A stretch of 64,000 bases of DNA. Origin: Chloroflexota bacterium (lineage in GTDB: Bacteria > Chloroflexota > Anaerolineae > Aggregatilineales > Phototrophicaceae). Below the pieces are notes generated by a model, which saw nothing but the letters and a program-made list of their open reading frames with translations, had not been told where the DNA came from and ran no database searches. Each line of letters opens with the position of its first letter. Position 1 is the stretch's first letter. Positions 1-64,000 of the stretch are shown here, in pieces. The translations under genes and the position numbers were made by a program. Where the stretch lies: contig JACAES010000087.1 of NCBI GenBank assembly GCA_013388735.1, positions 1 to 64,000 on the forward strand. The letters are read 5' to 3'.

Positions 1-60
1 ATGCGCTTCGTGCCGGAAGGCATCCCGCACCGGCACAATTTCCAGCTTGCTGATGTTCAT
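1..60 (-). CDS. N-terminus of a possible DUF4268/DUF91-like protein (partial, runs off window)
   Basis: On the minus strand an ATG at 60 opens a frame that is still open at base 1 and encodes 20 residues, beginning MNISKLEIVPVRDAFRHEAH. A weak Shine-Dalgarno stretch (AGGA) lies about 7 bases upstream. The pattern of a short lead-in, then valine-arginine and an xxHEAH motif resembles the start of DUF4268 or NucS-like PD-(D/E)XK nuclease-fold proteins. That is family memory applied to 20 residues, so it is tentative. It lies downstream of the carbamoyltransferase gene in the same direction, separated by a hairpin. Confidence 0.5.
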   Translation of the reverse strand, partial: MNISKLEIVPVRDAFRHEAH

Positions 61-150
61 GGCATATCCTGACACAGCACTACCAATTCCCAAGCTTGTA
101 CCCGATAAGCTCGCCCAATCCGATCCTCGTCGTACCTGTCCGGACAAACA

Positions 151-192
151 CAGTTGCCAGTTCCCAATCTCTAAACCGGAAACTGACAACTG
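151..192 (-). repeat. Intergenic inverted repeat, likely RNA hairpin after the carbamoyltransferase gene
   Basis: Arms 151-165 and 178-192 are complementary over 15 bases around a 12-base loop. The two imperfect positions (c157/a186 and c163/a180) are C-A mismatches in plus-strand RNA but G-U pairs in minus-strand RNA. The stem is therefore complete only in the minus-strand transcript, the direction of both neighbouring genes. No T-run follows it. It could be a weak terminator or an mRNA 3'-end stabiliser. Confidence 0.5.
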
Positions 193-209
193 CTTACCGG
201 CAGCACCGT

Positions 210-1190
210 TTACCGCATCGTCAGCGCCATGGCGGCCTTCTGCACGTGCAGGCGGTTTTCGGCCTCGTCGTAGACCACGCTCTGCGGGCCGTCAATCACC
301 TCGTCCGTCACCTCGATGTTGCGGTCGGCTGGCAGACAGTGCATGTACACGGCCTCCCGCTTCGCCAGCGCCATCCGCCGCGAATCGGTAATCCAGTCGG
401 CGTACTGCCTGCCGATCTTGGCCGATTCTTCTTTATCCTCGGTGGTCATCCAGCTTCCCCAGCTTTTCGGATACAGCACGTCGGCATCCTTAAAACCGGC
501 ATCAAAATCGTGCAGGATTTCCAGCGAGCCGCCGCTGGTCACGGCATTTTCCTGCGCCTGCCCGACGATCTCCGGCATCAGCCCGAACTCCGGCGGATGC
601 GTCAGCCGCACGTTCATGCCGAAGCGCGTCATCAGCAGAATCAGGCTTTGCGGCACGGACAGCGGTTTCTGGTAGCTGGACGCATAGGCCCAACTGACGT
701 TGATGGTCTTGCCGCGCAGGTCGCGCCCGAACTTTTCCATGATGGTCATCAGGTCGGCCAGCGCCTGGAAGGGATGGTACACGTCACACTGCATGTTCAG
801 CACCGGCACACGGCTGGCGGCGGCCACTTCGCGGATATACCGGTTGCCGAAGTTCCAGTCGCACTGGCGAATGGCGATGCCATCGCTGTAACGACCAACA
901 ATCTCGCCGATTTCTTTGGCGGTGTCGCCGTGCGAAATCTGCGTCGTTTCGCTGTCAATGAACATGGCATGGCCGCCAAGCTGCGCCATGCCCGCCTCGA
1001 AGCTGGTACGGGTGCGCGTGCTGGTGAAGAAAAACAGCATCGCCAGCACTTTATCGCGCAAAAGGGGATGTGGCTCGCCCAGCGCGCGCTTGCGCTTGAG
1101 GTCCCAGGCCACATCCAGCAGCGTTTCGATTTCCTCGCGCGTCCATTCTTGCGTGGTAATGAGGTCACGACCTCGCAGGTCGGTTTGCAT
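210..1190 (-). CDS. YgeW-like carbamoyltransferase (ornithine carbamoyltransferase superfamily)
   Basis: A 326-residue member of the aspartate/ornithine carbamoyltransferase superfamily. The start at 1190 has a strong AGAGGAG upstream and leaves a gap to the phosphatase gene. A longer frame to 1316 would overlap that gene. The carbamoyl-phosphate loop STRTR is at 57-61, HPFQALAD at 139-146 and the HCLP motif at 284-287. The middle of the protein (WAYASSYQKPLSVPQ at 167-181, then LMTRFGM) matches the YgeW, or knotted, carbamoyltransferases closely, including their proline-containing loop. The C-terminal tail looks more like ordinary ArgF. A YgeY-like hydrolase two genes upstream supports the YgeW reading. 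The substrate of YgeW-type enzymes is not settled; a role in ureide breakdown is inference. Plain ArgF is the alternative. Confidence 0.85.
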   Translation of the reverse strand: MQTDLRGRDLITTQEWTREEIETLLDVAWDLKRKRALGEPHPLLRDKVLAMLFFFTSTRTRTSFEAGMAQLGGHAMFIDSETTQISHGDTAKEIGEIVGRYSDGIAIRQCDWNFGNRYIREVAAASRVPVLNMQCDVYHPFQALADLMTIMEKFGRDLRGKTINVSWAYASSYQKPLSVPQSLILLMTRFGMNVRLTHPPEFGLMPEIVGQAQENAVTSGGSLEILHDFDAGFKDADVLYPKSWGSWMTTEDKEESAKIGRQYADWITDSRRMALAKREAVYMHCLPADRNIEVTDEVIDGPQSVVYDEAENRLHVQKAAMALTMR

Positions 1191-1257
1191 GGTAAAAACA
1201 ACTCCTCTGAAGTGGGATCGGGTATGCGCGATATTGTACCATAAGGCGTTAAGACTT

Positions 1258-1863
1258 TTACACAGCCAGGTGTTCAGCCAGATTCCAGGCACGGCAGATA
1301 AAACGGCCATCGCCATATGGCTCCAGCACGATCATGCCGGTGTTGGCGAGATAGTCGCGCCGCTGCAAGGCGGCGGCATTCACGCACAGCAGTGGAATCA
1401 CCACGCGCGTGATGCCACCGTGACTCACAAGCAGCACCGTTTCGTCCGGTTTTACGGCGGCCAGCGCCCGGCTCAGGCGCTCAAACGCCTGTAAGAATGT
1501 CTCGCCGCCGGGGAAAGCCGCTTCCCACTCGGCGGCCTCCCAGCGATGATAAACCTGCGTCCAGATGTCCCAGGCTGCCTGATCGGCACGGTCTTCGAGA
1601 TGACCGCAGTCCATCTCGCGCAGGTCATCGGCGGCGGCAGGCATCAGCTTCAGGCGCGCGCCGATGATATAGGCGGTTTCCTGCGCGCGGTGAAACGGGC
1701 TGTGGCTGATACGCCGGATGTTTTTATCGGCTAACCAGACGGCAGCCTTCGCCGCCTGTTCGCGTCCCGCCGGCGACAGATCGCCCTCAAGTTTACGGCA
1801 GGTCAGCCGGCGTTCAACATTCACCACACTCTCGCCATGCCGCATGACGTAGATGAGGTTCAC
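1258..1863 (-). CDS. Histidine phosphatase family protein (phosphoglycerate mutase-like)
   Basis: A 201-residue protein of the histidine phosphatase superfamily. The phosphohistidine motif is R8-H9-G10 and the second catalytic histidine falls in LLVSHGGITRV. The start is GTG with AAAGGGTGAT upstream. It begins 4 bases after the stop of the M20 hydrolase, so the two are probably translated from one mRNA. Members act on sugar phosphates, nucleotides or cobalamin precursors, and the sequence alone does not say which. Its place in a purine-related run suggests a phosphorylated nucleoside or sugar, which is inference. Confidence 0.85.
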   Translation of the reverse strand: MNLIYVMRHGESVVNVERRLTCRKLEGDLSPAGREQAAKAAVWLADKNIRRISHSPFHRAQETAYIIGARLKLMPAAADDLREMDCGHLEDRADQAAWDIWTQVYHRWEAAEWEAAFPGGETFLQAFERLSRALAAVKPDETVLLVSHGGITRVVIPLLCVNAAALQRRDYLANTGMIVLEPYGDGRFICRAWNLAEHLAV

Positions 1864-1867
1864 CCCA

Positions 1868-3070
1868 TCACCCTTTCTGGATTAGTCCCGGCAGCAGCGC
1901 GTACCACTCGGTGGCGCGCACCACGTCATCCAGTTTCACCTGGTCAATCACGGTATGAGCATGAATTTCGTCGCCCGGCCCAAAGCCGATGCTTGGAATG
2001 CCGGCTTTGCCCGCCCAGTAGGTGCCGTTGGTGGAAAAATCCCATTTGCCGGTCGGCAATGGTTCGCCCCACAGCAGCGCCCCGGCCTGCACCCCGGCCT
2101 GCACATAAGGATGATCTTCCGGCAGCGCCCAGGCTGGGTAAATTTTATCCAGCGGGAAAACGAAGCCGGTGTAGCTCGGATCGTTATACAGCAGAATCGA
2201 GGCTTCTATGTCGCTGCGGCTGCCGATCAGCCGTTTGATGCGCTCCAGCTCCGCCTGGGGGTCTTCGCCGAAGGTGATACGCCGGTCAATGTAGATGGTC
2301 GCTTCGTCCGGCACGGCGTTGATGCTGGGCGTTTTTACGCACATGTCTGTCACGGTGATGCGCCCGTGTCCCAGGAAAGGGTCATCGCCCAGTTCCGGTT
2401 CCAGTTTGCTGATGGCCTCGATAACCGGCAGTAGCTTGTAAATGGCGTTGTCGCCCAAAAAGTTACTGGCCGCATGGGCGCTCTTGCCTTTCGCCACCAC
2501 CTGCATCTCCACGCGGCCTTTATGCCCACGATAGACCTGCATCTTAGTCGGCTCGCCGATGACGACAAAATCGGGGCGCAGCCCTTCCACTTCCACCAAA
2601 GCGTGTGGGGCGCTGCCATCGTTCCATTCCTCCATATTGCCGAAGTAGTAGCCGGTGAAGCCGTCCAGCAGGCCCAGTTCCTTCGCCAGCGCCAGCCCGT
2701 AAATCATGCCCGGCGTGCTGCCCTTTTCGTCGCACGCCCCGCGCGCGAAGAACACGCCGTTTTCGATTTTGCCCTGGAACGGGTCCCACTCCCAACTATC
2801 CGGGTCGCCGATGCCGACCGTATCAATGTGGCTGTCGTAGAGCAGCTTGCGCGGCCCATCACCGATGCGCCCGACAATGTTACCCATTTTATCCCACCAT
2901 ACTTCATCAAAACCAAGTTTTTTCATCTCAGCTTCAGCGCGCTCCCCCACTGACCGAATCTGGCTGTCATAGCTGGGGATGGCGCACAACTCGCGCAGGA
3001 AAGTAATGATGGCTTCACGCTGCGCCGCCACGCGGGTTTGCATCGTTCTGATCGTCTGCTGCTCAATCAT
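1868..3070 (-). CDS. YgeY-like M20 family metallohydrolase
   Basis: A 400-residue M20/ArgE/DapE-type zinc hydrolase. Metal-binding and catalytic positions are visible: H81-x-D83 in SHIDTVGIGD, D114 in GACDEKG, the glutamate pair E147-E148 in GNMEEWNDG, and E173 in IGEPT. The wording around these sites (WWDKMGNIVGRIGDG, HIDTVG) is that of the YgeY group, annotated as a selenium-metabolism-linked hydrolase and found beside ygeW in enterobacteria. M20 enzymes cleave amide or ureido bonds on small molecules. In anaerobic purine breakdown a YgeY-type enzyme is thought to act downstream of ring opening, but the exact reaction is not something I can read here. It starts 20 bases after the membrane protein gene. 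Confidence 0.85.
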   Translation of the reverse strand: MIEQQTIRTMQTRVAAQREAIITFLRELCAIPSYDSQIRSVGERAEAEMKKLGFDEVWWDKMGNIVGRIGDGPRKLLYDSHIDTVGIGDPDSWEWDPFQGKIENGVFFARGACDEKGSTPGMIYGLALAKELGLLDGFTGYYFGNMEEWNDGSAPHALVEVEGLRPDFVVIGEPTKMQVYRGHKGRVEMQVVAKGKSAHAASNFLGDNAIYKLLPVIEAISKLEPELGDDPFLGHGRITVTDMCVKTPSINAVPDEATIYIDRRITFGEDPQAELERIKRLIGSRSDIEASILLYNDPSYTGFVFPLDKIYPAWALPEDHPYVQAGVQAGALLWGEPLPTGKWDFSTNGTYWAGKAGIPSIGFGPGDEIHAHTVIDQVKLDDVVRATEWYALLPGLIQKG

Positions 3071-3089
3071 GAGTACCCTCGCTTGTTAA

Positions 3090-4295
3090 TCACCAAAGGT
3101 TAGCTATTATATCGCCCATATGAACCGCATTCACGTGGATGGCATACCAGTTCAGACCGCTGACGACATGCAGCGCGAGTGCCGCCAGCGCCGCGAATAG
3201 AGCCGGCGAACGCCTCAACCACGCCTGCCGGACGAGAAAGGCCAGCGACGCGGCGAACAGCACAAACAGCGCGACCTGCGCGCTCCAGGTGAAATTGGCA
3301 TGGCCGAGCCGATCCCCTGACTCCGCCAGCAGGAACATATAAGCCGCGCCAAAAACAAACGCCAGCCACGCCAGGTTAAGGTGAACGTTCTGCGCTGCCT
3401 CGCGCCGGTAGAGCAGATAGACTGCCGCCGGGAACAGTATCGAAGCAGCCAGTTTCAGCGGCAAATCAGCGTCGGCCTGCGGATTAATCCGATCTGCCCA
3501 GTGATGGATAACGGCCAGCGGCGCGAACACGATGCCGCCGGTATTGCGGAACAGGACGGCCTGCGCGGCTAGCGCGGCGACCATCGGCAGAACAACCGCC
3601 GCCAGCAGCCGCCAGTTCACGGCCCGGCGGCGGAACAAGGACAGAGCCATCGGCAGCGTCAGCGCAGGCAGCAGCGCCAGCGCATAGCTCGATTTTGCCA
3701 TCACCGACAGGGCGGCCAGCAGCGCCACCCCCCACAGCGCCTTGAAGCCTGCTGGCTCATCCTGTGCCGAGGGTGTAAACGCCTTTGCGGCAAACCAGAA
3801 AACCGGCAGGGCGAACGGCTTTAACAGGGTTATCGTCGGGTTGTGATAAGCGTGGATGACCACGTAACCGAGATACAGATTCGACGGCGTGAGCAAATTA
3901 AACGGCATGACCAGCATTCCCGCCAGGGACGCCAGAAAATACACTATCCCTTGAAGGAGCGTTCCCGGCTCGCCGGCAAAGCGGCACAGCAGCCAGAAAA
4001 TCGCCCATGTTCCGGCGGTATAAGCGCCAACTGCCACCCACAGTGCGGCGTCGTTGAGCGACAGCCCGGCTGAATGCAGACCCGCCACCAGCAGAAAAAA
4101 CAGAAAATGCGGGATATAAGACAGCAGTTCCAGCAGCGAACCGCCGTTCAGTGCCAGCCGCAGATAGCCGAGGTGGTTGTTATAATCCACGTCCTGATAG
4201 GCTACAAAGGCCGCGACAGGCTGGAACAGCAGCAGCGCGCCGATCACGGTCAGCGCCGCGAACAGGGCCGCTATGCGCGGGCGGGATATTTCCAC
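3090..4295 (-). CDS. Polytopic membrane protein, GT-C-like, function unknown
   Basis: A 401-residue, very hydrophobic protein with roughly ten predicted membrane spans and short loops. The start is GTG. After the first span an acidic motif, YQDVDYNNHLGY, lies where GT-C fold glycosyltransferases carry their catalytic acidic pair. The overall look (aromatic-rich loops, no transporter signature) fits a GT-C-like or DUF2029-like family rather than a permease. It lies between adenine deaminase (17-base gap) and the M20 hydrolase (20-base gap), so it is cotranscribed. I do not recognise a precise family, and a role as a purine carrier cannot be excluded. Confidence 0.7.
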   Translation of the reverse strand: MEISRPRIAALFAALTVIGALLLFQPVAAFVAYQDVDYNNHLGYLRLALNGGSLLELLSYIPHFLFFLLVAGLHSAGLSLNDAALWVAVGAYTAGTWAIFWLLCRFAGEPGTLLQGIVYFLASLAGMLVMPFNLLTPSNLYLGYVVIHAYHNPTITLLKPFALPVFWFAAKAFTPSAQDEPAGFKALWGVALLAALSVMAKSSYALALLPALTLPMALSLFRRRAVNWRLLAAVVLPMVAALAAQAVLFRNTGGIVFAPLAVIHHWADRINPQADADLPLKLAASILFPAAVYLLYRREAAQNVHLNLAWLAFVFGAAYMFLLAESGDRLGHANFTWSAQVALFVLFAASLAFLVRQAWLRRSPALFAALAALALHVVSGLNWYAIHVNAVHMGDIIANLW

Positions 4296-4312
4296 AGGTT
4301 ATGGCGTCCTGG

Positions 4313-6019
4313 TCATACGAACAGATCAACAACCCTGAACTGCTCGACATCCACCAGCCCGGCATCGGTCAGCTTCAGTTTGGGGATGACTTCCAGCCCC
4401 ATGAAGCTCATTGTCATGAACGGATCCGGCAGCGTGCTGCCAAGCTGCTGCGCGTGGGCGATCAACGCATCGTAATCGCGCCGCACCTGCTCCAACGGGC
4501 TTTCGGTCATCAATCCGGCCACCGGCAGCGGCAGCCGCCCCAGCACGTTTTCGCCGTCCACTGCCACCAGCCCGCCGCCCATCTGAATGACGGCTGCGAC
4601 CGCGTTCCGCATACTGGCATCGTCCGCCCCAATGACCACCAGATTATGATGATCGTGCGCCACCGTCCCGGCGATAGCCCCCCGCTTAAGGCCAAACCCC
4701 TTGATAAACCCCTTGCCGATTCCGCCGGTGGCGCGGTGGCGTTCCACAACGGTGATCTTCAGCAGATCGCGTCCGGTATCGGCGACGGCATTTCCTTCGA
4801 CCACCGTCACATCTTCAAGCAGGTGATCCGTCACCACCTGGTCGCCCCGCCCGCCGATCATCCGCGCGCGCCTGCTCAGCGCCGGGATGGTAAAATCCAA
4901 GCTCTCGAACCGCACGTTCATCGAACCCCGCAGGTCAATCGGGCGCAGCGGCGGTTTTTCGCGCATCATGCGGCCATTTTCCGCCACCAGCTCGCCACCC
5001 CGGAAGACCATCTCCGCCCGGATGTCGCGCAGATCGCTGAACACAACCATATCCGCCCACTTGCCCGGCGCGATCATGCCGTAATCATGCAGCCGGAAGT
5101 ACTGCGCGGTGTTCAGCGTTCCCATCCGAATCGCCATGATCGGGTCAACCCCTTCGGCGATGGCGACGCGGATCATGAAGTCAATCGAGCCTTCGTCCAT
5201 CAGGCTGTTCGGCTGGCGATCATCGGTGCAGAAGCACAGCCGCGTGTGGTTCTCCGGCGTCACCAGCGGTAGCAGCGGGCGCAGATTGCGCGTGGTCGTG
5301 CCTTCGCGGATGAAGATGGTCAGCCCCAGGCGCAGTTTTTCCTGCGCTTCCGCGACGGTGGTGCATTCGTGTTCGCTGCCGATGCCCGATGCCACGTAGG
5401 CGTTTAACGCCTGGCCGGTCAGCGCCGGGCAGTGGCCGTCCAGCACCTTGTGCCGGAACAGCACGATTTTATCCAGCATCCCTTCGTCGCTCTGGACGAC
5501 GCCGGGATAATTCATCACCTCGGCCAGCCCCAACACCCATTGATGGCCTAGAAGCTGCTCCAGGTCTTCGGCTTCCAGGCGCGCGCCGCTGGTTTCCATA
5601 TGCGTGGCCGGCACGCAGCTCGAAGCCATCACGTACATATTGAGCGGCCCGTGTTTGGCGCGTTCCAGCATGAAACGAATACCCTCCAGGCCCAGCACGT
5701 TGGCGATTTCGTGCGGGTCGGTGACGACGGTCGTCACGCCATGCACCAGCACCGCCCGCGCAAACTCCGGCGGCGTGCACAGGCTGCTTTCGATATGCAC
5801 ATGTGCGTCAATAAAACCAGGACACAGATAGCGCCCCTTCAGATCAATGTCATGTTCGGCGGCGTAACCCGCCCCGATGGCCGCGATGTGCGAACCCTGC
5901 ACGATCACATCCGTCGTGTAAATTTCGCCGGCCCACACATTCACTAACTGCGCATTGCGTAATGCCAGGGTGGCAGGTTTATCCCCTCGCGCCGCCGCCA
6001 GTCGGTCAACCAGACTCAT
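4313..6019 (-). CDS. ade: Adenine deaminase
   Basis: A 568-residue amidohydrolase of the AdeC/Ade type, which converts adenine to hypoxanthine and ammonia with a binuclear metal centre. Metal ligands appear in DAHVHIES (H73, H75), followed by TDPHEIANVLG near 100-110. The later FCTDDRQPNSLMDEGSID motif is characteristic of adenine deaminases and not of adenosine deaminases. The start ATG has AGGAGG at ideal spacing and overlaps the stop of the upstream Nudix gene by four bases (ATGA), so translation is probably coupled. Length fits the family. It feeds adenine into the hypoxanthine/xanthine pool, in keeping with the neighbouring amidohydrolase. Confidence 0.95.
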   Translation of the reverse strand: MSLVDRLAAARGDKPATLALRNAQLVNVWAGEIYTTDVIVQGSHIAAIGAGYAAEHDIDLKGRYLCPGFIDAHVHIESSLCTPPEFARAVLVHGVTTVVTDPHEIANVLGLEGIRFMLERAKHGPLNMYVMASSCVPATHMETSGARLEAEDLEQLLGHQWVLGLAEVMNYPGVVQSDEGMLDKIVLFRHKVLDGHCPALTGQALNAYVASGIGSEHECTTVAEAQEKLRLGLTIFIREGTTTRNLRPLLPLVTPENHTRLCFCTDDRQPNSLMDEGSIDFMIRVAIAEGVDPIMAIRMGTLNTAQYFRLHDYGMIAPGKWADMVVFSDLRDIRAEMVFRGGELVAENGRMMREKPPLRPIDLRGSMNVRFESLDFTIPALSRRARMIGGRGDQVVTDHLLEDVTVVEGNAVADTGRDLLKITVVERHRATGGIGKGFIKGFGLKRGAIAGTVAHDHHNLVVIGADDASMRNAVAAVIQMGGGLVAVDGENVLGRLPLPVAGLMTESPLEQVRRDYDALIAHAQQLGSTLPDPFMTMSFMGLEVIPKLKLTDAGLVDVEQFRVVDLFV

Positions 6020-6909
6020 ACAGCCTCCTTGCTTTCAATGATGGTTTCGGCCTCCTGCACAATCGTCCATACCGGGTCGCGGGCGTAAGCAGGCCGCACG
6101 CGCTCGATGTAGGCAGCGTCCTGTCCGGTCAGGGCGGCGTTACGTGCCGTAGACCATTCGGCTGGCCACGGCAGGTCGGACTCCTCAATCGTTGCGGCGA
6201 AGACGAATTCCAGTTTGTCCCGCGCAGCATCCTGCCACAACCCAACCCAGTGAAAAATCGGATTGCCATAACGACTAAGCGCCGCCGCCAGTTCATCCCA
6301 GGGGGCGCGCGCGCCGGAGCAGACCACACGTGGCAGCGTGCGTCCGCGTGTATCCGGCAGGGTCAGTACCCACCGGTGGCCTTCGTCCCACACCAGCCCG
6401 ACCACGCGCACCTCAAAACGCGGGTAACGCGGCTCTGGTCGCCCGGACAACAGATTTTTTAACCATCGCAGCCGGAACTGACGCCGCACGCGCCTGAGTT
6501 CATCCGGCGGCGTTTCGATGATGCGCGGCAGCGGGCGTTCGTCGGAAATGACGTCGAACAGCAGCCACTCCCAACGAACGCTGTCCGGCAGATGCCGCAG
6601 ATCGAAATAACCGTTCGCCCGGCTCTCGTTGGTTTTTTCCAGCAGACTGCCGCCCAGCGGCCAGCCGGCATACACCACGTTCAGCCGGTTCCAGCCCGCC
6701 AGATAGTACAGCCCAACCGGACGCTCGATGTGGGCGATCACACCGGTTTCTTCCCGCACTTCACGAGCGGCGGTTTCGGCCAGCAGTTCACCCGCGTCCA
6801 CCCGTCCGCCGGGTAGATTCCATACCCTTAGATCGCCGCGCTGCGACAGCAGCACCCGTCCCTCGTCGTCCAGCACCGCACAGGCCGTGCCTAACCGTAA
6901 AAAAGTCAT
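6016..6909 (-). CDS. Nudix hydrolase with a second, degenerate Nudix-like half
   Basis: A 297-residue protein; the start at 6909 has GTGAGG upstream. The N-terminal half (about 1-140) carries a complete Nudix box, G35-x5-E41-x7-REVREETG (49-56), so it should bind metal and cleave a nucleoside diphosphate-linked substrate. The C-terminal half (about 170-290) has strand patterns like a Nudix fold (RFEVRVVGLVWDEG, then HWVGLWQDAARDKLEFVFAA) but no catalytic glutamates, suggesting an inactive second domain for binding or dimerisation. It is coupled to adenine deaminase by an ATGA overlap. Cleaning up oxidised purine nucleotides would suit the context, but that is inference. Confidence 0.85.
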   Translation of the reverse strand: MTFLRLGTACAVLDDEGRVLLSQRGDLRVWNLPGGRVDAGELLAETAAREVREETGVIAHIERPVGLYYLAGWNRLNVVYAGWPLGGSLLEKTNESRANGYFDLRHLPDSVRWEWLLFDVISDERPLPRIIETPPDELRRVRRQFRLRWLKNLLSGRPEPRYPRFEVRVVGLVWDEGHRWVLTLPDTRGRTLPRVVCSGARAPWDELAAALSRYGNPIFHWVGLWQDAARDKLEFVFAATIEESDLPWPAEWSTARNAALTGQDAAYIERVRPAYARDPVWTIVQEAETIIESKEAV

Positions 6910-7230
6910 CGTCCTCACATTCTTGCACAAAGGGCGAACTGAGAAAGCCGCCCCTGCAAATTCGCTGTGTCTAGAGCGTGTTATGCCCTTCGGCGCTGTC
7001 AATTCGCCCTCACCCCCTCGTTCCCTCTCTCCCAAGCACCACTTCCTGGCTGGGCGAGGGGGGAGGAAAGCACGTTTGTGTGCGTTTTCGCCCCTTTCCC
7101 GGTACCGAAGGCCCGTTCGAGAGAGGCGACGGGGGTGAGGGCAAAAAGCGGGCGGGCGTAAAAAGCCGTTTCATCGCCCTGCTGGAGTGGCAAAGGACAT
7201 AACAGCCTGTATGATAAAAACATGGCCCGG
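6910..7230. other. 321-base gap between Nudix and 8-oxoguanine deaminase genes
   Basis: This is the only gap above 300 bases in the window. It holds the inverted-repeat element described at 7006-7142 and otherwise nothing coding that I can support. Short open frames here are low-complexity and lack ribosome binding sites. I see no convincing promoter for the Nudix gene, though the gap size suggests that transcription may restart here. Confidence 0.5.
7006..7142. repeat. Inverted-repeat element (MITE-like), about 137 bases
   Basis: The left end (gccctcaccccctcg, then cctctctc, 7006-7030) and the right end (gagagaggcgac, then gggggtgagggc, 7119-7142) are near-perfect inverted copies about 25 bases long with small indels. 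The middle contains a second, purine-rich stretch. There is no coding capacity. The shape fits a non-autonomous palindromic element or a dispersed intergenic repeat; other copies elsewhere in the genome would settle this. Confidence 0.55.
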
Positions 7231-8583
7231 CTAATCCCCATCAATCAGCCGCTTCGACAATCGGTTATGCTGCTCGACCAGCACCGGCACATCCACTGTG
7301 AGCAGCGCGCCATCTTCAACGACGATGCGTCCATTGATGATGCTTAAATCTACCTGAGGCGACTGGCAGAAAACCAGCGCAGCGGCAGGGTCGTGCAGCG
7401 CCCCCGCGAAGCCGACCGTATCCAGCCGGAACGCGACTATATCCGCCGCCATACCGGGCGCTACCGCACCGATGTCGTCCCGCCCCAACACCGCCGCGCC
7501 GCCGAGGGTCGCCATTTCCAGCGCTTCCCGCGCGGACAGCCCCGCCGGATTACCCCCTACCCTTTGCAGCAGCATCGCCTCACGCGCTTCGTTAAGCAGA
7601 TGCCCGGCATCGTTGGAAGCCGCGCCGTCCACGCCCAGGCCGACCCTCACCTGCAAGTCCAGCATCCGGCGCACCGGCGCAATTCCTGATGCCAGCCGCA
7701 TGTTGCTGCCCGGACAATGACACACGCCGGTTCCGGTACGGGCAAACAGGCTGATTTCGCCCTCGTCCAGCTTCACGCAGTGTGCGTGCCATACGTCATC
7801 ACCGACCCATCCCACATCCTCGGCCCAATCGCCGGGGCGCTTGTGGAATACAGTCTGGCTGTAGGTGACATCATTATCATTTTCGGCTAAATGCGTGTGC
7901 AGATGAACGCCGTAGCTGCGCGCCAGCGCCGCCGATTCGCGCATCAAGTCCGGCGTGACGCTGAACGGCGAACACGGCGCAACGACTATACGAAGCATGG
8001 CGTGGCGGCTGGCGTCGTGAAACTGTTCAATCGCCCGCTGCGTATCCCGTAAAATTGCCGCTTCTTCTTCGACCACCGAATCCGGCGGCAGCCCACCTTT
8101 GCTCTCGCCCAGGCTCATCGAGCCGCGCGCCGCATGAAAACGAATGCCCATCTCCTGCGCCGCGCGGATTTCATCATCAATCGTCACGTCGTTGGGGTAA
8201 ATATACAGGTGATCGCTGGAGGTGGTGCAGCCGGACCGCAGCAGTTCAGCCATCGCCAGTTTGGCAGATACGTACACCGCTTCGCCGGTCAGCCGGCTCC
8301 AGATCGGGTACAGCGTCTTCAGCCAGCCGAACAGTTCCAAATCCTGCGCGATCACCCGCGTGAGCGTCTGGTACATATGATGATGGGTGTTCACCAGCCC
8401 CGGCAGCACGATATGGCGGCGGCAGTCCAGCACCCTGTCGGCAGTCTGCGCCGGCATATCCGCCAGCGCGCCGACCGCTTCGATCACGCCATCACCCACA
8501 AACACCGCCCCGTCGCGGATTTCCCGCCGCGCGGCGTCCATTGTCACCAGCGTATGAATATTCTTGACAAGAAGGGTTGACAT
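7231..8583 (-). CDS. 8-oxoguanine deaminase-type amidohydrolase
   Basis: A 450-residue amidohydrolase of the guanine deaminase/atrazine chlorohydrolase group. The metal motif is H67-x-H69 in NTHHHMYQTLTR, followed by HLHTHLAEND, HAHCVKLD and GLGVDGAASND. The exact wording (ELFGWLKTLYPIWSRL, SSDHLYIYPND, APCSPFSVT, CPGSNMRLASGIAPVRRM) matches 8-oxoguanine deaminases, which turn 8-oxoguanine into uric acid, better than plain guanine deaminase. The related enterobacterial SsnA is another homologue. It lies upstream of the Nudix and adenine deaminase genes on the same strand. Substrate is inferred from family resemblance. Confidence 0.88.
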   Translation of the reverse strand: MSTLLVKNIHTLVTMDAARREIRDGAVFVGDGVIEAVGALADMPAQTADRVLDCRRHIVLPGLVNTHHHMYQTLTRVIAQDLELFGWLKTLYPIWSRLTGEAVYVSAKLAMAELLRSGCTTSSDHLYIYPNDVTIDDEIRAAQEMGIRFHAARGSMSLGESKGGLPPDSVVEEEAAILRDTQRAIEQFHDASRHAMLRIVVAPCSPFSVTPDLMRESAALARSYGVHLHTHLAENDNDVTYSQTVFHKRPGDWAEDVGWVGDDVWHAHCVKLDEGEISLFARTGTGVCHCPGSNMRLASGIAPVRRMLDLQVRVGLGVDGAASNDAGHLLNEAREAMLLQRVGGNPAGLSAREALEMATLGGAAVLGRDDIGAVAPGMAADIVAFRLDTVGFAGALHDPAAALVFCQSPQVDLSIINGRIVVEDGALLTVDVPVLVEQHNRLSKRLIDGD

Positions 8584-8674
8584 AAAATTTCTCGTTGCAG
8601 CGTCAGGTTTACAGCCGATTATAACACGCTCGACCGTTTACTCTCCGGTATATTCCAGCGCAGCATAGATTGCA

Positions 8675-8695
8675 CCGAGGGTTTAAAACCCTCGG
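8675..8695 (-). terminator. Perfect palindrome just after folD, terminator-like
   Basis: The sequence ccgaggg-tttaaaa-ccctcgg forms a 7-bp GC-rich stem, or 10 bp if the A/T centre also pairs, starting 10 bases past the folD stop on the minus strand. No long T-run follows, so it may act as a weak terminator, processing site or stabiliser. It could also be a dispersed palindrome. Confidence 0.45.
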
Positions 8696-8704
8696 CGCTT
8701 GGCC

Positions 8705-9595
8705 TTACACTGCCGCCCGCTCCGCGATGCGCCGCGCCGCTTTCATAGTGTTATGCAGCAGCATGGTGATCGTCATCGGCCCAACCCCGCCCGGCACCTG
8801 CGTGATGGCGCTGGCAACTTCTTTGGCCGCTTCGAACTCCACGTCGCCCACCCAGCGGTAGCCTTTTTCCGCCTGCGGATCGTCAATTTTGTTTGTGCCT
8901 ACGTCAATCACCACCGCGCCGGGTTTGATCCACTCGCCCTTCACAAACTCCGGCTGACCGATGGCAGCGATCACGATGTCGGCGCGGCGCACGATGTCGG
9001 GGATGTCCTTCGTCCGGCTGTGGCAGACCGTCACGGTCGCGTTGGCCTTCAACAGCATCAGCGCCACCGGCAGCCCGACGATGTTGCTGCGCCCGATCAC
9101 CACCGCGTTCGCGCCTTCGATCTTGGCGCCGACTTCCTTCAGGATAACCATGCAGCCGGTCGGCGTGGCCGGGGTGAAGGTTGGCTCGCGGCCTTTCATG
9201 CCCAGCAGACCGATGTTCTCCGGGTGAAAACCATCCACGTCTTTATCCAGGCTCACCAGCCGCAACACGCGCTCCTCGTGGATATGTTTCGGCAGCGGAA
9301 GCTGCACCAGGATGCCGTGAATGGAGGCATCGTCGTTTAACGCCCTCACCACCGCCTCGACTTCTTCCTGGGTGCTGGCCGCCGTCATGGTGTGCGCGAC
9401 CGAGGTAAACCCCACTTTTTCGCAGGCGCGGCGTTTCATCCGCACGTACTGGGCGGAAGCCGGGTCATCCCCGGCCAGCACCGCGCCCAAGCCCGGCGCA
9501 TAACCGAACCGCGCTTTAAACTGTTCGACCTCAGCGGCGATCTCGGCCTGCATCCGGTCGGCAATCATCTTCCCGTCAATAATTGTCGCAGTCAT
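8705..9595 (-). CDS. folD: Methylenetetrahydrofolate dehydrogenase/methenyltetrahydrofolate cyclohydrolase
   Basis: A 296-residue FolD, the cytosolic bifunctional enzyme interconverting 5,10-methylene-THF, 5,10-methenyl-THF and 10-formyl-THF. Diagnostic motifs are YVRMKRRACEKVG (YxxxK catalytic region), VQLPLPKH, DKDVDGFHPENIG, GRSNIVGLPVALML (NAD(P) binding) and PGGVGPMTI near the C-terminus. The ATG at 9595 is preceded by TTGAGGAAAACG and is preferred over the TTG four codons upstream, which lies inside that binding site. In purine-fermenting bacteria FolD processes the formimino/methenyl-THF released from the purine ring, so its position at the head of this run fits. It is also a general housekeeping enzyme. 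Confidence 0.96.
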   Translation of the reverse strand: MTATIIDGKMIADRMQAEIAAEVEQFKARFGYAPGLGAVLAGDDPASAQYVRMKRRACEKVGFTSVAHTMTAASTQEEVEAVVRALNDDASIHGILVQLPLPKHIHEERVLRLVSLDKDVDGFHPENIGLLGMKGREPTFTPATPTGCMVILKEVGAKIEGANAVVIGRSNIVGLPVALMLLKANATVTVCHSRTKDIPDIVRRADIVIAAIGQPEFVKGEWIKPGAVVIDVGTNKIDDPQAEKGYRWVGDVEFEAAKEVASAITQVPGGVGPMTITMLLHNTMKAARRIAERAAV

Positions 9596-9616
9596 CGTTT
9601 TCCTCAACTTTATTAG

Positions 9617-9642
9617 CCGGGATAATATGTAGTTTGTCCCGG
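9617..9642 (-). promoter_or_regulatory. Inverted repeat upstream of folD
   Basis: CCGGGA at 9617-9622 and TCCCGG at 9637-9642 are perfect inverted copies separated by 14 A/T-rich bases, about 22 bases before the folD start. The spacer includes ATATTAT on the minus strand, a possible -10 element. The site could be an operator over a promoter or a 5'-UTR hairpin; no known factor is recognised. Confidence 0.35.
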
Positions 9643-9869
9643 TGAAAAAAACTTTCTATCCTTGCTTTCAGCATAACATACGCCAAAAGTATAGACGAGT
9701 GATGAAGGTTACTATTGCTCATTGATGAATTGTCAACGCATTTGTACAACTCACCGACAAAAAAGCATCGCCTCTGGCCGGTAATCGAGTAACATAGATA
9801 GAGGGGAAGATTCCTTCTCCACAACATCCCTGCATTGTAACCGATCAGTTGATTGGGTAGGGGGTCGAG

Positions 9870-12800
9870 ATGACGAATCCACAATCAAAGCTCAGGCTTT
9901 TATGGCGTGGAGCCGCCGGCCAGGCGCTCATTGAATACGCGCTGATTTTGATCCTGGTGGCGATGGCACTGCTGGCCGCCCTGCTGGCGACCGGCCCGGC
10001 TATCGCCAACGTCTTTAGCAACACCGTCTGTAACCTGGTTGGCCTGGAGGACTGCGACCCGGACAGCCTGGTAGACCAGGGCGGCGGGCCGGAAAGTTTC
10101 TGGCAAACCGTCACGGCGGTCGCTCAAAACCCGCCGCTAGAAGAGCCAATCCCAACCAATAAACCATTCCCGACCAAACCTCTCCCTACCGATGGCCCAT
10201 CACCGACGCCAACGCCCAAAACACCGACGGCGACTTTTCCGCCCACCGCCACCGACAAACCGACCAATACGCCGGAAGATTTCGGCCACACCATCCCGTT
10301 TATAGACCCGATTGACCATCCCGAATGGTGGCGTGTGGACAGCAGCATCTTCCTGGGCGGCGAGGACTGGTGGGGCGAGTATTACCCCAACAAAGACCTG
10401 TCCGGCGCACCCGACGAGCAGATGTGGAACTACCAGCTCACCCCCGACAAAATCCACAAGTTCAACATCAACTTCGACTGGGGCGCGGGCGGGCCGATTG
10501 CCGGCTGGTCAACCGATAACTTCTCGGTTCGCTGGACGCGGACGATTTACGTCGCCGGAACAGAGGACATCTCCCTGACGGCCACAATCACGTCCATCGG
10601 CGGCGTGCGGTTCTGGGTGGACTCTGACCTCAAGCTCAACGACTGGTCGAACCGAACCCTCAACAGCACCCCATTGGCAACGACCTTCACGCTCACCCCC
10701 GGCACGCACCAGTTCAAACTGGAATATTACGTCGGTACGGGTGACGCCGCCGTTTACCTGGATGTCAACCATTATCAAGGCAATGTCCGTGACGATGCCA
10801 ATCTGGCTTCCGGCGATCCCAACTGCCAATGGACGCGCATCAACGGCAGCCAGCCCAATACGGTCGCCTGGGCCTGGAAGGAAAGCCCCGGCGGCACCGG
10901 CAGCGGCTTCCCGGCCAACATGCGCTGCAACCTGGAACTGCGCGGTTACGTGTTCCTGGATACCGCCAAGCAGTCCAACCCCAAAATGGCCTTCTGGGAT
11001 GTCTGGGACCTGGGCGGCGGCGGCTCGGTGACGCTGCAAATCGCGGAGTACGCGCCTTATGTTTATCTGCCGGATGGGACGGTTGACCCCAACAGCGGCC
11101 CGAACTGGGCCGGCGGCACGTCCATAACCCTGCGCAGCGGCGGCAGGAACTACGCCTGGACACGCAACTACGTGGACATCCCGACCAGCTACTACAACAA
11201 AAACATCGCCTACCGCTTCATTCTGCAAAGCGGCGGCGGTGGCGGCACGCGGCGCTGGTATGTGGACGACATCGCTATTCTCAATATGCCCACCCGCACC
11301 TTCAGCGTTTGCACCGGCAGCCTGGCGGCCTGCGGCAATTACTGGCATCTTGATAATGACGGCCAGAAAGCCGACTTCATCACGTCCGGGCGCTGGGCGC
11401 TGACGACCACCAACCATTTCGGCAGCACCGGCACCTCCTGGGATTCCAGCGGCGGTTCGTCCTACGTGCGTTTTGGGCCGGAGCAGCCGTCCGGCCAGGC
11501 CGACGACAACCGCGTTTATTCCATCGAATTTAACGGTCAGGTGGTTTTCCAGAATATTGACGAAAACGGCCTCGGCGGCATCCCGGACTGGGAAGGCAAT
11601 GACGGCATTCCGCAGCTTCGGTTTTACCATGCCTACAACATCGAAAGCGGCACGTCGCTGGAAATCCAGTACACCCGCGACCCGGTCGGCACGACGCCCG
11701 CCAACTGGCAAACCCTCCGGTCGCTGGTAAGCGGCGCGGCCACCGACCTGAGCATGAAGCAGGTTGAAATAGACCTGGGCGCTGTACCCAACTGGTGGCA
11801 GTCGCCGTTCCGGCTGCGCTTCGCCATGAAGGTGAATAACAGCCTAACCCCGGCCAAACCCGGCTGGTGGATTGACAGCATCGTGTTCGCGCGCAAGGGT
11901 GTCGCGCGGTACAGCGAGTATCCCTTCTGCGACGGCGCGGAAACCAGCATGGATAAATGGCTGACCGCCGGCGGCTGGGAAAACAGCGCCCAGCCCGGCG
12001 CATTCGGCAGTTCCCGCGCTTTCACCGACAGCCCCATCGGCAACTACCCGCACGGCCAGGAAACCTGGATCGAACTGCGCTACCCGATTGACTTTAACAA
12101 CGACACGCCAGAGAACCTGACGGTGTGGGGCGGCAACAAGGACTGCCTGAACAAAAACCCATCCGGCGCAGCCGTCCGCCCGATCCTCACCTTCTGGCAC
12201 TGGCGCGATCTGGCGGCCAACGAGTCCTTCTATGTGGATGTCATGCGGCCCGCCCATGCGGCCTCCGGCACGGCGAAGGTGGACTGGACGCCGATCTGGA
12301 GTTACGTCTACAACAGCACCAACCGGGTGCAGTTGGCCTGGGAACAGGTTGAGATCGAGATGGAACGGGGCATCCTGGATGCCATCTTCACGCGCACCGG
12401 CGTCACTACGGACTGGAATACACTCAAGACCAACGGCAACGCTTACGACGATGACTTCTACTTCCGAATCCGTCTGGATACCCGTTCCAACACCAGCGTT
12501 GCCGACGGCATCTATATAGACAACATAGACATCAAAAACTACTCCGAAACATCTCATCGTCTGTGGGACATCTCCGCCGGTGGCGACGGCGCGCGCTTCG
12601 TGGACAACATTGATACCCCGGCGGAATGGTGGACGCGCTGGCGCAACGGTGGCGACTGGGCCAGCACGGACAGCGCCAACTGGCAGATACCCAACCCGCC
12701 CATGCCCTACTGGTGGAAAGCCCATAACAGCTTCGCGGCCTTTCACGACAGCCCGCCGCCAACCGTGAGCGATAACTACGATACCTACTACCGTCATGCG

Positions 12801-14327
12801 ACTTACTCCGTCCTGGAGATGAACCGGATCATTGACCTGACCGGCGCGCTGGCAAGCGACCAGCCCACCCTGTACTTCTGGAATCACTACAGCGTCGGCT
12901 CCAGAGACAAAATCCGGGTTGAGGTCGCCGTCCAGGACTCGACGCGCACCCGCACCGGCTACAGCTACCTGTATGGCTGGGGGTCGGATAAGTCCTACGC
13001 CTCGCCGAACTACTCGTCCTGGCAGGATGTCTGGAGCAAGGGTGAGTACGCCCGCGTGGATACCTGGGTGCGCGAGCAGGTTGATCTGTCCGAATTCGCC
13101 GGCAAACGTATCCGCATCCGCTTCGTCATGAACGCGCTGGACAGCTCCAGCAACCTGCGGGATGGCTGGTACATTGACGACATCCGCATCGAACACAAGT
13201 CCACGCGCATCATGCCCTTCCCCTTCTTCGATCCGGCGGCCAATACCCAGAACTGGATCACCGAAGGCCTGTGGGGACTGGCGCCTGACCTGTGGAAAGG
13301 CACCGGCGGCGGCCCGGCCAACCTCGGCCCGGACACCTGGAAGGGTTACTTCCTGAAGTGTACCAATACGTCCAACGTGGTCGTGGACTGTTCGGTCAAT
13401 AAAAACCCATCCAACGCGAATAACTTCCTGAACCGGCTGACGCCGACAGTGGCGGCCATGAACGCCTACGTGGCGGCCAACCCGACCAAGGTGCTGCCGA
13501 TGTATGAGTCCAACGATGTGGTCTTCGACCTCGGCACGACCGGCAGGCCGCCGGGTGCGCCGCTGGGTACGGCGGGCAACGCCTGGGATAACCAGTACGT
13601 CGGGCGCTGGATCCGCCAGATCAGCGTGCTGTCGGGCGAATACCTCTTCGCCACCACCTCCGACGACGGCGTGCGGATGCGTTACGAACCGGCGGATACG
13701 CCGGACATCACCTCGCCGTATAACTGGAATATCCTCAATTACTGGAAGGAGACGTCCCGCACCGTCCAGTACAAGATCGTCACCCTGAACGAAGGCAGCT
13801 ATAACGTCGTGCTGGAATGGTTTGAAGCTACCGGCGACGCGGCCATCATCCTGCAGGCCGGCAACAACAATTTCTCCTTCAGCGACAGCCCACGCGCCAG
13901 CCTGCTCAGCGATGCCCTGCCGTCGGTGGCTTATGGCAACTCGTCGCTCATGCTCGACGGCGTGCTGAACCTCAACCGCCCAAGTGGTATGCCGTCTTCA
14001 TTGTGGCTGCCCAAGCTCAGCTACTACACCTACTGGCAGCTTGGCAGCAGCAACTCGGCCAATGCGGAGGTTTCGATTGACGGCGGCCTGAGCTGGACTC
14101 AGAATAATCTGAACCAGAACTGTCCGTCCGGGGCGACGTGCAGCCCGACCATCACCGGCTGGAGCGACCGCCTGCCGCCCAACGACTGGCAGTGGCGCGT
14201 GCATGATCTTCGCACCTATGGCAACCGCCCAGGCACGAGCAATTTTGTCGGGCTGCGTTTCCGGCTTAATACCGGCAGCAGCGTGCGCGACGGCTGGTGG
14301 ATTACGGAAATCAGCGTGAACAACTAA
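9870..14327 (+). CDS. Giant Flp-type pilin-like protein with PA14 and repeated jelly-roll modules
   Basis: A 1485-residue protein. Residues 1-17 form a basic leader ending in glycine, followed by QALIEYALILILVAMALLAA. This is a class III prepilin signal, with cleavage after G17, glutamate at +5 (E22) and a hydrophobic helix, as in Flp/Tad pilins. Residues about 85-135 are a Pro/Thr-rich linker. A PA14-like module spans about 190-310 (GGVRFWVDSDLKLNDW, then GTHQFKLEYYVGTGDAAVYL) and a second one about 1225-1375. Between and after them are about five beta-sandwich modules of about 200 residues, each ending in a variant of DGWWIDDI (near 462, 665, 878, 1098 and 1474). Known Flp pilins are about 50-80 residues. 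No Tad assembly genes lie in the window. Surface adhesion or carbohydrate binding is inferred. Confidence 0.9.
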   Translation: MTNPQSKLRLLWRGAAGQALIEYALILILVAMALLAALLATGPAIANVFSNTVCNLVGLEDCDPDSLVDQGGGPESFWQTVTAVAQNPPLEEPIPTNKPFPTKPLPTDGPSPTPTPKTPTATFPPTATDKPTNTPEDFGHTIPFIDPIDHPEWWRVDSSIFLGGEDWWGEYYPNKDLSGAPDEQMWNYQLTPDKIHKFNINFDWGAGGPIAGWSTDNFSVRWTRTIYVAGTEDISLTATITSIGGVRFWVDSDLKLNDWSNRTLNSTPLATTFTLTPGTHQFKLEYYVGTGDAAVYLDVNHYQGNVRDDANLASGDPNCQWTRINGSQPNTVAWAWKESPGGTGSGFPANMRCNLELRGYVFLDTAKQSNPKMAFWDVWDLGGGGSVTLQIAEYAPYVYLPDGTVDPNSGPNWAGGTSITLRSGGRNYAWTRNYVDIPTSYYNKNIAYRFILQSGGGGGTRRWYVDDIAILNMPTRTFSVCTGSLAACGNYWHLDNDGQKADFITSGRWALTTTNHFGSTGTSWDSSGGSSYVRFGPEQPSGQADDNRVYSIEFNGQVVFQNIDENGLGGIPDWEGNDGIPQLRFYHAYNIESGTSLEIQYTRDPVGTTPANWQTLRSLVSGAATDLSMKQVEIDLGAVPNWWQSPFRLRFAMKVNNSLTPAKPGWWIDSIVFARKGVARYSEYPFCDGAETSMDKWLTAGGWENSAQPGAFGSSRAFTDSPIGNYPHGQETWIELRYPIDFNNDTPENLTVWGGNKDCLNKNPSGAAVRPILTFWHWRDLAANESFYVDVMRPAHAASGTAKVDWTPIWSYVYNSTNRVQLAWEQVEIEMERGILDAIFTRTGVTTDWNTLKTNGNAYDDDFYFRIRLDTRSNTSVADGIYIDNIDIKNYSETSHRLWDISAGGDGARFVDNIDTPAEWWTRWRNGGDWASTDSANWQIPNPPMPYWWKAHNSFAAFHDSPPPTVSDNYDTYYRHATYSVLEMNRIIDLTGALASDQPTLYFWNHYSVGSRDKIRVEVAVQDSTRTRTGYSYLYGWGSDKSYASPNYSSWQDVWSKGEYARVDTWVREQVDLSEFAGKRIRIRFVMNALDSSSNLRDGWYIDDIRIEHKSTRIMPFPFFDPAANTQNWITEGLWGLAPDLWKGTGGGPANLGPDTWKGYFLKCTNTSNVVVDCSVNKNPSNANNFLNRLTPTVAAMNAYVAANPTKVLPMYESNDVVFDLGTTGRPPGAPLGTAGNAWDNQYVGRWIRQISVLSGEYLFATTSDDGVRMRYEPADTPDITSPYNWNILNYWKETSRTVQYKIVTLNEGSYNVVLEWFEATGDAAIILQAGNNNFSFSDSPRASLLSDALPSVAYGNSSLMLDGVLNLNRPSGMPSSLWLPKLSYYTYWQLGSSNSANAEVSIDGGLSWTQNNLNQNCPSGATCSPTITGWSDRLPPNDWQWRVHDLRTYGNRPGTSNFVGLRFRLNTGSSVRDGWWITEISVNN

Positions 14328-14351
14328 GCCTCAAACCAACCGTTCAACCAT

Positions 14352-14389
14352 AAGGGCGACCGGCACAATACGGTCGCCCTTTGCTTTTC
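14352..14389 (+). terminator. Rho-independent terminator after the giant pilin gene
   Basis: A perfect 11-bp stem (aagggcgaccg, 14352-14362; cggtcgccctt, 14371-14381) with an 8-base loop is followed by a T-rich tract (tgctttt). It lies 24 bases past the stop, so the pilin gene is probably monocistronic. Confidence 0.85.
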
Positions 14390-14474
14390 TCACCAACTTT
14401 CTATAGTCGAAGCGCGTTTCTCCTGCTAGACTAAACCATAAGCTGCGTTTGTTCAGGCCACAGGACTGCTTTAA

Positions 14475-15491
14475 ATGGTCACGATTTCACAAAGACGCCA
14501 GGGACTTCTGTTCGTGCTGGTTGGCCCGGCAGGGGTGGGCAAGAACGAAATCATGAAACAGGTGCTGCCACGCATCGGCAACCTGCGCCAGCTTCCCACC
14601 GCCACCACCCGCCCCATCCGCGCCAGCGAGCTGCACGGACGCGAGCATCTATTTGTGTCCCGCCTGGAATTCCAGAAATTGATCGAAACCAACGCCCTCA
14701 TCGAGTGGCAGACCGTTCACGATGAACTGTACGGGATGCCGCGTGCGACCGTCGAACAGGCGATTGCCAACGAAGAAGACCTGATCGCCGATATTGAAGT
14801 CCTGGGGGCTACGTACCTGCGCTCGCTTTACCCGGATAATTCGGTGCTGATTTTTATCCAACCGCCTTCGCTTGATGAACTTAATAAACGAATGGCGAAA
14901 CGCGGCGAATCGCCGGAGCAAATCGCCAAACGGCTGCGCCGGGTGGACATGGAAATGCAGTACGCGCCGCTGTGCGATTATCTCATCACCAACGAAAAGC
15001 TGGATGAGGCCAGCGAGATTTTGTATGCCATCGTGCTGGCAGAGCGCAGTCACCGCGCGCTGCTGAACCTGCGCGTTGAACGTAATCTGCCCCGCCACAA
15101 GTTCGTCTATGCAACGATGGTGATCCCGATGTTTAATGGCGAAGTGCTGTGCCATGACCACGAGCCGCATTTTCCGACCAGCTACCCGACACACGGTGAA
15201 TTTCCGCACGAGGCCGCGCTGCGCGCGCTCAGGAACGAAATCGGCATCACACCATCCACCGATTATCTCTCCAAAACGCCGCTCGACTCGTTCATCCTGC
15301 CGGCGGCTTTGGATACCGTCGTCCAGGAACACTTCCAACAGGTGGTCTTCATCTACCTGTATGCTATGTCGGAACGTATCATGCCGCCGGAACACTGGAC
15401 ATGGACTCCCTGCCGGGAAGCGGCTCTGCCGCAGACAGTGCTGGACATCCTGGACGAGCAGAAAAGACTCATGCCGGAAGGTTTGTCATAA
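14475..15491 (+). CDS. Guanylate kinase-like protein fused to a degenerate Nudix-like domain
   Basis: A 338-residue protein in two parts. Residues about 10-190 look like guanylate kinase: P-loop GPAGVGK (17-23), TATTRPIRASELHGREHLF for GMP binding, LIEWQTVHDELYGMP, and the lid-like RLRRVDMEM. Residues about 208-330 resemble a Nudix fold. The box region (241-258, GEFPHEAALRALRNEIGI) keeps the arginine, one glutamate and the glycine but has alanine and asparagine where two catalytic glutamates should be. The kinase half should phosphorylate GMP or a similar nucleotide; the Nudix half is likely a binding or regulatory domain. Ordinary guanylate kinases are about 200 residues. ygfZ follows by 13 bases. 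Confidence 0.85.
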   Translation: MVTISQRRQGLLFVLVGPAGVGKNEIMKQVLPRIGNLRQLPTATTRPIRASELHGREHLFVSRLEFQKLIETNALIEWQTVHDELYGMPRATVEQAIANEEDLIADIEVLGATYLRSLYPDNSVLIFIQPPSLDELNKRMAKRGESPEQIAKRLRRVDMEMQYAPLCDYLITNEKLDEASEILYAIVLAERSHRALLNLRVERNLPRHKFVYATMVIPMFNGEVLCHDHEPHFPTSYPTHGEFPHEAALRALRNEIGITPSTDYLSKTPLDSFILPAALDTVVQEHFQQVVFIYLYAMSERIMPPEHWTWTPCREAALPQTVLDILDEQKRLMPEGLS

Positions 15492-15504
15492 GAGGCTGCC
15501 CATT

Positions 15505-16590
15505 ATGAGCCTGCCCGAACTCCACAGCAGACAGGGCGCGGCGCTGGCCGCCGATCATATTCCGCTGCATTACGGCGACCAGCGCGCGGAATATCGGGCC
15601 GCGCTGCACCATGTCGTACTGATGGATCGTTCGCATGAAGGCCGCCTGGAAGCGGCAGGCGGCGGTTGTTTCGACCTGATTCAGCGCATGTCCACCAACG
15701 ATGTGCTGCGCCTGTCCGAAGGCGAAGGCCGTCCAACCATTTTCACCAACCCCAACGGGCGTATTCTCGACCGGGCGATGGTCTACAACCGTGCCGGCGC
15801 GGCGCTGCTCGTCACCGAGGCCGGACGCGGCGCGGCGCTGCTTCAGTATCTCCAGCGCAACATCTTTTTCAACGACGATGTGCGGCTGAACGACCTGGCC
15901 GCCACCACGCATCTGTTCGCCCTGCACGGCCCCCAGGCCGACGCGGTGATGGAAAGACTCGTCCCCGGCGCTTCTGGGCTGGCCGGCTTCAACGGGCTGG
16001 CAGCGACCATCGCCGGCGCGCCGGTTTTTGTCGCCCGCCGCGCGCCTATATCCGGCGCGCACTGGATTTTGATCGTGCCGCTCGACGCGGCTGAAACTAT
16101 CTGGCTGGCGGCGCTGGAACGCGGTCAGGTTTACGGCCTCCGGCTGGCGGGGTCGTTAACCTACAACGCGCTGCGTATCCGCGCCGGTCGTCCGGCGGCG
16201 CGCAGCGAGCTGACCACCGATTATATCCCGCTGGAAGCCGGGCTGTGGGACGAAGTGAGTTTTAGCAAGGGCTGCTACACCGGGCAGGAGATCATCGCCC
16301 GTATGGAAAGCCGTAACCGACTGGCGAAGGTGCTGGTTATGCTGCATCTGGAGCAGTTTGTCCAGGCGCCGGCAGCACTCTACGAAGCCGGGAAAACCGC
16401 CGGGACGCTCACCAGCAGTGTGACCACGCCGGACGGCGAGCATCTCGGCCTGGGTTTTGTCCGGTTTGGGCTGGCCGCACCGGGCGGCCAGCTTTCGGCA
16501 GGCGACGCGGGCATCACCGCCACCATCACCGGACTGGCAGGGACGCAGCCAATGCTCCCCGACAGCCCGGATACCCCGCCCCAACCTTAA
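15505..16590 (+). CDS. ygfZ: YgfZ/GcvT-like folate-binding protein
   Basis: A 361-residue member of the aminomethyltransferase-like YgfZ/COG0354 family. The signature K255-G-C257-Y-T-G-Q-E is complete; in E. coli this cysteine-containing motif is needed for YgfZ to support folate-dependent assembly or repair of iron-sulfur proteins. The N-terminal text (HYGDQRAEYRAALHHVVLMDRS) is the usual GcvT-type opening. Start ATG 15505 has AGAGG upstream; the frame extends further up but that part overlaps the kinase gene and does not look like the family. The gene end overlaps the convergent FtsB-like gene by four bases. It is not the glycine-cleavage T protein, because no gcvH or gcvP is near. Confidence 0.9.
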   Translation: MSLPELHSRQGAALAADHIPLHYGDQRAEYRAALHHVVLMDRSHEGRLEAAGGGCFDLIQRMSTNDVLRLSEGEGRPTIFTNPNGRILDRAMVYNRAGAALLVTEAGRGAALLQYLQRNIFFNDDVRLNDLAATTHLFALHGPQADAVMERLVPGASGLAGFNGLAATIAGAPVFVARRAPISGAHWILIVPLDAAETIWLAALERGQVYGLRLAGSLTYNALRIRAGRPAARSELTTDYIPLEAGLWDEVSFSKGCYTGQEIIARMESRNRLAKVLVMLHLEQFVQAPAALYEAGKTAGTLTSSVTTPDGEHLGLGFVRFGLAAPGGQLSAGDAGITATITGLAGTQPMLPDSPDTPPQP

Positions 16591-17027
16591 CCTCCGAACG
16601 CCGGCGGCGGGCCGTCGAAGAAGAGCGCCCACCACAGCATCCAGGCTTCGGGTTCGGGCGGCGCGGTTTCGATGGCGACCCCCGGTGCTGCTGCTTCCGG
16701 CGTCGCTTCGACACCGATGCCGGACGGCACCGGCACCACCAGCACATCACCCGGCTTGACCATTTTGCCCTCCGCGCGCGCCCAGCTTTCGACATATGCA
16801 TCGCTGCGGGCGTAATCGCGCTCGATGACCAGCGCCGCCTGTTCGCGCTCCAGCCGGGCGATTTCGGTTGAAAGCTGGCGATATTTTTCCTGAAGCGGCT
16901 GGGCAGACGTAATCAGGCTGCTGAGGTTAATCGCCAGCGCCAGCCCAATCGCCAGAATCGCGGCGAACATCACCTGTACGCCCGACAACTGGCCGGTGCG
17001 CCTGCGCGTTTTTTTCTCCGGCTGCAT
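16587..17027 (-). CDS. FtsB/DivIC-like septum formation initiator protein
   Basis: A 146-residue single-pass membrane protein. A basic N-terminus is followed by a membrane helix (about 17-38), a coiled coil (about 42-72, QEKYRQLSTEIARLEREQAAL), and the short globular segment YVESWARAEGKMVKPGDVL typical of the FtsB/DivIC family (compare the usual E-xxAR-E-LGm-xxPGE). The tail from about 100 is Pro/Ala-rich and ends GPPPAFGG. The family bridges FtsL and FtsQ at the division site. Here the gene is alone between ygfZ and the tRNA, not in a division cluster. Confidence 0.82.
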   Translation of the reverse strand: MQPEKKTRRRTGQLSGVQVMFAAILAIGLALAINLSSLITSAQPLQEKYRQLSTEIARLEREQAALVIERDYARSDAYVESWARAEGKMVKPGDVLVVPVPSGIGVEATPEAAAPGVAIETAPPEPEAWMLWWALFFDGPPPAFGG

Positions 17028-17131
17028 GTGCCAATCCTGTATTCGTCCTCACCAGTACGAGAGTACATCAGACTCGCCCGCTTCACAAACCGGCAGGGCC
17101 GCTATGATTTATGATACTAAGTGCCAGAAAC

Positions 17132-17154
17132 AAAAAACCCGGCCTAAAGCCAGG
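17132..17154 (-). terminator. Terminator of the tRNA-Leu gene
   Basis: On the minus strand CCTGGC and GCCGGG pair over 6 bp (one G-T wobble) around a 5-base loop and are followed directly by six T residues. It starts four bases after the tRNA 3' end. Confidence 0.8.
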
Positions 17155-17158
17155 TCTG

Positions 17159-17242
17159 TGCCGAAGGTGGGAGTCGAACCCACACTCCCTTTCGAGAACT
17201 ACGCCCTGAACGTAGCGCGTCTGCCAATTCCGCCACTTCGGC
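17159..17242 (-). tRNA. tRNA-Leu (anticodon CAG)
   Basis: The minus strand reads as a class II tRNA. It has a 7-bp acceptor stem GCCGAAG/CTTCGGC, D-arm sequence TGGCGGAATTGGCAGACGCG, anticodon stem CTACG/CGTAG with loop TTCAGGG (anticodon CAG, reading CUG), a long variable arm, and T-arm GTGGGTTCGACTCCCAC. The discriminator is A, as expected for leucine. The 3' CCA is not encoded; the genome continues CAG, so CCA must be added by tRNA nucleotidyltransferase. Confidence 0.97.
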
Positions 17243-17255
17243 AGGAAGTAGTGAT

Positions 17256-17283
17256 ATTCTAGCAAACCCCTTTAGAATGTCAA
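17256..17283 (-). promoter_or_regulatory. Sigma-70-type promoter of tRNA-Leu
   Basis: On the minus strand a consensus -35 TTGACA (17278-17283) is separated by 16 bases from -10 TAGAAT (17256-17261). The predicted start of transcription is about six bases before the tRNA 5' end. Confidence 0.8.
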
Positions 17284-17311
17284 GCCGGATTTTCAGAAAA
17301 CGCAGATGTGT

Positions 17312-17317
17312 TATAAT
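17312..17317 (+). promoter_or_regulatory. Possible -10 element for the SH3/serine hydrolase gene
   Basis: A perfect TATAAT lies about 45 bases before the start of the downstream gene. The -35 region is poor. The gene sits back to back with the tRNA-Leu promoter, so a divergent promoter is expected here. Confidence 0.35.
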
Positions 17318-17361
17318 GCCCCGCGCTTGACCCTCGGCATGGGAAAGCTGATGTTGAAGGG

Positions 17362-19053
17362 ATGACACCAACGACAATGAGAAACACCCGAATCTATCTT
17401 TTACTGCTGCTGATGGCGTGCGCTCTGGGCATTGTCCAGGTGAGCGCGCAGATCAACGGGGTTGAGGCCGAAGCTATCGGCCAGGCTAATTTACGCGCCA
17501 CTGCCGACGTAAACTCGGCGCTGGTCGGGCAAATCCAGAGCGGCACGCGTTATCCGGTAATCGGGCGTAGTGAATTTTTCCCCTGGCTGCTGCTGGCCGA
17601 CCCAGCCACCAACCAGCCTCTAGGCTGGGTCTTCCGCGATCTGGTGAATGTCTACGGTGAACTGACCCTGGTGCCGTTCTCGGCCCTCGAAACGGGCGCG
17701 CCGGCAGCTTCCCCCACCCCAACCCTGAGCGCCGCCGCGCCGGTATCGGCTACGCTCGCCCCGCCGACGACCACGCCAGGAGCGCAGACCGGCATCACCG
17801 GGCGCGTCATCGGCGAAATCAACATCCGTTACGGGCCGGGCGTGGATTATCCGCGCATCGGTGTCGCCCGCGTCGGTGACAGCTTTGAAATCACCGGCTG
17901 GCACACACAGCTGCCCTGGCTGCAAATCCGCTATCCTGCCGCGCCTAACGGCTTTGGCTGGGTGGCGAAAGACCTGCTCGAAATTCAGGGAGATGTGTTC
18001 ACCCTGCCGCCGATCAGCCAGACGCGCTTCGACCTGCCGACGCTGACGCCGACCCAACCGGTCGTCCAGGCCAGCACCATCCTCAACGAAACGCCGGTCG
18101 CTATCAGCCCGGCCTTTCGTGCGCTGGGCGACCAACTGTGGGCGATGATGCAACAAGCCGGTTTCGAGCCGGAAACCAGCCGTCTGGGGGCGCTTTTTCT
18201 GCTCGACCTGCAAACCGGCGAAGCCATCACCTTCGGCAATCAGATCGCCTTCAGCGGCATGAGCCTGAACAAAATCGCCATCCTGGCGGAGCTTTACGGG
18301 GTGCTGAACCAGCCGCCCGATCTGGCGCAGGCCAATACCATCGCCAGCGCCATGATATGCAGCGAAAACACCTCCACCAACGACATGCTCAACATCATCG
18401 GCGGCGGTGATGCCTACGCCGGCGCGCAGGCGGTCACGCGCTTTTTGCAGGATTTGGAGCTGAGCAATACGTTTCTGGTCGCGCCGTTTGTGATTGACCC
18501 GAACAACATCCCCACGCCGCCCGCCCCGGTCGTCGCGCCCGTCACCAGCGCCGACCAAAACATCACCCAACCAGACGTCTGGAATCAGGCTACGGTGGAT
18601 AACCTGGGCTGGCTGTTGGGCAGCCTGTATACCTGCGCCTATAACGAAAGTGGGCCGCTGCTGGAAAAATTCCCCGGCGCTTACACACCGCTGGAATGCC
18701 GCCAGATGATCCAGGCTATGAGCAATAACAAAATCGGCGCGCTCATCGAAGCCGGCGTGCCGCCGGGAACGCGCGTGGCGCATAAACACGGCTGGATTGC
18801 CGATACGCATGGGGATGCGGGAATTGTCTTCACGCCGGGCGGGAACTTCGCCCTGGTTGCCATCCTGCACAATCCGACCTGGCTGGACTTCTCCGAGTCG
18901 TTCCCCCTCATCGCCGAGATCACACGGACGGTTTACAACTACTACAATCCAACCGCGCCGCTGGAACAAATCCGCCAGGAAACCGTGCCGGAATGCGACC
19001 TGTTCGGCAACCCGCTGATTGACGAGCTGATGTCGGCGACGTTTGACGGATGA
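17362..19053 (+). CDS. Secreted SH3-domain protein with a beta-lactamase-like serine hydrolase domain
   Basis: A 563-residue exported protein. A signal peptide (RIYLLLLLMACALG, cleavage near the ALA-like VSA/Q site) is followed by two bacterial SH3-type domains (about 30-105 and 145-225, each with INIRYGPG- or ANLRATAD-like openings and a GWV turn) joined by Pro/Thr-rich linkers. The C-terminal half has class A beta-lactamase/transpeptidase signatures: S301-L-N-K304, S338-T-N340 and K475-H-G477 in place of KTG. Cell-wall modification is more likely than antibiotic resistance, because SH3 domains bind peptidoglycan. The ATG at 17362 has AAGGG directly against it; an in-frame ATG at 17377 is a possible true start. 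A four-codon reading frame (17351-17365) ends on the first ATG. Confidence 0.85.
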   Translation: MTPTTMRNTRIYLLLLLMACALGIVQVSAQINGVEAEAIGQANLRATADVNSALVGQIQSGTRYPVIGRSEFFPWLLLADPATNQPLGWVFRDLVNVYGELTLVPFSALETGAPAASPTPTLSAAAPVSATLAPPTTTPGAQTGITGRVIGEINIRYGPGVDYPRIGVARVGDSFEITGWHTQLPWLQIRYPAAPNGFGWVAKDLLEIQGDVFTLPPISQTRFDLPTLTPTQPVVQASTILNETPVAISPAFRALGDQLWAMMQQAGFEPETSRLGALFLLDLQTGEAITFGNQIAFSGMSLNKIAILAELYGVLNQPPDLAQANTIASAMICSENTSTNDMLNIIGGGDAYAGAQAVTRFLQDLELSNTFLVAPFVIDPNNIPTPPAPVVAPVTSADQNITQPDVWNQATVDNLGWLLGSLYTCAYNESGPLLEKFPGAYTPLECRQMIQAMSNNKIGALIEAGVPPGTRVAHKHGWIADTHGDAGIVFTPGGNFALVAILHNPTWLDFSESFPLIAEITRTVYNYYNPTAPLEQIRQETVPECDLFGNPLIDELMSATFDG

Positions 19054-19061
19054 GAGTCAAC

Positions 19062-19190
19062 AGTCAGCAGTCTTCAGTCCATAGTCAAAAACGACGAACA
19101 GAGGCGGGCTGTGTTTGCTCACCTCTGTTCGTGATCGGTTTCTAGCGTTCAGTCGTACCTATACAGACTACAGACCAAAGACTGCCGACT
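19062..19190 (-). repeat. Nested inverted repeats after the ABC permease gene, strand-specific RNA stem
   Basis: Outer arms 19062-19085 and 19167-19190 match over 24 bases with five differences. Every difference is A-C or C-A in plus-strand RNA and G-U in minus-strand RNA, so the stem is unbroken only in the minus transcript. Inside lies an 11-bp perfect stem (19094-19104 with 19122-19132). The outer arm begins one base after the permease stop. It probably ends or stabilises the ABC transporter mRNA; the inner stem could serve both convergent genes. Confidence 0.6.
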
Positions 19191-19191
19191 T

Positions 19192-20181
19192 TTAGCTCTT
19201 CACACTGCCCAGCGTCAGGCCGGAGATCAGGTACTTCGACTGCCACATGAACAGCAGCAAAACCGGCACCGTCACCAGCACCGACCCGGCGGCGTATTTG
19301 CCCCAGTCCGTCTGGAACGTGCCGATGAGCTGGTTCAAGCCCAGCGGCCAGGTCATCACCGACTGCGCCGTCAGAATCACTTTGGCGACGATGAATTCCG
19401 ACCAGGCGCCCAGGAAGTTGAACAGGAAAACGATAGACAGCGCCGGGGTCGAAAGCGGCAGGATGATCCGCCAGAAGGCCTCCATCCGGTTACAGCCGTC
19501 TACCATCGCGGCTTCTTCCAGGTCCGGCGGAATCGTGTCGTAATAGCCCTTTAAAATCCAGATACTGAACGGCACCGCCGTTGAGATGTATGCCAGAACG
19601 AGGCCGATAATCTGGTTGGTTAAGCCCAACTGCGCCACGATCACATAGATAGGGATGACCAGCATACCCGCCGGAATCATCTGGGTCGTCAGCAGAAAGA
19701 TCAGCGCCGGACGACGCCCAAAAAAGCGCCACCGGCTGAAAGCATACGCGCCGGTCGCCGCCACCGCCACACCGATGACGGACACCGCCACAGTGATAGA
19801 CAGGCTGTTCCAGGCCCATTGCAGGAACGGCTCTTCGTTAAAGAGATTGCTGTAACTTTGCAGACTGGCGCCGGCGGGGATGATGTCCAGCGAACGTGAC
19901 AGCAGCCCAGTCGAAGGGCGCAGCGAAATGCTGACAATCCGCAGCACCGGATAGACGGAGATGATCGAATAGGCCACCAGCACACCGTGAAACGGCTTCC
20001 AGACCAGCAGGCCAAGAAGCAGGCCGACCAGCAAAAAAGCCACATTCATCTGATTGGCGACCATCAGCACCAGGCCACCAACGGCGATAGCCGCGCCGAT
20101 GACCGCGCGAATCTGCTGAGAAGTGAGGCCATTCTGCTGGCGTCTGACAGCGGTTGGTTTAGGCTGGGTAATGGTACTCAT
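19192..20181 (-). CDS. Sugar-type ABC transporter permease (MalG-like)
   Basis: A 329-residue inner-membrane permease of the CUT1 carbohydrate uptake family. Several membrane spans and the cytoplasmic EAA loop EEAAMVDGCNRMEAFWRIILPLSTPAL (about 225-250), which docks the ATPase, are evident. It has extra N-terminal spans before the usual MalG start. The start ATG overlaps the stop of the MalF-like gene by four bases. No ATPase gene is in the cluster, so a shared MsmK/MalK-type ATPase elsewhere must power it. Next to glycogen and glycosidase genes the cargo could be an oligosaccharide, which is inference. Confidence 0.92.
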   Translation of the reverse strand: MSTITQPKPTAVRRQQNGLTSQQIRAVIGAAIAVGGLVLMVANQMNVAFLLVGLLLGLLVWKPFHGVLVAYSIISVYPVLRIVSISLRPSTGLLSRSLDIIPAGASLQSYSNLFNEEPFLQWAWNSLSITVAVSVIGVAVAATGAYAFSRWRFFGRRPALIFLLTTQMIPAGMLVIPIYVIVAQLGLTNQIIGLVLAYISTAVPFSIWILKGYYDTIPPDLEEAAMVDGCNRMEAFWRIILPLSTPALSIVFLFNFLGAWSEFIVAKVILTAQSVMTWPLGLNQLIGTFQTDWGKYAAGSVLVTVPVLLLFMWQSKYLISGLTLGSVKS

Positions 20182-21293
20182 CGGTCGTAAATCTCCTTCA
20201 AACCACCACTGGACGTAATCCAGACGATTGCAAACAGGAACAGGATGAAGAAAATAACAATGGAAAAGGCCGCCGCGAAGCCAAGCTGCTGCGTGGCCGC
20301 CGTGCCAAACGCGGCATTATACAACGCCGATACCAGAATGTTCGTCTTTTCTTCCGGCCCACCGCCCGTCATGATGACGATCAGGTCCAGTTTGTTAAAT
20401 GTCCAGATTACATCCAGCGTCACCGCCGGGATGAGGATTGGCCTGAGCAGCGGCATGGTGATGAATCGGAAACGCTCTAACGCGCCCGCGCCGTCCATCT
20501 GCGCCGCTTCATAATACTCCACCGAAATGCTTTGCAGGCCGCCCAACAGCATCACCATATAAAACGGGATGCCCAGCCAGATATTGACGAATACCACCGC
20601 CACGAAAGCCGCTACGGGGTCGCGCAGCCAGCTAATCGGCTCCAGGCCGATGCCCTGCATAAGGGTGTTGACAAAGCCGTATTCGGCGTGAAATTCCTGT
20701 TTCCAGGTCAGGGCGGTGATGACGCCCGGCAGCGCCCAGGGAATGACGATCAGGGCGCGGTAAATGCCCTTAAAGCGTATCTTTTGATTCATGATGAGCG
20801 CCAGCGCCAGCCCGCCGGAGAAGTGGAAGATGACGTTCACCACCGTCCACAGGATCGTGCGCCCCAGCAGCACCGGGAAGGTGGAATCCGCCGTCCGCAG
20901 CAGACGCCCCCAACCGATGATCTCGCCATCACGGACGCGGAAGAACACGTCGGTGAAGTTTTCGACGGCATAGTCCAGGCCGTAAAGATGATCGAGTTCG
21001 CACTCTCCCAGGGCAATTGGGCTGTAGCAGTTGAACGTATCGCGCTTCAGGTCTGAAAAAGCTAATAAGACATTAAAAAACAGCGGATAGAGCATGAAGG
21101 CGAGAATGGCAATCGCAGCAGGGGCGAGCAGCGTATAGGCCAGGGCATTTTTAAGTTTGAAGGTCTTCGCCAGCAGGTTGTAGAGCAGAAACTCCAGCAC
21201 AACCACGCCGACAATGACGCCAATAACAAGCGGTATAATCTGACCCAAGGTATCGAGGATTACATCACCTGATAACCCACTTATACCTTCCAT
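20178..21293 (-). CDS. Sugar-type ABC transporter permease (MalF-like)
   Basis: A 371-residue CUT1 permease, partner of the MalG-like protein downstream. It has about seven membrane spans, with the EAA loop YYEAAQMDGAGALERFRFITMPLL near 265-290. A hydrophilic insertion between early spans (about 85-130, with LGECELDHLYGLDYAVENFTDVFFRV) forms a short external loop, like the periplasmic P2 loop of MalF. AGGAGA precedes the ATG at good spacing. It lies 87 bases after the binding-protein gene, with a strong hairpin between them. Confidence 0.92.
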   Translation of the reverse strand: MEGISGLSGDVILDTLGQIIPLVIGVIVGVVVLEFLLYNLLAKTFKLKNALAYTLLAPAAIAILAFMLYPLFFNVLLAFSDLKRDTFNCYSPIALGECELDHLYGLDYAVENFTDVFFRVRDGEIIGWGRLLRTADSTFPVLLGRTILWTVVNVIFHFSGGLALALIMNQKIRFKGIYRALIVIPWALPGVITALTWKQEFHAEYGFVNTLMQGIGLEPISWLRDPVAAFVAVVFVNIWLGIPFYMVMLLGGLQSISVEYYEAAQMDGAGALERFRFITMPLLRPILIPAVTLDVIWTFNKLDLIVIMTGGGPEEKTNILVSALYNAAFGTAATQQLGFAAAFSIVIFFILFLFAIVWITSSGGLKEIYDR

Positions 21294-21311
21294 AATTTAT
21301 CTCCTGTCAAT

Positions 21312-21348
21312 AAACGGGGGTGGGGCGACGTTGGCCCCACCCCCGTTT
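21312..21348 (-). terminator. Strong intercistronic hairpin between binding protein and permease genes
   Basis: A 14-15 bp perfect stem (aaacgggggtggggc, 21312-21326; gccccacccccgttt, 21334-21348) with a 7-base loop lies between the binding-protein stop and the MalF-like start. The tail on the minus strand is only weakly T-rich (TTTATTG). This fits partial termination or 3'-end protection giving more binding protein than permease, as described for malE-malF in E. coli. Confidence 0.7.
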
Positions 21349-21380
21349 CAATCTTGAGCAGATGAATCGGCGCAGCGAAG

Positions 21381-22610
21381 TTAACCTTCGATGCATTCCT
21401 CAGCCGCGATCTGGGCCTCCGCCGCCGCATCCGCCGGGGTGACGCTGTTGCTCATCACGCCTTCCAGGTTCGGGCGCACCGAGTCCCACATGCAGCGCAG
21501 AGTCGGGTCAGCAGGCATACCCACACCGGTCAGCAGCGCCTCGTTAGAAGCAGCCAGTAGCGGGTCGGCAGCCGGGTCAACGGTCACTTCGGCAATCGCC
21601 GGCAGACGGCTGGTGCCAAGCGCATAGGCCGTAACCGCCGCCGGGTCGGTGGTCAGCCAGGTGACGAAGGAAACGACGGCATCCAGTCTTTCACCTTCCA
21701 CACCCACCGGAATGCTGATGAACTTGCCGGCGGTGAAGGGTTTCGGACGCTCGCCATTGGGCAGTTTCGGCCAGGGGGCCAGGCCCAGGTTGTCGGGGCC
21801 AAGCGCGGGTGACGTTTCGAGATTCTTGTAGTCAGCGATTGCCCAGTCGCCATTGATAATCATCGCCACGCTGCCCTCTTTAAAGAGACCATCGGCGCAG
21901 GCATAGTCGCATTCCGCCGGGACGATTTCTTCCTTGAATTTCAAATCCTGGACGAACTGGTAAGCGTCAATCCAGGCCTGCGAGTCCAGCACCATGTTGC
22001 CATCGGCATCATAGGTGCCACCGCCAAAACCATGCACAAAGGGCAGGAACCAGAACGGCTCGTTCAGGTTATAGGCGAACCCCTGGACATCGGGGTTGGC
22101 TTCTTCAATTGCCTTGGCGGTCGCAATCAGTTCTTCCCAGGTATCGGGCGCTTTTTCAACCAGGCTCTTGTTGTACATCAGCATCAGATGGTTGCCGGCA
22201 TTGGTCGGCACGCCGTAAGTCGTGCCGGCCACCTGTGCCGCCCCGAGGTTGATCGGGTACTTCGTCAGATCGAACAGGTTGTCCAGCGGCTGCAGCAGGC
22301 CGGAGTCCACAAACACACCGATGGCATCGTTCGGGCCCAGCACCATATCGGGCAGGCCGGAACCGGCCAGGCCGGCGGTTTGCAGGTCGTTACGCAGGAC
22401 TTCGGTTTCCTTGTTCACAATTTCCAGGCTGAAAGTCGAGCCGGTGGTTTCTTTCCACACCTCAAACTGCGCGGCCAGAACGGCGTCGTTCACGTCGCCA
22501 TCCTGGCTCCACATCACCAGCGTCTCGGCATCCTGCGCCAGAGCGAAGCCGAAGCTGCCCAGTGCCAGCAAAACGACTACTACCGCAAATACAAACTTTC
22601 CGTACTTCAT
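21381..22610 (-). CDS. Extracellular sugar-binding protein of ABC importer (MalE-like)
   Basis: A 409-residue solute-binding protein of the CUT1 (MalE/UgpB) family. A signal peptide occupies residues 1-25 (hydrophobic core VFAVVVVLLALGSFGFALA, cleavage before QDAE). The mature start ETLVMWSQDGD and the later GSVAMIINGDWAIADYKN are typical of the family. The signal peptide has no lipobox cysteine, so the protein is predicted to be released rather than lipid-anchored. TAGGAGGA lies upstream of the ATG. It is first in the transporter operon. Confidence 0.93.
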   Translation of the reverse strand: MKYGKFVFAVVVVLLALGSFGFALAQDAETLVMWSQDGDVNDAVLAAQFEVWKETTGSTFSLEIVNKETEVLRNDLQTAGLAGSGLPDMVLGPNDAIGVFVDSGLLQPLDNLFDLTKYPINLGAAQVAGTTYGVPTNAGNHLMLMYNKSLVEKAPDTWEELIATAKAIEEANPDVQGFAYNLNEPFWFLPFVHGFGGGTYDADGNMVLDSQAWIDAYQFVQDLKFKEEIVPAECDYACADGLFKEGSVAMIINGDWAIADYKNLETSPALGPDNLGLAPWPKLPNGERPKPFTAGKFISIPVGVEGERLDAVVSFVTWLTTDPAAVTAYALGTSRLPAIAEVTVDPAADPLLAASNEALLTGVGMPADPTLRCMWDSVRPNLEGVMSNSVTPADAAAEAQIAAEECIEG

Positions 22611-22845
22611 AATGAGAAAATCCTCCTAGGCTACCTGCTTAAATGTTATATCGAAGGTGACACATTCGGGAGAAAAGCCGCCAACTCGTCTGCATTATGT
22701 AATAGCCCAATACGTGGCTGGCGCTGTATAGTCCTCTAGCATCACTGGCAACCAATGATAACGCATGAACAGGAAGTATGCTACTGGGACAATTAAGAAT
22801 CATTTGGGGATTTTGCACGAGTTTTACAAAATGCCGGGCGCAGCA

Positions 22846-23232
22846 TCAGGTATCCGAGGGTTCGTCGAATGTCCGCCGCACCTGCTGGATTGCCTCTACC
22901 AGCCGCTCCACCGGGTCGCCTTTAAACACAAAGGCATCGGCACCGGCGTCCAGCGCGGCCTGCCGGGCTTCGGCGCGCACACTTAAAACAATGATACGGA
23001 GATTGGGATAACACATTCGCAGATAGGCAACCGCCCGCAGGCCGGGCAGTTTCCAGTCCAGCAGCAGCACATCAGGCCGGAGCGATTCGATGGCATTCAG
23101 CAGGCTGCCGGCATCGGCCACTTCTCCCACGACTTCGACTTGAAGTTCCCCGGCCAGTTGGAGCAGCGTCCGCAGAGCATATCGAACATCAGCCTGATCG
23201 TCGGCCACAAGAACCCGGAGATTGCTGCTCAT
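22846..23232 (-). CDS. Single-domain response regulator
   Basis: A 128-residue receiver domain with no output domain. The acidic pair D11-D12, phosphoacceptor D59 (LLLDWKLPG), S84 and K104 (FVFKGDP) are in place, so it should be phosphorylatable. The unusual 87-LPG-AVAYLRMCYP-style helix 3 and KGDP loop resemble NarL-type receivers that have lost their DNA-binding helix-turn-helix. It stands alone, 235 bases from the ABC operon and behind a terminator of the upstream gene, so its kinase is unknown. Confidence 0.9.
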   Translation of the reverse strand: MSSNLRVLVADDQADVRYALRTLLQLAGELQVEVVGEVADAGSLLNAIESLRPDVLLLDWKLPGLRAVAYLRMCYPNLRIIVLSVRAEARQAALDAGADAFVFKGDPVERLVEAIQQVRRTFDEPSDT

Positions 23233-23275
23233 TGTCGCGGTCGCGTTACCCTGTCCTGATAGTTCCGTTCACTTT

Positions 23276-23317
23276 AAAACAAAATCTCCTCACGCGCATC
23301 CGCCGTCTGAGGAGATT
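23276..23317 (-). terminator. Rho-independent terminator after the 192-residue unknown gene
   Basis: A perfect 10-bp stem (aatctcctca at 23283-23292, tgaggagatt at 23308-23317) is followed on the minus strand by TTTTGTTTT. It lies 30 bases past the stop at 23347 and separates that gene from the response regulator. Confidence 0.8.
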
Positions 23318-23346
23318 GTCTACTGGTCAACTGGCTAGGTTATGGC

Positions 23347-23925
23347 TTAGTGAATCACGCTGTCTGCGCCATATTCCCCAAACCAGTCCTCCATCCAGAA
23401 CCGGCGGGCAATCGTCGCATTCAGCCCATCTATCCAATCCATAACACAGTAAAACAGATCTTCGGTCATCACCACATCGTCGTGGAGCTGCGCCGCCATC
23501 TCCAGCGAGGCTTCGACCATCTTCCGCAGCAGCAACTCCTCTTTAGCGGTCAAGCGGGGATTCTGCTCACGCAGATAACCGATGACGCTTTCAACCTGTA
23601 ACAGATGATAGCGTTCCAGCGCGTTTGAGGGCGCAAGTGGACTCAGGTCAATGTGGAAATCATCCCGCAGCGTCTTCAAAACACGCTCGCGGACATCAAA
23701 GTGATACTCCCGCAAACCGAGTAGCCGCTGGTGTAAATCCTCTGCCAGATCGCGCAGCACATCCAGACGCGGCGGTTCCTGGGAAATCTGCTCTTCAATG
23801 AACAGTATCAGGTAATCCGGGCTGCCTTCGGTCAGGCAGCGCTCGAACAAAGCCATCGCCTCGGAGCGCAGGTAGCTTAGTTCGGCCAGTAAAAACAGGC
23901 CTTCCAGCCGGGAATTTTCGATCAT
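23347..23925 (-). CDS. Unknown helical protein paired with the DUF971 gene
   Basis: A 192-residue soluble, mostly helical and acidic protein with no signal peptide or membrane span. I do not recognise a family. Visible features are two leucine-rich helices (LDVLRDLAEDLHQRLLGLREYHFDVRE; region about 55-85) and a tryptophan-rich C-terminus (RRFWMEDWFGEYG). It starts 2 bases after the DUF971 stop, so the two are one transcript, ended by the hairpin at 23276-23317. The tight spacing suggests a shared task, perhaps in iron-sulfur handling. Confidence 0.75.
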   Translation of the reverse strand: MIENSRLEGLFLLAELSYLRSEAMALFERCLTEGSPDYLILFIEEQISQEPPRLDVLRDLAEDLHQRLLGLREYHFDVRERVLKTLRDDFHIDLSPLAPSNALERYHLLQVESVIGYLREQNPRLTAKEELLLRKMVEASLEMAAQLHDDVVMTEDLFYCVMDWIDGLNATIARRFWMEDWFGEYGADSVIH

Positions 23926-23927
23926 GC

Positions 23928-24269
23928 CTAGTCCTTCTCATGAGGGCAAAGACGGCGCAGATATTCCCAGGTGTAGATCCCGGTATGATGACCGTCATCC
24001 CAGGTCGGTTGAAGCGCATAGTTGCCAACAAATTCGAGCGACGTGACGGTATAGGAACGTTTGGGCTTGAGTTCGAGCAGGTTTTTTGGGTCGTATTCCC
24101 GGCCCATAAACTCATGCCCGCCTCGACAGTCCGCGCACGGGCAGGCCTCGCGCAGTTCCGACAGCGGATAACAACAGACCGCACCATCGCTCCAGCTAAT
24201 CTCCAGAACCCGGTCGGTTTTATTGAGCGTTATCCCCGTCGGTCGCAGACCAATCATTGTTGACCCCAT
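23928..24269 (-). CDS. DUF971 domain protein
   Basis: A 113-residue protein consisting of one DUF971 (gamma-butyrobetaine hydroxylase N-terminal-like) domain. Hallmarks are WSDGAVCCYPLSELREACPCADC with the C-x2-C zinc-type site, VGNYALQPTWDDGHHTGIYTWEYLR and a final cysteine. Stand-alone DUF971 proteins are often linked to iron-sulfur cluster carriers such as Mrp/ApbC; the role here is inferred. ATG 24269 and an in-frame ATG at 24257 are both possible starts; the second has GGGGT at good spacing. Confidence 0.85.
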   Translation of the reverse strand: MGSTMIGLRPTGITLNKTDRVLEISWSDGAVCCYPLSELREACPCADCRGGHEFMGREYDPKNLLELKPKRSYTVTSLEFVGNYALQPTWDDGHHTGIYTWEYLRRLCPHEKD

Positions 24270-24291
24270 ATTACTTAATGCTTCCTACACT

Positions 24292-24313
24292 ATTGTATCA
24301 CAATTGTATCACA
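24292..24313. repeat. Tandem 11-base repeat between divergent genes
   Basis: Two exact head-to-tail copies of attgtatcaca lie between the divergent DUF971 and lipoprotein genes. An 11-base period places both copies on the same DNA face, as for paired operator half-sites, but no regulator is recognised. Confidence 0.4.
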
Positions 24314-24359
24314 CTTCAACGCCTGTCCACCGATAATTCTACGATAACTCTGTATGGCC

Positions 24360-24387
24360 TTGCGTACAAGAGGGGGTTTGATACAAT
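24360..24387 (+). promoter_or_regulatory. Possible promoter of the lipoprotein gene
   Basis: TTGCGT (24360-24365) and TACAAT (24382-24387) are separated by 16 bases, about 40 bases before the lipoprotein start. The -10 is good and the -35 fair. Confidence 0.45.
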
Positions 24388-24426
24388 CGAACAGCCGAGG
24401 ATGAAACTCACCCAATGGAGCGGTAC

Positions 24427-25062
24427 ATGCGTTTACGTCTTTTTATTTGTTTTGCCCTGTTCACTGCCCTCTTCATCAGCGGATGCCAGGGACCGCCGCC
24501 AACCGTATACGTCCTCGTCGTCACCGCAACCTCCGAAGGCGAACCGGCAACATCGGTGATGACGCCGGAAGCCACAGCCCTTACCGAAACGCCGACCATT
24601 TCCCCCACTCTCCAGCCAACTTCTACCACCGACCCTCGCCCGACCCCTACTACCGGCCAGATTCAAATCGCCGAACAGGTCTTTGAGCATGGGCGGATGC
24701 TGTGGATTCAACCCCGCCAGCAGATCTGGGTCATGCAGGACCTGGAGCAGGGAGAGGGGCGGTGGCTGGTTTTTGATGATACCTTTAAAGAAGGCGAGAT
24801 GGAATCCGACCCTGCTATCGTGCCACCAACCGGCTTCTACCAACCGGAGCGCGGTTTTGGCAAGTTATGGCGCGCCAACCAGGACATTCGAGATGCGCTG
24901 GGCTGGGGTGTGACGCCAGAATTTGGTTATGTCAGCGATTACGAGTATCATCCAGGCGGCACGATAGATGCGCTTGCGCCAGGCTATCATATCCTGTACA
25001 GCCTGTATAAAGAAAAATTCCGCTTCAACGAAACCAACGGGACCTGGGAAACCGTCTCTTAA
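24427..25062 (+). CDS. Small lipoprotein, function unknown
   Basis: A 211-residue protein with a lipoprotein signal peptide (RLRLFICFALFTALFISGC; lipidated C20) and a Thr/Pro-rich linker (about 45-80). A compact domain of about 130 residues, rich in tryptophan and tyrosine, follows (GRMLWIQPRQQIWVMQ, then LWRANQDIRDALGWGV). Such short globular domains behind PT-rich tethers are common in exported Chloroflexota proteins. Start 24427 is chosen because GGAG lies 6 bases upstream; an ATG at 24415 is in frame but overlaps that site. No known family is recognised. The glycosidase-like gene follows after 29 bases. Confidence 0.8.
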   Translation: MRLRLFICFALFTALFISGCQGPPPTVYVLVVTATSEGEPATSVMTPEATALTETPTISPTLQPTSTTDPRPTPTTGQIQIAEQVFEHGRMLWIQPRQQIWVMQDLEQGEGRWLVFDDTFKEGEMESDPAIVPPTGFYQPERGFGKLWRANQDIRDALGWGVTPEFGYVSDYEYHPGGTIDALAPGYHILYSLYKEKFRFNETNGTWETVS

Positions 25063-25091
25063 CACATTAACAGCACATAAGTGGGGGCAGT

Positions 25092-27509
25092 ATGCAAACT
25101 CTTCGCCGCTGGCAGTTGGACTCATCCAACCCGCTTTTGCTGCAACTGGCTGCCGATGCCCGGTTGTGTTCTACCGATTACGCCGATGACCAATCCTGGG
25201 AGCTGTCGCCTGGCAGCCAGGAGTCGCCGGCGCTGGTGCTGCAAACTCGTTATGGCGGGCGCGCCGGGCTGGTCAGCCTGGTGCCGATGTGGGACAGGGA
25301 CGGGAGCGCCATTTATCAGGCACAGGCCTACACCACGCCACCGAAAGTCACGGCCTTTGCGCCCGGCTACATCTGCCTTCACGCGGCATTGACCCCACAA
25401 CTGACCCTTGAAGCCGAATACTGGGTGATGGAGTCTCATGCTGTCGGGGCGCGCTTCACCCTCGCTAACACGGGCGACGAGCCGCTGACGGTGCGGCTTG
25501 ACCTGTTCGGGCATGTCGGCATGAGCGGCAAGGAGCAGCCCGTCCGAACCCTGAAGCGGCCCGATGGCAGCAGCGCGCTGGCGCTGGGAAAAATCGGCAA
25601 TCTGCGCCCGGTCGTCCTGCTGGATGAAGCCGAACCCTCCGCCCCGGAGACGGTACTCCCGACGCCCAAAATTGGCCGCGCCATCACCGTCGAAGCCCGC
25701 AAAAAAGCTGCGCTCCGCTGGGTTCACGCCGGTCTGACCAGTGCTGAAGACTCGCTGGCGCTGGCTGCGGACTGGCTGAAACGGGATTGGGACACGTATT
25801 TCAAACGAATCGCCCAGGCGGCCAGCGCCCTGCCGGTTTTTGAAACCGGCGACGCAGACCTGGACGCGACCATCGCGTTCGGCGTTCAACAGCTGGTACA
25901 GAGTATTTTCAAACCGGGGCGGGCATTACCGCATCCTTCCTTCGTCGCCGTGCGCGGCCCGGCGCGCGGCTTCAGCCCGCGTGGGGATGGCAGCGACCAC
26001 GACCGCGCCTGGGCGGGACAGCCGCCCACGCTGGCTTATCTGGTATCGCTGGGCATGGCCTCAATCGCTCCGAACGTCGCACAGGGTATCGTTCGCAATT
26101 ACCTGGCCGTTCAGCAGCCGGACGGCTGGATTGACTGGAAGCCCGGCCTGGGCGGGCAGCGTCAGGGCATCCTGTGTTTGCCCATCCTGGCGCGGCTGGC
26201 GTGGGGCATCTTTCAATATACCGAAGACACGCCCTTCCTGAACGAAGTCTTCCCCGGCCTGCTGCGTTTTTTCGACCGCTGGTTCCAGCCTGACCTGGAT
26301 GCCGATGGTGACGGCCTGCCGGAATGGCAGAACGAACAGCAGACCGGCTACGTCTTTTTCCCGACCTTTGCTTCCTGGCAGACCTGGGGACAGAAGGCCG
26401 ACATCCGCATGGCGGAAACGCCCGACCTGCTGGCTTATCTGCTCTCCGAAGCCAAGAGCCTGAAAGAAATCGCTTATTACCTGCACAACACAAGCGCCGA
26501 GAAACAGCTCGAAGCCCGCATCAACAGCCTGACGGCGGCGCTGGAGTCGCTCTGGCGTGACTCGCGTTATGCTTACCGGGATCGGGATACCCACCGGACA
26601 GCCGGCGCGGTGCAGATCATTCACGACGCGCGCGGCGGTGACGATCTCATCCCGGCGGAAGTGCTGGACCCGCCCAACCGCCTGATCGTCGAAATCTCCG
26701 GTGGTGTTAATCTCGCGCCGCGCCTGACCCTGCGGCTGGAAGGCGCTGACGAAAACGGGCAGAACATCAGCGAAACCGCCGACAGCGCCGCGTTTTTGTG
26801 GGCGCATGGCCGGGGCGCGTATACCAGCCGGCGCGTCTTTTCCCGGCTTGATCGAGTGTCCCTGGAAGGCTTGAGCCGCGTTTACCGGGTGGATGTCCAT
26901 ACGATGGACACCAGCCGCATGGACATCAACACGCTGCTCCCTCTGTGGTCAGTCGGCATTCCCCAGGAAAAAACCGCCGCACTGGAAAGCCTGCTCACCG
27001 ACCCGGCACACTTCTGGCGCGCGAACGGCGTGACCATGTGTTCGGCGCAGGATGCTAATTTTGACCCCTCGAACACCAGCGGAAGCGGCGGCGTCTGGCC
27101 GTTCTGGCTGACGCTGATCGGCGAGGGATTGATCGAATATAACCGGGCAAAGTTGGCGGCGCAGTTACTCAAGCGCCTGCTGGCCGTGCAAACCGCCGTT
27201 CTTAAGGAACAAAAAGCCTTTGCCGAGTTTTATCATAGTGATGAGCCGCGAGGATTGGGCGAACGCGATCATGTCGGCGGACTGGTGCCGCTCCATCTGC
27301 TGCTGCGCATTATCGGCGTGCGTATCATTTCGCCGAGCAAAGTATGGACGGGCGGGCCGTTCGTATGGGACTCCCCGGTCACGATCAGTCAGCACGGCGT
27401 GACCGTCCGGCGCGGCTCCGACCGGACGCTGGTGGAATTTCCATCCGGCCATACCGTCGAAGTGATGAACGACACCTGGCAGGAAATTGTAGACTCCAAA
27501 CTCGCCTGA
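25092..27509 (+). CDS. Putative (alpha/alpha)6-barrel glycoside hydrolase
   Basis: An 805-residue protein without a signal peptide. Residues about 1-240 look like a beta-sandwich, and about 250-760 a helical toroid with repeated amphipathic helices. The stretch DLDADGDGLPEWQNEQQTGY near 400 and the aromatic WPFWLTLIGEGLIEYN near 670 recall GH63/GH37/GH15-type inverting glycosidases and amylo-alpha-1,6-glucosidase-like enzymes. Likely catalytic acids (the DGDG...E segment, and a late glutamate in GLGERDHVGG) cannot be fixed without alignment. GGGGG precedes the ATG. Cytosolic breakdown of an alpha-linked glycan would fit the sugar importer and glycogen genes, but this is inference. Confidence 0.75.
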   Translation: MQTLRRWQLDSSNPLLLQLAADARLCSTDYADDQSWELSPGSQESPALVLQTRYGGRAGLVSLVPMWDRDGSAIYQAQAYTTPPKVTAFAPGYICLHAALTPQLTLEAEYWVMESHAVGARFTLANTGDEPLTVRLDLFGHVGMSGKEQPVRTLKRPDGSSALALGKIGNLRPVVLLDEAEPSAPETVLPTPKIGRAITVEARKKAALRWVHAGLTSAEDSLALAADWLKRDWDTYFKRIAQAASALPVFETGDADLDATIAFGVQQLVQSIFKPGRALPHPSFVAVRGPARGFSPRGDGSDHDRAWAGQPPTLAYLVSLGMASIAPNVAQGIVRNYLAVQQPDGWIDWKPGLGGQRQGILCLPILARLAWGIFQYTEDTPFLNEVFPGLLRFFDRWFQPDLDADGDGLPEWQNEQQTGYVFFPTFASWQTWGQKADIRMAETPDLLAYLLSEAKSLKEIAYYLHNTSAEKQLEARINSLTAALESLWRDSRYAYRDRDTHRTAGAVQIIHDARGGDDLIPAEVLDPPNRLIVEISGGVNLAPRLTLRLEGADENGQNISETADSAAFLWAHGRGAYTSRRVFSRLDRVSLEGLSRVYRVDVHTMDTSRMDINTLLPLWSVGIPQEKTAALESLLTDPAHFWRANGVTMCSAQDANFDPSNTSGSGGVWPFWLTLIGEGLIEYNRAKLAAQLLKRLLAVQTAVLKEQKAFAEFYHSDEPRGLGERDHVGGLVPLHLLLRIIGVRIISPSKVWTGGPFVWDSPVTISQHGVTVRRGSDRTLVEFPSGHTVEVMNDTWQEIVDSKLA

Positions 27510-27532
27510 ACCCTAGCGGGGACGGAAACATA

Positions 27533-28537
27533 ATGACCGGTAATCCGGTACATGATTTCATCTTTCACAGCACCCTGGATGGCGTCCTGGTTGCCAACCG
27601 CCAGCAAATCATCGAGCAGATCAACCCGGCTGCGGCGGCCATGCTGGGCATAACCGTCGAAGAAACGATTAACAAAAAGCCGGAGGAGGTGTTTCGGCAC
27701 AATCCAGCACTGGTTAACCTGTTTGCCCGCAGCGGTGATCAGACCTTAAACGTCCGCCTGCCCAAGCGGCGGTTCGCGCTGGGCATCGCCGCCTCTCTGC
27801 CGGATGGAGGACGCATCGTGCTGCTGCAAGACATCACCGAAAAACAGGAGTTAGAGTCCCGCCGCGAATCTCTGTTAAAGACCATTTCTCACGACCTGCG
27901 CAATCCTATTTCCGCCCTCAGCGGCTTTAGCGACCTGATTGACAAGTTTGGCGAACTCAATCCGCAGCAGCAAAAGTTTCTCATCCGCATCCGCCAGACG
28001 GCGACTAAACTTTACGATCTGGTCGAAGAACTGGTAGACCTGGCCTGGATCGAGGCCGGGATGCCCCTGGCCCATCGCCCTATCGAACTGGGGCAGATCA
28101 TCGCCAGCACCGTGAACGAACTAAGTTCGGTCGCCCTGGAACGCCGCATGACGATTGCCGTTTCGCTGCAAGACCCGATGCCGCTGGTCATGGGCGACCC
28201 GGAGCGCATCAAAATTGTCACCCACAACATCCTCCACAATGCGCTCATATATTCCGAGCCAGAACAAACCGTCGCCATCCATGCCTGGGGCGACGAACAC
28301 GAGGCCTATGTCAGCGTGGCCGACCGGGGCATCGGCATTGCTGACGACGAACTGGAACTCATTTTTGACCGGATGTATCGCTCCCGCGATGAGCGCGTGC
28401 GCGACACCCCCGGCGGCGGGCTGGGATTGACGGTTGCCAAAACGATTATCGCGCGTCATGGCGGCGCGATCTGGGCATCCAGTAATCTGGGCGTGGGCAG
28501 CACCTTCACCTTTGTTCTTCCGGCGGTTCGATCCTGA
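27533..28537 (+). CDS. PAS-domain sensor histidine kinase (soluble)
   Basis: A 334-residue cytosolic kinase. A PAS domain spans about 5-105 (HSTLDGVLVANRQQIIEQINPAAAAMLG). The H-box is TISHDLRNPISALSGF with phospho-acceptor H120. The N-box is HNILHNALIY, the G1 box DRGIGIADDE and the G2 box GGGLGL. There is no membrane span, so the signal is internal or arrives through a partner. The gene starts 23 bases after the glycosidase stop, and homoserine kinase starts one base after its own stop. No response regulator is adjacent. Confidence 0.93.
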   Translation: MTGNPVHDFIFHSTLDGVLVANRQQIIEQINPAAAAMLGITVEETINKKPEEVFRHNPALVNLFARSGDQTLNVRLPKRRFALGIAASLPDGGRIVLLQDITEKQELESRRESLLKTISHDLRNPISALSGFSDLIDKFGELNPQQQKFLIRIRQTATKLYDLVEELVDLAWIEAGMPLAHRPIELGQIIASTVNELSSVALERRMTIAVSLQDPMPLVMGDPERIKIVTHNILHNALIYSEPEQTVAIHAWGDEHEAYVSVADRGIGIADDELELIFDRMYRSRDERVRDTPGGGLGLTVAKTIIARHGGAIWASSNLGVGSTFTFVLPAVRS

Positions 28538-28538
28538 C

Positions 28539-29453
28539 ATGCGTAAAATCAAGATCACCCTGCCCGCTACCATCACCAACCTCGGCCCCGGCCTGCGCAG
28601 CCTGGGTCTGGCGGTTGGTCTGTACTGTACCGTCGAGATTGTGGAACGCCGCGACGAAACGCTGCTGGTCGAAACCGAAGGCGAAGGCGCGGGGCATTAT
28701 CCCATCGGCCTGCGGCATCCCGTCGTGCTGGGCGTGATGCGGATTTTCCAGCAGCAGGAACGCGCGCCGTTGGGTATTGGCGTGCGTGTGGATAACCACA
28801 TCCCGCTGGACAGCGGCCTGGGCGCGGAAACCGCCTTTTGGGTGGCGGGAATCATCGGCGCGAATAACCTGCTCGGCAATCCGTATCCTCGCAGCCGAAT
28901 CCTCGAAATGGCGGCCTTGTTCTCCAAACAGCCGGACAGCGCCGTGACGGCCATCCTGGGCGGGCTGACGACCAGCATCCTCGAAGATAAGATGCTGACC
29001 TATCGCTCGCTGCCGGTGACATCCATGCAGGTGATCGTCATCATGCCGGAACTGGAAAACTACGGCGGCGAAGCGCGCCTGGGCAGGCCGGAGCGCGTGC
29101 CGGTCGCGGATGCGCTCTATAACCTCAGCCGCGTCCCCCTGCTGGTCGAGGCGCTGCGCGAGGGCGACCTGTCGCTCATCGCCCGCGTAATGGACGACCG
29201 CCTGCGCCTGCCCTATCTTAAGCCACACATCCCCGGCTACGACCACGCTATCGAAATGGCGCGCCGCGCCGGAGCAGTCGCCGTAACCCCCAGCGGCGAC
29301 GGGCCAGCCCTGCTGGTTTTCGCCGCCGACAACCACCGGACGATTGCTACCACGCTGGAAGTTGCGTTTGAAAACGCCGGCGTGCAGGCGCGTTCCTGGG
29401 TGCTGCCGCTGGATACGCAGGGCGTGGTCGTCAGCGTCGCGCAGTCGGCATAA
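28539..29453 (+). CDS. thrB: Homoserine kinase (GHMP family)
   Basis: A 304-residue GHMP kinase whose length and opening (ITLPATITNLGPGLRSLGLAVGLY) match homoserine kinase, which phosphorylates homoserine for threonine synthesis. The ATP loop, normally PxxxGLGSSAA, reads IPLDSGLGAETAF (88-100), replacing the usual two serines. The C-terminal motif GAVAVTPSGDGPALLVFA is the expected third GHMP motif (usually GAxxSGAGP) in variant form. It starts one base after the histidine kinase stop, so translation may be coupled, but no other threonine genes are near. A GHMP kinase with another small substrate cannot be ruled out. Confidence 0.8.
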   Translation: MRKIKITLPATITNLGPGLRSLGLAVGLYCTVEIVERRDETLLVETEGEGAGHYPIGLRHPVVLGVMRIFQQQERAPLGIGVRVDNHIPLDSGLGAETAFWVAGIIGANNLLGNPYPRSRILEMAALFSKQPDSAVTAILGGLTTSILEDKMLTYRSLPVTSMQVIVIMPELENYGGEARLGRPERVPVADALYNLSRVPLLVEALREGDLSLIARVMDDRLRLPYLKPHIPGYDHAIEMARRAGAVAVTPSGDGPALLVFAADNHRTIATTLEVAFENAGVQARSWVLPLDTQGVVVSVAQSA

Positions 29454-29537
29454 CGTTAATCCATATCTTATACTGCCGGCGTATCATAACAGCCGTGTAT
29501 GCCGCTGCGTCCTCAATTGTAGAAAGAAAAACAGCCT

Positions 29538-31349
29538 ATGTTCCGCCGACCTGCCCGCCGCCAGTTCGACGCCGAAGCCGAGATACCGGACATCCCGATC
29601 AACTGGCGACGTCTGCTGCGTTATCTTTCGCCTTACCGGGCGCGGCTGGCGCTGGCAGTTGTCGCGCTGATCGGCAGCGCCGCGCTCAGTCTGGTTTTTC
29701 CGGCGGTCATCAGCAGCGTCGTGGACTCGGTGTTGAAAGAAGGCAATCTCCAACTGCTTGACCAGGTGACCGGCCTGTTGCTGGTGGTCTTTTTTATTCG
29801 CTCGGTGACTTCTCTGCTGGAAAACTATAACCTGAATTACATCGGCGAGCGGCTGGTGGTTGACCTGCGCCAGCAGCTTTACCGCCATCTGCAAACGCTC
29901 TCGCTGGGTTTTTTCACCACCCGGCGCGTGGGTGAGCTGGTATCCCGCCTGTCCAGCGACGTGACCGTTATGCGAACGGCGCTCACCAATAACGTGAACG
30001 TTCTGCTCCAACAGACGCTCATCATGATCGGCTCGGTGGCGGTTATGCTGGCGCTGAACTGGCGGCTGACGCTGTTCATCCTGGCGCTGACGCCGGTCAT
30101 CGTGGCAATGGGCGCGGTATTCGGTTTGTGGCTGCGCCGCACCAGCACGCAGATTCAGGACGAACTGGCGAGCGCCACCACCGTCACCGAAGAAGTCCTG
30201 CAAAATATCCGCGAGGTGAAAAGTTTCGCCCGCGAGTCTTACGAGATCAGCCGCTACGAAAACGCCGTCAGCCGGGCATTCAGCGCGGCAGTGCGGCTGC
30301 TGCGAATCCGTTCGATCTTCGGCCCGCTGGTGGCCTTTATGGGCTTCGGCGGGCTGTCGCTGATCCTGTGGTTCGGCGGGCGGGAAGTCCTTGACGGGCG
30401 GTTGACCGGCGGCGAACTGATCGCCTTCCTCATCTACGGCCTGACGGTGGCCGGGGCGCTCGGCTCGCTGGTCAGCCTGTACACCCAGTTCCAGGAAGCC
30501 CTCGGTGCGACCAAACGCATCTTCCAACTGCTGGACACGCCGCCGGACATCACCGACGCGCCGGACGCTAGAACAATCGCGGCGGTTCGCGGCGCGATCA
30601 CCTTCGAGGGTGTGAGCTTCAGCTACGACGACCGGCAGGAAGTGCTGCACGACATCAACCTAGACATCGCGCCCGGCGAAATCCTGGCGCTGGTCGGGCC
30701 AAGCGGCGCGGGCAAAAGCACAATTTTTAACCTCATCCCGCGTTTTTACGACCCCACCGAGGGCAGCATCAAAGTGGACGGCCAGGACTTGCGAACGATC
30801 ACCCAGGCCAGCCTGCGCCAGCAGATCGGCATCGTGCCGCAGGAAACGCTGCTGTTCGGCGGCACCATCCGCGAGAACATCCGGTATGGCCGGCTGGATG
30901 CAACCGAGGAAGAAATCATCGCCGCCGCGCAGGCCGCCAACGCGCACGATTTTATCATGCAGCTTCCCGACCAGTACGATACCATCGTGGGCGAACGCGG
31001 CATCCGCCTCAGCGGTGGGCAGCGGCAGCGGGTCGCCATCGCCCGCGCCGTCCTCAAAGACCCCCGAATCCTGCTGCTGGACGAAGCCACCTCCAGCCTG
31101 GACAGCGAAAGCGAGCATCTGGTGCAGGAGGCGCTGGGGCGGCTGATGTCCAACCGGACGACCGTCATCATCGCCCACCGCCTCAGCACGACCAAAATCG
31201 CCCACCGCATCGCGGTAATTGATCGAGGGCGCATCATCGAACTCGGCACACACGAAGCCTTGATGGCGCTGGATGGCCTGTACGCCAAACTCTATGGGAT
31301 GCAGTTCCGCGAGGACTGGCTAGCGGAAATCGAGGCGCTTGAAAAATGA
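29538..31349 (+). CDS. ABC exporter, fused membrane and ATPase domains (MsbA/LmrA-like)
   Basis: A 603-residue half-transporter that should work as a homodimer. The type I exporter membrane domain (about 20-330, six spans, with SLGFFTTRRVGELVSRLSSD) is followed by the ATPase. Walker A GPSGAGKST is near 387-395, the Q-loop is IVPQETLLF, the signature LSGGQRQRVAIARA, Walker B ILLLDEATSSLD and the switch histidine lies in IIAHRLST. Substrates in this family range from lipids to drugs and peptides. It stands alone, bounded downstream by an inverted repeat and a convergent gene. Confidence 0.95.
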   Translation: MFRRPARRQFDAEAEIPDIPINWRRLLRYLSPYRARLALAVVALIGSAALSLVFPAVISSVVDSVLKEGNLQLLDQVTGLLLVVFFIRSVTSLLENYNLNYIGERLVVDLRQQLYRHLQTLSLGFFTTRRVGELVSRLSSDVTVMRTALTNNVNVLLQQTLIMIGSVAVMLALNWRLTLFILALTPVIVAMGAVFGLWLRRTSTQIQDELASATTVTEEVLQNIREVKSFARESYEISRYENAVSRAFSAAVRLLRIRSIFGPLVAFMGFGGLSLILWFGGREVLDGRLTGGELIAFLIYGLTVAGALGSLVSLYTQFQEALGATKRIFQLLDTPPDITDAPDARTIAAVRGAITFEGVSFSYDDRQEVLHDINLDIAPGEILALVGPSGAGKSTIFNLIPRFYDPTEGSIKVDGQDLRTITQASLRQQIGIVPQETLLFGGTIRENIRYGRLDATEEEIIAAAQAANAHDFIMQLPDQYDTIVGERGIRLSGGQRQRVAIARAVLKDPRILLLDEATSSLDSESEHLVQEALGRLMSNRTTVIIAHRLSTTKIAHRIAVIDRGRIIELGTHEALMALDGLYAKLYGMQFREDWLAEIEALEK

Positions 31350-31351
31350 GC

Positions 31352-31395
31352 GGGCGCTTTCCGTTCCGGGACGTTCAACCCTGCGAAAAGCGCCC
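31352..31395. terminator. Inverted repeat between convergent genes
   Basis: GGGCGCTTT (31352-31360) and AAAGCGCCC (31387-31395) are perfect 9-base inverted copies around a 26-base loop, between the ABC exporter and the VWA gene. A T-run is lacking, so it may be a weak bidirectional terminator. Confidence 0.45.
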
Positions 31396-31409
31396 TGCCC
31401 TGCTTTCAA

Positions 31410-33293
31410 TCAGTCTTCGATGATCTCGTCGTTTTTGCGCTTGCGTTTAGGCGCGGGGCGGCGGACGGTGTACCCCAGGTAAACGCCCAGGCCAACCACC
31501 AGCAGCGCGACCGGCAGACTCAGTTCCGACCGCCACAGGCTTTCCAGGCCGGGCAGTTGCAGGCCGCTTTCCTGCGCCGGCGGCAAAACAGGTGTCGGCG
31601 TGGGCGGCGGCTCGGCGGGGCGAAGCGCCGGTGATACAGCGCCGGCGGCGATTTCGGCCTTGCGATTCAACGCGGCCAGTTCGTCCGTAATCAGGCGCAG
31701 CGCCAGGTCGGCCAACTGCTCGACCGTGTAATCGCCCTGCCGCCCGGTTTCCGGGTCTGCCGGTTCGCCGACGTGCAGATCAGGCCGCGACTCGCCGGGT
31801 GTCCCCGGCACACCCTGTTCGTAGGTCAGGAAGAGGAAGTGACCCATCGTGTACTGGGCGATCTGCCGGAAGATGAATTCGCCGTCCAACGTCAGGCCGC
31901 TGGATGCAATCGGGTGGATTTTGATGCCGCGCTGCGCGGCGGCCACCATTTCCTGAGCATAATCGTAATCGTTCGGATAGTCGAGGTGCGGCGGCGCATC
32001 GGCAACCAGGAAAATCAGCTTGACCGTATCATCGCCCCGCCAGCTTACGTTATGCACCGCTTCGTGCAGCGCCTCGTTCAGCGCTTCGGGCGTATCGCCG
32101 CCGCCGTCGGCGCGCACGGCATTCAGGCTGGCCTGGAACTGTGACACCTCTGGCGTGAAATCGGTCGTCTGGATCACATAGGCGTCACCCCGGTCGCGGT
32201 ACGTCACCAGACCGTAGCGCACGTCGGCGTTCGCCAGCCGGTCGGCAATCTGCGACGAAATATTCAGGATATTATTCTGCAACTGGGCGATCTCATCCCC
32301 CATGCTGCCGGTCGAGTCCAGCAAAAACAGCACATCCAGCCGGGCAGCGGAGCGTTCGGCCTGCGCCAGCGTGACCGTCCAGACTGAGCTGCGCTGCGGA
32401 TCGAGCGTGAACTGGCGGGCAATTTCCCCTTTGCTGACCACGACACGGAACGACTGCGCGTGCTGCGCCTCAGGCCGCGCCGACGGGAAAAAGAGCGTCT
32501 GCCCGGTGGCATAGGTGCGCGAGTCGCCGATCAGGGTTTGCCCGGCGTAGACCTGCACGCGCGCGCCCAGCACCGGCATCCCCTTTTCGTCGGCCACTAT
32601 AATGATCTGCCGCCCGCTCACGTCCACGTCATGCACCGTCCGGCCATACTGCGGCAGGAAGTTCCGCCGGTACAGCAGGTAATCATCCCAGCGAGCGTTG
32701 TCGTTGATCTCGCCCGCGCTCAGAGGCATAAGCGCCATCTGTGTCGGCGCGGCCTGCGGCTCTAAAAACCCGGCAGTCGGGCCAACCGGCAGCGCCGTGA
32801 CGCCCGATAAACCATCCATTGGCGGCGCGGGCGTCATCCGCGCGACCGAGGTCGTAACCGGCTCCCTCGGCGGCGAATCGCGGCCAGGGACCGGCGTTGA
32901 ATAGGACGCTACCCCGCCGTAGGCATTAACGATATTGCTAAAAACGCTGCCGACACTCGGCCCCAGCATCGCCAGGAATACCAGCGAGACGGAAACCAGC
33001 GCCACACAGGCCGCCGCCAGCAGCCCCAGCCGGCGCACCCAGACGCGGGGCTGTGTTTGCTGGTGGAGCCGCCGCTTCTGTAAAGCCTGCTCCAAGCGTC
33101 CCCGCACCTGGGACTGCTCATCGGCGGTTTCCGCATCAGCATCCTGCTGCGCCCGGAAAACCAGGTCAGCCGTCTTGAGCAGATCGCGCAGCCGGCCCGC
33201 ATGTTCCGGGTAATCGCGTAGGCAGTTTTCGAGCCTTTCGCCGGACTGCACCCGGTCAAGGCAGTCGGCCAGCGCATCCAGAAGTTCAGCCAT
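31410..33293 (-). CDS. VWA-domain membrane protein with anti-sigma-like N-terminus
   Basis: A 627-residue protein downstream of, and overlapping by 8 bases, the ECF sigma gene. Residues 1-75 are helical (CLDRVQSGERLENCLRDYPEH) and resemble cytosolic anti-sigma domains found next to such sigma factors. A membrane span lies at about 89-110, a Pro/Thr-rich extracellular linker follows, and a von Willebrand A domain with MIDAS motif DSTGS starts near 326. A second Pro-rich stretch precedes the C-terminal span at about 592-610 and a basic tail. Both ends would be inside and the VWA domain outside. CGGAGG precedes the ATG. Sensing an external ligand and releasing the sigma factor is inferred. Confidence 0.85.
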   Translation of the reverse strand: MAELLDALADCLDRVQSGERLENCLRDYPEHAGRLRDLLKTADLVFRAQQDADAETADEQSQVRGRLEQALQKRRLHQQTQPRVWVRRLGLLAAACVALVSVSLVFLAMLGPSVGSVFSNIVNAYGGVASYSTPVPGRDSPPREPVTTSVARMTPAPPMDGLSGVTALPVGPTAGFLEPQAAPTQMALMPLSAGEINDNARWDDYLLYRRNFLPQYGRTVHDVDVSGRQIIIVADEKGMPVLGARVQVYAGQTLIGDSRTYATGQTLFFPSARPEAQHAQSFRVVVSKGEIARQFTLDPQRSSVWTVTLAQAERSAARLDVLFLLDSTGSMGDEIAQLQNNILNISSQIADRLANADVRYGLVTYRDRGDAYVIQTTDFTPEVSQFQASLNAVRADGGGDTPEALNEALHEAVHNVSWRGDDTVKLIFLVADAPPHLDYPNDYDYAQEMVAAAQRGIKIHPIASSGLTLDGEFIFRQIAQYTMGHFLFLTYEQGVPGTPGESRPDLHVGEPADPETGRQGDYTVEQLADLALRLITDELAALNRKAEIAAGAVSPALRPAEPPPTPTPVLPPAQESGLQLPGLESLWRSELSLPVALLVVGLGVYLGYTVRRPAPKRKRKNDEIIED

Positions 33294-33861
33294 GATGCAC
33301 CTCCGGTTCGATCAGAATCAGGCGCAGCGTATCCAGCGCGCGGAACTGCAAGGATTTAACGGCGCTGACGCTTTTGCCCATCAGGTCGGCGGTTTCCTTC
33401 ATACTCAACCGCTGGCCGAAGCGCAAAACCAGCACTTCCTGGTGGTCGGCGTTGAGCATCCGCAGGGCGTGGCGTACCCGTTCCAGCGGGATGTTTTCGC
33501 CCAGCATCGTTTCGGGATATTGGTCAGATGGCGAGGGCATCCATTCCTCCACTTCTTCTAACGACAACTGGCGCGGCTCGCCGTACAGACGAAAAATCTG
33601 GTGGCGCGTGAGGCTGAACAGCCACGCCCGCAGGTTCTCGCGCGGCGCGCTGGGTTTGCCAATTGTCTCGATCAGTTTAAGAAAGACTTCGCTCACCACA
33701 TCCTGCGCCTGCTGCCGGTCGCCAAGTCTGAAGCGGGCATACTGGTAGAGGGGCGCAAAATAGCGTTCGTAGGTTTCGATCACAGCGGTTTCGTCGCCGC
33801 GCCGCAGGCGGAGCAGCAGGTCATCTTCAACTGCGACATCCGGCAAAACGATCAGCAGCAT
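33286..33861 (-). CDS. ECF-type RNA polymerase sigma factor
   Basis: A 191-residue sigma-70 family protein with region 2 (YERYFAPLYQYARFRLGDRQQAQDVVSEVFLKL, about 25-60) and region 4 (HQEVLVLRFGQRLSMKETADLMGKS, about 135-165, the helix-turn-helix) joined by a short linker, the ECF layout. Start ATG 33861 is preferred because AGGGGG lies 6 bases upstream; a GTG two codons earlier overlaps that site. Translation of the VWA gene begins before this gene ends, indicating a coupled sigma/anti-sigma pair. Confidence 0.92.
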   Translation of the reverse strand: MLLIVLPDVAVEDDLLLRLRRGDETAVIETYERYFAPLYQYARFRLGDRQQAQDVVSEVFLKLIETIGKPSAPRENLRAWLFSLTRHQIFRLYGEPRQLSLEEVEEWMPSPSDQYPETMLGENIPLERVRHALRMLNADHQEVLVLRFGQRLSMKETADLMGKSVSAVKSLQFRALDTLRLILIEPEVHHG

Positions 33862-33991
33862 ACGCACCCCCTGGTTGTGAGCGTCTTTCTACTCATATAA
33901 GAGGCTGAATCGCCCGAAAAGGTTTCGGTGATTTTTAGCATAAGGTATCTTTGTAGCCGATTATCGTTGAACACCAATTCTGAGAGGGTTT

Positions 33992-34984
33992 ATGACTTTA
34001 GCAGGCGCAACCGCGCTCGTCACCGGCGCGACCGGTTTTTTGGGCGGCGATATTGTGCGGCGGCTGGCCGCCGAAGGCGCGCGCGTCCGGGCGCTGGCGC
34101 GGCGTCCGGGGCGGGACGTTTACATCCGGGACGTGCCGAATGTTGAAATCGTCATGGGAGACATCACCGATGCCGCACGTATGAACGAACTGGCGGCAGG
34201 CTGCGACTATGTACTCCACTGCGCGGCGGCGACCGGCGGTTCGATGACCTACCAGCGCCGGCTAAACGTAGACGGCACGCGCAGTGTGATGCAGGCAGCG
34301 GCGGCGGCGCGCGTCCGGCGTGTGGTGCATGTCAGCACCATTGCGGTCTACGGGTACGGCTACACTGGCGACGTAACCGAGGACATGCCTCAGAAGCCGG
34401 GCCGCGTCCCCTACAACGTGACCAAATCAGAAGCCGAAAAGGTTGTGCGCGAAGTCGGCGCGGACAACAGCCTGCCCTACAGCATCATCCGTCCGGGCAT
34501 GATCTACGGCCCGCGCTCCGGCATGTGGACGATGTTCATGTTCAACCTGGGCAAACGCAGCCCAACAATTTTCCTGGGCGACGGCAGCGGTTACGTCCAC
34601 CCGATTTATATTGACGACGTGGTGGATATGGCCGTTCTGCTGCTCACCCATCCGGCGGCGGCGGGCGAGGCCTTCAACTGCGCACCTGACCCGGCCCCGA
34701 CTTGGCGCGAATTTCTGGGCGGTTATTCCGCGCTGGCCGGCCACCAGAACTGGCGGGGGTTGCCGGCGCTGCCGTTTCGGATCATCGCGCCGCTGGCCGA
34801 ACTGGCGCTCACGCTGCGCGGCGAACCTCAGGACGTGCCGGCGCTCATCCCTTTTTTGCAGGGGCGTAAAACGTACAAAATGGACAAAGCCTGCCGACTG
34901 CTGGGCTGGGAAGCCCGCGTCAGCCTCGATGACGGCATCCGGCGCTGCGAACCCTGGCTGCGCGAAAAAGGGCTGCTGCCTTGA
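33992..34984 (+). CDS. NAD(P)-dependent epimerase/dehydratase (extended SDR)
   Basis: A 330-residue extended short-chain dehydrogenase. The Rossmann motif is TGATGFLG (11-18) and the active site comprises S115-T116 and Y141-xxx-K145. Later motifs IIRPGMIYGP and GYVHPIYIDDVVDMAVLLL are typical of sugar-nucleotide epimerases and 3-beta-hydroxysteroid dehydrogenase-like reductases. Its stop overlaps the TTG start of the methyltransferase by four bases (TTGA), so the two are coupled and may modify the same lipid or sugar. Confidence 0.9.
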   Translation: MTLAGATALVTGATGFLGGDIVRRLAAEGARVRALARRPGRDVYIRDVPNVEIVMGDITDAARMNELAAGCDYVLHCAAATGGSMTYQRRLNVDGTRSVMQAAAAARVRRVVHVSTIAVYGYGYTGDVTEDMPQKPGRVPYNVTKSEAEKVVREVGADNSLPYSIIRPGMIYGPRSGMWTMFMFNLGKRSPTIFLGDGSGYVHPIYIDDVVDMAVLLLTHPAAAGEAFNCAPDPAPTWREFLGGYSALAGHQNWRGLPALPFRIIAPLAELALTLRGEPQDVPALIPFLQGRKTYKMDKACRLLGWEARVSLDDGIRRCEPWLREKGLLP

Positions 34985-35832
34985 ACGATTGGCTCTCGAT
35001 GCTGCTGCTGGTGCTGCTGGCAGTGGCGATCATCGCGCTCGGCTGGTGGCTGCTGATCGCTACCGAAGGGGTATACCTGGGGCGGCGCGTCGTCGTGTGG
35101 TTATACGATCTGTTCGCCGACCGTTACGACCGTGTGAAAAACTACTACCGCGAATACGAGCATATGTATCTGGCACAGCCGGTCATGGAACGCATCGCGC
35201 CGCACCGGTCGCCGTTGGTGCTGGACGTGGCGACCGGCACGGGGCGGCTGCCGCTGGCGCTGCTGCGCCACGCGCACTTTCAGGGGCGGGTGATCGGCCT
35301 CGACCTCAGCCGCCGGATGCTGCGCCAGGCCGCCCGGAATCTTTATATCTTCGATGATCGCGTAACCTTCATCTGGGGATCGGCGGAAAACCTGCCCTTT
35401 CCTAACGATACATTCGACGTGGTGACCTGCCTGGAAGCCCTGGAATTTATGGTGCGCCCGCAAATCGTCCTGGGCGAACTGGCGCGCGTGCTGCGTCCCG
35501 GCGGGCTGCTGCTCGTCAGCCAGCGCATCAACACCCGCCTGATGCCCGGCAAAGTCTGGTCATCCGGCCAGATTCTCGAACTGCTGGCCGAATGCGGCAT
35601 ACAGGATGCCCAGGCGCAGATCTGGCAGGTGGATTACCGGAAGGTCTGGGGATACAAGGCAGGAAGTTCCCCGGTGACCGGCGGGCGCCCATTAGCCGAA
35701 GTGCTGCGCTGCCCGCGCTGCCGGGCGCAGATTCTGGAGCAGCGGGAACAGACCTGGCTGTGCGGGAACTGCGGCGCGCGGGTGTACACCGGCGCGGACG
35801 GCGTGATCGAGATGTACCCACTGGAGCGTTAG
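34981..35832 (+). CDS. Membrane-anchored class I methyltransferase with C-terminal zinc ribbon
   Basis: A 283-residue protein beginning with a membrane helix (about 7-27). A class I SAM-dependent methyltransferase domain follows: motif I LDVATGTGRLPLAL at 81-94, GLDLSRRML, and WGSAENLPFPNDTFDVVTCLEALEF for motifs II-III. The last 40 residues form a zinc ribbon with C244-x2-C247 and C261-x2-C264. The UbiE-like core suggests a lipid or quinone substrate. The TTG start at 34981 overlaps the epimerase stop; ATG 34999 is possible but would shorten the leader before the helix. Confidence 0.85.
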   Translation: MNDWLSMLLLVLLAVAIIALGWWLLIATEGVYLGRRVVVWLYDLFADRYDRVKNYYREYEHMYLAQPVMERIAPHRSPLVLDVATGTGRLPLALLRHAHFQGRVIGLDLSRRMLRQAARNLYIFDDRVTFIWGSAENLPFPNDTFDVVTCLEALEFMVRPQIVLGELARVLRPGGLLLVSQRINTRLMPGKVWSSGQILELLAECGIQDAQAQIWQVDYRKVWGYKAGSSPVTGGRPLAEVLRCPRCRAQILEQREQTWLCGNCGARVYTGADGVIEMYPLER

Positions 35833-35915
35833 CCGACGGTTGCGTGAATGCCGCGCCTGCTATAAGCTGAATAGTATCATCTGCTTATGTCTGTTCAAAC
35901 AGCCGGGAAAAACTC

Positions 35916-36581
35916 ATGTCCAACCAAACTCACGACCCCTCGTTTGATGACGACCTCACCATACCCGCGCGCCAGTTCCCGGCTATATCTGAGGGCCTCA
36001 GCGACGAGCCGTTGCCGCGCCCGCCGGACTCTTCGGCACAACGCCAGCCGTCATCCAGCGCCCCCTGGCTGCTGAAGCAGTTTTTCGCCAACCAGATCAA
36101 CCTGGCCGAAGAACTCAGCCGCCGCTACCCCAGCCTGCCGCTGCTGTCGGTGCTGCGCCTGCGCAGCCTGGATACCCGGCATGGACTGGCGTCGCTGACC
36201 ACCCAGGATGGCGTCGCCACCCTGCTGCTTGATGCCGATGCAACCGGCAGATTAACCTTTGCGTTTTCCTATGCCTCGGCGCTGACGCTCAGTTTTAAGC
36301 TGGACAGCCTGAGCAGCAAAGATCGCCAGAACTGGCTGGAACGGATGCGGCGCGAAAAAGACGACGTGGCTTTTCTGTGGGGCGAATCGCGCTGGGAAAA
36401 AGACTACGTGATCTGCATCCTACACAAGCGGTTCATCAACCTGTATGCCTTTTCGCAGCACAACTTTGAAGCGGCTGTGCGCCTGACCCCTGAAGCGGCC
36501 AACCGGCTGTTCGACTGGCTGGAAACCCTGTGGCAGACCGAACCCGCCGACCCGGAACCGCCACAGATACTCACCTGGTAG
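35916..36581 (+). CDS. Hypothetical cytosolic protein
   Basis: A 221-residue protein I do not recognise. Residues 1-50 are disordered, acidic and Ser/Pro-rich. The rest (about 52-205) is a compact alpha/beta domain with LLSVLRLRSLDTRHGLASLTTQDGVATLLLDA and LTFAFSYASALTLSFKLDSL, ending in a Pro-rich tail. No signal peptide, membrane span or catalytic motif is visible. GGGAAAAA precedes the ATG. It stands between the methyltransferase and the DUF255 gene on the same strand, with gaps of about 80 and 70 bases. Confidence 0.75.
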   Translation: MSNQTHDPSFDDDLTIPARQFPAISEGLSDEPLPRPPDSSAQRQPSSSAPWLLKQFFANQINLAEELSRRYPSLPLLSVLRLRSLDTRHGLASLTTQDGVATLLLDADATGRLTFAFSYASALTLSFKLDSLSSKDRQNWLERMRREKDDVAFLWGESRWEKDYVICILHKRFINLYAFSQHNFEAAVRLTPEAANRLFDWLETLWQTEPADPEPPQILTW

Positions 36582-36652
36582 GCGATTGATTTTTTCGCCC
36601 CGGCCTGTCATGATAAATAAAACAGATCACCCTCGTCAAAAAGGAGTGCCTT

Positions 36653-38698
36653 TTGAATCGCCTTCAGCACGAAACCAGCCCCTATCTGCGCCAGCACGCC
36701 GATAACCCCGTAGACTGGTATCCCTGGGGTCAGGAAGCCTTCGACCGCGCCCAGGCCGAAAACAGGCCGATTTTGCTGAGCATCGGATACAGCGCGTGCC
36801 ACTGGTGTCATGTCATGGCGCACGAAAGTTTTGAGCATGAGCCGACCGCCGCGATGATGAACGAACTGTTCGTCAACATCAAAGTAGACCGCGAGGAACG
36901 CCCCGATGTGGATGATATCTACATGCAGGCGGTTGTGGCCCTGACCGGGCATGGCGGCTGGCCGATGACGGTTTTCCTCACCCCCGATGGCCGCCCTTTT
37001 TATGGCGGCACCTACTTCCCGCGCGAGCCGCGCAGCGGGATGCCGGCCTTCCGTCAAATCCTGGCCGCCGTAGCGGACGCCTACAACAGCCGCCGCAGCC
37101 AGGTTGACGATGCTGCCGGTAATCTGACCGAGGCGCTCAACCGTGATTTCCTGGGTATCGGCGGTGACGCCGACGCCCTGAACGCGGATCTGCTGGATGA
37201 AGCCGTCCGGCGTTTCGAGCAGGCTTTCGACAAAAACTACGGCGGCTTCGGCGGCGCACCGAAATTCCCGCAGCCGATGAACCTGGATTTTCTGCTGCGC
37301 GCCCATGCCCGCACCGGCAACGCGAACACTCTGAATATGGTTACGCTGACGCTGCAAAAGATGGCGCGCGGCGGCATCTACGACCAGATCGGCGGCGGTT
37401 TCCACCGCTACAGCGTGGACGCCATCTGGCTGGTGCCGCATTTTGAAAAGATGCTCTACGACAACGCGCAGCTCAGCCGCGTCTACCTGCACACTTGGCA
37501 GATCACCGGTGAACCCTTCTATCGGCGCATTGCCGAGGAGATTTACGACTATATCCTGCGCGAGATGACCGCGCCGGAAGGCGGCTTTTATAGTACGACC
37601 GACGCCGACAGCGAAGGTGAAGAGGGTAAGTTTTTCGTCTGGGACGAAAGCGAACTCCAGGAAATCCTGGGGGGCGACGCACGCATCGCGGTTGAATACT
37701 GGGGCGTGACGGCGCGTGGCAATTTTGAGGGACATAATATCCTTTACGTCCCCAGCGAAAACGCCACTGTCGCTGAACGGCTGGGGCTGACCGGCGAAGA
37801 CCTGGAAGCAAAAATCGCCGCTATTCGGGACAGGCTGTTCGCCGTCCGGTCGCAGCGCGTGCCGCCGGGGCTGGATGATAAAATCCTGACCGCCTGGAAT
37901 GGCATGATGCTGGCGAGCCTGGCCGAAGCCGCCCGTGTCCTGGCGCGCGCCGATTACCGCGAGGCCGCCATCAAAAACGCCGATTTTCTGCTGAGGGAAC
38001 TGAAGACCGAGGACGGGCGTTTGCTCCGCACTCACAAAGATGGCGTGAGCAAACTCAACGCTTATTTGGATGACTACGCGAATCTGACGGATGGTCTGAT
38101 CGAACTCTACCAGACCACCTTCGATGAACGCTGGTTTATCGAAGCGCGGCGGCTGGCCGACCATGTACTGGCGCATTTCCCCGCGCCGGACGGCGGTTTT
38201 TACGATACCGGCGACGACCACGAAAAGCTGATCGTGCGTCCGCGCAACTTACAGGATAACGCCACGCCCTCCGGCAATGCTATGATGGCGAAACAGCTTC
38301 TCCGGCTGGCGGCTTATACCGGCGAAACACGCTACGAAGAATCTGCCCGCCGGACGCTGGCGCTGCTTTCCGAGGCGCTGCGCCAGTATCCGCAGGCTTT
38401 TGGCGAAGCGTTGAGCGCGGCAGATATGCTGGTGAACGATCTGGACGAGGTGGCCGTCGTGGGCGACCCTGCGGACGAACAAACGGCAGCGCTGCTGGCG
38501 GTCATCCGGCGGCCTTACCGCCCGAACGCCATCGCCGCGCTCGCCCCACAGGACGTAGACGGCGAACACATCCTCCCGCTGCTGAACCACCGCGTCACCA
38601 AAGGCGGCGAGCCAACCGTTTATGTCTGCCGGAACTTCGCCTGCCGGCTGCCGGTCACTACGCCGGAAGCCCTGCGCGACCAGCTCGGCCAATCGTAA
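36653..38698 (+). CDS. DUF255/thioredoxin-like protein (YyaL/SPATA20 family)
   Basis: A 681-residue protein. The N-terminal thioredoxin-fold domain (about 1-165) carries S-x-CHWC (C49, C52) after [22 protein letters not shown] long (alpha/alpha)6 domain follows, with [28 protein letters not shown] and [18 protein letters not shown], the full family signature. The start is TTG with AAGGAG 7 bases upstream, and its second residue (N) matches the family start. The biochemical role of these widespread proteins is not established; the helical domain resembles N-acylglucosamine 2-epimerase. Confidence 0.93.
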
Positions 38699-38783
38699 AC
38701 ATTGCCTCATGAGGAATTCATGCCGGACTCACATGCGCCGTTTTTGCTTACGAGCAGACCGGAACAGGTAATGAGGTAAATCC

Positions 38784-39686
38784 ATGCTGTGGCAGAAAAC
38801 CTATCTGAAGGCGCTGTTCGGCCTGGGCAGACCGATCATTCTGCTGGGCGTATTGATGGTTCACAGCGCAGGCGCGGCGATGGCCTATGCCAGGGGTTAC
38901 ACGCCGGACGCGGCGGCACTGGTCTGGGGCTTTGTGGCGCTTTTTTTTGCCGGCGCGTCGGTGAACTATGCCAACGAATACGCCGATTTCGAGACGGATG
39001 CTCTCACCGAAAAAACCCGTTATTCCGGTGGCAGCGGTATCCTGCCCGGCGGCAGCGTGCCGCGCGCGCTGGCCTTGCAGGCGGCCTGGGTATCGCTGCT
39101 GCTCGGCCTGGGTATCGCGGCGCTCGGCGCTGCGCTGGGAATACTTAACCCGGCGGCGCTGTCGGTGCTGGCGCTCGGCGCTGTCGGCGGTTGGATGTAT
39201 TCCCTGCCGCCGCTAAAACTGGCCTGGAACGGCGCGGCAGAGGCCGCCAACGCGGCGCTCGGCGGACTGCTGCTGCCGCTGTACGGTTACACACTGCTGG
39301 CTCGGCGCGTGGACTGGGACGTGATCGCCGTGTTTTTGCCTTATGCCCTGTTGATTTTTACGACCGCGATGGCGACTACCTACCCCGACCGCGCTGCCGA
39401 CCGGCAGGTTGGCAAACGCACCCTGGCGACCTGGATGCCGGAGGTTTCTCTGCGCCGGATTTATGTGCTGGTATCGGCGACCAGCTTTGCCTTGCTGCCG
39501 CTGCTGGTCTGGTGGCGAATTATGCCGCCGCAGGTCGCGCTGGTCAGTTTCGTGCCGCTGCCCGCTGTGGTGATCGCCGCCCGGCAGTACACGTGCATTC
39601 GTAATCCGCATCCCACCGCGCGCGCCTCGATGATGATGATCTTCGCGCAGACGGCGGGCTTCCTGTGGATGGGCGCGGTATTATGA
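38784..39686 (+). CDS. UbiA-family prenyltransferase (MenA-like)
   Basis: A 300-residue polytopic membrane enzyme with about eight or nine spans. The first prenyl-diphosphate motif is N64-x3-D68-x3-D72 (NYANEYADFETD) followed by KTRYSGGSGILPGG. The second is YPDRAADRQVGKRTL (D-x3-D). The wording is closest to MenA-like 1,4-dihydroxy-2-naphthoate prenyltransferases and their archaeal-type relatives. It may serve menaquinone synthesis, but no men genes are close. TGAGG lies upstream of the ATG. Its stop overlaps the next start (ATGA). Confidence 0.88.
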   Translation: MLWQKTYLKALFGLGRPIILLGVLMVHSAGAAMAYARGYTPDAAALVWGFVALFFAGASVNYANEYADFETDALTEKTRYSGGSGILPGGSVPRALALQAAWVSLLLGLGIAALGAALGILNPAALSVLALGAVGGWMYSLPPLKLAWNGAAEAANAALGGLLLPLYGYTLLARRVDWDVIAVFLPYALLIFTTAMATTYPDRAADRQVGKRTLATWMPEVSLRRIYVLVSATSFALLPLLVWWRIMPPQVALVSFVPLPAVVIAARQYTCIRNPHPTARASMMMIFAQTAGFLWMGAVL

Positions 39687-40156
39687 GCGATACCCAATCG
39701 CCGCTCGATTACTTCCGCTTCGTTCTGCTAACCGTCGTCGGCCAGGCCTTCGAGGCCGCCGGCTACCGGCTGGACGAAAACCCGGTGCAGTGGGCCGGCG
39801 GGCTGTTCCGTTTTAGCAAACCACTTGAAAATGGGCTGTACGGCTTCATCGAATTTCAACTGCTCAATTACACCGATACGCCCTGGGCATCCGGCAATCC
39901 GTCGCGCTTCCGGGTGATACTGACCCGCAGCGACCGGCCAAGCCCCGCCGCCAGCCCGTCGCCGCTGTATGCCCGGCGCCCGCTCGATGCGCTGGTTGTC
40001 CAGGACTTCGGCGTGGCAATCCTGCCGTCCGCCGATCACTGGTGGACGTTTCGCAGCACGCAGCAGCTTGGCAGCGCCCTGGCCGAAGCCGGGCATCTGG
40101 TCGTCGGCTACGGGATACCCTGGCTGGCGGGCGACCTGCTGCCACCGTCGGTTTAA
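39683..40156 (+). CDS. Hypothetical protein coupled to the prenyltransferase gene
   Basis: A 157-residue soluble alpha/beta protein of unknown family. It opens with SPLDYFRFVLLTVVGQAFEAAGYRL and LFRFSKPLENGLYGFIEFQLL, a pattern reminiscent of DUF4304-type proteins, and ends in a Pro-rich tail. The ATG overlaps the UbiA stop by four bases, so it is cotranslated with it. The real link to prenylation is unknown. A promoter for the next gene starts 17 bases after its stop. Confidence 0.75.
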   Translation: MSDTQSPLDYFRFVLLTVVGQAFEAAGYRLDENPVQWAGGLFRFSKPLENGLYGFIEFQLLNYTDTPWASGNPSRFRVILTRSDRPSPAASPSPLYARRPLDALVVQDFGVAILPSADHWWTFRSTQQLGSALAEAGHLVVGYGIPWLAGDLLPPSV

Positions 40157-40172
40157 CGTCGGGTAAGCATCA

Positions 40173-40201
40173 TTGACACCGCCCACCCCGGTTGCCATAA
40201 T
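40173..40201 (+). promoter_or_regulatory. Strong sigma-70-type promoter, predicted leaderless transcript
   Basis: A perfect -35 TTGACA (40173-40178), 17-base spacer and -10 CATAAT (40196-40201) end six bases before the ATG at 40208. Transcription would begin at or next to the A of the ATG, leaving no room for a Shine-Dalgarno sequence. Confidence 0.75.
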
Positions 40202-40207
40202 GCAGCC

Positions 40208-42637
40208 ATGCGAAACCTATTCCAGCACGTTCTACCGGCCTTACTGATGTCTATAAGCGTCCTGGTCGCGGGCTGCAACCTCAGCGGCCAGCCTGAGGTA
40301 ATCGTATTAACGGCTACTCCCGCCGTGATGCAAGGGCCGCCCCCTACCCCGACGCTCGCCCCAACCCCAACCATCCCGCCTACGCCAACCATCGAACCAG
40401 CGGTCGCGCTGCGTCTGGCCGACCGCTATCTCGTTAACGGCTATTACGAAAACGCGGTCGCGGCTTACCAGACGATTCTGGCTCAGGGAGCAGGTGTGTC
40501 TCAGGACATCGGCGCAGCGGCGGCCTTCGGCCTGGGACGCTCTGCCCTGCGCGAAGGGCTGTTCGCCGACGCGGTGAACGCGCTGACGGCTTTCATCGGC
40601 CAGTACCCGCAGGACAGCAGGCTGGCGCAGGCTTACTTTCTGCGCGGGGATGCCCACCTGGGAATGTCCAGATGGGCGGAAGCCCTGGCCGACTTCGAGA
40701 TGTATTTATCCCTGCGCCCCGGTCTGATAAACAGCTACGCGCACGAACGGATTGCCGACGCGCGGTTGGCGCTGGGGCAAAGCGAACCGGCGCTTACCGC
40801 CTATGCCCAGGCTGCCGACGAAGGACGCAGCCTGGTACCGCAGTTGGCGCTGCGCGAAAAAGTCGCCCGCATTTACCGCACGTCCGGGCAGCCGGACGCG
40901 GCGCTGTCTCAGTACGAGGCAATCCTGGCCGCAGCGCGCAACGCGCCCTACCGCGCTCAGATCGAATATGAAGCGGCGCAAACGCTGCTTGAAAGCGGCG
41001 ATCAGGTGGCCGGGCTGGCGCGTCTGGAAACGATTTTTGATACCTATCCCGATACGCCGCAGGCTTATCAGGCCATGCAATTACTGGCCGCGAACGGCGT
41101 CGAACTGGATGATTACCTGCGCGGGCGCGTAAGCTACTTTTACGGGGACTATGAAGGCGCGATTGACGCCTTTAACGCCTACACGACCGGCCATATCCTA
41201 TCCGAAATCCCGGCGGAACTACACCTGCTGTTGGGCCGCGCCTACCGGGAAATCGGCAGCAGCGCGGCGGCAGTCACGGCTTTTCAGACCGTGATAAATC
41301 AGTACCCGACCGACTCCGTTTTTGGCGAGGCGCTGCTGGAACAGGGGCGCACGAAGTTCCTCGCCAACGACATCGAAGGCGCAATCGCCCACTATCTGAG
41401 TATCGCCGATAACTATGGTTACATCCCGCAGGCCGCCGAGGCGCTGTGGCGAGCCGGTTATCTGTACGGCACGAACGACCGCCCCACCGAGTCGCAGCAG
41501 GTTTTCGAGCGGCTGGCCGACACTTACCCCGATACTGAACAAGCGCGCAGCGGCCTTTTTCTGGCCGCCTCAGCAGCCTACAAACTCAATGATCTGGCCG
41601 GGGCTGAGCGGCTTTACGCCAAACTGGCGGTGACGACCACCGCCGAAGATCAGGCCGCCGCTTATCTGTGGGTCGGGCGGCTGGCGCTTCAACGGGGCGA
41701 CCAGCAGACGGCTGACCAGGCTTTCCAACTGGCCGCCAGCGCCGCGCCGGACAGTTATTTCGCGGCGCGCGCGCAGGATATCTTACAGGGACGGCAGGCT
41801 TTTTCGCCGCCGCTCGCCTTCCGGTTCGAATTTGACGAAGCGGCGCAGTTGGCCGAAGCGGAAACCTGGCTGCGCGAGAAGCTGGCGATCACCCAGGAAG
41901 GCAGCCTGTGGCAGCTTTCACCGCCGCTGCAAGCCGACGCGCGTCTGATCCGAGGAAACGAACTGTGGGCGGTCGGCGCGCACGACGAAGCCGAAATTGA
42001 GTTCCGCGACGTGATTGATGCCCACCAGGAGGACGCGCTGCTGTCGTTCCAGTTGGCCGTATTTCTGCGCGGAATCGGCGCTTACCAGCCGTCTATCCTG
42101 GCGGCAGCGAATATCATCCGTTCAATAGGCGTCGGCACGCTGGAAGCGCCGCCGTTCATCGCCCGGCTGCGGTATCCGGTTTATTACCTGGATGTGGTGC
42201 TGGACGCCGCAGACCGAAGGAACATAGACCCGCTGCTGCTGTTTTCGCTCATACGGCACGAAAGCCTGTTTGATACCTACGCAACGGCAGCAGCCGGGGA
42301 AAAAGGTCTGACACAGGTCATCCCCAGCACCGCCGAATACATTGCCCAGCAGCTTCAATGGCCGGACTACCAGCACAGCGATCTGTTTCGCCCTTACGCG
42401 GGCGTGGAATTTGGCGCTTATTATCTGGAAGAACAACTTCGCCGCTTTGACGAAAACGTTCACGCGGCGCTGGCCGGTTATAACGCCGGGCCTGGGCGAG
42501 CGATCAGCTGGTTGGAGCTTGCCGGCAGCGATCCTGATTCATTCATGATCGCCATCACCATTGACAGCACCCGCCAGTATATCGAACGCATTTACAGTTT
42601 TTATGCGATCTACCGCGTCCTTTATGGCGCCGCCTAG
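40208..42637 (+). CDS. TPR lipoprotein with lytic transglycosylase (SLT) domain
   Basis: An 809-residue exported lipoprotein (lipobox LVAGC, lipidated C23) with a short Pro/Thr-rich linker (about 45-62). TPR repeats span about 65-560 (for example YENAVAAYQTILAQG and YPDTEQARSGLFLAASAAYKL). The C-terminal SLT domain (about 670-790) has catalytic E685 in LIRHESLFD, then AAGEKGLTQVIPSTA and LAGYNAGPG, as in Slt70. The family cleaves peptidoglycan glycan strands to 1,6-anhydro ends. Slt70 also has a long helical superhelix before the SLT domain, so the layout is conserved. Confidence 0.93.
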   Translation: MRNLFQHVLPALLMSISVLVAGCNLSGQPEVIVLTATPAVMQGPPPTPTLAPTPTIPPTPTIEPAVALRLADRYLVNGYYENAVAAYQTILAQGAGVSQDIGAAAAFGLGRSALREGLFADAVNALTAFIGQYPQDSRLAQAYFLRGDAHLGMSRWAEALADFEMYLSLRPGLINSYAHERIADARLALGQSEPALTAYAQAADEGRSLVPQLALREKVARIYRTSGQPDAALSQYEAILAAARNAPYRAQIEYEAAQTLLESGDQVAGLARLETIFDTYPDTPQAYQAMQLLAANGVELDDYLRGRVSYFYGDYEGAIDAFNAYTTGHILSEIPAELHLLLGRAYREIGSSAAAVTAFQTVINQYPTDSVFGEALLEQGRTKFLANDIEGAIAHYLSIADNYGYIPQAAEALWRAGYLYGTNDRPTESQQVFERLADTYPDTEQARSGLFLAASAAYKLNDLAGAERLYAKLAVTTTAEDQAAAYLWVGRLALQRGDQQTADQAFQLAASAAPDSYFAARAQDILQGRQAFSPPLAFRFEFDEAAQLAEAETWLREKLAITQEGSLWQLSPPLQADARLIRGNELWAVGAHDEAEIEFRDVIDAHQEDALLSFQLAVFLRGIGAYQPSILAAANIIRSIGVGTLEAPPFIARLRYPVYYLDVVLDAADRRNIDPLLLFSLIRHESLFDTYATAAAGEKGLTQVIPSTAEYIAQQLQWPDYQHSDLFRPYAGVEFGAYYLEEQLRRFDENVHAALAGYNAGPGRAISWLELAGSDPDSFMIAITIDSTRQYIERIYSFYAIYRVLYGAA

Positions 42638-42650
42638 CTTAAACAATCAA

Positions 42651-42679
42651 CAACAAAAGCGCACCGTCTTCGGGTGCGC
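42651..42679 (-). terminator. Terminator of the response regulator gene
   Basis: A 7-bp stem (GCGCACC/GGTGCGC) with a 7-base loop is followed on the minus strand by TTTTGTTGTTG. It lies 23 bases past the regulator stop; the transglycosylase gene ends on the other side. Confidence 0.75.
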
Positions 42680-42701
42680 CAAAATGCGGATTCGGGTTGG
42701 C

Positions 42702-43085
42702 TTAGACTTCGACGCCGTTCTGTCCCAGCATAGTGCGAACTTTGGCAACCAGGTCGTGGTGCAGGATGGGCTTGGGCAGATAGTCGTTCGCGCCGGCTTC
42801 GATGCCCCGCATGATACTCTCAGCATCCCCCCTGGCGGACAGAATCAAAATCGGCGTTCCCCCGGTATCCTGACGGTCACGGATGACCTTGCACAATTCA
42901 ATGCCATCCATACCAGGCATCATCACGTCCAGGATAATCATATCGGGCGTATTCTGATCGAGTACTGTCAAAGCCGATTTTGCATCTTTGGCTTTCAGAA
43001 CGCCAAAACCACCTCGCTCAAGCATAATTCCGATCAGCGTTAATGCGCCGATCTCGTCGTCCACGACCAGAATATGCTTTTTCAT
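42702..43085 (-). CDS. Single-domain response regulator (CheY-like)
   Basis: A 127-residue receiver domain with D9-D10, phosphoacceptor D53 (IILDVMMPGMDGIEL), the conserved serine in ILSARGD and a KP pair in YLPKPI. No output domain is present. TGGAGG lies upstream of the ATG. It is monocistronic, bracketed by its own terminator, and divergent from the NatA-type ABC operon. The kinase partner is not obvious. Confidence 0.93.
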   Translation of the reverse strand: MKKHILVVDDEIGALTLIGIMLERGGFGVLKAKDAKSALTVLDQNTPDMIILDVMMPGMDGIELCKVIRDRQDTGGTPILILSARGDAESIMRGIEAGANDYLPKPILHHDLVAKVRTMLGQNGVEV

Positions 43086-43300
43086 TCAAACCTCCACAGG
43101 ATTATGTCCTATGCACAACGGTCATGTTGGCGTTTGCGCACAACCATTAAGATCATTGCAAATTTTTATGGCTGCTTTATTTTACCATCATTTCTTAAAC
43201 TGGCGCAATGAAGACTTTTGAGCCTTTCTCAAGGAATTGTATCACGGCGGAAAACGTCCTACAAATTAGCGCCGCTATTAACACGATCAAAATGCAACTT

Positions 43301-43334
43301 CGTGCCAGCCTTTTTCGTATATTATACTGGCACG
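43301..43334. promoter_or_regulatory. 8-bp inverted repeat around the -10 region of the ABC operon
   Basis: CGTGCCAG (43301-43308) and CTGGCACG (43327-43334) are perfect inverted copies separated by 18 bases. The spacer and right arm contain TATACT (43323-43328), a good -10. The repeat lies about 30 bases upstream of the ATPase start. This is the geometry of a repressor operator overlapping a promoter. Confidence 0.45.
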
Positions 43335-43363
43335 TCTGCAAACCAATCGAGGAGATACCCAAT

Positions 43364-44281
43364 ATGCAACCCGAAAAAGCCATTCGTGTTGAGCATATTT
43401 CTAAAACTTATGGCGATTTTCGCGCCGTGAATGACCTGAGCTTTGAAGTTTATCGGGGCGAAATTTTCGCTATGCTGGGGCCGAACGGCTCCGGCAAAAC
43501 AACTACCATGCGGATGATCCTGGACATCCTCAAGCCAGATTCCGGCAAAATCGAGGTGCTGGGCGGGACATTAACGGACACACTCAAAGACAGGATTGGC
43601 TACCTGCCGGAAGAACGCGGTCTGTACCGCAACGTGCGCGTGCTGGAAATGATGGAATATCTGGCGACCCTGAAGGGGCTTTCGTCGGGCGAGGCGCGTA
43701 AACGCAGCCAGGCCATGCTCGAACGGCTCGACCTGGCCGAACACGCCAAAAAGAAAGTCAGCGAACTGAGCAAAGGTATGCAACAGAAGATTCAGTTCGC
43801 TGTCACCGTTCTGCATGAGCCAGAACTGATTATCATTGACGAGCCGTTTTCCGGCCTCGACCCGATCAATACCCTGGCCCTGAAAGACCTGGTGCTGGAG
43901 TTCCGCAACAAAGGCCACACGGTCGTTATGAGTACACACCAGATGTGGCAGGTTGAAGAAATGGCCGACCGGCTGCTGATGATCCATCAGGGCGAACAGC
44001 AGCTTTACGGCCCGGTCGAGGACATCCGTAAACAATACGCGCTGCACGCCATCATCGTCGAAGGCCAGGGCAACTGGGCGGCGCTGCCCGGCGTGGAACG
44101 TATCGAGACGGTGGAAAACGGGCGCAAAGGCACGCTGCTTTATCTTCAGCCCCAGACTACCACCGATGAGGTGCTGGCGGCCATCGCCACCACGCGCGAC
44201 ATGAGCATTGAACGGTTTGAACTGGCCGTACCCAGCCTGCATGATATTTTCATTCGCGTCGTGGAGGAACACGAAAAATGA
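43364..44281 (+). CDS. ABC transporter ATPase (NatA/YhaQ-like)
   Basis: A 305-residue ATPase of the NatA/DrrA type. Walker A is GPNGSGKTT, the Q-loop is GYLPEERGLYRN, the signature ELSKGMQQKIQFA (SKGMQ, a variant common in this subfamily), Walker B LIIDEPFSGLD and the switch H in VVMSTHQM. A C-terminal extension (about 230-305) is typical of DrrA-like members. The start at 43364 has GAGGAGA 8 bases upstream; the frame extends further up without family similarity. It overlaps the permease by ATGA. Confidence 0.95.
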   Translation: MQPEKAIRVEHISKTYGDFRAVNDLSFEVYRGEIFAMLGPNGSGKTTTMRMILDILKPDSGKIEVLGGTLTDTLKDRIGYLPEERGLYRNVRVLEMMEYLATLKGLSSGEARKRSQAMLERLDLAEHAKKKVSELSKGMQQKIQFAVTVLHEPELIIIDEPFSGLDPINTLALKDLVLEFRNKGHTVVMSTHQMWQVEEMADRLLMIHQGEQQLYGPVEDIRKQYALHAIIVEGQGNWAALPGVERIETVENGRKGTLLYLQPQTTTDEVLAAIATTRDMSIERFELAVPSLHDIFIRVVEEHEK

Positions 44282-45543
44282 ACAAAACCTGGATTGTCGC
44301 CCGGCGCGAGTATCTTTACAACCTCAGGCGTCCGGCTTTTCTGTTCGCCGTATTCGGCGTGCCGCTGTTCACTTTCGTGATGTGGGTCATCATCTTTGCT
44401 GTAACCGCCTCCAACGAAGAAAACCTGGACTCCTTCGCGCAGGTCGGTTATGTGGACGAAGCCGGCGTGCTGGACAACCTGGCGCTGCCCGAAGTCAGTT
44501 CGGACGTAACACCGCCTGAACTGGTCGCCTTTGAAAGCGAAGAAACCGCACGCGCTGCCCTGGACAGCCGAAAAATCAGCGTCTATTTTCTGGTGCAGCC
44601 GGATTATCTGTCCAACGGTCAGCTTAGCACCTACAGCTATGCCGGCATTCCCGAAGCACTCCACGATTACATCGAGAGCCTGATGCTGGCGAATGTCAGC
44701 CGGCAGGCTCCTCCTGGCACACCGCTAGAGCGCATCGCAAACCCGGTCAATATGACCGTTCACGTCGCCGACAGCGGGCGCGATTTAACCGAAGCCAACA
44801 TCCCGGCGCTAATCCTGATGCCGCTGGTTTTTGCCATGATCTTTATGATGGCGTCCGGCGTCACCAGCGGCTTTCTGATGAACGGCGTGGTCGAAGAAAA
44901 AACCAACCGCATCATGGAAATCCTGGTGACGAGCATCTCCCCGATGCAGATGCTGCTGGGCAAAGTGATCGGCCTGGGACTGCTGGGACTGACGCAAATC
45001 CTGGTCTGGGGCGCGGCAATTGTCATCCTGCTGAACGTGGGGCAAACGCTGCCGCTGCTGCAAGGCATCGCCGTCCCGGTTGATCTGATGGTCATTTTTG
45101 TCATCTATTTCATTTTCAGCTACTTCCTGCTTTCTGGCCTGATGGCCGGAATCGGCGCGGTGGTCGGTTCGGAACAGGAAAGCCGCCAGTGGTCATCCAT
45201 CGTTTCGTTGCTATGGGTGCTGCCGTTCTTTTTCATCATCAACTTCCTCACCGATCCTAACGGGACGGTGCCGGTCGTGCTGACGTTAATCCCCTTCACC
45301 GCGCCGACGACGGCGCTGCTCCGCCTGGGATTCACCGCCGTCCCTGTCTGGCAGATCATCCTGAGCCTGGCAATTTTACTGCTGACAACTGCCCTCACTG
45401 TCTGGGCATCGGCGCGGGTATTCCGCTGGGCGCTGCTGCGTTACGGCAAGCGCATCAGCATCCGTGAACTGCTGAGCGTCATTCGTAAATCGCCCGAAGC
45501 CGAAATTTCACTGGTGCAAAGCGCGCAGGAGGGTGCGCGATGA
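44278..45543 (+). CDS. ABC-2 type permease (NatB-like), first copy
   Basis: A 421-residue membrane protein with the ABC-2/NatB layout. One N-terminal span (PAFLFAVFGVPLFTFVMWVIIF, about 19-42) is followed by a large external domain (about 45-165) and a block of five spans from about 178. The sequence VVEEKTNRIMEILVTSISPMQMLLGKVIG is the typical coupling segment after the second span. It is paired with the ATPase upstream and a second permease downstream through ATGA overlaps. NatAB exports sodium in Bacillus; the cargo here is unknown. Confidence 0.93.
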   Translation: MNKTWIVARREYLYNLRRPAFLFAVFGVPLFTFVMWVIIFAVTASNEENLDSFAQVGYVDEAGVLDNLALPEVSSDVTPPELVAFESEETARAALDSRKISVYFLVQPDYLSNGQLSTYSYAGIPEALHDYIESLMLANVSRQAPPGTPLERIANPVNMTVHVADSGRDLTEANIPALILMPLVFAMIFMMASGVTSGFLMNGVVEEKTNRIMEILVTSISPMQMLLGKVIGLGLLGLTQILVWGAAIVILLNVGQTLPLLQGIAVPVDLMVIFVIYFIFSYFLLSGLMAGIGAVVGSEQESRQWSSIVSLLWVLPFFFIINFLTDPNGTVPVVLTLIPFTAPTTALLRLGFTAVPVWQIILSLAILLLTTALTVWASARVFRWALLRYGKRISIRELLSVIRKSPEAEISLVQSAQEGAR

Positions 45544-46802
45544 AACAACATTCAGTTCAGGTCTTTTTGTACGAACTGCGCCGCAACCTGCGGCGCAAGG
45601 GATTCCTGTTCACGACTTTCGGCATCCCACTGCTGGCTTACGTGCTGTTTTTCGGCTATCAGATTATCACCAACCTAACTGCCGGGAACGAGCAGGCCCC
45701 CGACCCGGCGCAGGAAATCCTGGGCAGCGACCAGTTTGCGACCCTGCAAAAAGCCGGTTATGTTGATCTGTCAGGTCTGTTCCCCAGCCCGGATGAGCAG
45801 CTTGGCGAAATCCTGGCCGTCTACCCGGACGAAGCCGCTGCCGCTGCCGCCATGAATGCCGGCGAGATTGACGCATATTACATCATTCCCGCCAACTACC
45901 TGGAAACCGGCGACGTGACCCTGGTGATGCCGCGCTTCTCGCTCGGCCAGACGACCGACGCGCCCGTCCGCCGGTTGGTTCTCAGCCATCTGGCACGGGA
46001 TGTAGACCAAGACCTGTTTAACCGGCTGGTTAACCCGGCCAACATCCAGGAAATCAACCTTCAGCGCGACGCCAGCGGCGAAACCACATCGAATTTCGAT
46101 ACCGATTTTGTGGTCGTTTACGTGTTCGCCGTCGCCCTGATGTTGAGCGTCTTCACCACCAACGGCTACCTGATGCAGACCATCATCGAGGAAAAGGAAA
46201 CCCGGCTGATTGAAATTCTCATCTCCGGGATGCGCCCCACCCGGCTTCTGGCCGGTAAAATCCTGGCGCTCGGTTTGCTGGGGCTGCTGCAAATTGTGGT
46301 CTGGGTGGTCGCGCTGCTGCTGCTGGCGAACATCGCCACCGGCAACGTTATCCCGGCACTGGCGGCCATCGCCAATATCTCGCTGCCGCCGGACAAAGTG
46401 CTGATCCTGCTGGTATACTTCATCTTCGGCTATCTGTTTTTCGCCGGGGCCTATGGCATGGTGAGCGCCATTTCAACCTCGATGCAGGAAGGCCCGCAGT
46501 ACGCCGTCATCTTCACGCTTCCGGCGGTCATCCCGCTGTACTTTGTGGCGCTGTTCATCGCATCGCCGGATGCCACCCTGCCGGTCATCCTCAGCCTGTT
46601 CCCGGTCACGTCGCCTCTGGCGATGGTGATGCGCATCTCCATCACCACCGTTCCGATCTGGCAAATCCTGCTCAGCCTGGCGCTGCTCGTCATCCTGGAC
46701 GCGGGCATGATCTGGATGGCGGGGCGGATGTTCCGCGTGAACACGCTGCTGGCCGGGCAAACGCCGAAACTGAAAGACATCCCCCGCCTGCTGCGCGGAT
46801 AA
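45540..46802 (+). CDS. ABC-2 type permease (NatB-like), second copy
   Basis: A 420-residue paralogue of the preceding permease with the same plan: an N-terminal span, an external domain (about 45-175), then about six spans beginning near 190. The coupling segment IIEEKETRLIEILISGMRPTRLLAGKIL aligns with that of the first copy. The two probably form a heterodimer with the NatA-like ATPase, as in YhaP-type or two-permease systems. It is the last gene of the operon. Confidence 0.93.
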   Translation: MKQHSVQVFLYELRRNLRRKGFLFTTFGIPLLAYVLFFGYQIITNLTAGNEQAPDPAQEILGSDQFATLQKAGYVDLSGLFPSPDEQLGEILAVYPDEAAAAAAMNAGEIDAYYIIPANYLETGDVTLVMPRFSLGQTTDAPVRRLVLSHLARDVDQDLFNRLVNPANIQEINLQRDASGETTSNFDTDFVVVYVFAVALMLSVFTTNGYLMQTIIEEKETRLIEILISGMRPTRLLAGKILALGLLGLLQIVVWVVALLLLANIATGNVIPALAAIANISLPPDKVLILLVYFIFGYLFFAGAYGMVSAISTSMQEGPQYAVIFTLPAVIPLYFVALFIASPDATLPVILSLFPVTSPLAMVMRISITTVPIWQILLSLALLVILDAGMIWMAGRMFRVNTLLAGQTPKLKDIPRLLRG

Positions 46803-46826
46803 AAAAGGGCGCGCCAACGCGCGCCC
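46801..46826 (-). terminator. Terminator of glgP
   Basis: An 8-bp GC-only stem (GGGCGCGC/GCGCGCCC) with a 4-base loop is followed on the minus strand by six T residues. It lies 62 bases past the glgP stop and touches the last codon of the convergent permease gene. Confidence 0.8.
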
Positions 46827-46850
46827 CAACCAACCCTGGGTTACACACAG

Positions 46851-46879
46851 CGAGGCAAACCGGCAAACGGTCTGCCTCG
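46851..46879 (+). terminator. Second hairpin between convergent genes
   Basis: CGAGGCA (46851-46857) pairs with TGCCTCG (46873-46879), and ACCG/CGGT pairs inside across one mismatch. A weakly T-rich tail (ATTGTTAT) follows on the plus strand. It may end the ABC operon. Confidence 0.5.
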
Positions 46880-46888
46880 ATTGTTATA

Positions 46889-49462
46889 TCAGGCCGAAGC
46901 CCAAGTAATCAACCCCGGAATGAACATCGTCCGCAGGTACGGATGATACGGCAAAACCCGCACCGAAAGACCGCGCTCACCGCTGGTATCGTAGGAAATA
47001 CGCGCGGTAAATCGGTGCTGCTTATTACTCTCCTGACCCGCCGGCTGCATATCCACCACGCCGCCATTCTGGGCGCTGATTTCGCCGCGCGTATTCAGAT
47101 CGCCGTAGTAGAGCTGCACACGCACGTCATCCGGCGTCAGTTCGCCCAGATCAACCAGCGCATTGATTTCGATCTCCGAGCCGACTTTGACCAGCTTGGA
47201 TGGAATCTCCACGCTGCTCACGCGAACCTTGCTCCAGACACGCCGCAGTTGGTCACGCCAGGCGGCATAGTTCAGCCCATTATTATCCTGGAACATCTTC
47301 AGGCTGTTTTCGTAGTTGGGCATATACATCTGCTCGGCGTACTCCTGCACCATACGCAGCGTATTGAAATATGGCGCAAGCTTTTGCATACTGTTTTTGA
47401 CTTTGCCGATCCACTCGCGCGGCAGGCCGTCGCGCCCCCGGTTGTAAAACATCGGGATGATGTCCTGTTCCAGGATGTTATAAAGCGCCTGGCTTTCGAT
47501 GTAGTTCTGGTGTTCCCACTCCTCGTCAGTGTACTCTTCGCCACTGCCAATCGCCCAACCAACTTCGGGCGAATAACCTTCCGCCCACCAGCCGTCCAGG
47601 ATGCTGCAATTCAAACCGCCGTTATAGATAACCTTCATGCCGCTGGTGCCGCTGGCTTCTTTGGGGCGCTGCGGCGTGTTCAGCCACACGTCCACCCCCT
47701 GGACAAGATGGCGCGCAATATTCATATCGTAGTTTTCGAGGAACACAATCGCGTGCCGAAAGTCTTCCCCACGCGCCAGATTGACAATCTGGCGGATTAA
47801 GTCCTTGCCGCCGGTATCATGCGGGTGAGCTTTGCCGGCGAAGATAATCTGCACCGGATGATCCGCGTTGTTCAGAATGCGCTTCAACCGTTCAATGTCC
47901 CGGAAAAGCAGCGTCGCGCGTTTGTAGGTGGCGAACCGGCGCGCAAAACCAATGGTGAGCGCATCGGGATTCAAGACCTCATCGGCGGCTTCAATTGCGC
48001 TTTGCGATGCGCCCCGATGAACAAGCTGCTGGCGCAGCCGCCGGCGGGTGAACGCCACCAGACGCTCGCGCCGGCGCTCATGCGTGCGCCACAGTTCCGC
48101 ATCCGGGATGTCCTTCACCCCCTGCCAGACTTCCGCCCGCGACTCGGCAACCCGCCAGGCGGGGTCAAGATACCGGTCGAGCAGCGTCCCCATCTCCCGG
48201 CTGATCCATGTTTGCACATGGACACCGTTCGTCACTGCCCCCACCGGAACTTCTTTCTGCGGTACGCCCGGATAAACCCACTGCCACAGCCGACGCGACA
48301 CTTCGCCATGCAGATGCGCCACACCGTTAGACTGCGCCGAAACATTGAGCGCCAGCACCGGCATCGAAAACAGTTCGTAGCTGCCCATGTTTTCGCGCCC
48401 CAGGTCGAGGAACTCATCGCGGGTCAGACCCAACGACTTGATGTAGTCATTGAAGTGTTCATCAATCAGATCAAACCCGAAACGCTCCAGCCCCGCCGGA
48501 ACCGGGGTGTGGGTGGTGAAGATATGGCTGGCCGTCATGATTTCCCTGGCCTGACCGAAGGTTAACTTCTGTTCGACCATAAGCTGCCGGATACGTTCCA
48601 GCGCCAGGAACGCCGAGTGCCCTTCGTTCATGTGACAGATCGTCGGGCGCAGGCCGAGCGCATCCAGCGCCCGAACACCCCCAATACCCAGCAGAATCTC
48701 CTGGCGAATGCGCGTCCGGCGGTCGCCGCCATACAGCCGGTCGGTCAGGTTACGATCTTCCTGGCGTGGATTATCTTCAATGTTCGTGTCCAGCAGGAAC
48801 AACGGCACGCGCCCCACCTGCACCTTCCAGACCTGCGCGTACAGGTCGCGCCCTGGCAGCGGCACGCTGATTTTGATCGGCGTACCATCGGCTTTCATCT
48901 GTAGCGTAACGGGCAGGTTGGCGTAATCGTTCAGTGGATACAATTCCTGCTGGTAGCCATCGGCATTCAAATACTGCTGGAAGTACCCTTCTTGATACAG
49001 AAGGCCGACCCCTACCAGCGGCAGCCCCAGGTCGCTGGCGCTTTTTAAGTGATCGCCGCTTAACACCCCCAGGCCGCCGGAATAATTCTGCAAACATTCC
49101 GTAATACCAAACTCCATCGAAAAATAGGCGATGATCGGTTTTGGCAGCTCCCGGTAATGTGTTTCGTACCAGGTAGCTTCCCGGTGGTTCATGTATTGAT
49201 CGAACGCCTCGCACACCGCGCGGAAATGGGCCATAAAAGCTGGGTCATTAAAAGCCGCTTCCAGCCGCTCCTGGCTCAATCGCCCCAGCATCCATACCGG
49301 ATTATGATTGGTTTCATCCCATAGATCACGATCCAGACGTCGAAAAAGCGCAATGGTTTCGTGATCCCACGCCCAGCGTAGATTGTAGGCTAGTTCCTGC
49401 AGCCGATGAAGTGGCCCCGGTAGGTTGGGGACGACATTAATCTTGGCGACAGGTTTAATCAT
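46889..49462 (-). CDS. glgP: Alpha-glucan (glycogen/maltodextrin) phosphorylase
   Basis: An 857-residue GT35 phosphorylase of the alpha-glucan group, which opens with a short DUF3417-like domain (LPGPLHRLQELAYNLRWAWDHE) and lacks the classical allosteric N-terminus. The pyridoxal phosphate lysine is K610 in ASGTSGMKVIYNGGLN, near the family's usual place. CHMNEGHSAF and FARRFATYKRATL are further family motifs. It releases glucose-1-phosphate from alpha-1,4-glucans. GGAGA lies upstream of the ATG. It is convergent with the ABC operon and divergent from the CBM48 gene. Confidence 0.96.
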   Translation of the reverse strand: MIKPVAKINVVPNLPGPLHRLQELAYNLRWAWDHETIALFRRLDRDLWDETNHNPVWMLGRLSQERLEAAFNDPAFMAHFRAVCEAFDQYMNHREATWYETHYRELPKPIIAYFSMEFGITECLQNYSGGLGVLSGDHLKSASDLGLPLVGVGLLYQEGYFQQYLNADGYQQELYPLNDYANLPVTLQMKADGTPIKISVPLPGRDLYAQVWKVQVGRVPLFLLDTNIEDNPRQEDRNLTDRLYGGDRRTRIRQEILLGIGGVRALDALGLRPTICHMNEGHSAFLALERIRQLMVEQKLTFGQAREIMTASHIFTTHTPVPAGLERFGFDLIDEHFNDYIKSLGLTRDEFLDLGRENMGSYELFSMPVLALNVSAQSNGVAHLHGEVSRRLWQWVYPGVPQKEVPVGAVTNGVHVQTWISREMGTLLDRYLDPAWRVAESRAEVWQGVKDIPDAELWRTHERRRERLVAFTRRRLRQQLVHRGASQSAIEAADEVLNPDALTIGFARRFATYKRATLLFRDIERLKRILNNADHPVQIIFAGKAHPHDTGGKDLIRQIVNLARGEDFRHAIVFLENYDMNIARHLVQGVDVWLNTPQRPKEASGTSGMKVIYNGGLNCSILDGWWAEGYSPEVGWAIGSGEEYTDEEWEHQNYIESQALYNILEQDIIPMFYNRGRDGLPREWIGKVKNSMQKLAPYFNTLRMVQEYAEQMYMPNYENSLKMFQDNNGLNYAAWRDQLRRVWSKVRVSSVEIPSKLVKVGSEIEINALVDLGELTPDDVRVQLYYGDLNTRGEISAQNGGVVDMQPAGQESNKQHRFTARISYDTSGERGLSVRVLPYHPYLRTMFIPGLITWASA

Positions 49463-49662
49463 TCAGAGTTCTCCTGATTGGTTGTCAGCACGAGTTTGTG
49501 CCGCGCCGTAACAGCGCAACTTTCGAAGAATAGCGCGATTCAGCGTCACTTGGCAAACACGAATTTGATTCAATCCTCAACGAAACTCGCCTGTTTTCGC
49601 CCTTACCAGTGTGCTAAAATTATCTTAAGCTGATACTTTTCGATCAAAGGGAGACAGCGTGG

Positions 49663-49959
49663 ATGTTGAAAAAGCAAATGCTTAAGAGCAAGCCCGTCTG
49701 CAAAGTGACGTTTACCCTACCGGAAGCAATCAAGGCAGAAACCGCCTATCTGGTTGGCGACTTTAATGCCTGGGACGAAAAAGCCACCCCGATGAAAAAA
49801 CAGAAGAACGGTCATTTCACCGTTACCCTCGAACTGGAAACAGGACGCGAATATCAGTTCCGCTATCTGGTTAACAGCACGGAATGGCACAACGACTGGC
49901 ACGCTGATAAATACGTTCCCAACCCCTTCAGCGGCGACAATTCAGTTGTGACGACCTAA
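49663..49959 (+). CDS. Stand-alone CBM48 glycogen-binding protein
   Basis: A 98-residue protein that is a single carbohydrate-binding module 48 (isoamylase early-set, AMPK-beta-like). Motifs are YLVGDFNAWDEKATPMKK, GHFTVTLELETGREYQFRYLV and the aromatic WHNDWHADKYVPNPFS. The conserved tryptophans (FNAW, EWHNDW) suit glucan binding. AAAGGGAGA precedes the start. It has no catalytic domain, so it could tether an enzyme to glycogen or regulate it. It lies between glgP and the glycogen operon and has its own terminator. Confidence 0.88.
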   Translation: MLKKQMLKSKPVCKVTFTLPEAIKAETAYLVGDFNAWDEKATPMKKQKNGHFTVTLELETGREYQFRYLVNSTEWHNDWHADKYVPNPFSGDNSVVTT

Positions 49960-49982
49960 GATCAGCCGCCCCTGCTTTTACG

Positions 49983-50012
49983 CGCCCGCGCTTTTGAAAC
50001 GCGGGCGTTTTT
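49983..50012 (+). terminator. Terminator of the CBM48 gene
   Basis: A perfect 8-bp stem CGCCCGCG/CGCGGGCG with a 9-base loop is followed by TTTTT. It overlaps the last bases of the convergent GH57 gene, whose stop is at 50011. Confidence 0.85.
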
Positions 50013-51426
50013 AGTTCTCCAACAGATCGAGGCTGAACTCCTCAATCACACTGTTCAAAATCGCCGTCCCGTCTGTGGTGCTGGTGCTGGAACGCACGAC
50101 GGCCATATCCAGCGGGAAACGATCATTTAAATCCTGCCCGGTTGCCTTCTGCGCCAGCGTCAGCGCCGCCGCCGCGCAGGCAATGGCATAACGCGGCTGA
50201 CGGCCTTCCAGGCGGTTATCGGTAAAGGTATAACTATTATACATGCGCTGCGTCAAACGCTGCGCGAAAAACAGTTGATCCAGCTGCTTCCGATGTTCGG
50301 GGCTGATCTGCGGGATACGTTCGGTGATGAAATCCTCGGCAGAAACCGCGCCCAGGATAACCGGCGCATACTGGTTACGCAGCGTCCAGGGGTCGGCACT
50401 GTACTGCCTGACCAGCTCTTCATAGACGCGATCCACCTCACTGGCCGCATTATCCAGCGCACGACGCAAAGCGCCCTTCCAGGTTGTATCCTGGTGCTGA
50501 TCGGCATAGCCGGTCAGCCACTGGGAAAGCCCGTCATAATCGCCCCAACTGCTCCGTTCTTTGATCTGCACAGTCTGTTTGGGTGGATGCTCCACAAAAT
50601 ACTGGTCGAGCGTGACGACCCGGTATCCGGCTCTGGCCGCCTCATATCTGACCAGCCAGTACAGAAATTCTTCCTCACCGGCAAAATGATGACCGAACGT
50701 TTCGCCGGCTGTCGCCAGCAGCAGCAGCGGCCCAACATGCTTGCGCGCCGGGCCAAGAACCTGGTCGCACCAGCGCCCTGCCCCCCCTAACGTGTGAATC
50801 TTGAACGAAATTTCCGCAGACAGGCGGTCGTGGCGCACAAATATTGCGATGGACTCCGTTTCCGAAAGCTGCACCCGGTACGGCCCGGCCCCGCCGCCGG
50901 GCGGTAAATCCAGGATCTGTTTCTCCGCCAGGACGGTATATTGAACCCCAGCTTCGGCCAGCAGGCGCAGCGTCTCGATGTCTACCGCCATTTCCGGCAG
51001 CCAGAAGCCTAACGGCTTGCGTCCGTAACGCTCTTCAAAAGCCGAGATGCCCCACCAGATTTGGGTGCGTTTATCCCGTTTGCGCGCCAGGGGCAGAATG
51101 ATGTGATTGTAGGCCGTCGCCAGCGCATTCCCGGCGGGCGCGTGGGCTGCCGCCGTCTGCTGGTCAGCCTTGACAAGCGCCTGATAAACGTCAGGCGCAT
51201 TCGGCTGAAGCCACTTAATCAACCCTTCGGCAAAGCTGAAACTGATGTGGTCGAAGTTACCGCGTTCGGCATTGGGGCGATAGGACTGAGCCGTGATGCG
51301 CTCGTTCCAGTTCGGATAAGGGTCGGCTTCCGGCTCAACCCCGATGGTATTGTTCAGCGGGTTCCCGCGCGGCGGTTGGCTGAAATGACCATGCACGCAC
51401 AGATAGCTGCGTTCAAACTTTGACAC
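50011..51426 (-). CDS. GH57-family glycosidase with DUF3536-like features
   Basis: A 471-residue protein opening LCVHGHFSQPPRGNPL, the hallmark of the GH57 subgroup with DUF3536. The likely catalytic nucleophile is E145 in GFWLPEMAVDIETL. ATAGETFGHHFAGEEEFLYWL and RSSWGDYDGLSQWLTG follow. GH57 enzymes act on alpha-glucans by a retaining mechanism. Two GTG codons compete for the start; the one at 51426 has AGGAGG 5 bases upstream, while the one at 51432 touches it. It lies downstream of glgC in the glycogen operon. Confidence 0.88.
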   Translation of the reverse strand: MSKFERSYLCVHGHFSQPPRGNPLNNTIGVEPEADPYPNWNERITAQSYRPNAERGNFDHISFSFAEGLIKWLQPNAPDVYQALVKADQQTAAAHAPAGNALATAYNHIILPLARKRDKRTQIWWGISAFEERYGRKPLGFWLPEMAVDIETLRLLAEAGVQYTVLAEKQILDLPPGGGAGPYRVQLSETESIAIFVRHDRLSAEISFKIHTLGGAGRWCDQVLGPARKHVGPLLLLATAGETFGHHFAGEEEFLYWLVRYEAARAGYRVVTLDQYFVEHPPKQTVQIKERSSWGDYDGLSQWLTGYADQHQDTTWKGALRRALDNAASEVDRVYEELVRQYSADPWTLRNQYAPVILGAVSAEDFITERIPQISPEHRKQLDQLFFAQRLTQRMYNSYTFTDNRLEGRQPRYAIACAAAALTLAQKATGQDLNDRFPLDMAVVRSSTSTTDGTAILNSVIEEFSLDLLEN

Positions 51427-51517
51427 CCGCACCTCCTCTGTTGATTCGGCCTTTACTTCTCATCTTAAACGAGAGAAGCCGCCCGCCGAAGTGATGTTAG
51501 TCTACAATCTACCGGAA

Positions 51518-52783
51518 TTATTTCTTGACTTTATAGCCAATTTCCGAATGGTTGGGGACGCTTTTGGCCGGATACTGGCTGAAATCCTCCAATCGCAAGT
51601 CCGTACCCAGGGTCACGCTGTGTCCAACAGTGTAACCAGCCGGGATGTGGGTGTTTTTGCCCACACAGGTGATTCCCAGTTCCCCCATATCCATGATTTT
51701 GCCGACCCGCGCATTGTGGCCGACCACCACGATCTTATCCAGAATACAGCGTTCGACCACCGCCCCGGCTTCGATGTAGGTATCGGTCAGCACGATTGAC
51801 TCGCGCACGATGGCGTTTGGCCCCACATAAACGCCCGGTGAGAGAACTGAGTTTTCGACAACAGCCCCTTCTGAGATCACCGACCCGTCGGTAATCAGGC
51901 TGTTCCGCACCGTGGCCCCGGTATGAATATGCACCGGCGAACGCTCCTCGCTGCGGGTATGGATCACCCAGGTTCGATCGTTCAGATTCAAAGATGGCGG
52001 TGAAGCGATCAAATCCATGTGCGCTTCCCAGTAGGCATCCACCGTGCCAACGTCCACCCAGTAACCGCCATAAGGATAAGCGAAAACCTGCATCCCTTCG
52101 ATAATCATACGCGGGAGGATGTCTTTGCCAAAATCATGGCTGGAGGCCTTACGCTTCTGGTCTTCCTGTATCTGCTGTTCCAGCGCCGCGTAGTTAAACA
52201 CATACACACCCATACTGGCGAGGTTTCCGGGCGGGTTAGCCGGTTTTTCCACGAATTCGCGCACACGGTAGCTTTCGTCAACATCCAGAATGCCATAACG
52301 GCTCGCTTCATCCATCGGCACACGGATGGTACAGACCGTCGCATCGGCTTTCCGTTCCCGGTGGAACTGGATCAGCACGTCATAGTCCATCTCATAAATA
52401 TGGTCTCCTGACAGAATCAGTACGTAATCCGGGCGCCCACGCCGCACGAAGTTCAGGTTTTGTGCAACAGCATCCGCATTTCCGGCGTACCAGTCCGTAT
52501 CCGCGCGCCCTTTGTACGGCTGCAAAATCTGAACACCCCCTGTGAATGACCGGTCTAAATCCCAGGGGCGACCTCGACCAATGTGGTCATTCAGGCTGTG
52601 CGGGCGATACTGCGTCAGAATCAGCACATCGAAGATGTTCGAGTTGACACAGTTGCTCAGGGTAAAATCAATAATGCGATATTTCCCGGCGAAAGGCACG
52701 GCGGGTTTGGCGCGTTTGGCCGTCAAGGTCCCCAGCCGCGTCCCTTCTCCTCCTGCCAGAATGACCGCTTTTACTTTTGCCAT
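51518..52783 (-). CDS. glgC: Glucose-1-phosphate adenylyltransferase
   Basis: A 421-residue ADP-glucose pyrophosphorylase. The nucleotide motif [20 protein letters not shown] (9-28), [23 protein letters not shown] and [15 protein letters not shown], the FVEKP glucose-1-phosphate site ([11 protein letters not shown]) and the C-terminal left-handed beta helix (hexapeptide repeats from about 290) are all present. It supplies ADP-glucose to GlgA. It overlaps the end of glgA by 13 bases, so the two are translationally linked. GAGGTGG is a suitable binding site. Confidence 0.97.
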
Positions 52784-54249
52784 GAAAATCCACCTCGTCT
52801 CTTTATGAGCGCCTTGCGATAAACATCTATATACTGCCGGGCGCTGTTTTCCCAGCTAAAATCCACCAGCATCGCCCGGCGCTGCATCCGCTGCCAGGCA
52901 TCACGCCGGTGATGATAAACATCCAGCGCCCATCGAATCGTGTGGTAAAGCGCATCGGCTTCTTCCCACTGGAACACAAACCCCGTTCCAACCTCTCCTG
53001 AGCCATCGTCGTAGTTCGTCACTGTATCGGCCAGACCGCCCGTCTCTCGCACCAGCGGCAGCGCGCCATAGCGCATGGCGAGCATCTGACCGATGCCACA
53101 GGGTTCATAATGACTGGGCATCAGGAACAGATCGCAGCCGGCATAAATACGCTGCGCCAGCGCCGCGTTGTAGCCGATGTACGTCCGCGCCCGCCAGCTA
53201 AAATCCTGCCCCAACTGCGAAAACTGACGATCATAGTGCGGCTCGCCAGAACCCAGGCCGATAAACTGTACGTCAGTATTCACCAGCAGGCGGCGCAGCG
53301 CCGGAATCAGCAGATCAATCCCCTTCTGCTTGACCAGCCGCGTGACAACCGCCAGCACCGGCACATTATCCCGCGTTTCCAGGTCAAAATCACGCTGAAG
53401 CTGGTGTTTGTTGGGCGGGCGTTTTTCCAGGAAGGTATCCGCGTTGTAGTGCGAGACGATGAACGGGTCGGTTTCGGGGTTCATGGCGACTGTATCCATG
53501 CCGTTCAGGATACCCACCAGATCGTTCACGCGCACACGGATCAGACTGTCCAGACCATAACCCATGTATGGATAACGAATTTCGGTCGCATAACGCGGGC
53601 TGACGGTAGTCAGCATGTCGGAATAGGCAATTCCTATCGCCATCAGGTTATCGGTCAGGTCTTGATAGACCAGATCAGGCTGATGACGCCCCGGCACGCC
53701 CAGTTCCCACAGCCAGCCGCCCGCGTGATCGCCCTGATACGCCAGGTTGTGAATACTCAGAACCGAACTTACCTGTGCCCAAACCGGGTCATACCGGCTT
53801 TCTTCCAGCAAAAACGGAATCAGCCCGGTGTGCCAGTCGTTGACGTGCAGCACATCTGGAAACCAATCCTGGCTCTGGCGCAGTTCCCAGGCCGTCGCCA
53901 TCGCCACCTGGTTGAAAAAGAGAAAACGCGGCACATCCCACTCCCAGGTGCTGTAAACCTCGCGCTCATCCCCGAAAAACGGCCACCCCTGGATGAAATA
54001 ATACGGCACGTCCTGGTAAGTGGTCGAATACACCTGCACACTGGTCGTCCCCGTCCGGCGCGGAAAGAGGAACGAAAAAACCGGCGTGATGTGGTAGCGT
54101 TCAGAGTCAAGAAATCCATAGTAGGGCAGCATTACGCGGGCGTCCAGCCCCAGGCGACGCAGCGCCCCCGGCAGCGACCCGACCACATCAGCCAGGCCGC
54201 CCACCTTCGCAAACGGCGCAGCTTCAGCACTGACGAACAGAACGTTCAT
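52771..54249 (-). CDS. glgA: Glycogen synthase
   Basis: A 492-residue GT5 synthase. The N-terminal ADP-glucose motif is K15-V-G-G18 in [21 protein letters not shown]. The second domain has [19 protein letters not shown] and [34 protein letters not shown], with the conserved glutamate in YEPCG. It elongates alpha-1,4-glucan. It lies 8 bases after the GH57 branching enzyme and overlaps glgC, forming a BE-glgA-glgC-GH57 transcript. Confidence 0.97.
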
Positions 54250-54257
54250 ACCGGCCT

Positions 54258-56096
54258 TTAACCTATTCCTGCAAACCAGTGATAATCAATATCCGGGAAT
54301 ACCTTATCCAGTTCCCAGTATTCTTCGGCCAGGGCGCGATCCGGCGTGCCGCGTTCCAGGCTTTCCGCCAGCCGGTCGAACCGTTCGATATGCTGGCTGA
54401 AGCGGCGAATGGCATACTCCCGCGCCTGCCCGGTCGTGACCAGAAACGGCCAGTCGGAGCTTTGCAGCAGCAGCAGTTCCCGCGCAGCCTGGCTGATGAC
54501 GAACAGTGCGTCGTCACTTGCCGACGGGAAAGCTGTCACCAGTCCTTCCATACGCTGCTCCGCTTCATGAATCGGCCCCCACATCCAGTGTGTATCGGCA
54601 TTATCCCACGTAAAATGCGTGCCGCCCGCGCCCCACGAGCCTTCAGGGATATGCAGCACTTCGGTCGGTGGGTGCAGACTGATATGCCGGCTGGCAGTCG
54701 TCAGTTCAACATCAGGATTGCTCGCCAGCAGGCGCAGCACCTTACCCAGCCACGTCACCCCCTCGAACCACCAGTGGCCGAACAACTCCGTATCGTAGTT
54801 GGAGGCGATCAAACCAAACCTGCCGGTATCCTTGTTGTAGGCGCGCAGCAGGTCGCTGACCAGATGAGCATAATCCTCGGCGTGCTGGTCAACTTTATAG
54901 GCCGCCCAGTCCGGGTGATAATAATCCTTGTAGGCCAGGTCGGTCTTTGCCCCGGTCACGCGCCAGTATTGCAGGCCGCTCGTCCCGGCTTTTTTGTGAA
55001 ACTCGCGGTAATCGAAGTCGCCAGGATAACCCCAGTCGGCACTCCATACCTGCATTCCGGTGCGGTTATTGCGCCCGATCACCGCCACGCCGGAATGTTC
55101 ATCTGCCCCGATGCCGGCGACCGTCTCACTGACATAATACGGCTGGTAGGTCGTCGCCTGGCGCTCCGGCAAAATCGTCTGCCGGCTGGGAATGACGTAA
55201 CGCCGTTTGATCGCGCCGTATGGCCCGATGACATCACCGGCGGCAACACCGACCGGCTGGCCGCCCGTGATGGTGTGCGTCTCGCTGAAAAACACCTTGA
55301 TGCCATTCTGTGCCAGCCAGGTTTCCAGGCCGGCGCGTTTGCGACCGCCGTCGGTGATATATGCCGGACGATAGGCACATTCCGGCAGCCAGATGCCGGT
55401 CGGCTGGCGGCCAAACAGGCGTTTATAGCTCTGGATGCCGGCTTTGAGCTGGCCGACGATGGAACTGTCGCGGCTGAGCAGCGGCAGATAACCATGCGTG
55501 GCGGCGCTGGTCGTGACTTCAATGTAGCCTTCTTCCTGAAGCCGCCGGAACGCGCCGATGATGTCCCGGTTAAACCGCACATCGAAAGCCCACTTGATCT
55601 TTTCATACCAGTCTTTGTACCACTCGGCCAGATAGCGTAGGTGCGGGTCGGACGTATCCGGGATGGGTTCAGGCATGGTTTCGACTTCAGCCGGGGCAAT
55701 GGGCTGTTCATCCACCGGCGCATCGGCATCAGCTTCTTCGGCTTCGTCTTCAGCCTCATCGGGCGCTGTCACCGTCTCAACCAGCATCTGCGCCGGTTTC
55801 GCGCTGAAGTATTCGATATCGCGCCGCGCGGCCTCGATTTTATCATCCAGGTATTGATCGAAGTGGTCGAGTACGTCGGCGTCAGCAAGCTGCTCGGCCA
55901 GGATAGGCGTGATTCCAATGGTGATGCGGTACTGGACACCTTCTTCTTTAAGATCATATAAAGTCTGCAATAACGGAATATAGGTTTCGCTGGCGGCTTC
56001 ATGAATCCACTCTTCGCCATGCGGCCACCGTCCGGCCAGGCGCGCATATGGCAGATGACTATGCAAAACGAATGTAAACGCTCCTATGGCACTCAC
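54258..56096 (-). CDS. GH57 1,4-alpha-glucan branching enzyme
   Basis: A 612-residue GH57 enzyme with a DUF1957-type C-terminus. It opens FVLHSHLPYARLAGRWPHGEEW; the nucleophile glutamate is in GIWLPECAYRP and the acid/base aspartate in SNYDTELFGHWWFEGV, as in Thermus-type GH57 branching enzymes. The GTG start at 56096 has AGGAG about 10 bases upstream; the frame extends to a TTG at 56168 without family similarity. An acidic, proline-rich insert (about 90-135, EAEDEAEEADADAP) is not part of the core fold. It would make alpha-1,6 branches for the glgA product. No GH13 branching enzyme is nearby. Confidence 0.92.
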   Translation of the reverse strand: MSAIGAFTFVLHSHLPYARLAGRWPHGEEWIHEAASETYIPLLQTLYDLKEEGVQYRITIGITPILAEQLADADVLDHFDQYLDDKIEAARRDIEYFSAKPAQMLVETVTAPDEAEDEAEEADADAPVDEQPIAPAEVETMPEPIPDTSDPHLRYLAEWYKDWYEKIKWAFDVRFNRDIIGAFRRLQEEGYIEVTTSAATHGYLPLLSRDSSIVGQLKAGIQSYKRLFGRQPTGIWLPECAYRPAYITDGGRKRAGLETWLAQNGIKVFFSETHTITGGQPVGVAAGDVIGPYGAIKRRYVIPSRQTILPERQATTYQPYYVSETVAGIGADEHSGVAVIGRNNRTGMQVWSADWGYPGDFDYREFHKKAGTSGLQYWRVTGAKTDLAYKDYYHPDWAAYKVDQHAEDYAHLVSDLLRAYNKDTGRFGLIASNYDTELFGHWWFEGVTWLGKVLRLLASNPDVELTTASRHISLHPPTEVLHIPEGSWGAGGTHFTWDNADTHWMWGPIHEAEQRMEGLVTAFPSASDDALFVISQAARELLLLQSSDWPFLVTTGQAREYAIRRFSQHIERFDRLAESLERGTPDRALAEEYWELDKVFPDIDYHWFAGIG

Positions 56097-56170
56097 AATG
56101 TCTATACTCCTGGGAAATGGTTTTTTGAATCTCCCAGGATTGTAACGTTTTGGGGTATGGTGGCGCAAAC

Positions 56171-57400
56171 TTACGCTGGCGGCGTGATCGGCAGAACCAT
56201 CGTGAAAATGCTGCCCTGCCCCGGTTCGCTGCGAACGGTCAGGTAGCCGCCATGTGCCTCGGCAACCGAACGCGCCACAAACAAACCCTGCCCCAAACCG
56301 CGCGGGTCAAGCAGTTTGCCGCTGGCCGTCCGGGGTTCGCCGCGATAAAACCGCTCAAAAACATGCGGCAGGTCTTTCTTGGAAATCCCGACACCCGTAT
56401 CTACCACCTGGATTGCCACGCGCTTGGCGTCGCTGCCGCTGGCCGTGACAATGATATGCCCGCCGGGTTCGGTATAACGAATGGCATTTTGCAGCAGATG
56501 ACCGAGCGACCAGCGCAGGCGTTGATCGTCTCCCACGATTTGCAGCCGGTCAACATCCCGCAGCATGACGGCGACATCCAGCTGCGCCCGTTTGACCTCC
56601 GGTATCATACCGTTCACCACGTTCCAGATCAGTTCTTCAAGATTGACCGGATCGCGCCGGATGCTGAACGCCGACGCGCTCATCTCCGAAATATCCAGCA
56701 GTTCGACGATCATGCGATCAAGAATATCCACGTTGCGGCTGAGAGTCTCCAGGAAGCGACGGTTTGGCGGGCGATCAGCCGGCTGGTTCATCAGCACATC
56801 GCTCATGCCCTTGATGACGGCCATCGGCGTCCGCAGTTCATGGGAAATAGCGGTCACGAACTCATTCTTCAGCCGGTCGGAAAGCGCGTCGCGGGTTACG
56901 TCCCGCAGCACGATCAGCGTCCCCAGACGTTCGCCCTGGCTGTCGGCAACGGCGGCCACCTGCGCACCCAGGATCATATTGTTCACCTGAATGCGCGTCG
57001 GCTCGCCCAGCGGTGCCAGTTCTGATTCGACCTGAGTCACGTCCCGGTAGGCATTAAACAGCGTCCCCAGTTCGCTGTCCCAGATGTCCTTACGGCTGCC
57101 GATCAAACGTCGGGCGGCGGCATTCACCACGATAATACGCCCTTCCAGGTCTTGCATGATAATACCCTCGCTGATGGTGGCGAGGATTGCATTCAGCCGT
57201 TCGATTTCAAGATCGCGCCGCCGGACTGCCCGCTGAAGCTGCCGGTTGCGGTCGGTCGGATGATCTGCGGTTGGCCGCGCCTCCTGGCGCGCGCGCTGGC
57301 GCAGCCCGCGATACAATCGGCTGAACAGGGCCTCGGTCACTGTACCTAGATTATTCACCCGGCTGATAACGCCGCTGATTTCGCGTGGATTGTTGGTCAT
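56171..57400 (-). CDS. PAS-domain sensor histidine kinase (soluble)
   Basis: A 409-residue cytosolic kinase. A helical N-terminal segment (about 10-75) leads into a PAS domain (about 68-170, LNAILATISEGIIMQDLEGRIIVVN). The H-box is AISHELRTPMAVIKG with H187. The N-box is LLQNAIRY, the G1 box VDTGVGISKKDLPHVFERF and the G2 box GLGQGLFV. Start ATG 57400 has AAGGA 5 bases upstream; a TTG at 57430 is in frame but unlikely. It is divergent from a response regulator gene, sharing 140 bases of intergenic DNA, and lies directly upstream of the glycogen operon. Confidence 0.94.
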   Translation of the reverse strand: MTNNPREISGVISRVNNLGTVTEALFSRLYRGLRQRARQEARPTADHPTDRNRQLQRAVRRRDLEIERLNAILATISEGIIMQDLEGRIIVVNAAARRLIGSRKDIWDSELGTLFNAYRDVTQVESELAPLGEPTRIQVNNMILGAQVAAVADSQGERLGTLIVLRDVTRDALSDRLKNEFVTAISHELRTPMAVIKGMSDVLMNQPADRPPNRRFLETLSRNVDILDRMIVELLDISEMSASAFSIRRDPVNLEELIWNVVNGMIPEVKRAQLDVAVMLRDVDRLQIVGDDQRLRWSLGHLLQNAIRYTEPGGHIIVTASGSDAKRVAIQVVDTGVGISKKDLPHVFERFYRGEPRTASGKLLDPRGLGQGLFVARSVAEAHGGYLTVRSEPGQGSIFTMVLPITPPA

Positions 57401-57465
57401 GATGTCCTTTATACTATCTACGCCCTTCAATTCAGTATACTAAAGACACGCCTGATGGCGAAAGT

Positions 57466-57494
57466 TTGCTGAAATGGCGTGAGAAAACTATTAT
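57466..57494 (+). promoter_or_regulatory. Possible promoter of the response regulator gene
   Basis: TTGCTG (57466-57471), a 17-base spacer and TATTAT (57489-57494) lie in the divergent intergenic region, about 46 bases before the TTG start. The -10 differs from consensus at one base; the -35 keeps only TTG. Confidence 0.45.
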
Positions 57495-57540
57495 TATTGT
57501 GTTAGAAGCAGTCCGCATCAATACGAACAAGGAGTCGAAC

Positions 57541-57984
57541 TTGTCTACGTGGATGGTAGTCGAGGACGAGCCGGACATCTACGAAGTGCTGCTCGCAATG
57601 TTTGAGATGTGGGGCATCGAAGGCGTGGCGTTTGTAGACGGCGAAGAAGCCGTCTCCTGGATTGAGGACGTGAATCACGGTCGCTTCCAGGGCGAACTGC
57701 CGGAGCTGGCGCTGCTCGACATCCGACTGCCCGGTTCAATCAGCGGGCCGATGGTGGGCGAAAAGCTGCGCGAGAGTCCGCCGCTTAAGCACATTGCTAT
57801 TGTACTCAGCACAGCCTACCGGTTAACACCTGATGAAGAAAAACAAGTCATCCAGCAGGCCGGCGCCGATAAGCTGATGTACAAGCCGCTGCCGCGGTTC
57901 AACGAATTGCAGCAAGTGCTGGAAACGGTCATCGCGCAGCGTCGGGCAAAAGTCCCGCATAACCAGCATAACCATAAGAAGTAG
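57541..57984 (+). CDS. Single-domain response regulator
   Basis: A 147-residue receiver domain with E8-D9 acidic positions, phosphoacceptor D60 (LALLDIRLPGS) and K115 (YKPLP); the usual switch threonine/serine is S90-T91. A His/Asn-rich tail (PHNQHNHKK) ends the protein. The start is TTG with AAGGAG 6 bases upstream; the upstream frame lacks a binding site. It diverges from the histidine kinase at 57400, so the pair probably forms a two-component system. With no DNA-binding domain, it must act by protein contact. Confidence 0.9.
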   Translation: MSTWMVVEDEPDIYEVLLAMFEMWGIEGVAFVDGEEAVSWIEDVNHGRFQGELPELALLDIRLPGSISGPMVGEKLRESPPLKHIAIVLSTAYRLTPDEEKQVIQQAGADKLMYKPLPRFNELQQVLETVIAQRRAKVPHNQHNHKK

Positions 57985-57998
57985 ACCAGGTAGGCGAC

Positions 57999-58748
57999 AT
58001 GGAAAACGTTGCGCCCGCGCGGGCTTTGGCTCGGCGTTCCTATCAACTGCTGCAACTCGGTTTTGTTGTCGCAGCCATCGGGATATTTCTCAGCCTGATC
58101 GCCCTGCTGGGATTCGCCATTCCGCCTATCCCCCCCGGCCATGCCCAGTTCGGCCTTTACGATTTTGGGCGCAAGGCGCTGCTGATCGTGGGCATGGCAG
58201 TCGGTATACTGGGGCTGGCGCTGGCGATACGCGCTGTCACACGCCGCCGGGAAAACGATCTGGCCCTCATCACAGGCGATTTTTTGAGTTCGTCCCTGGA
58301 TGAACGCTTCAGCTTTATCCGCAATATCAACCGCCCAGGACTGGGCTACATTGACGCCGTGCTGGTCGGGCCGCCGGGCGCGCTGGTCTTTCGTATTCTC
58401 GACCGGCAGGGCAATCTCGCCAACGAGGCCGCCGAATGGCTGAAAATGACCGGCAGTAACCAATGGACGCCGTTGGGTTTTAGCCCTACCCGCGAGGCAG
58501 TCGAAGATGTAGAACATCTGCGCGCCTATCTGGCAAAGCGCGGCTTCGCCGATGTCCCCGTTTACGGCGTGATCGTTTTTACCGGCGACGAAACGGTGGT
58601 GCAGATTGCCCAGCAGTCCCCGGTCGTCCCCATCAGCCATCTGAATACGCTGGTCGAAAACCTGCGAGGCAGCTATCTGGCAAACGAGAACCGCATCCCG
58701 CAGCAGTTGGCCGTCGCCATTCGTCATCTGTTAATGGACGAGGCCTGA
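57999..58748 (+). CDS. Membrane protein with NERD-like domain
   Basis: A 249-residue protein with two membrane spans (about 18-42 and 58-80) and a cytosolic domain. The region GYIDAVLVGPPGALVFRILDRQGNLANEA (about 118-146) has the strand pattern of NERD (nuclease-related) domains, where the active site would follow an I-D-H-V-L motif and an E-x-K; here the E-x-K is replaced by RILDR, so nuclease activity is doubtful. The gene starts 14 bases after the response regulator and ends 5 bases before addB, so it may be cotranscribed with both. Confidence 0.78.
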   Translation: MENVAPARALARRSYQLLQLGFVVAAIGIFLSLIALLGFAIPPIPPGHAQFGLYDFGRKALLIVGMAVGILGLALAIRAVTRRRENDLALITGDFLSSSLDERFSFIRNINRPGLGYIDAVLVGPPGALVFRILDRQGNLANEAAEWLKMTGSNQWTPLGFSPTREAVEDVEHLRAYLAKRGFADVPVYGVIVFTGDETVVQIAQQSPVVPISHLNTLVENLRGSYLANENRIPQQLAVAIRHLLMDEA

Positions 58749-58753
58749 CCCTC

Positions 58754-61700
58754 ATGCCAACCGAACTGCTGTTGATGCCGGTGGGCGCGGGCAAAACGGC
58801 CTTCGCGTTGGACGCGCTGCTCGACACACTCCACCCGCAGCCGTTCGCGCGCGTCTGGGCGCTGCTGCCCAACGCGCGCCAGGAGGATGCTTTCCGGCAG
58901 CGATTAGTCGAACACCCGGATGCGCGGCAGGTTTATTTCAACGTCGAGTTTTTCAGCTTTTACACGCTTTATGCTCACCTGCTCCAGATGGCCGCGCAGC
59001 CCCAGAAGGAGATAGACACTACCGCGCGCTACCGGCTGCTGCGGCACATCCTGGCGCGGCTTCAGCGCGAAGACCGTCTGCGCGTTTACAGCGGAATCGC
59101 CCATACCCAGGGCTTCATCGAGATCGTCGCCGACCTGATTTACGAACTCAAACAAAACCTGATCAGGCCCGACGATTTTGCCGCCGCCGCCCAAACGGAC
59201 AAAGACCGCGATCTGGCGCTCATTTACAGCCATTACCAGGAAACGCTGCAAACCCATAAACTGGTTGACCGCGAAGGCGAAGGCTGGCTGGCGCTGGTCG
59301 CGCTCGATGCGAACCCAAAGCTGGCCGCCGACGTGGCGCTGCTGCTGGTGGATGGTTACGACCAATTCAACCCCCTTCAGGCGCGGCTGCTGGCGCAGCT
59401 TTCGACCCGTATCCCCCGCACGCTGGTAACGCTGCCCACTGTGCCAGGACGGCAGGAAACGGTTGGCCGTCGTTTCGCCCGCGCTCTGGAACGGATACAG
59501 GCCGCGCATGATGAACAGAACGCCCCGCTGAACGTCCAGAACATCCAGCCAGGTTATACCCAGGATCGCCACCCAGCCATAAACGACCTGCTGGAACGCG
59601 CCTTTCGCCCCGATGCACCGGCTCGCCCTTCGGACGGCTGCCTGACGCTGATCGAAGCGCCCGACCCGGCGGCGGAAGTCGGCGCGCTGCTGCGGCGCGT
59701 CAAACGTCTGCTGCTGGTGGAAGGCTGCCCGCCGGATGACATCATGATCGCCGTGCGGGATTGGACACTTTATGGGCGGCATCTGGCCGAACAGGCGCGC
59801 ACTTATGACCTGCCGGTCGCCCTGCACTACGGCGAATCGCTGGCCGACAATCCGGCCATCATCGCGCTCATCAATCTGCTGGAACTGCACGCTTACGACT
59901 TTCGCCGACGCGACCTGATAGACGTGCTGCGTTCGCCCTATTTCAGAATCCACGGCCTGAGAAGTGACCAGGTAGACACGCTGGAGCGCATCAGCCAGGC
60001 GCACCGCGTGACCGGCGGCAGGCAGATGTGGCTGGAAGCGGTGGACGCGGCGGCTGTCCTGCCGGCAGGCGACGGCGAAAATGAGCCGCCGATGTTAGAA
60101 GCAGACGCCGCCAACACCCTGTCCGCCGCGCTGAAAGCCTTGTTTGATGCGATCACACCGCCGCAGCAGGCCACAATTGGCGAGTTTATCGTCTGGCTGG
60201 AACACCTCATCGGCCCGGACACAGCCGCCGACCCCGACGATAACGCGCCCGATGCGCCGCCAGATGGCACGTTCCACATGCTGGCTTGCGTCCGCAGCGG
60301 CAGCCCCGATCTGGTCAGCCGTGACCTGACCGCGCTTCACGAACTTAAACACATCCTGCGAAGTCTGCTGAAGGCCCAGTTTTTGGCGCAGGCATTGGAA
60401 AATACACAGCGCCAGGAATGGGCGACTTTTTATAATGATCTCAAAATCGCCATCGGCAAGGCAGCGGTCAATCGCAGCCCGAACCGCACCGGGCGTGTGC
60501 TGGTCACGACGATTGAAAACGCGCGCGGCCTGCCCCACCGGCACCTTTTGATACCCGGTCTGTCGGAAAGCATCTTCCCTGCCCCGACACCCGAAGACCC
60601 GCTTTACCTGGATAGCGAACGCCGGGCATGGACGCAAGCCGGCATCCACCTGCAAACCGGCGCCGAACGCACCGGAGATGAAGGGCTGTTTTATGAGTTG
60701 ATCGGCCTGGCGCGGCAAACGCTCACGCTCTCCCGCCCCACTGTGAAGGACGGCGCGCCCTGGCCGGAAAGCCATCTGTGGCGGGCGGTCAAAACAGTGT
60801 TCGATGATGCCGACGCGATCATCTTTCAGAACCGCATCGGTCTGGGCGCGGTCGTCCCCGCAACGGAAGCCGCTTCGACGGCAGAAGCGGCGCTGGCCGT
60901 CGCCGACGGACTCAACACAGCGCAGCCCGATGCCGAAGTGATCGAGCTGTATAACTGGCTGGCGGCACGGCACAACAGCCATTGGGCGCGCATCCGCGCC
61001 GGGCGTGCCATCGAACTGAGCCGGATGTCGCGCCAGCCGCACGACCGTTATTCCGGGCGCTTGCGTGCCAGCCGCCTGATCGAATGGGTAGCGGACGAGC
61101 TTGGAAGCCGCCGCGTATGGAGCGCCAGCCAGTTCAACGATTTTGGCATGTGCGGCTTTCGCTTTTTCGCCAAACGTCTGCTCAAGCTGGAAGCCCTGGA
61201 AGAGCCGGAAGAAGGTCTGGACGTGCTTCAGATCGGCCTGGTCAACCACGACATCCTGGAAAAAACCTACAAACGCCTGCGACACATCACCATCAGCCTC
61301 GAACATGCCGAACTGGCCGTGCAAACGCTGCGCGAAGTCGCCGCCGAGGCGCTGCGAGAAGCGCCCGCCCGCTTTGGCTTCCGGGCATCGGCGCTGTGGG
61401 AACAGGAAAAAGCGGTGCTGCTGCGCCGGTTAGAGGCATTGGTACGGCTTGATTTTTCCGACGACTCCCCCATCGCCCAAAAATTCGGCAGTGACCTTCC
61501 GCGCCGGCCTTATGCGCTGGAAAAGCCCTTCGCGCCGGAGGGAAGCGACGCGATAACACTGACCATCGGCGGCGAAGAACTGCGCGTGCGGGGCTTCATT
61601 GACCGTATAGATCGCATCGGCGACCGCGCGGTGATCGTGGATTATAAAAGCAACAGCGGCTCGATCCCCGTGCGGGAAATGGCGCACGGGCGCAACTTTC

Positions 61701-62023
61701 AGATGATGCTTTATCTGCTGGCGGCGGCGCACATGCTGCAAGCTGATCCCGACCCTGACCGTCCGTTAGCGGTGGTCGGCGGCCTGTTCTGGCATATCAA
61801 CAGCCGGACGGCCAGCGGCGCGGTCGAACGTGAGCGGGCAGAAGATGAAGCTGCCATCCGGTCGGCGGAGGAACACCTCCGCCGCTACCTGCGCCGCGCC
61901 CGCGCCGGGAACTTCGCCGTGCATCCCAACAAACCGGGCGCGGCCTGCGCCCACTACTGCGACTACAGCCAGTTCTGCCGCGTGGCGGTCACCAACCGCG
62001 CCAAACGGGAGGCCGCACCATGA
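58754..62023 (+). CDS. addB: AddB-like helicase-nuclease subunit
   Basis: A 1089-residue protein. The N-terminal P-loop is VGAGKT (10-15), with a UvrD-like fold lacking full helicase motifs. The C-terminal PD-(D/E)XK nuclease domain has RGFIDRIDRIGDRAVIVDYKS, with D963 and K965 catalytic. Four cysteines bracket the nuclease domain (C800, C1065, C1069, C1075), the layout of the AddB iron-sulfur staple. AddAB processes double-strand breaks and loads RecA at Chi-like sites. The start of addA overlaps the stop (ATGA), as is usual for the pair. Confidence 0.93.
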   Translation: MPTELLLMPVGAGKTAFALDALLDTLHPQPFARVWALLPNARQEDAFRQRLVEHPDARQVYFNVEFFSFYTLYAHLLQMAAQPQKEIDTTARYRLLRHILARLQREDRLRVYSGIAHTQGFIEIVADLIYELKQNLIRPDDFAAAAQTDKDRDLALIYSHYQETLQTHKLVDREGEGWLALVALDANPKLAADVALLLVDGYDQFNPLQARLLAQLSTRIPRTLVTLPTVPGRQETVGRRFARALERIQAAHDEQNAPLNVQNIQPGYTQDRHPAINDLLERAFRPDAPARPSDGCLTLIEAPDPAAEVGALLRRVKRLLLVEGCPPDDIMIAVRDWTLYGRHLAEQARTYDLPVALHYGESLADNPAIIALINLLELHAYDFRRRDLIDVLRSPYFRIHGLRSDQVDTLERISQAHRVTGGRQMWLEAVDAAAVLPAGDGENEPPMLEADAANTLSAALKALFDAITPPQQATIGEFIVWLEHLIGPDTAADPDDNAPDAPPDGTFHMLACVRSGSPDLVSRDLTALHELKHILRSLLKAQFLAQALENTQRQEWATFYNDLKIAIGKAAVNRSPNRTGRVLVTTIENARGLPHRHLLIPGLSESIFPAPTPEDPLYLDSERRAWTQAGIHLQTGAERTGDEGLFYELIGLARQTLTLSRPTVKDGAPWPESHLWRAVKTVFDDADAIIFQNRIGLGAVVPATEAASTAEAALAVADGLNTAQPDAEVIELYNWLAARHNSHWARIRAGRAIELSRMSRQPHDRYSGRLRASRLIEWVADELGSRRVWSASQFNDFGMCGFRFFAKRLLKLEALEEPEEGLDVLQIGLVNHDILEKTYKRLRHITISLEHAELAVQTLREVAAEALREAPARFGFRASALWEQEKAVLLRRLEALVRLDFSDDSPIAQKFGSDLPRRPYALEKPFAPEGSDAITLTIGGEELRVRGFIDRIDRIGDRAVIVDYKSNSGSIPVREMAHGRNFQMMLYLLAAAHMLQADPDPDRPLAVVGGLFWHINSRTASGAVERERAEDEAAIRSAEEHLRRYLRRARAGNFAVHPNKPGAACAHYCDYSQFCRVAVTNRAKREAAP

Positions 62024-64000
62024 AACCCACCCCGGAACAGCATGACGCCATCTTCACCCATGACCGCAATCTGATCGTCGTGGCCGGGGCGGGGTCGGGC
62101 AAAACACACGTCCTGGTGGAACGTTTTTTAGCCCTGCTGGACGCCAACCCGGACTGGCCGCTGAATGCGCTGGTCGCCATCACCTTCACCCGCAAAGCCG
62201 CCCAGGAAATGCGCGACCGTGTGCGCCGGGAACTCGAAAATCGCTACCACGCCGCGCCGAACGAAACCTGCTGGGCGGAGCGGCTCGCCAGCATGGAAAG
62301 CGCCCGCATTGACACCATACACGGCCTGTGCGCCACTATCCTGCGCGCCAATGCCGCCGAGGCCGGGATTGACCCCGGCTTCGAGGTGCTGGACGAAATT
62401 GACGCGCGGCTGATGCTCGATAACACCCTGGACACTCTGCTTCAAACGCTGGTTGAGACAGACGACCCAACTGTCGCGCTGCTGCTTGAATACGGCGCCG
62501 ATGCTGTACATAACGCCCTGGTTGATCTGATGACCGCCGAAATCGGCGACCCGCCAGCCGACCCAGAAACCCACTGGCAGCAGTTGTGGGCCGATAATGC
62601 CGAACGGGTTGTCCAGCTTATGCTGGCCGACCCGACCTTCCAGAGTTTAATCCGGTGGTCGCCGCCGGGTGGCAGTTGGCCGGATGAAGACAGCGACGAC
62701 AGGCTGTACCAGACCTGGCAGAAGTGCCGGGACCCGCTGGATGTGCTGGCCTATGGCGGAAATCTGGCCGACCGCGTGAGCGCGCTGGAAACGCTGAGCA
62801 GCGGGATTAAACTGGTCGGCGGCAAGGCAAATAACTGGGGCGGCAAGGAAAACCTTAACGCGGCCAAAGATGGTCTGAAGGAAATCCGCCAGCGCGCTCA
62901 GGCGGCGCTGGATGAAATCGGCAGCCCGCCCGGCGAACTCGACCGGCGCGCCGCCGAACTGTTGCCGCTGTGGGTATCGCTCATCCGGCGGGCGCAGGAA
63001 GCCTACCGGCGCGCCAAAGCGGACGAACGCCTGCTCGATTTTGACGATCTGGAGCGGCGAACGCGCAGCCTGTTGTGCGATTTCCCGCAGGTCTGCGACC
63101 GCTACCAGGGCAAAGAGTTTAAACATCTGCTGGTAGACGAGTTTCAGGATACCAACGCTGCCCAGTGGGACATCGTGCGCCACCTGGCCGACCCCGCACA
63201 GCCCGGCAGTCTGTTCGTGGTGGGCGATCCCAAACAGTCCATTTACGCTTTTCGCGGCGCGGATGTCAGCGTTTTCGACCAGGTGCGCCGGGCCATCCTC
63301 GACGCCGGCGGCAAGGCGATTCCGCTGGCGCAGTCGTTCCGCGCGCATCGCCGGCTGGTGGACAGTTTCAATCATATTTTCGCCGCCGTGCTGGTCAAAG
63401 ACCCAAACAGTCCGGTCGCCGACTACCAGGTCGCCTTTGAAGAACCCATGACGGCCTTCCGTCAGCACGCGCCCGCCGATCTTCCCGCCCTTGAAGTGCT
63501 GGTGGTGGACAAAAAACGTCTCGATGATGACGAAGACCTGAGCGAGCAGGGCCGCCGCTGGGAAGCTGCCGAAATCGCCGCTTACCTGCGCCGCGTGACC
63601 GGCGCGGACGGCAGTGAGCCGCGCATCACCTACGACAAAAGCGCGCAGGCGCACCGCCCCATGCACTACGGCGACGCGGCCATCCTGTTCCAGTCTACCT
63701 CGCATATCACGCTCTACGAAGAGGCGCTGAAGGCCGCCGGCGTGCCTTACGTGACGGTGGCCGGACGGGGCTACTACAACCGCCAGGAAGTCTGGGATTT
63801 GCTTAATTTGCTGGCGGCGCTGCACAACCCCGCCGATAATCTGGCGCTGGCGTCGGCGCTGCGTTCGCCAATGTTCGGCCTCAGCGACGACGCGCTGCTG
63901 GCGCTGCGGCTGCGCCGCGACGCCGATGGCCGCCGACTGCTGCTGTGGGATGCGCTGGACAACGACGACGGCCTGCCGGCAGAAGAGATGCCGCTGGTCG
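62020..64000 (+). CDS. addA: AddA-like UvrD-family helicase subunit (partial, runs off window)
   Basis: ATG at 62020 opens a frame that stays open to the end of the window (660 codons). Motif I VAGAGSGKT is at 21-29, motif Ia ITFTRKAAQEMRDRV, motif II LVDEFQDTNAAQWD (372-385) and motif III VVGDPKQSIYAFRGAD, all of the AddA/RecB/UvrD superfamily 1A. The C-terminal nuclease domain lies beyond the window. It is translationally coupled to addB by ATGA and supplies the ATP-driven 3'-5' motor of the complex. Confidence 0.95.
   Translation, partial: MKPTPEQHDAIFTHDRNLIVVAGAGSGKTHVLVERFLALLDANPDWPLNALVAITFTRKAAQEMRDRVRRELENRYHAAPNETCWAERLASMESARIDTIHGLCATILRANAAEAGIDPGFEVLDEIDARLMLDNTLDTLLQTLVETDDPTVALLLEYGADAVHNALVDLMTAEIGDPPADPETHWQQLWADNAERVVQLMLADPTFQSLIRWSPPGGSWPDEDSDDRLYQTWQKCRDPLDVLAYGGNLADRVSALETLSSGIKLVGGKANNWGGKENLNAAKDGLKEIRQRAQAALDEIGSPPGELDRRAAELLPLWVSLIRRAQEAYRRAKADERLLDFDDLERRTRSLLCDFPQVCDRYQGKEFKHLLVDEFQDTNAAQWDIVRHLADPAQPGSLFVVGDPKQSIYAFRGADVSVFDQVRRAILDAGGKAIPLAQSFRAHRRLVDSFNHIFAAVLVKDPNSPVADYQVAFEEPMTAFRQHAPADLPALEVLVVDKKRLDDDEDLSEQGRRWEAAEIAAYLRRVTGADGSEPRITYDKSAQAHRPMHYGDAAILFQSTSHITLYEEALKAAGVPYVTVAGRGYYNRQEVWDLLNLLAALHNPADNLALASALRSPMFGLSDDALLALRLRRDADGRRLLLWDALDNDDGLPAEEMPLV

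Follow-up and report, generated by a model that had tools for sequence, protein, structure and literature searches.

A giant Flp-headed protein in one order of Chloroflexota, a probable modular minor pilin of the Tad system

Ordinary Flp pilins are filament subunits of 50–80 residues and are usually regarded as minimal helices, with filament building as their only role. What is, then, the function of a protein of 1485 residues that begins as an Flp pilin? Such a protein was reported at positions 9870–14327 by a first-pass annotation of the window, the whole stretch of 64,000 nucleotides of Chloroflexota DNA analysed here, and the open reading frame was found at exactly those coordinates (Table 1). 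Comparison of the giant gene with a 91% identical orthologue yields a dN/dS of 0.12 (0.054/0.457), with third codon positions taking 363 of the 531 differences. Together with conservation across the order, this ratio rules out a chance frame and, together with the conserved length, a frame artefact or a pseudogene. No RNA element in the region of the gene reached the gathering threshold, and the sole match in an NCBIfam search of the protein was a partial M36-peptidase tail domain.

Table 1. Features of the giant gene and its surroundings (window coordinates)
Feature	Position	Strand	Size or details	Basis
Giant Flp-headed protein gene	9870..14327	+	1485 aa; mature 1468 aa, 163.6 kDa, pI 4.8	ORF, orthologues
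Class III signal leader	9870..9920	+	residues 1–17; expected cleavage after G17	sequence; G17 invariant in 20 orthologues
Mature Flp-type pilin helix	9921..10040	+	residues 18–57; E22 (+5), Y23 (+6)	Flp_Fap match, AF2, hydropathy, orthologue identity
Short helix (74–86), then disordered Pro/Thr-rich linker	10041..10277	+	residues 58–136	AF2 pLDDT, composition
Jelly-roll module 1 (MAM/CBM type)	10281..11291	+	residues ~138–474	AF2; meprin MAM aligned 141–474, Z 14
PA14 domain 1	10359..10778	+	residues 164–303	Pfam above cut-off; 6qe7/6qdi structure match
Jelly-roll module 2	11292..11909	+	residues 475–680	AF2 model; reelin repeats; terminal motif
Jelly-roll module 3 (CBM22/CBM16-like)	11910..12548	+	residues 681–893	structure match; terminal motif
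Jelly-roll module 4 (InhA-like MAM)	12549..13205	+	residues 894–1112	Pfam InhA-like_MAM above cut-off; meprin MAM Z 14
Jelly-roll module 5	13212..14324	+	residues ~1115–1485	8jiy aligned 439–808 of model, Z 12.1; terminal motif
PA14 domain 2	13329..13871	+	residues ~1154–1334; DD pair D1265-D1266 at 13662–13667	profile, structure
Intrinsic terminator directly 3' of giant gene	14352..14381	+	11 pairs, 8 GC, T-rich tail	
folD, conserved divergent neighbour	8705..9607	-		Pfam, orthologue loci
Guanylate kinase-NUDIX, conserved downstream neighbour	14475..15491	+		Pfam, orthologue loci

The N-terminal reading, an Flp pilin with a class III signal in which G17 directly precedes QALIEYALIL with glutamate at +5, was borne out: G-1, Q+1, E+5 (E22), Y+6 (Y23), A+7 and L+8 are invariant across 20 aligned full-length orthologues. 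The helix at 19–57 is unbroken in the AF2 model, the only hydrophobic segment in the entire protein according to hydropathy is the Flp helix (18–57), and pLDDT falls below 50 across most of the linker residues 87–134. An Flp or TadE profile match, which the annotation had proposed to seek in residues 1–70 and had made decisive if above threshold, was obtained with residues 1–97 alone for Flp_Fap (PF04964; E=3.3e-4, 20.9 bits). To the letter, this score falls short of the curated cut-off of 32.2; in substance the match stands, as the genome's own, genuine small Flp pilins also score under this cut-off. TadE or Tad (TadE/G-like) N-terminal domains gave no match to the protein at E<=1. An Flp-type profile of 15 rows, one of which is this head, scores it at 85 bits (E=8e-24) and places it among the best Flp-type heads of the genome. 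The resemblance to small Flp pilins extends over nearly the whole length of the head, including G-P..N-[VI]-F-S, and size is where the protein departs from them (1485 versus 50–80 residues). Thus, by every available sequence test, the head is a pilin. The sub-cut-off Pfam score would fit an ordinary secreted lectin-like protein with a hydrophobic signal-anchor that resembles Flp by coincidence, but this explanation is extremely improbable: invariance of the motif across the order rules out a chance hydrophobic N terminus and refutes coincidence for practical purposes, and the 85-bit score and the existence of more large Flp-headed proteins with unrelated bodies further speak against it.

Beyond the linker, where two PA14-like and about five jelly-roll-like modules had been proposed, we identified two PA14 domains and exactly five modules, closed by motifs of the W/Y-[IV]-D-x-I type at residues 461, 665, 879, 1098 and 1474. 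The suggested profile searches and structure prediction agree on this architecture: PA14-1 (Pfam match at 168–295) and InhA-like_MAM exceed the Pfam cut-offs, PA14-2 (residues ~1154–1332) is recognized by the 6qe7 profile (E=1e-13), and the AF2 model shows a continuous pilin helix and a disordered linker followed by PA14 and jelly-roll folds with structural matches. In the predicted structures, PA14-1 aligns with 6qe7/6qdi over 124–125 residues (Z 15.2, rmsd 2.3–2.4), PA14-2 is recovered as a PA14 fold with Z 13.3, and both folds match the sugar-binding MpPA14 (Z 11–12.6). PA14-1 is apparently inserted in jelly-roll module 1, after the first strands of the module, and PA14-2 in module 5. A DD pair of the Ca/sugar-site type is kept at PA14-2 in 22 of the 23 orthologues reaching that domain and is missing from PA14-1 in the source genome. 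As modelled, the ectodomain consists of two PA14 folds and five jelly rolls of the MAM/reelin/CBM type, and the outer part probably binds sugars. A C-terminal PilC/PilY1 beta-propeller was not matched in the protein, the C terminus being a jelly roll, and a PilC/PilY1-type reading is rejected.

Within the genus, all 16 further genomes carry the giant or a frame of 900 aa or more that has an Flp head, as do 22 of the 41 genomes sampled elsewhere in the order. The proposed survey for the same N terminus, run within this one order, thus recovered Flp-headed giants across it. The fusion is kept mostly vertically across the order. Among orthologues, the pilin segment is gap-free and 69% identical, compared to 24% for the leader and 35–43% for the ectodomain, and is thus the most conserved part of the protein. 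In one family (f4), a body homologous to the PA14 and MAM part of the giant rides on a TadE head; a TadE-domain head was found only in the f4 relative L061. The TadE-headed giant of genome G039, from the same family, lies near TadG-like genes. G039 and G046 were accordingly withdrawn as carriers of the Flp giant, their heads being of the TadE type and the locus different. Other large Flp-headed proteins with unrelated bodies also exist.

As the first-pass annotation had stated, the giant gene has its own terminator and no Tad genes nearby. None was found in the window or on the remainder of the contig, where the sole TadZ match is a response-regulator receiver at 42.7–42.9 kb, and a local Tad operon is therefore rejected; nor do tad genes adjoin the giant in any orthologue with flanks. 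The source genome nevertheless encodes RcpC, TadZ, TadA, TadB, TadC, small Flp pilins, TadE/TadG-type genes and a prepilin peptidase, and the total lack of peptidase and Tad genes that the annotation had named as grounds against its reading does not apply. A TadA orthologue is present in all 34 tested carriers of the Flp giant versus 7 of the 11 non-carriers (Fisher p about 0.002, phylogeny ignored). The four TadA-less genomes all lack the giant and all retain the prepilin peptidase; in three, folD lies directly beside the kinase gene with no giant in between. However, these four genomes occupy about three places in a poorly resolved folD tree, so that the correlation reflects few independent events. 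Furthermore, G020 and G030 possess TadA and an empty giant locus; thus, the Tad system can do without the giant.

Taking head, ectodomain and genome content together, we consider it probable that the giant belongs to the Tad (type IVc) system as a modular minor pilin and that the Tad pilus bears it as a likely glycan-binding adhesin. Bacteria of this order would then most likely display an adhesin of very large size on Tad pili. The prepilin peptidase would cut the leader after G17, and the Flp helix would sit in the membrane, from where the TadA/TadB/TadC assembly platform may take it up. The disordered Pro/Thr linker would hold the ~150 kDa ectodomain, with its two PA14 domains and five MAM/CBM-like jelly rolls, on the exterior of the cell. 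The most likely site of the ectodomain is the pilus tip or its vicinity, where it could bind glycans on other cells, on matrix or on particles. The pilin of the Caulobacter Tad pilus has its C terminus facing outward and its N terminus inward (PMC11067988), so that a graft at the Flp C terminus is sterically possible. The earlier suggestion that a pilin helix holds an adhesin at the pilus tip or the surface gains weight from the invariance of E+5/Y+6, the TadA correlation and the exchange with a TadE head. The absent tad linkage, the sub-cut-off Flp score, the empty loci of G020 and G030 and the PA14-1 without a DD pair in the source genome weaken this explanation as a whole.

The cleaved head might alternatively serve as a membrane anchor only, the ectodomain decorating the surface of a monoderm cell with no filament involved. 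Chloroflexota are considered monoderm (PMC13319060), and an anchor alone would expose the ectodomain; the missing tad linkage and the bulk of a ~164 kDa subunit for a filament also fit. We regard this as unlikely, given that the helix is conserved throughout, as are E+5/Y+6, to a degree beyond the needs of an anchor, that the giant tracks TadA, though TadA-less genomes retain the prepilin peptidase, and that the head has been swapped for another Tad pilin head, never for an anchor. It is very unlikely that the Tad machine exports the processed protein singly, to be released or passed to the surface outside the pilus, in a manner resembling pseudopilus-type secretion: co-presence suggests dependence on TadA, and the size, the many extracellular domains and the long flexible linker of the protein would suit export, but known Tad systems make pili and release would require a second cut near the linker.

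Modular pilins are a known kind, whereas the Flp stem, the length of about 1,500 aa and the order-wide spread are new. Like PilB and PilC of Streptococcus sanguinis, the giant combines a small N-terminal pilin module bearing a class III signal with a linker, here disordered, and adhesive modules that are not pilus-specific (PA14 and MAM/CBM folds); modules of the S. sanguinis type, which include PA14 and lectin types, are presented on filaments (PMC8179133, PMC9934059). Those modular type 4 pilins were found via IPR012902, whereas the giant has as its stem an Flp (T4c) pilin that lacks a globular head, and the most extreme architecture quoted in the survey has 860 residues, compared to the seven domains and ~1,500 aa of the giant (PMC8179133, PMC9934059). 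CpaL of Caulobacter Tad pili, proposed to reside at the tip, similarly joins a Tad pilin-like head to a functional domain, but its functional domain is of the vWA type and its pilin fold, which includes a beta-sheet, resembles those of CpaJ/CpaK (PMC12607857); the giant has a bare Flp helix, PA14 and jelly rolls instead. KilL, KilM and KilN of the Myxococcus Kil system are also large minor pilins and give the Tad pilus exchangeable functional tips; they differ in their TadE/F/G-type heads, heterotrimeric assembly, use in predation and bodies unrelated to that of the giant (PMC12075869). Both PA14 domains share the fold of those from the MpAFP/RTX adhesin and the RsgI anti-sigma factor (6x8a, 6m8m, 6qe7), and PA14-2 keeps the DD pair, but the known domains are parts of RTX adhesins or of anti-sigma factors rather than of a pilin. 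Flp/Fap pilins (PF04964) share the cleavage motif, the +5 Glu, the +6 Tyr and the ~40-residue helix, and ordinary ones stop where the linker of the giant starts. A literature search for Flp fusions in Chloroflexota, with preprints and most subscription journals outside its scope, found nothing relevant.

A complete Flp pilin joined to a seven-domain lectin-like ectodomain would extend the modular-pilin principle to Tad pili and suggests what Chloroflexota that form flocs and biofilms have on their Tad pili for binding. With one gene, one locus and natural presence or absence, the giant also offers a handle on how the Tad platform manages a ~164 kDa subunit. More tentatively, Tad pilins in one order of monoderm Chloroflexota might form a general, exchangeable display stem, the Tad machine presenting very large adhesins one by one instead of only building thin pili. 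This possibility is raised by the occurrence of a similar lectin-like body of ~1,300 residues on either an Flp or a TadE head, and by several giant Flp-headed proteins whose bodies, of up to ~2,470 aa, are unrelated.

The 1485-residue protein (hereafter, the giant) consists of a leader, an Flp-type pilin segment, a linker and an ectodomain. The pilin helix is its only hydrophobic segment, and its 12 cysteines are apparently paired along the sequence. The first-pass annotation read the N-terminus as an Flp prepilin. The Pfam Flp_Fap match (20.9 bits) falls below the cut-off of 32.2 bits, but this means little because the genuine small Flps of the same genome likewise score under the cut-off. 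Given that the criteria of size and Pfam cut-off fail, the giant is not classed as an Flp pilin; rather, it putatively works like a modular pilin.

AlphaFold2 models based on orthologue alignments (mean pLDDT 76 and 83) predict a continuous helix at residues 19-57, disorder over most of 87-134 and folded domains thereafter. In Pfam searches, PA14 (168-295) and InhA-like MAM (1058-1111) score above cut-off. Fold comparison of the models assigns residues 164-303 (PA14-1; 6qe7/6qdi, Z 15.2) and about 1154-1332 (PA14-2; 6qe7, Z 13.3; sugar-bound MpPA14, Z about 12) to PA14 domains, both supported by profile search against PDB sequences, and the remaining ectodomain to jelly rolls of the MAM/reelin/CBM type. 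Judging from the aligned ranges, each PA14 appears to be inserted close to the start of a jelly roll, namely, the first and last modules. PA14-2 carries the DD pair of the PA14 sugar/Ca site in 22 of the 23 orthologues; PA14-1 of the source genome lacks it.

Features of the giant, its window and related loci
Feature	Location	Strand	Remarks
Giant	window 9870-14327	+	single open frame, 1485 aa
Leader	residues 1-17		polar, last residue G17
Flp-type pilin segment	residues 18-57		QALIEYALILILV...GPAIANVFSNTVCNLVG; E at +5, Y at +6
Linker	residues 58-136		Pro/Thr-rich, disordered for the most part
Ectodomain	residues 138-1485		many tryptophans and tyrosines
folD	window 8705-9607	-	divergent neighbour
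Guanylate kinase-NUDIX gene	window 14475-15491	+	guanylate kinase then weak NUDIX domain, one protein; kept beside the giant
627-aa protein	window 31413-33293	-	vWA domain in second half; adjoins 193-aa ORF
RcpC, response-regulator/TadZ ATPase, TadA, TadB, TadC	source genome, contig C182		
Prepilin peptidase	source genome, contig C121		
TadE- and TadG-type genes	source genome, contig C102		
TadE-headed protein	C102 (L145), 5187-7550	-	787 aa; another TadE match immediately upstream
Tad/vWA (TadG-like) protein	C102 (L145), 7593-10214	-	873 aa, adjoins the preceding
Small Flp pilins	source genome, contigs C55, C97, C36		
TadE-headed giants	L061 / L174:6771-12317	-	1848-1876 aa; homologous PA14+MAM body; TadG-like genes close by in L174
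	L175:1428-7058	+	
Second big Flp-headed protein	C87 (L020), 1135-3513	-	792 aa
Flp-headed protein	source genome, contig C44 (L021), 6596-7012	-	138 aa; short C-terminal domain
Flp-headed proteins, 2182-2470 aa	L118:9959-16507	+	malectin, PPC, PKD or LamG modules; A, not G, immediately before cleavage site (L118, L147)
	L147:2149-8697	-	
	L146:1769-9181	-	

All 16 other genomes sampled from the genus carry homologues, full-length or contig-split; elsewhere in the order, 22 of 41 genomes have a frame of 900 aa or more that starts with an Flp head, and one more frame of this kind, in G039, turned out to carry a TadE head. Outside the order, the head profile found no frame of that length in the class sample or among the best phylum matches listed; there, it recovers small Flps and, in a few cases, frames of about 300-831 aa. 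Residues G17, Q18, E22, Y23, A24 and L25 are invariant in 20 aligned orthologues. Identity to the window protein averages 69% over the pilin segment, which has no gaps; the leader averages 24%, the linker 44% and the ectodomain modules 35-43%. Overall dN/dS is 0.12 (against a 91% identical orthologue). Flp-headed proteins in the retrieved contigs show a strongly bimodal distribution of mature length (39-44 aa for small Flps, >500 aa for big ones). Position +2 is A/S in 29/30 giants versus G in 39/40 small pilins, and in a tree of 38-residue heads, short sequences, all 32 big heads fall on the same side of one split, which has a support of 0.69.

The giant lies between folD and the guanylate kinase-NUDIX gene in 18 of the retrieved contigs, even where its protein identity has dropped to about 25%; neither flank was seen in the 21-kb L073, and others end before the flanks. 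The gene is therefore mostly inherited in place, outside any tad island. Five genomes (G020, G027, G030, G032 and G034) have empty sites, with folD and the kinase gene directly adjoining. One record titled Pleurocapsa minor, a cyanobacterium (L079), has the folD-giant-kinase locus of Chloroflexota and is probably a mis-binned contig.

G039 and G046, considered as Flp-giant carriers, were rejected because their giants have a TadE head (46 bits versus a cut-off of 22.9 in L061). These giants combine that head with a homologous PA14+MAM body at a different locus, with TadG-like genes nearby in G039, and represent a natural head exchange. A homologous body on two kinds of Tad pilin head is, in our view, the strongest sign that the job of the head would be riding on the Tad system.

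The Tad secretion genes and prepilin peptidase presupposed by the first-pass reading, TadA, TadB and TadC included, are all encoded in the source genome, so that in substance neither of the outcomes named as refuting that reading has arisen. Of 45 genomes selected from the order, all 34 Flp-giant carriers have a TadA orthologue (at least 66% identity), compared with 7 of the 11 others (Fisher p about 0.002 by our own arithmetic, genomes being treated without phylogenetic correction). All four TadA-less genomes (G017, G027, G032 and G034) retain a prepilin peptidase and occupy about three places in a weak folD tree.

We consider it likely that the giant is a modular minor pilin: prepilin peptidase would cut it, TadA/B/C would take it up, and the pilus would display the putative glycan-binding ectodomain; the bulk of the giant would probably place it at the tip or close by. 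In Tad pili of Caulobacter, the C-terminus of the pilin faces outward (PMC11067988). Since Chloroflexota are considered monoderm (PMC13319060), the ectodomain need not pass a secretin; this makes membrane display feasible too, and possibly the cleaved head serves as a membrane anchor that exposes the protein at the cell surface rather than in a filament. For the modular minor pilin, the precedents are PilB/PilC (PMC8179133, PMC9934059), CpaL (PMC12607857) and Kil tips (PMC12075869). The principle is already known; in the literature searched, we found no description of the Flp stem, size, seven-domain body, order-wide conservation or head exchange.

In the 792-aa protein of the source genome, the Flp head is followed by a PTAEP-type repeat linker, two domains resembling Ig/cadherin and, at the C-terminus, a LamG/ConA-like lectin domain.

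Follow-up and report, generated by a model that had tools for sequence, protein, structure and literature searches.

Guanylate kinase (Gmk), an essential enzyme that usually consists of one domain, sets the size of the GTP pool. In the window, that is, the whole stretch of 64,000 nucleotides analysed here, the open reading frame at 14475–15491 (+) and its translation reveal a fused guanylate kinase/pseudo-Nudix gene of 338 amino acids, in which a Gmk domain (residues 11–188; 14505–15038, +) runs in frame into a Nudix-like domain (approximately residues 209–332; 15099–15470, +) through a well conserved joint (residues 189–208, AERSHRALLNLRVERNLPRH; 15039–15098, +). Thirteen bases 3′ of gmk lies a gene for a GCV_T/YgfZ-like folate-binding protein (15505–16590, +), which adjoins both fused and unfused gmk genes in the genus. 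On the 5′ side, the gene at 9870–14327 (+) encodes a protein of 1485 amino acids whose N-terminus is hydrophobic and pilin-like (GQALIEYALILILVAMALLAALL) and which contains a PA14 domain as well as an InhA-like MAM domain; the gene is conserved in this place among close relatives. A tRNA gene is found at 17159–17242 (−).

The kinase domain scores above the curated cut-off of TIGR03263 (161.4 versus 160.45 bits) and matches Pfam Guanylate_kin at 1.4e-32. Its P-loop, GPAGVGKN (14523–14546, +), carries Asn in place of the Ser/Thr that is usually regarded as Mg-binding and, ending in GKN, departs from the pattern GXXXXGK[ST]. The same Asn occurs in 61 of the 62 fused proteins covering the site and in 24 of 29 unfused Gmk proteins of the order, and Asp is present in all 30 phylum-sample loci read (the best-scoring 30 matches from 251 phylum genomes searched). 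This P-loop change, to Asn in the order and to Asp in the phylum sample, is lineage-wide; as the Asn form is a lineage variant found in what is usually the sole Gmk of a genome, we do not take it as a loss of function. Residues R46, R49, E77 and Y86, which we take to be the counterparts of yeast R38, R41, E69 and Y78 that contact the phosphate and base of GMP, are retained in every fused protein covering them, and the GMP pocket contains H58 and M88 versus Tyr and Thr in Escherichia coli. An earlier note on this DNA had described the P-loop and the GMP-binding residues as intact, which holds for these four residues and fails for GKN, H58 and M88.

No second Guanylate_kin match was found in the genome of origin, which is 94.3% complete, so that a missed copy is possible; the specialised role that a second canonical gmk was expected to favour is thereby weakened. 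Judging from the kinase domain and from its being the sole copy found, the window protein is probably the housekeeping guanylate kinase (GMP + ATP → GDP + ADP). It resembles known Gmk proteins (TIGR03263/PF00625) over the whole kinase domain, and differs from typical bacterial ones in the GKN P-loop, the His and Met of the GMP pocket and the additional C-terminal domain.

A predicted Nudix fold with a degenerate box

Pfam NUDIX reaches 18.8 bits in the whole protein, the cut-off being 21.1, and exactly the cut-off (21.1 bits, 3.4e-4) on the isolated domain; at E ≤ 1 it matches 7 of 16 relatives and none of 13 proteins of a more distant set. Profile A1, a domain profile built from 16 relatives, matches mostly Nudix chains when compared with the PDB (best E 4.8e-4). 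The domain is predicted to consist of strands, the Nudix helix, further strands and a C-terminal helix, and its AlphaFold model (pLDDT 67.5, pTM 0.66) was built from a shallow alignment of five sequences. Every one of the 50 Foldseek matches listed for this model is a Nudix protein or a chain with a Nudix domain, with E. coli RppH as the best (3.2e-5), and VIA-align ranked human Ap4A hydrolase highest (Z 12.1, rmsd 2.5 Å, 118 residues). The C-terminal domain is thus predicted to have a Nudix fold, and the unrelated fold that the earlier note had envisaged as the other outcome of structure prediction did not appear. A chance match to Nudix was ruled out by the profile, the fold prediction and the relatives. 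The full-length fused protein was modelled poorly (pLDDT 42.4, five sequences), and the arrangement of its domains is not readable from that model. Pfam detected no winged-helix DNA-binding domain within the window protein. Note also that Pfam NUDIX is matched 13 times in the same genome at E ≤ 0.001, indicating that ordinary Nudix proteins are also present in the cell; one of the matches listed lies on the same contig at 6712–6897 (−), in a frame of 384 amino acids.

The degenerate Nudix box (residues 236–258; 15180–15248, +) has RALRNE for REUXEE and reads S236-x5-E242-x7-R250-A251-L252-R253-N254-E255-I256-G257-I258. Two of the REUXEE glutamates are replaced by Ala (A251) and Asn (N254), as had been observed before, the leading Gly is also lost (S236), and E242 and E255 remain, so that closer alignment did not turn the box into a canonical one. 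The active-hydrolase pattern GX5EX7REUXEEXGU is matched by none of the 63 fused proteins described below. The first REUXEE glutamate is kept in 0/63; exactly one of the three is present in 19 proteins, none in 44, and two or more in no protein. The best-conserved residues of the domain belong to its scaffold (FP, GExPHEAALR and W-x-W-x-P). Together, the sequence, the predicted fold and the loss of glutamates across the family support a C-terminal Nudix fold that would be devoid of the means of Nudix hydrolysis, and thereby the earlier proposal of a kinase carrying a dead nucleotide hydrolase.

Spread and retention of the fusion

A match to the window protein was found in 58 of 61 related genomes (the genome of origin included), with 29 fused and 29 kinase-only frames. 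When profile A1 was run over 154 genomes of the order, 58 were matched, 56 of them within a fused gmk (one with broken frames) and two in free ordinary Nudix proteins, and the full-length protein search alone gave eight further fused frames. The search for the Gmk–Nudix domain order that had been suggested thus yielded 63 fused proteins that could be used; they belong to four families, all within the Chloroflexota order of the window (39 from f1, 15 from f3, six from f8 and three from f4), and one fused copy that is spread over two broken frames (L141 in genome G482) was left out. A sequencing or frame artefact was ruled out, as an open fused frame recurs in many separate assemblies. Of 92 Gmk proteins compared within the order, 29 lack the domain. 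Within the genus, seven of the 17 members (own included) have the fused form, nine the unfused form and one has no match; the Nudix-like domain is therefore dispensable in these nine genus mates. As to a free Nudix gene beside gmk as the source of the domain, no unfused frame of at least 60 amino acids in the loci scanned matched the domain profile besides L145 and L147, which are two distant ordinary Nudix genes.

The Nudix-like domain is kept by purifying selection, though loosely. This follows from its dN/dS, which in 17 pairs of relatives lies between 0.08 and 0.50 versus 0.02–0.38 for the kinase, and from a neutral simulation (5000 runs per setting) that left the segment open 251 times at 0.3 changes per site, 52 times at 0.6 and 19 times at 0.9. 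In no pair did dN reach or exceed dS in more than 8 of 1000 bootstraps, and in five pairs (families f3, f4 and f8) the dN/dS of the domain is as low as 0.08–0.12; the domain outpaces the kinase in 16 of the 17 pairs. On a kinase-domain tree of 99 rows, obtained by a quick method and leaving out L110, which has no N-terminus, the fused/unfused label requires six changes, of which the starred branches force one. In three unfused genus mates (L015, L018 and L019) the GCV_T/YgfZ-like gene still directly follows gmk, which looks like loss of the domain in place.

Mirror-image proteins and the number of fusions

Over 400 genomes of the phylum, profile A1 matched 94 at E ≤ 0.01, and nine loci besides the window were read. 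Seven of these have no Gmk part, and two (L148 and L151) have a Gmk-like N-terminal stretch followed by a canonical Nudix box; their N-terminal half resembles the Gmk of the window's order and is devoid of the P-loop, the GMP-binding domain and the lid. L151 is a second copy of one of the five mirror-image proteins L157–L161 (L159), which were found in genomes G082, G387, G380, G423 and G393. Their distribution is patchy within one family, amounting to five among its 29 genomes and among the 47 genomes of its class, which is another class than that of the window. A profile made of the five matches 63 of the 400 phylum genomes, along its whole length only in these five. The Nudix box is complete in all five mirror proteins and the P-loop is present in none; Pfam NUDIX matches all five (best 6.7e-15) and Guanylate_kin none at E ≤ 1. 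Each of the five genomes contains one separate normal Gmk. In the starts of the flanking frames, read by eye, the mirror genes were not seen next to ygfZ.

In profile–profile comparison, the N-terminal half of the mirror proteins scores 63.8 against the kinase of the fused family (200 column-shuffled controls, at most 23.6; reversed control, 15.5), 28.1 against Gmk of other classes and 8.2 against a Nudix profile, indicating that the Gmk remnant is nearest to the kinase of the window's order. The joint (AERSRR...N.R...RH.F.YTAT) is found at the matching place and has nearly the same length as in the fused proteins. The Gmk half and the joint thus favour a single fusion event, which the Nudix tree does not: in this tree, where 11 of the 63 fused domains are included (each from family f1), the Nudix domains of the mirror proteins cluster with canonical free-standing Nudix proteins, and the fused pseudo-domains sit by themselves at the end of a long branch. 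Forcing fused and mirror Nudix domains together costs 9.9 log units and is neither rejected (p-AU 0.069) nor supported.

Common descent of the fused and mirror forms from one bifunctional Gmk–Nudix protein is attractive. We tentatively suggest, with more reserve than confidence, that such a two-headed ancestor decayed oppositely in two lineages and that control over the live head is why each dead head was retained. The window's order would then have kept a live kinase with a dead Nudix head, and the other class, in five genomes, a canonical Nudix domain with a kinase lacking P-loop, GMP-binding domain and lid. Among the genomes searched, none was seen to encode a protein in which both heads are intact. 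RelA/SpoT and GGDEF-EAL proteins are likewise two-headed enzymes, where decay of either head has turned it into a regulator of the head that is still alive; they may serve as an analogy for the fused/mirror pair, the domains themselves being unrelated. The mirror proteins would permit a direct comparison of both outcomes.

Possible roles of the pseudo-Nudix domain

An essential enzyme of some environmental Chloroflexota thus keeps what appears to be a catalytically dead second domain, and in a few distant relatives the situation is seemingly reversed. In the literature searched, whose coverage mostly excludes subscription journals, no report of a Gmk–Nudix fusion was found, and the accessible part of a survey of metabolic gene fusions contains no guanylate kinase match (PMC4921024). 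Dead Nudix domains in other proteins offer, by analogy, a precedent for regulation. The NUDT9-H domain of vertebrate TRPM2 is likewise a Nudix domain fused to another protein with a lost box (RILRQE in human TRPM2, close to RALRNE); it is inactive and binds ADP-ribose (PMC6461439). TRPM2 differs in being an ion channel and not a kinase, its binding of ADP-ribose is not known to extend to the fused Gmk proteins, and its invertebrate relatives retain the box, which is kept in 0/63 members of the fused Gmk family. MutY/MUTYH is likewise an enzyme with a grafted, non-catalytic Nudix-like domain at its C-terminus; this domain confers specificity and is dispensable for basal catalysis (PMC9266487). 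MutY differs in being a DNA glycosylase that recognises 8-oxoG in DNA. As for NrtR-type regulators, PMC4666351 describes BtAraR as having a dead Nudix domain that has lost its catalytic residues and senses arabinose; the use of Nudix as a small-molecule sensor is similar to the role proposed below, and the difference is that NrtR and BtAraR have it linked to a DNA-binding winged helix and not to an enzyme.

We consider that there is an even chance of the pseudo-Nudix domain being a regulatory or ligand-binding partner of a working Gmk. It would bind a small ligand resembling a nucleotide and leave it unhydrolysed, or pack on the kinase, and ligand binding or packing would set the activity or the stability of the kinase. 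This reading draws on the sole Gmk found, the 63 fused frames with a dead box, the purifying selection and the match to the Nudix fold, on the precedents of TRPM2, BtAraR and MutY, and on the mirror proteins, which likewise keep a dead half; the faster evolution of the domain in 16/17 pairs and its absence from 29/92 Gmk proteins argue against it. In a lineage where the sole Gmk found carries a pseudo-Nudix domain under selection, the turning of a dead enzyme into a control domain can be tested on a natural example, and the genus mates that lack the domain can serve as controls.

A purely structural role, where the domain stabilises or dimerises Gmk or aids its folding without any ligand, appears unlikely, if worth keeping in mind: the scaffold is the best-conserved part, the metal-binding glutamates are lost throughout and divergence is fast, as it would predict, but Nudix folds usually serve to bind ligands, and the genus mates do without the domain. 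That the domain is instead what is left of an old two-function enzyme, decaying towards loss, is improbable. The six fused/unfused changes on the Gmk tree (only one being forced by starred branches), the unfused genus mates with the same gene directly after gmk and a dN/dS above that of the kinase are what such decay would leave, but dN/dS is clearly below 1 in 17/17 pairs, with 0.08–0.12 in five pairs from three families, and 63 frames are still open in four families. It is very improbable that the domain still hydrolyses some substrate via an unusual active site, for which one could invoke the remaining E255 (of the box) and E242 and the existence of Nudix enzymes of atypical mechanism, as suggested by the title of a YmfB entry among the VIA-align matches. 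The first glutamate is lost in 63/63 and 44/63 have no REUXEE glutamate at all, and the NUDT9 variants RILGEE and REFGKK are inactive (PMC6461439).

Returning to the regulatory partner domain, the sensing of a nucleotide to tune kinase activity, for which the earlier note gave ppGpp or an oxidised nucleotide as examples, would be compatible with these data. Rel/SpoT was found in 29 of the 30 genomes tested, both with and without the fused domain, a distribution that does not bear on Gmk itself, and ppGpp is therefore not favoured over other ligands.
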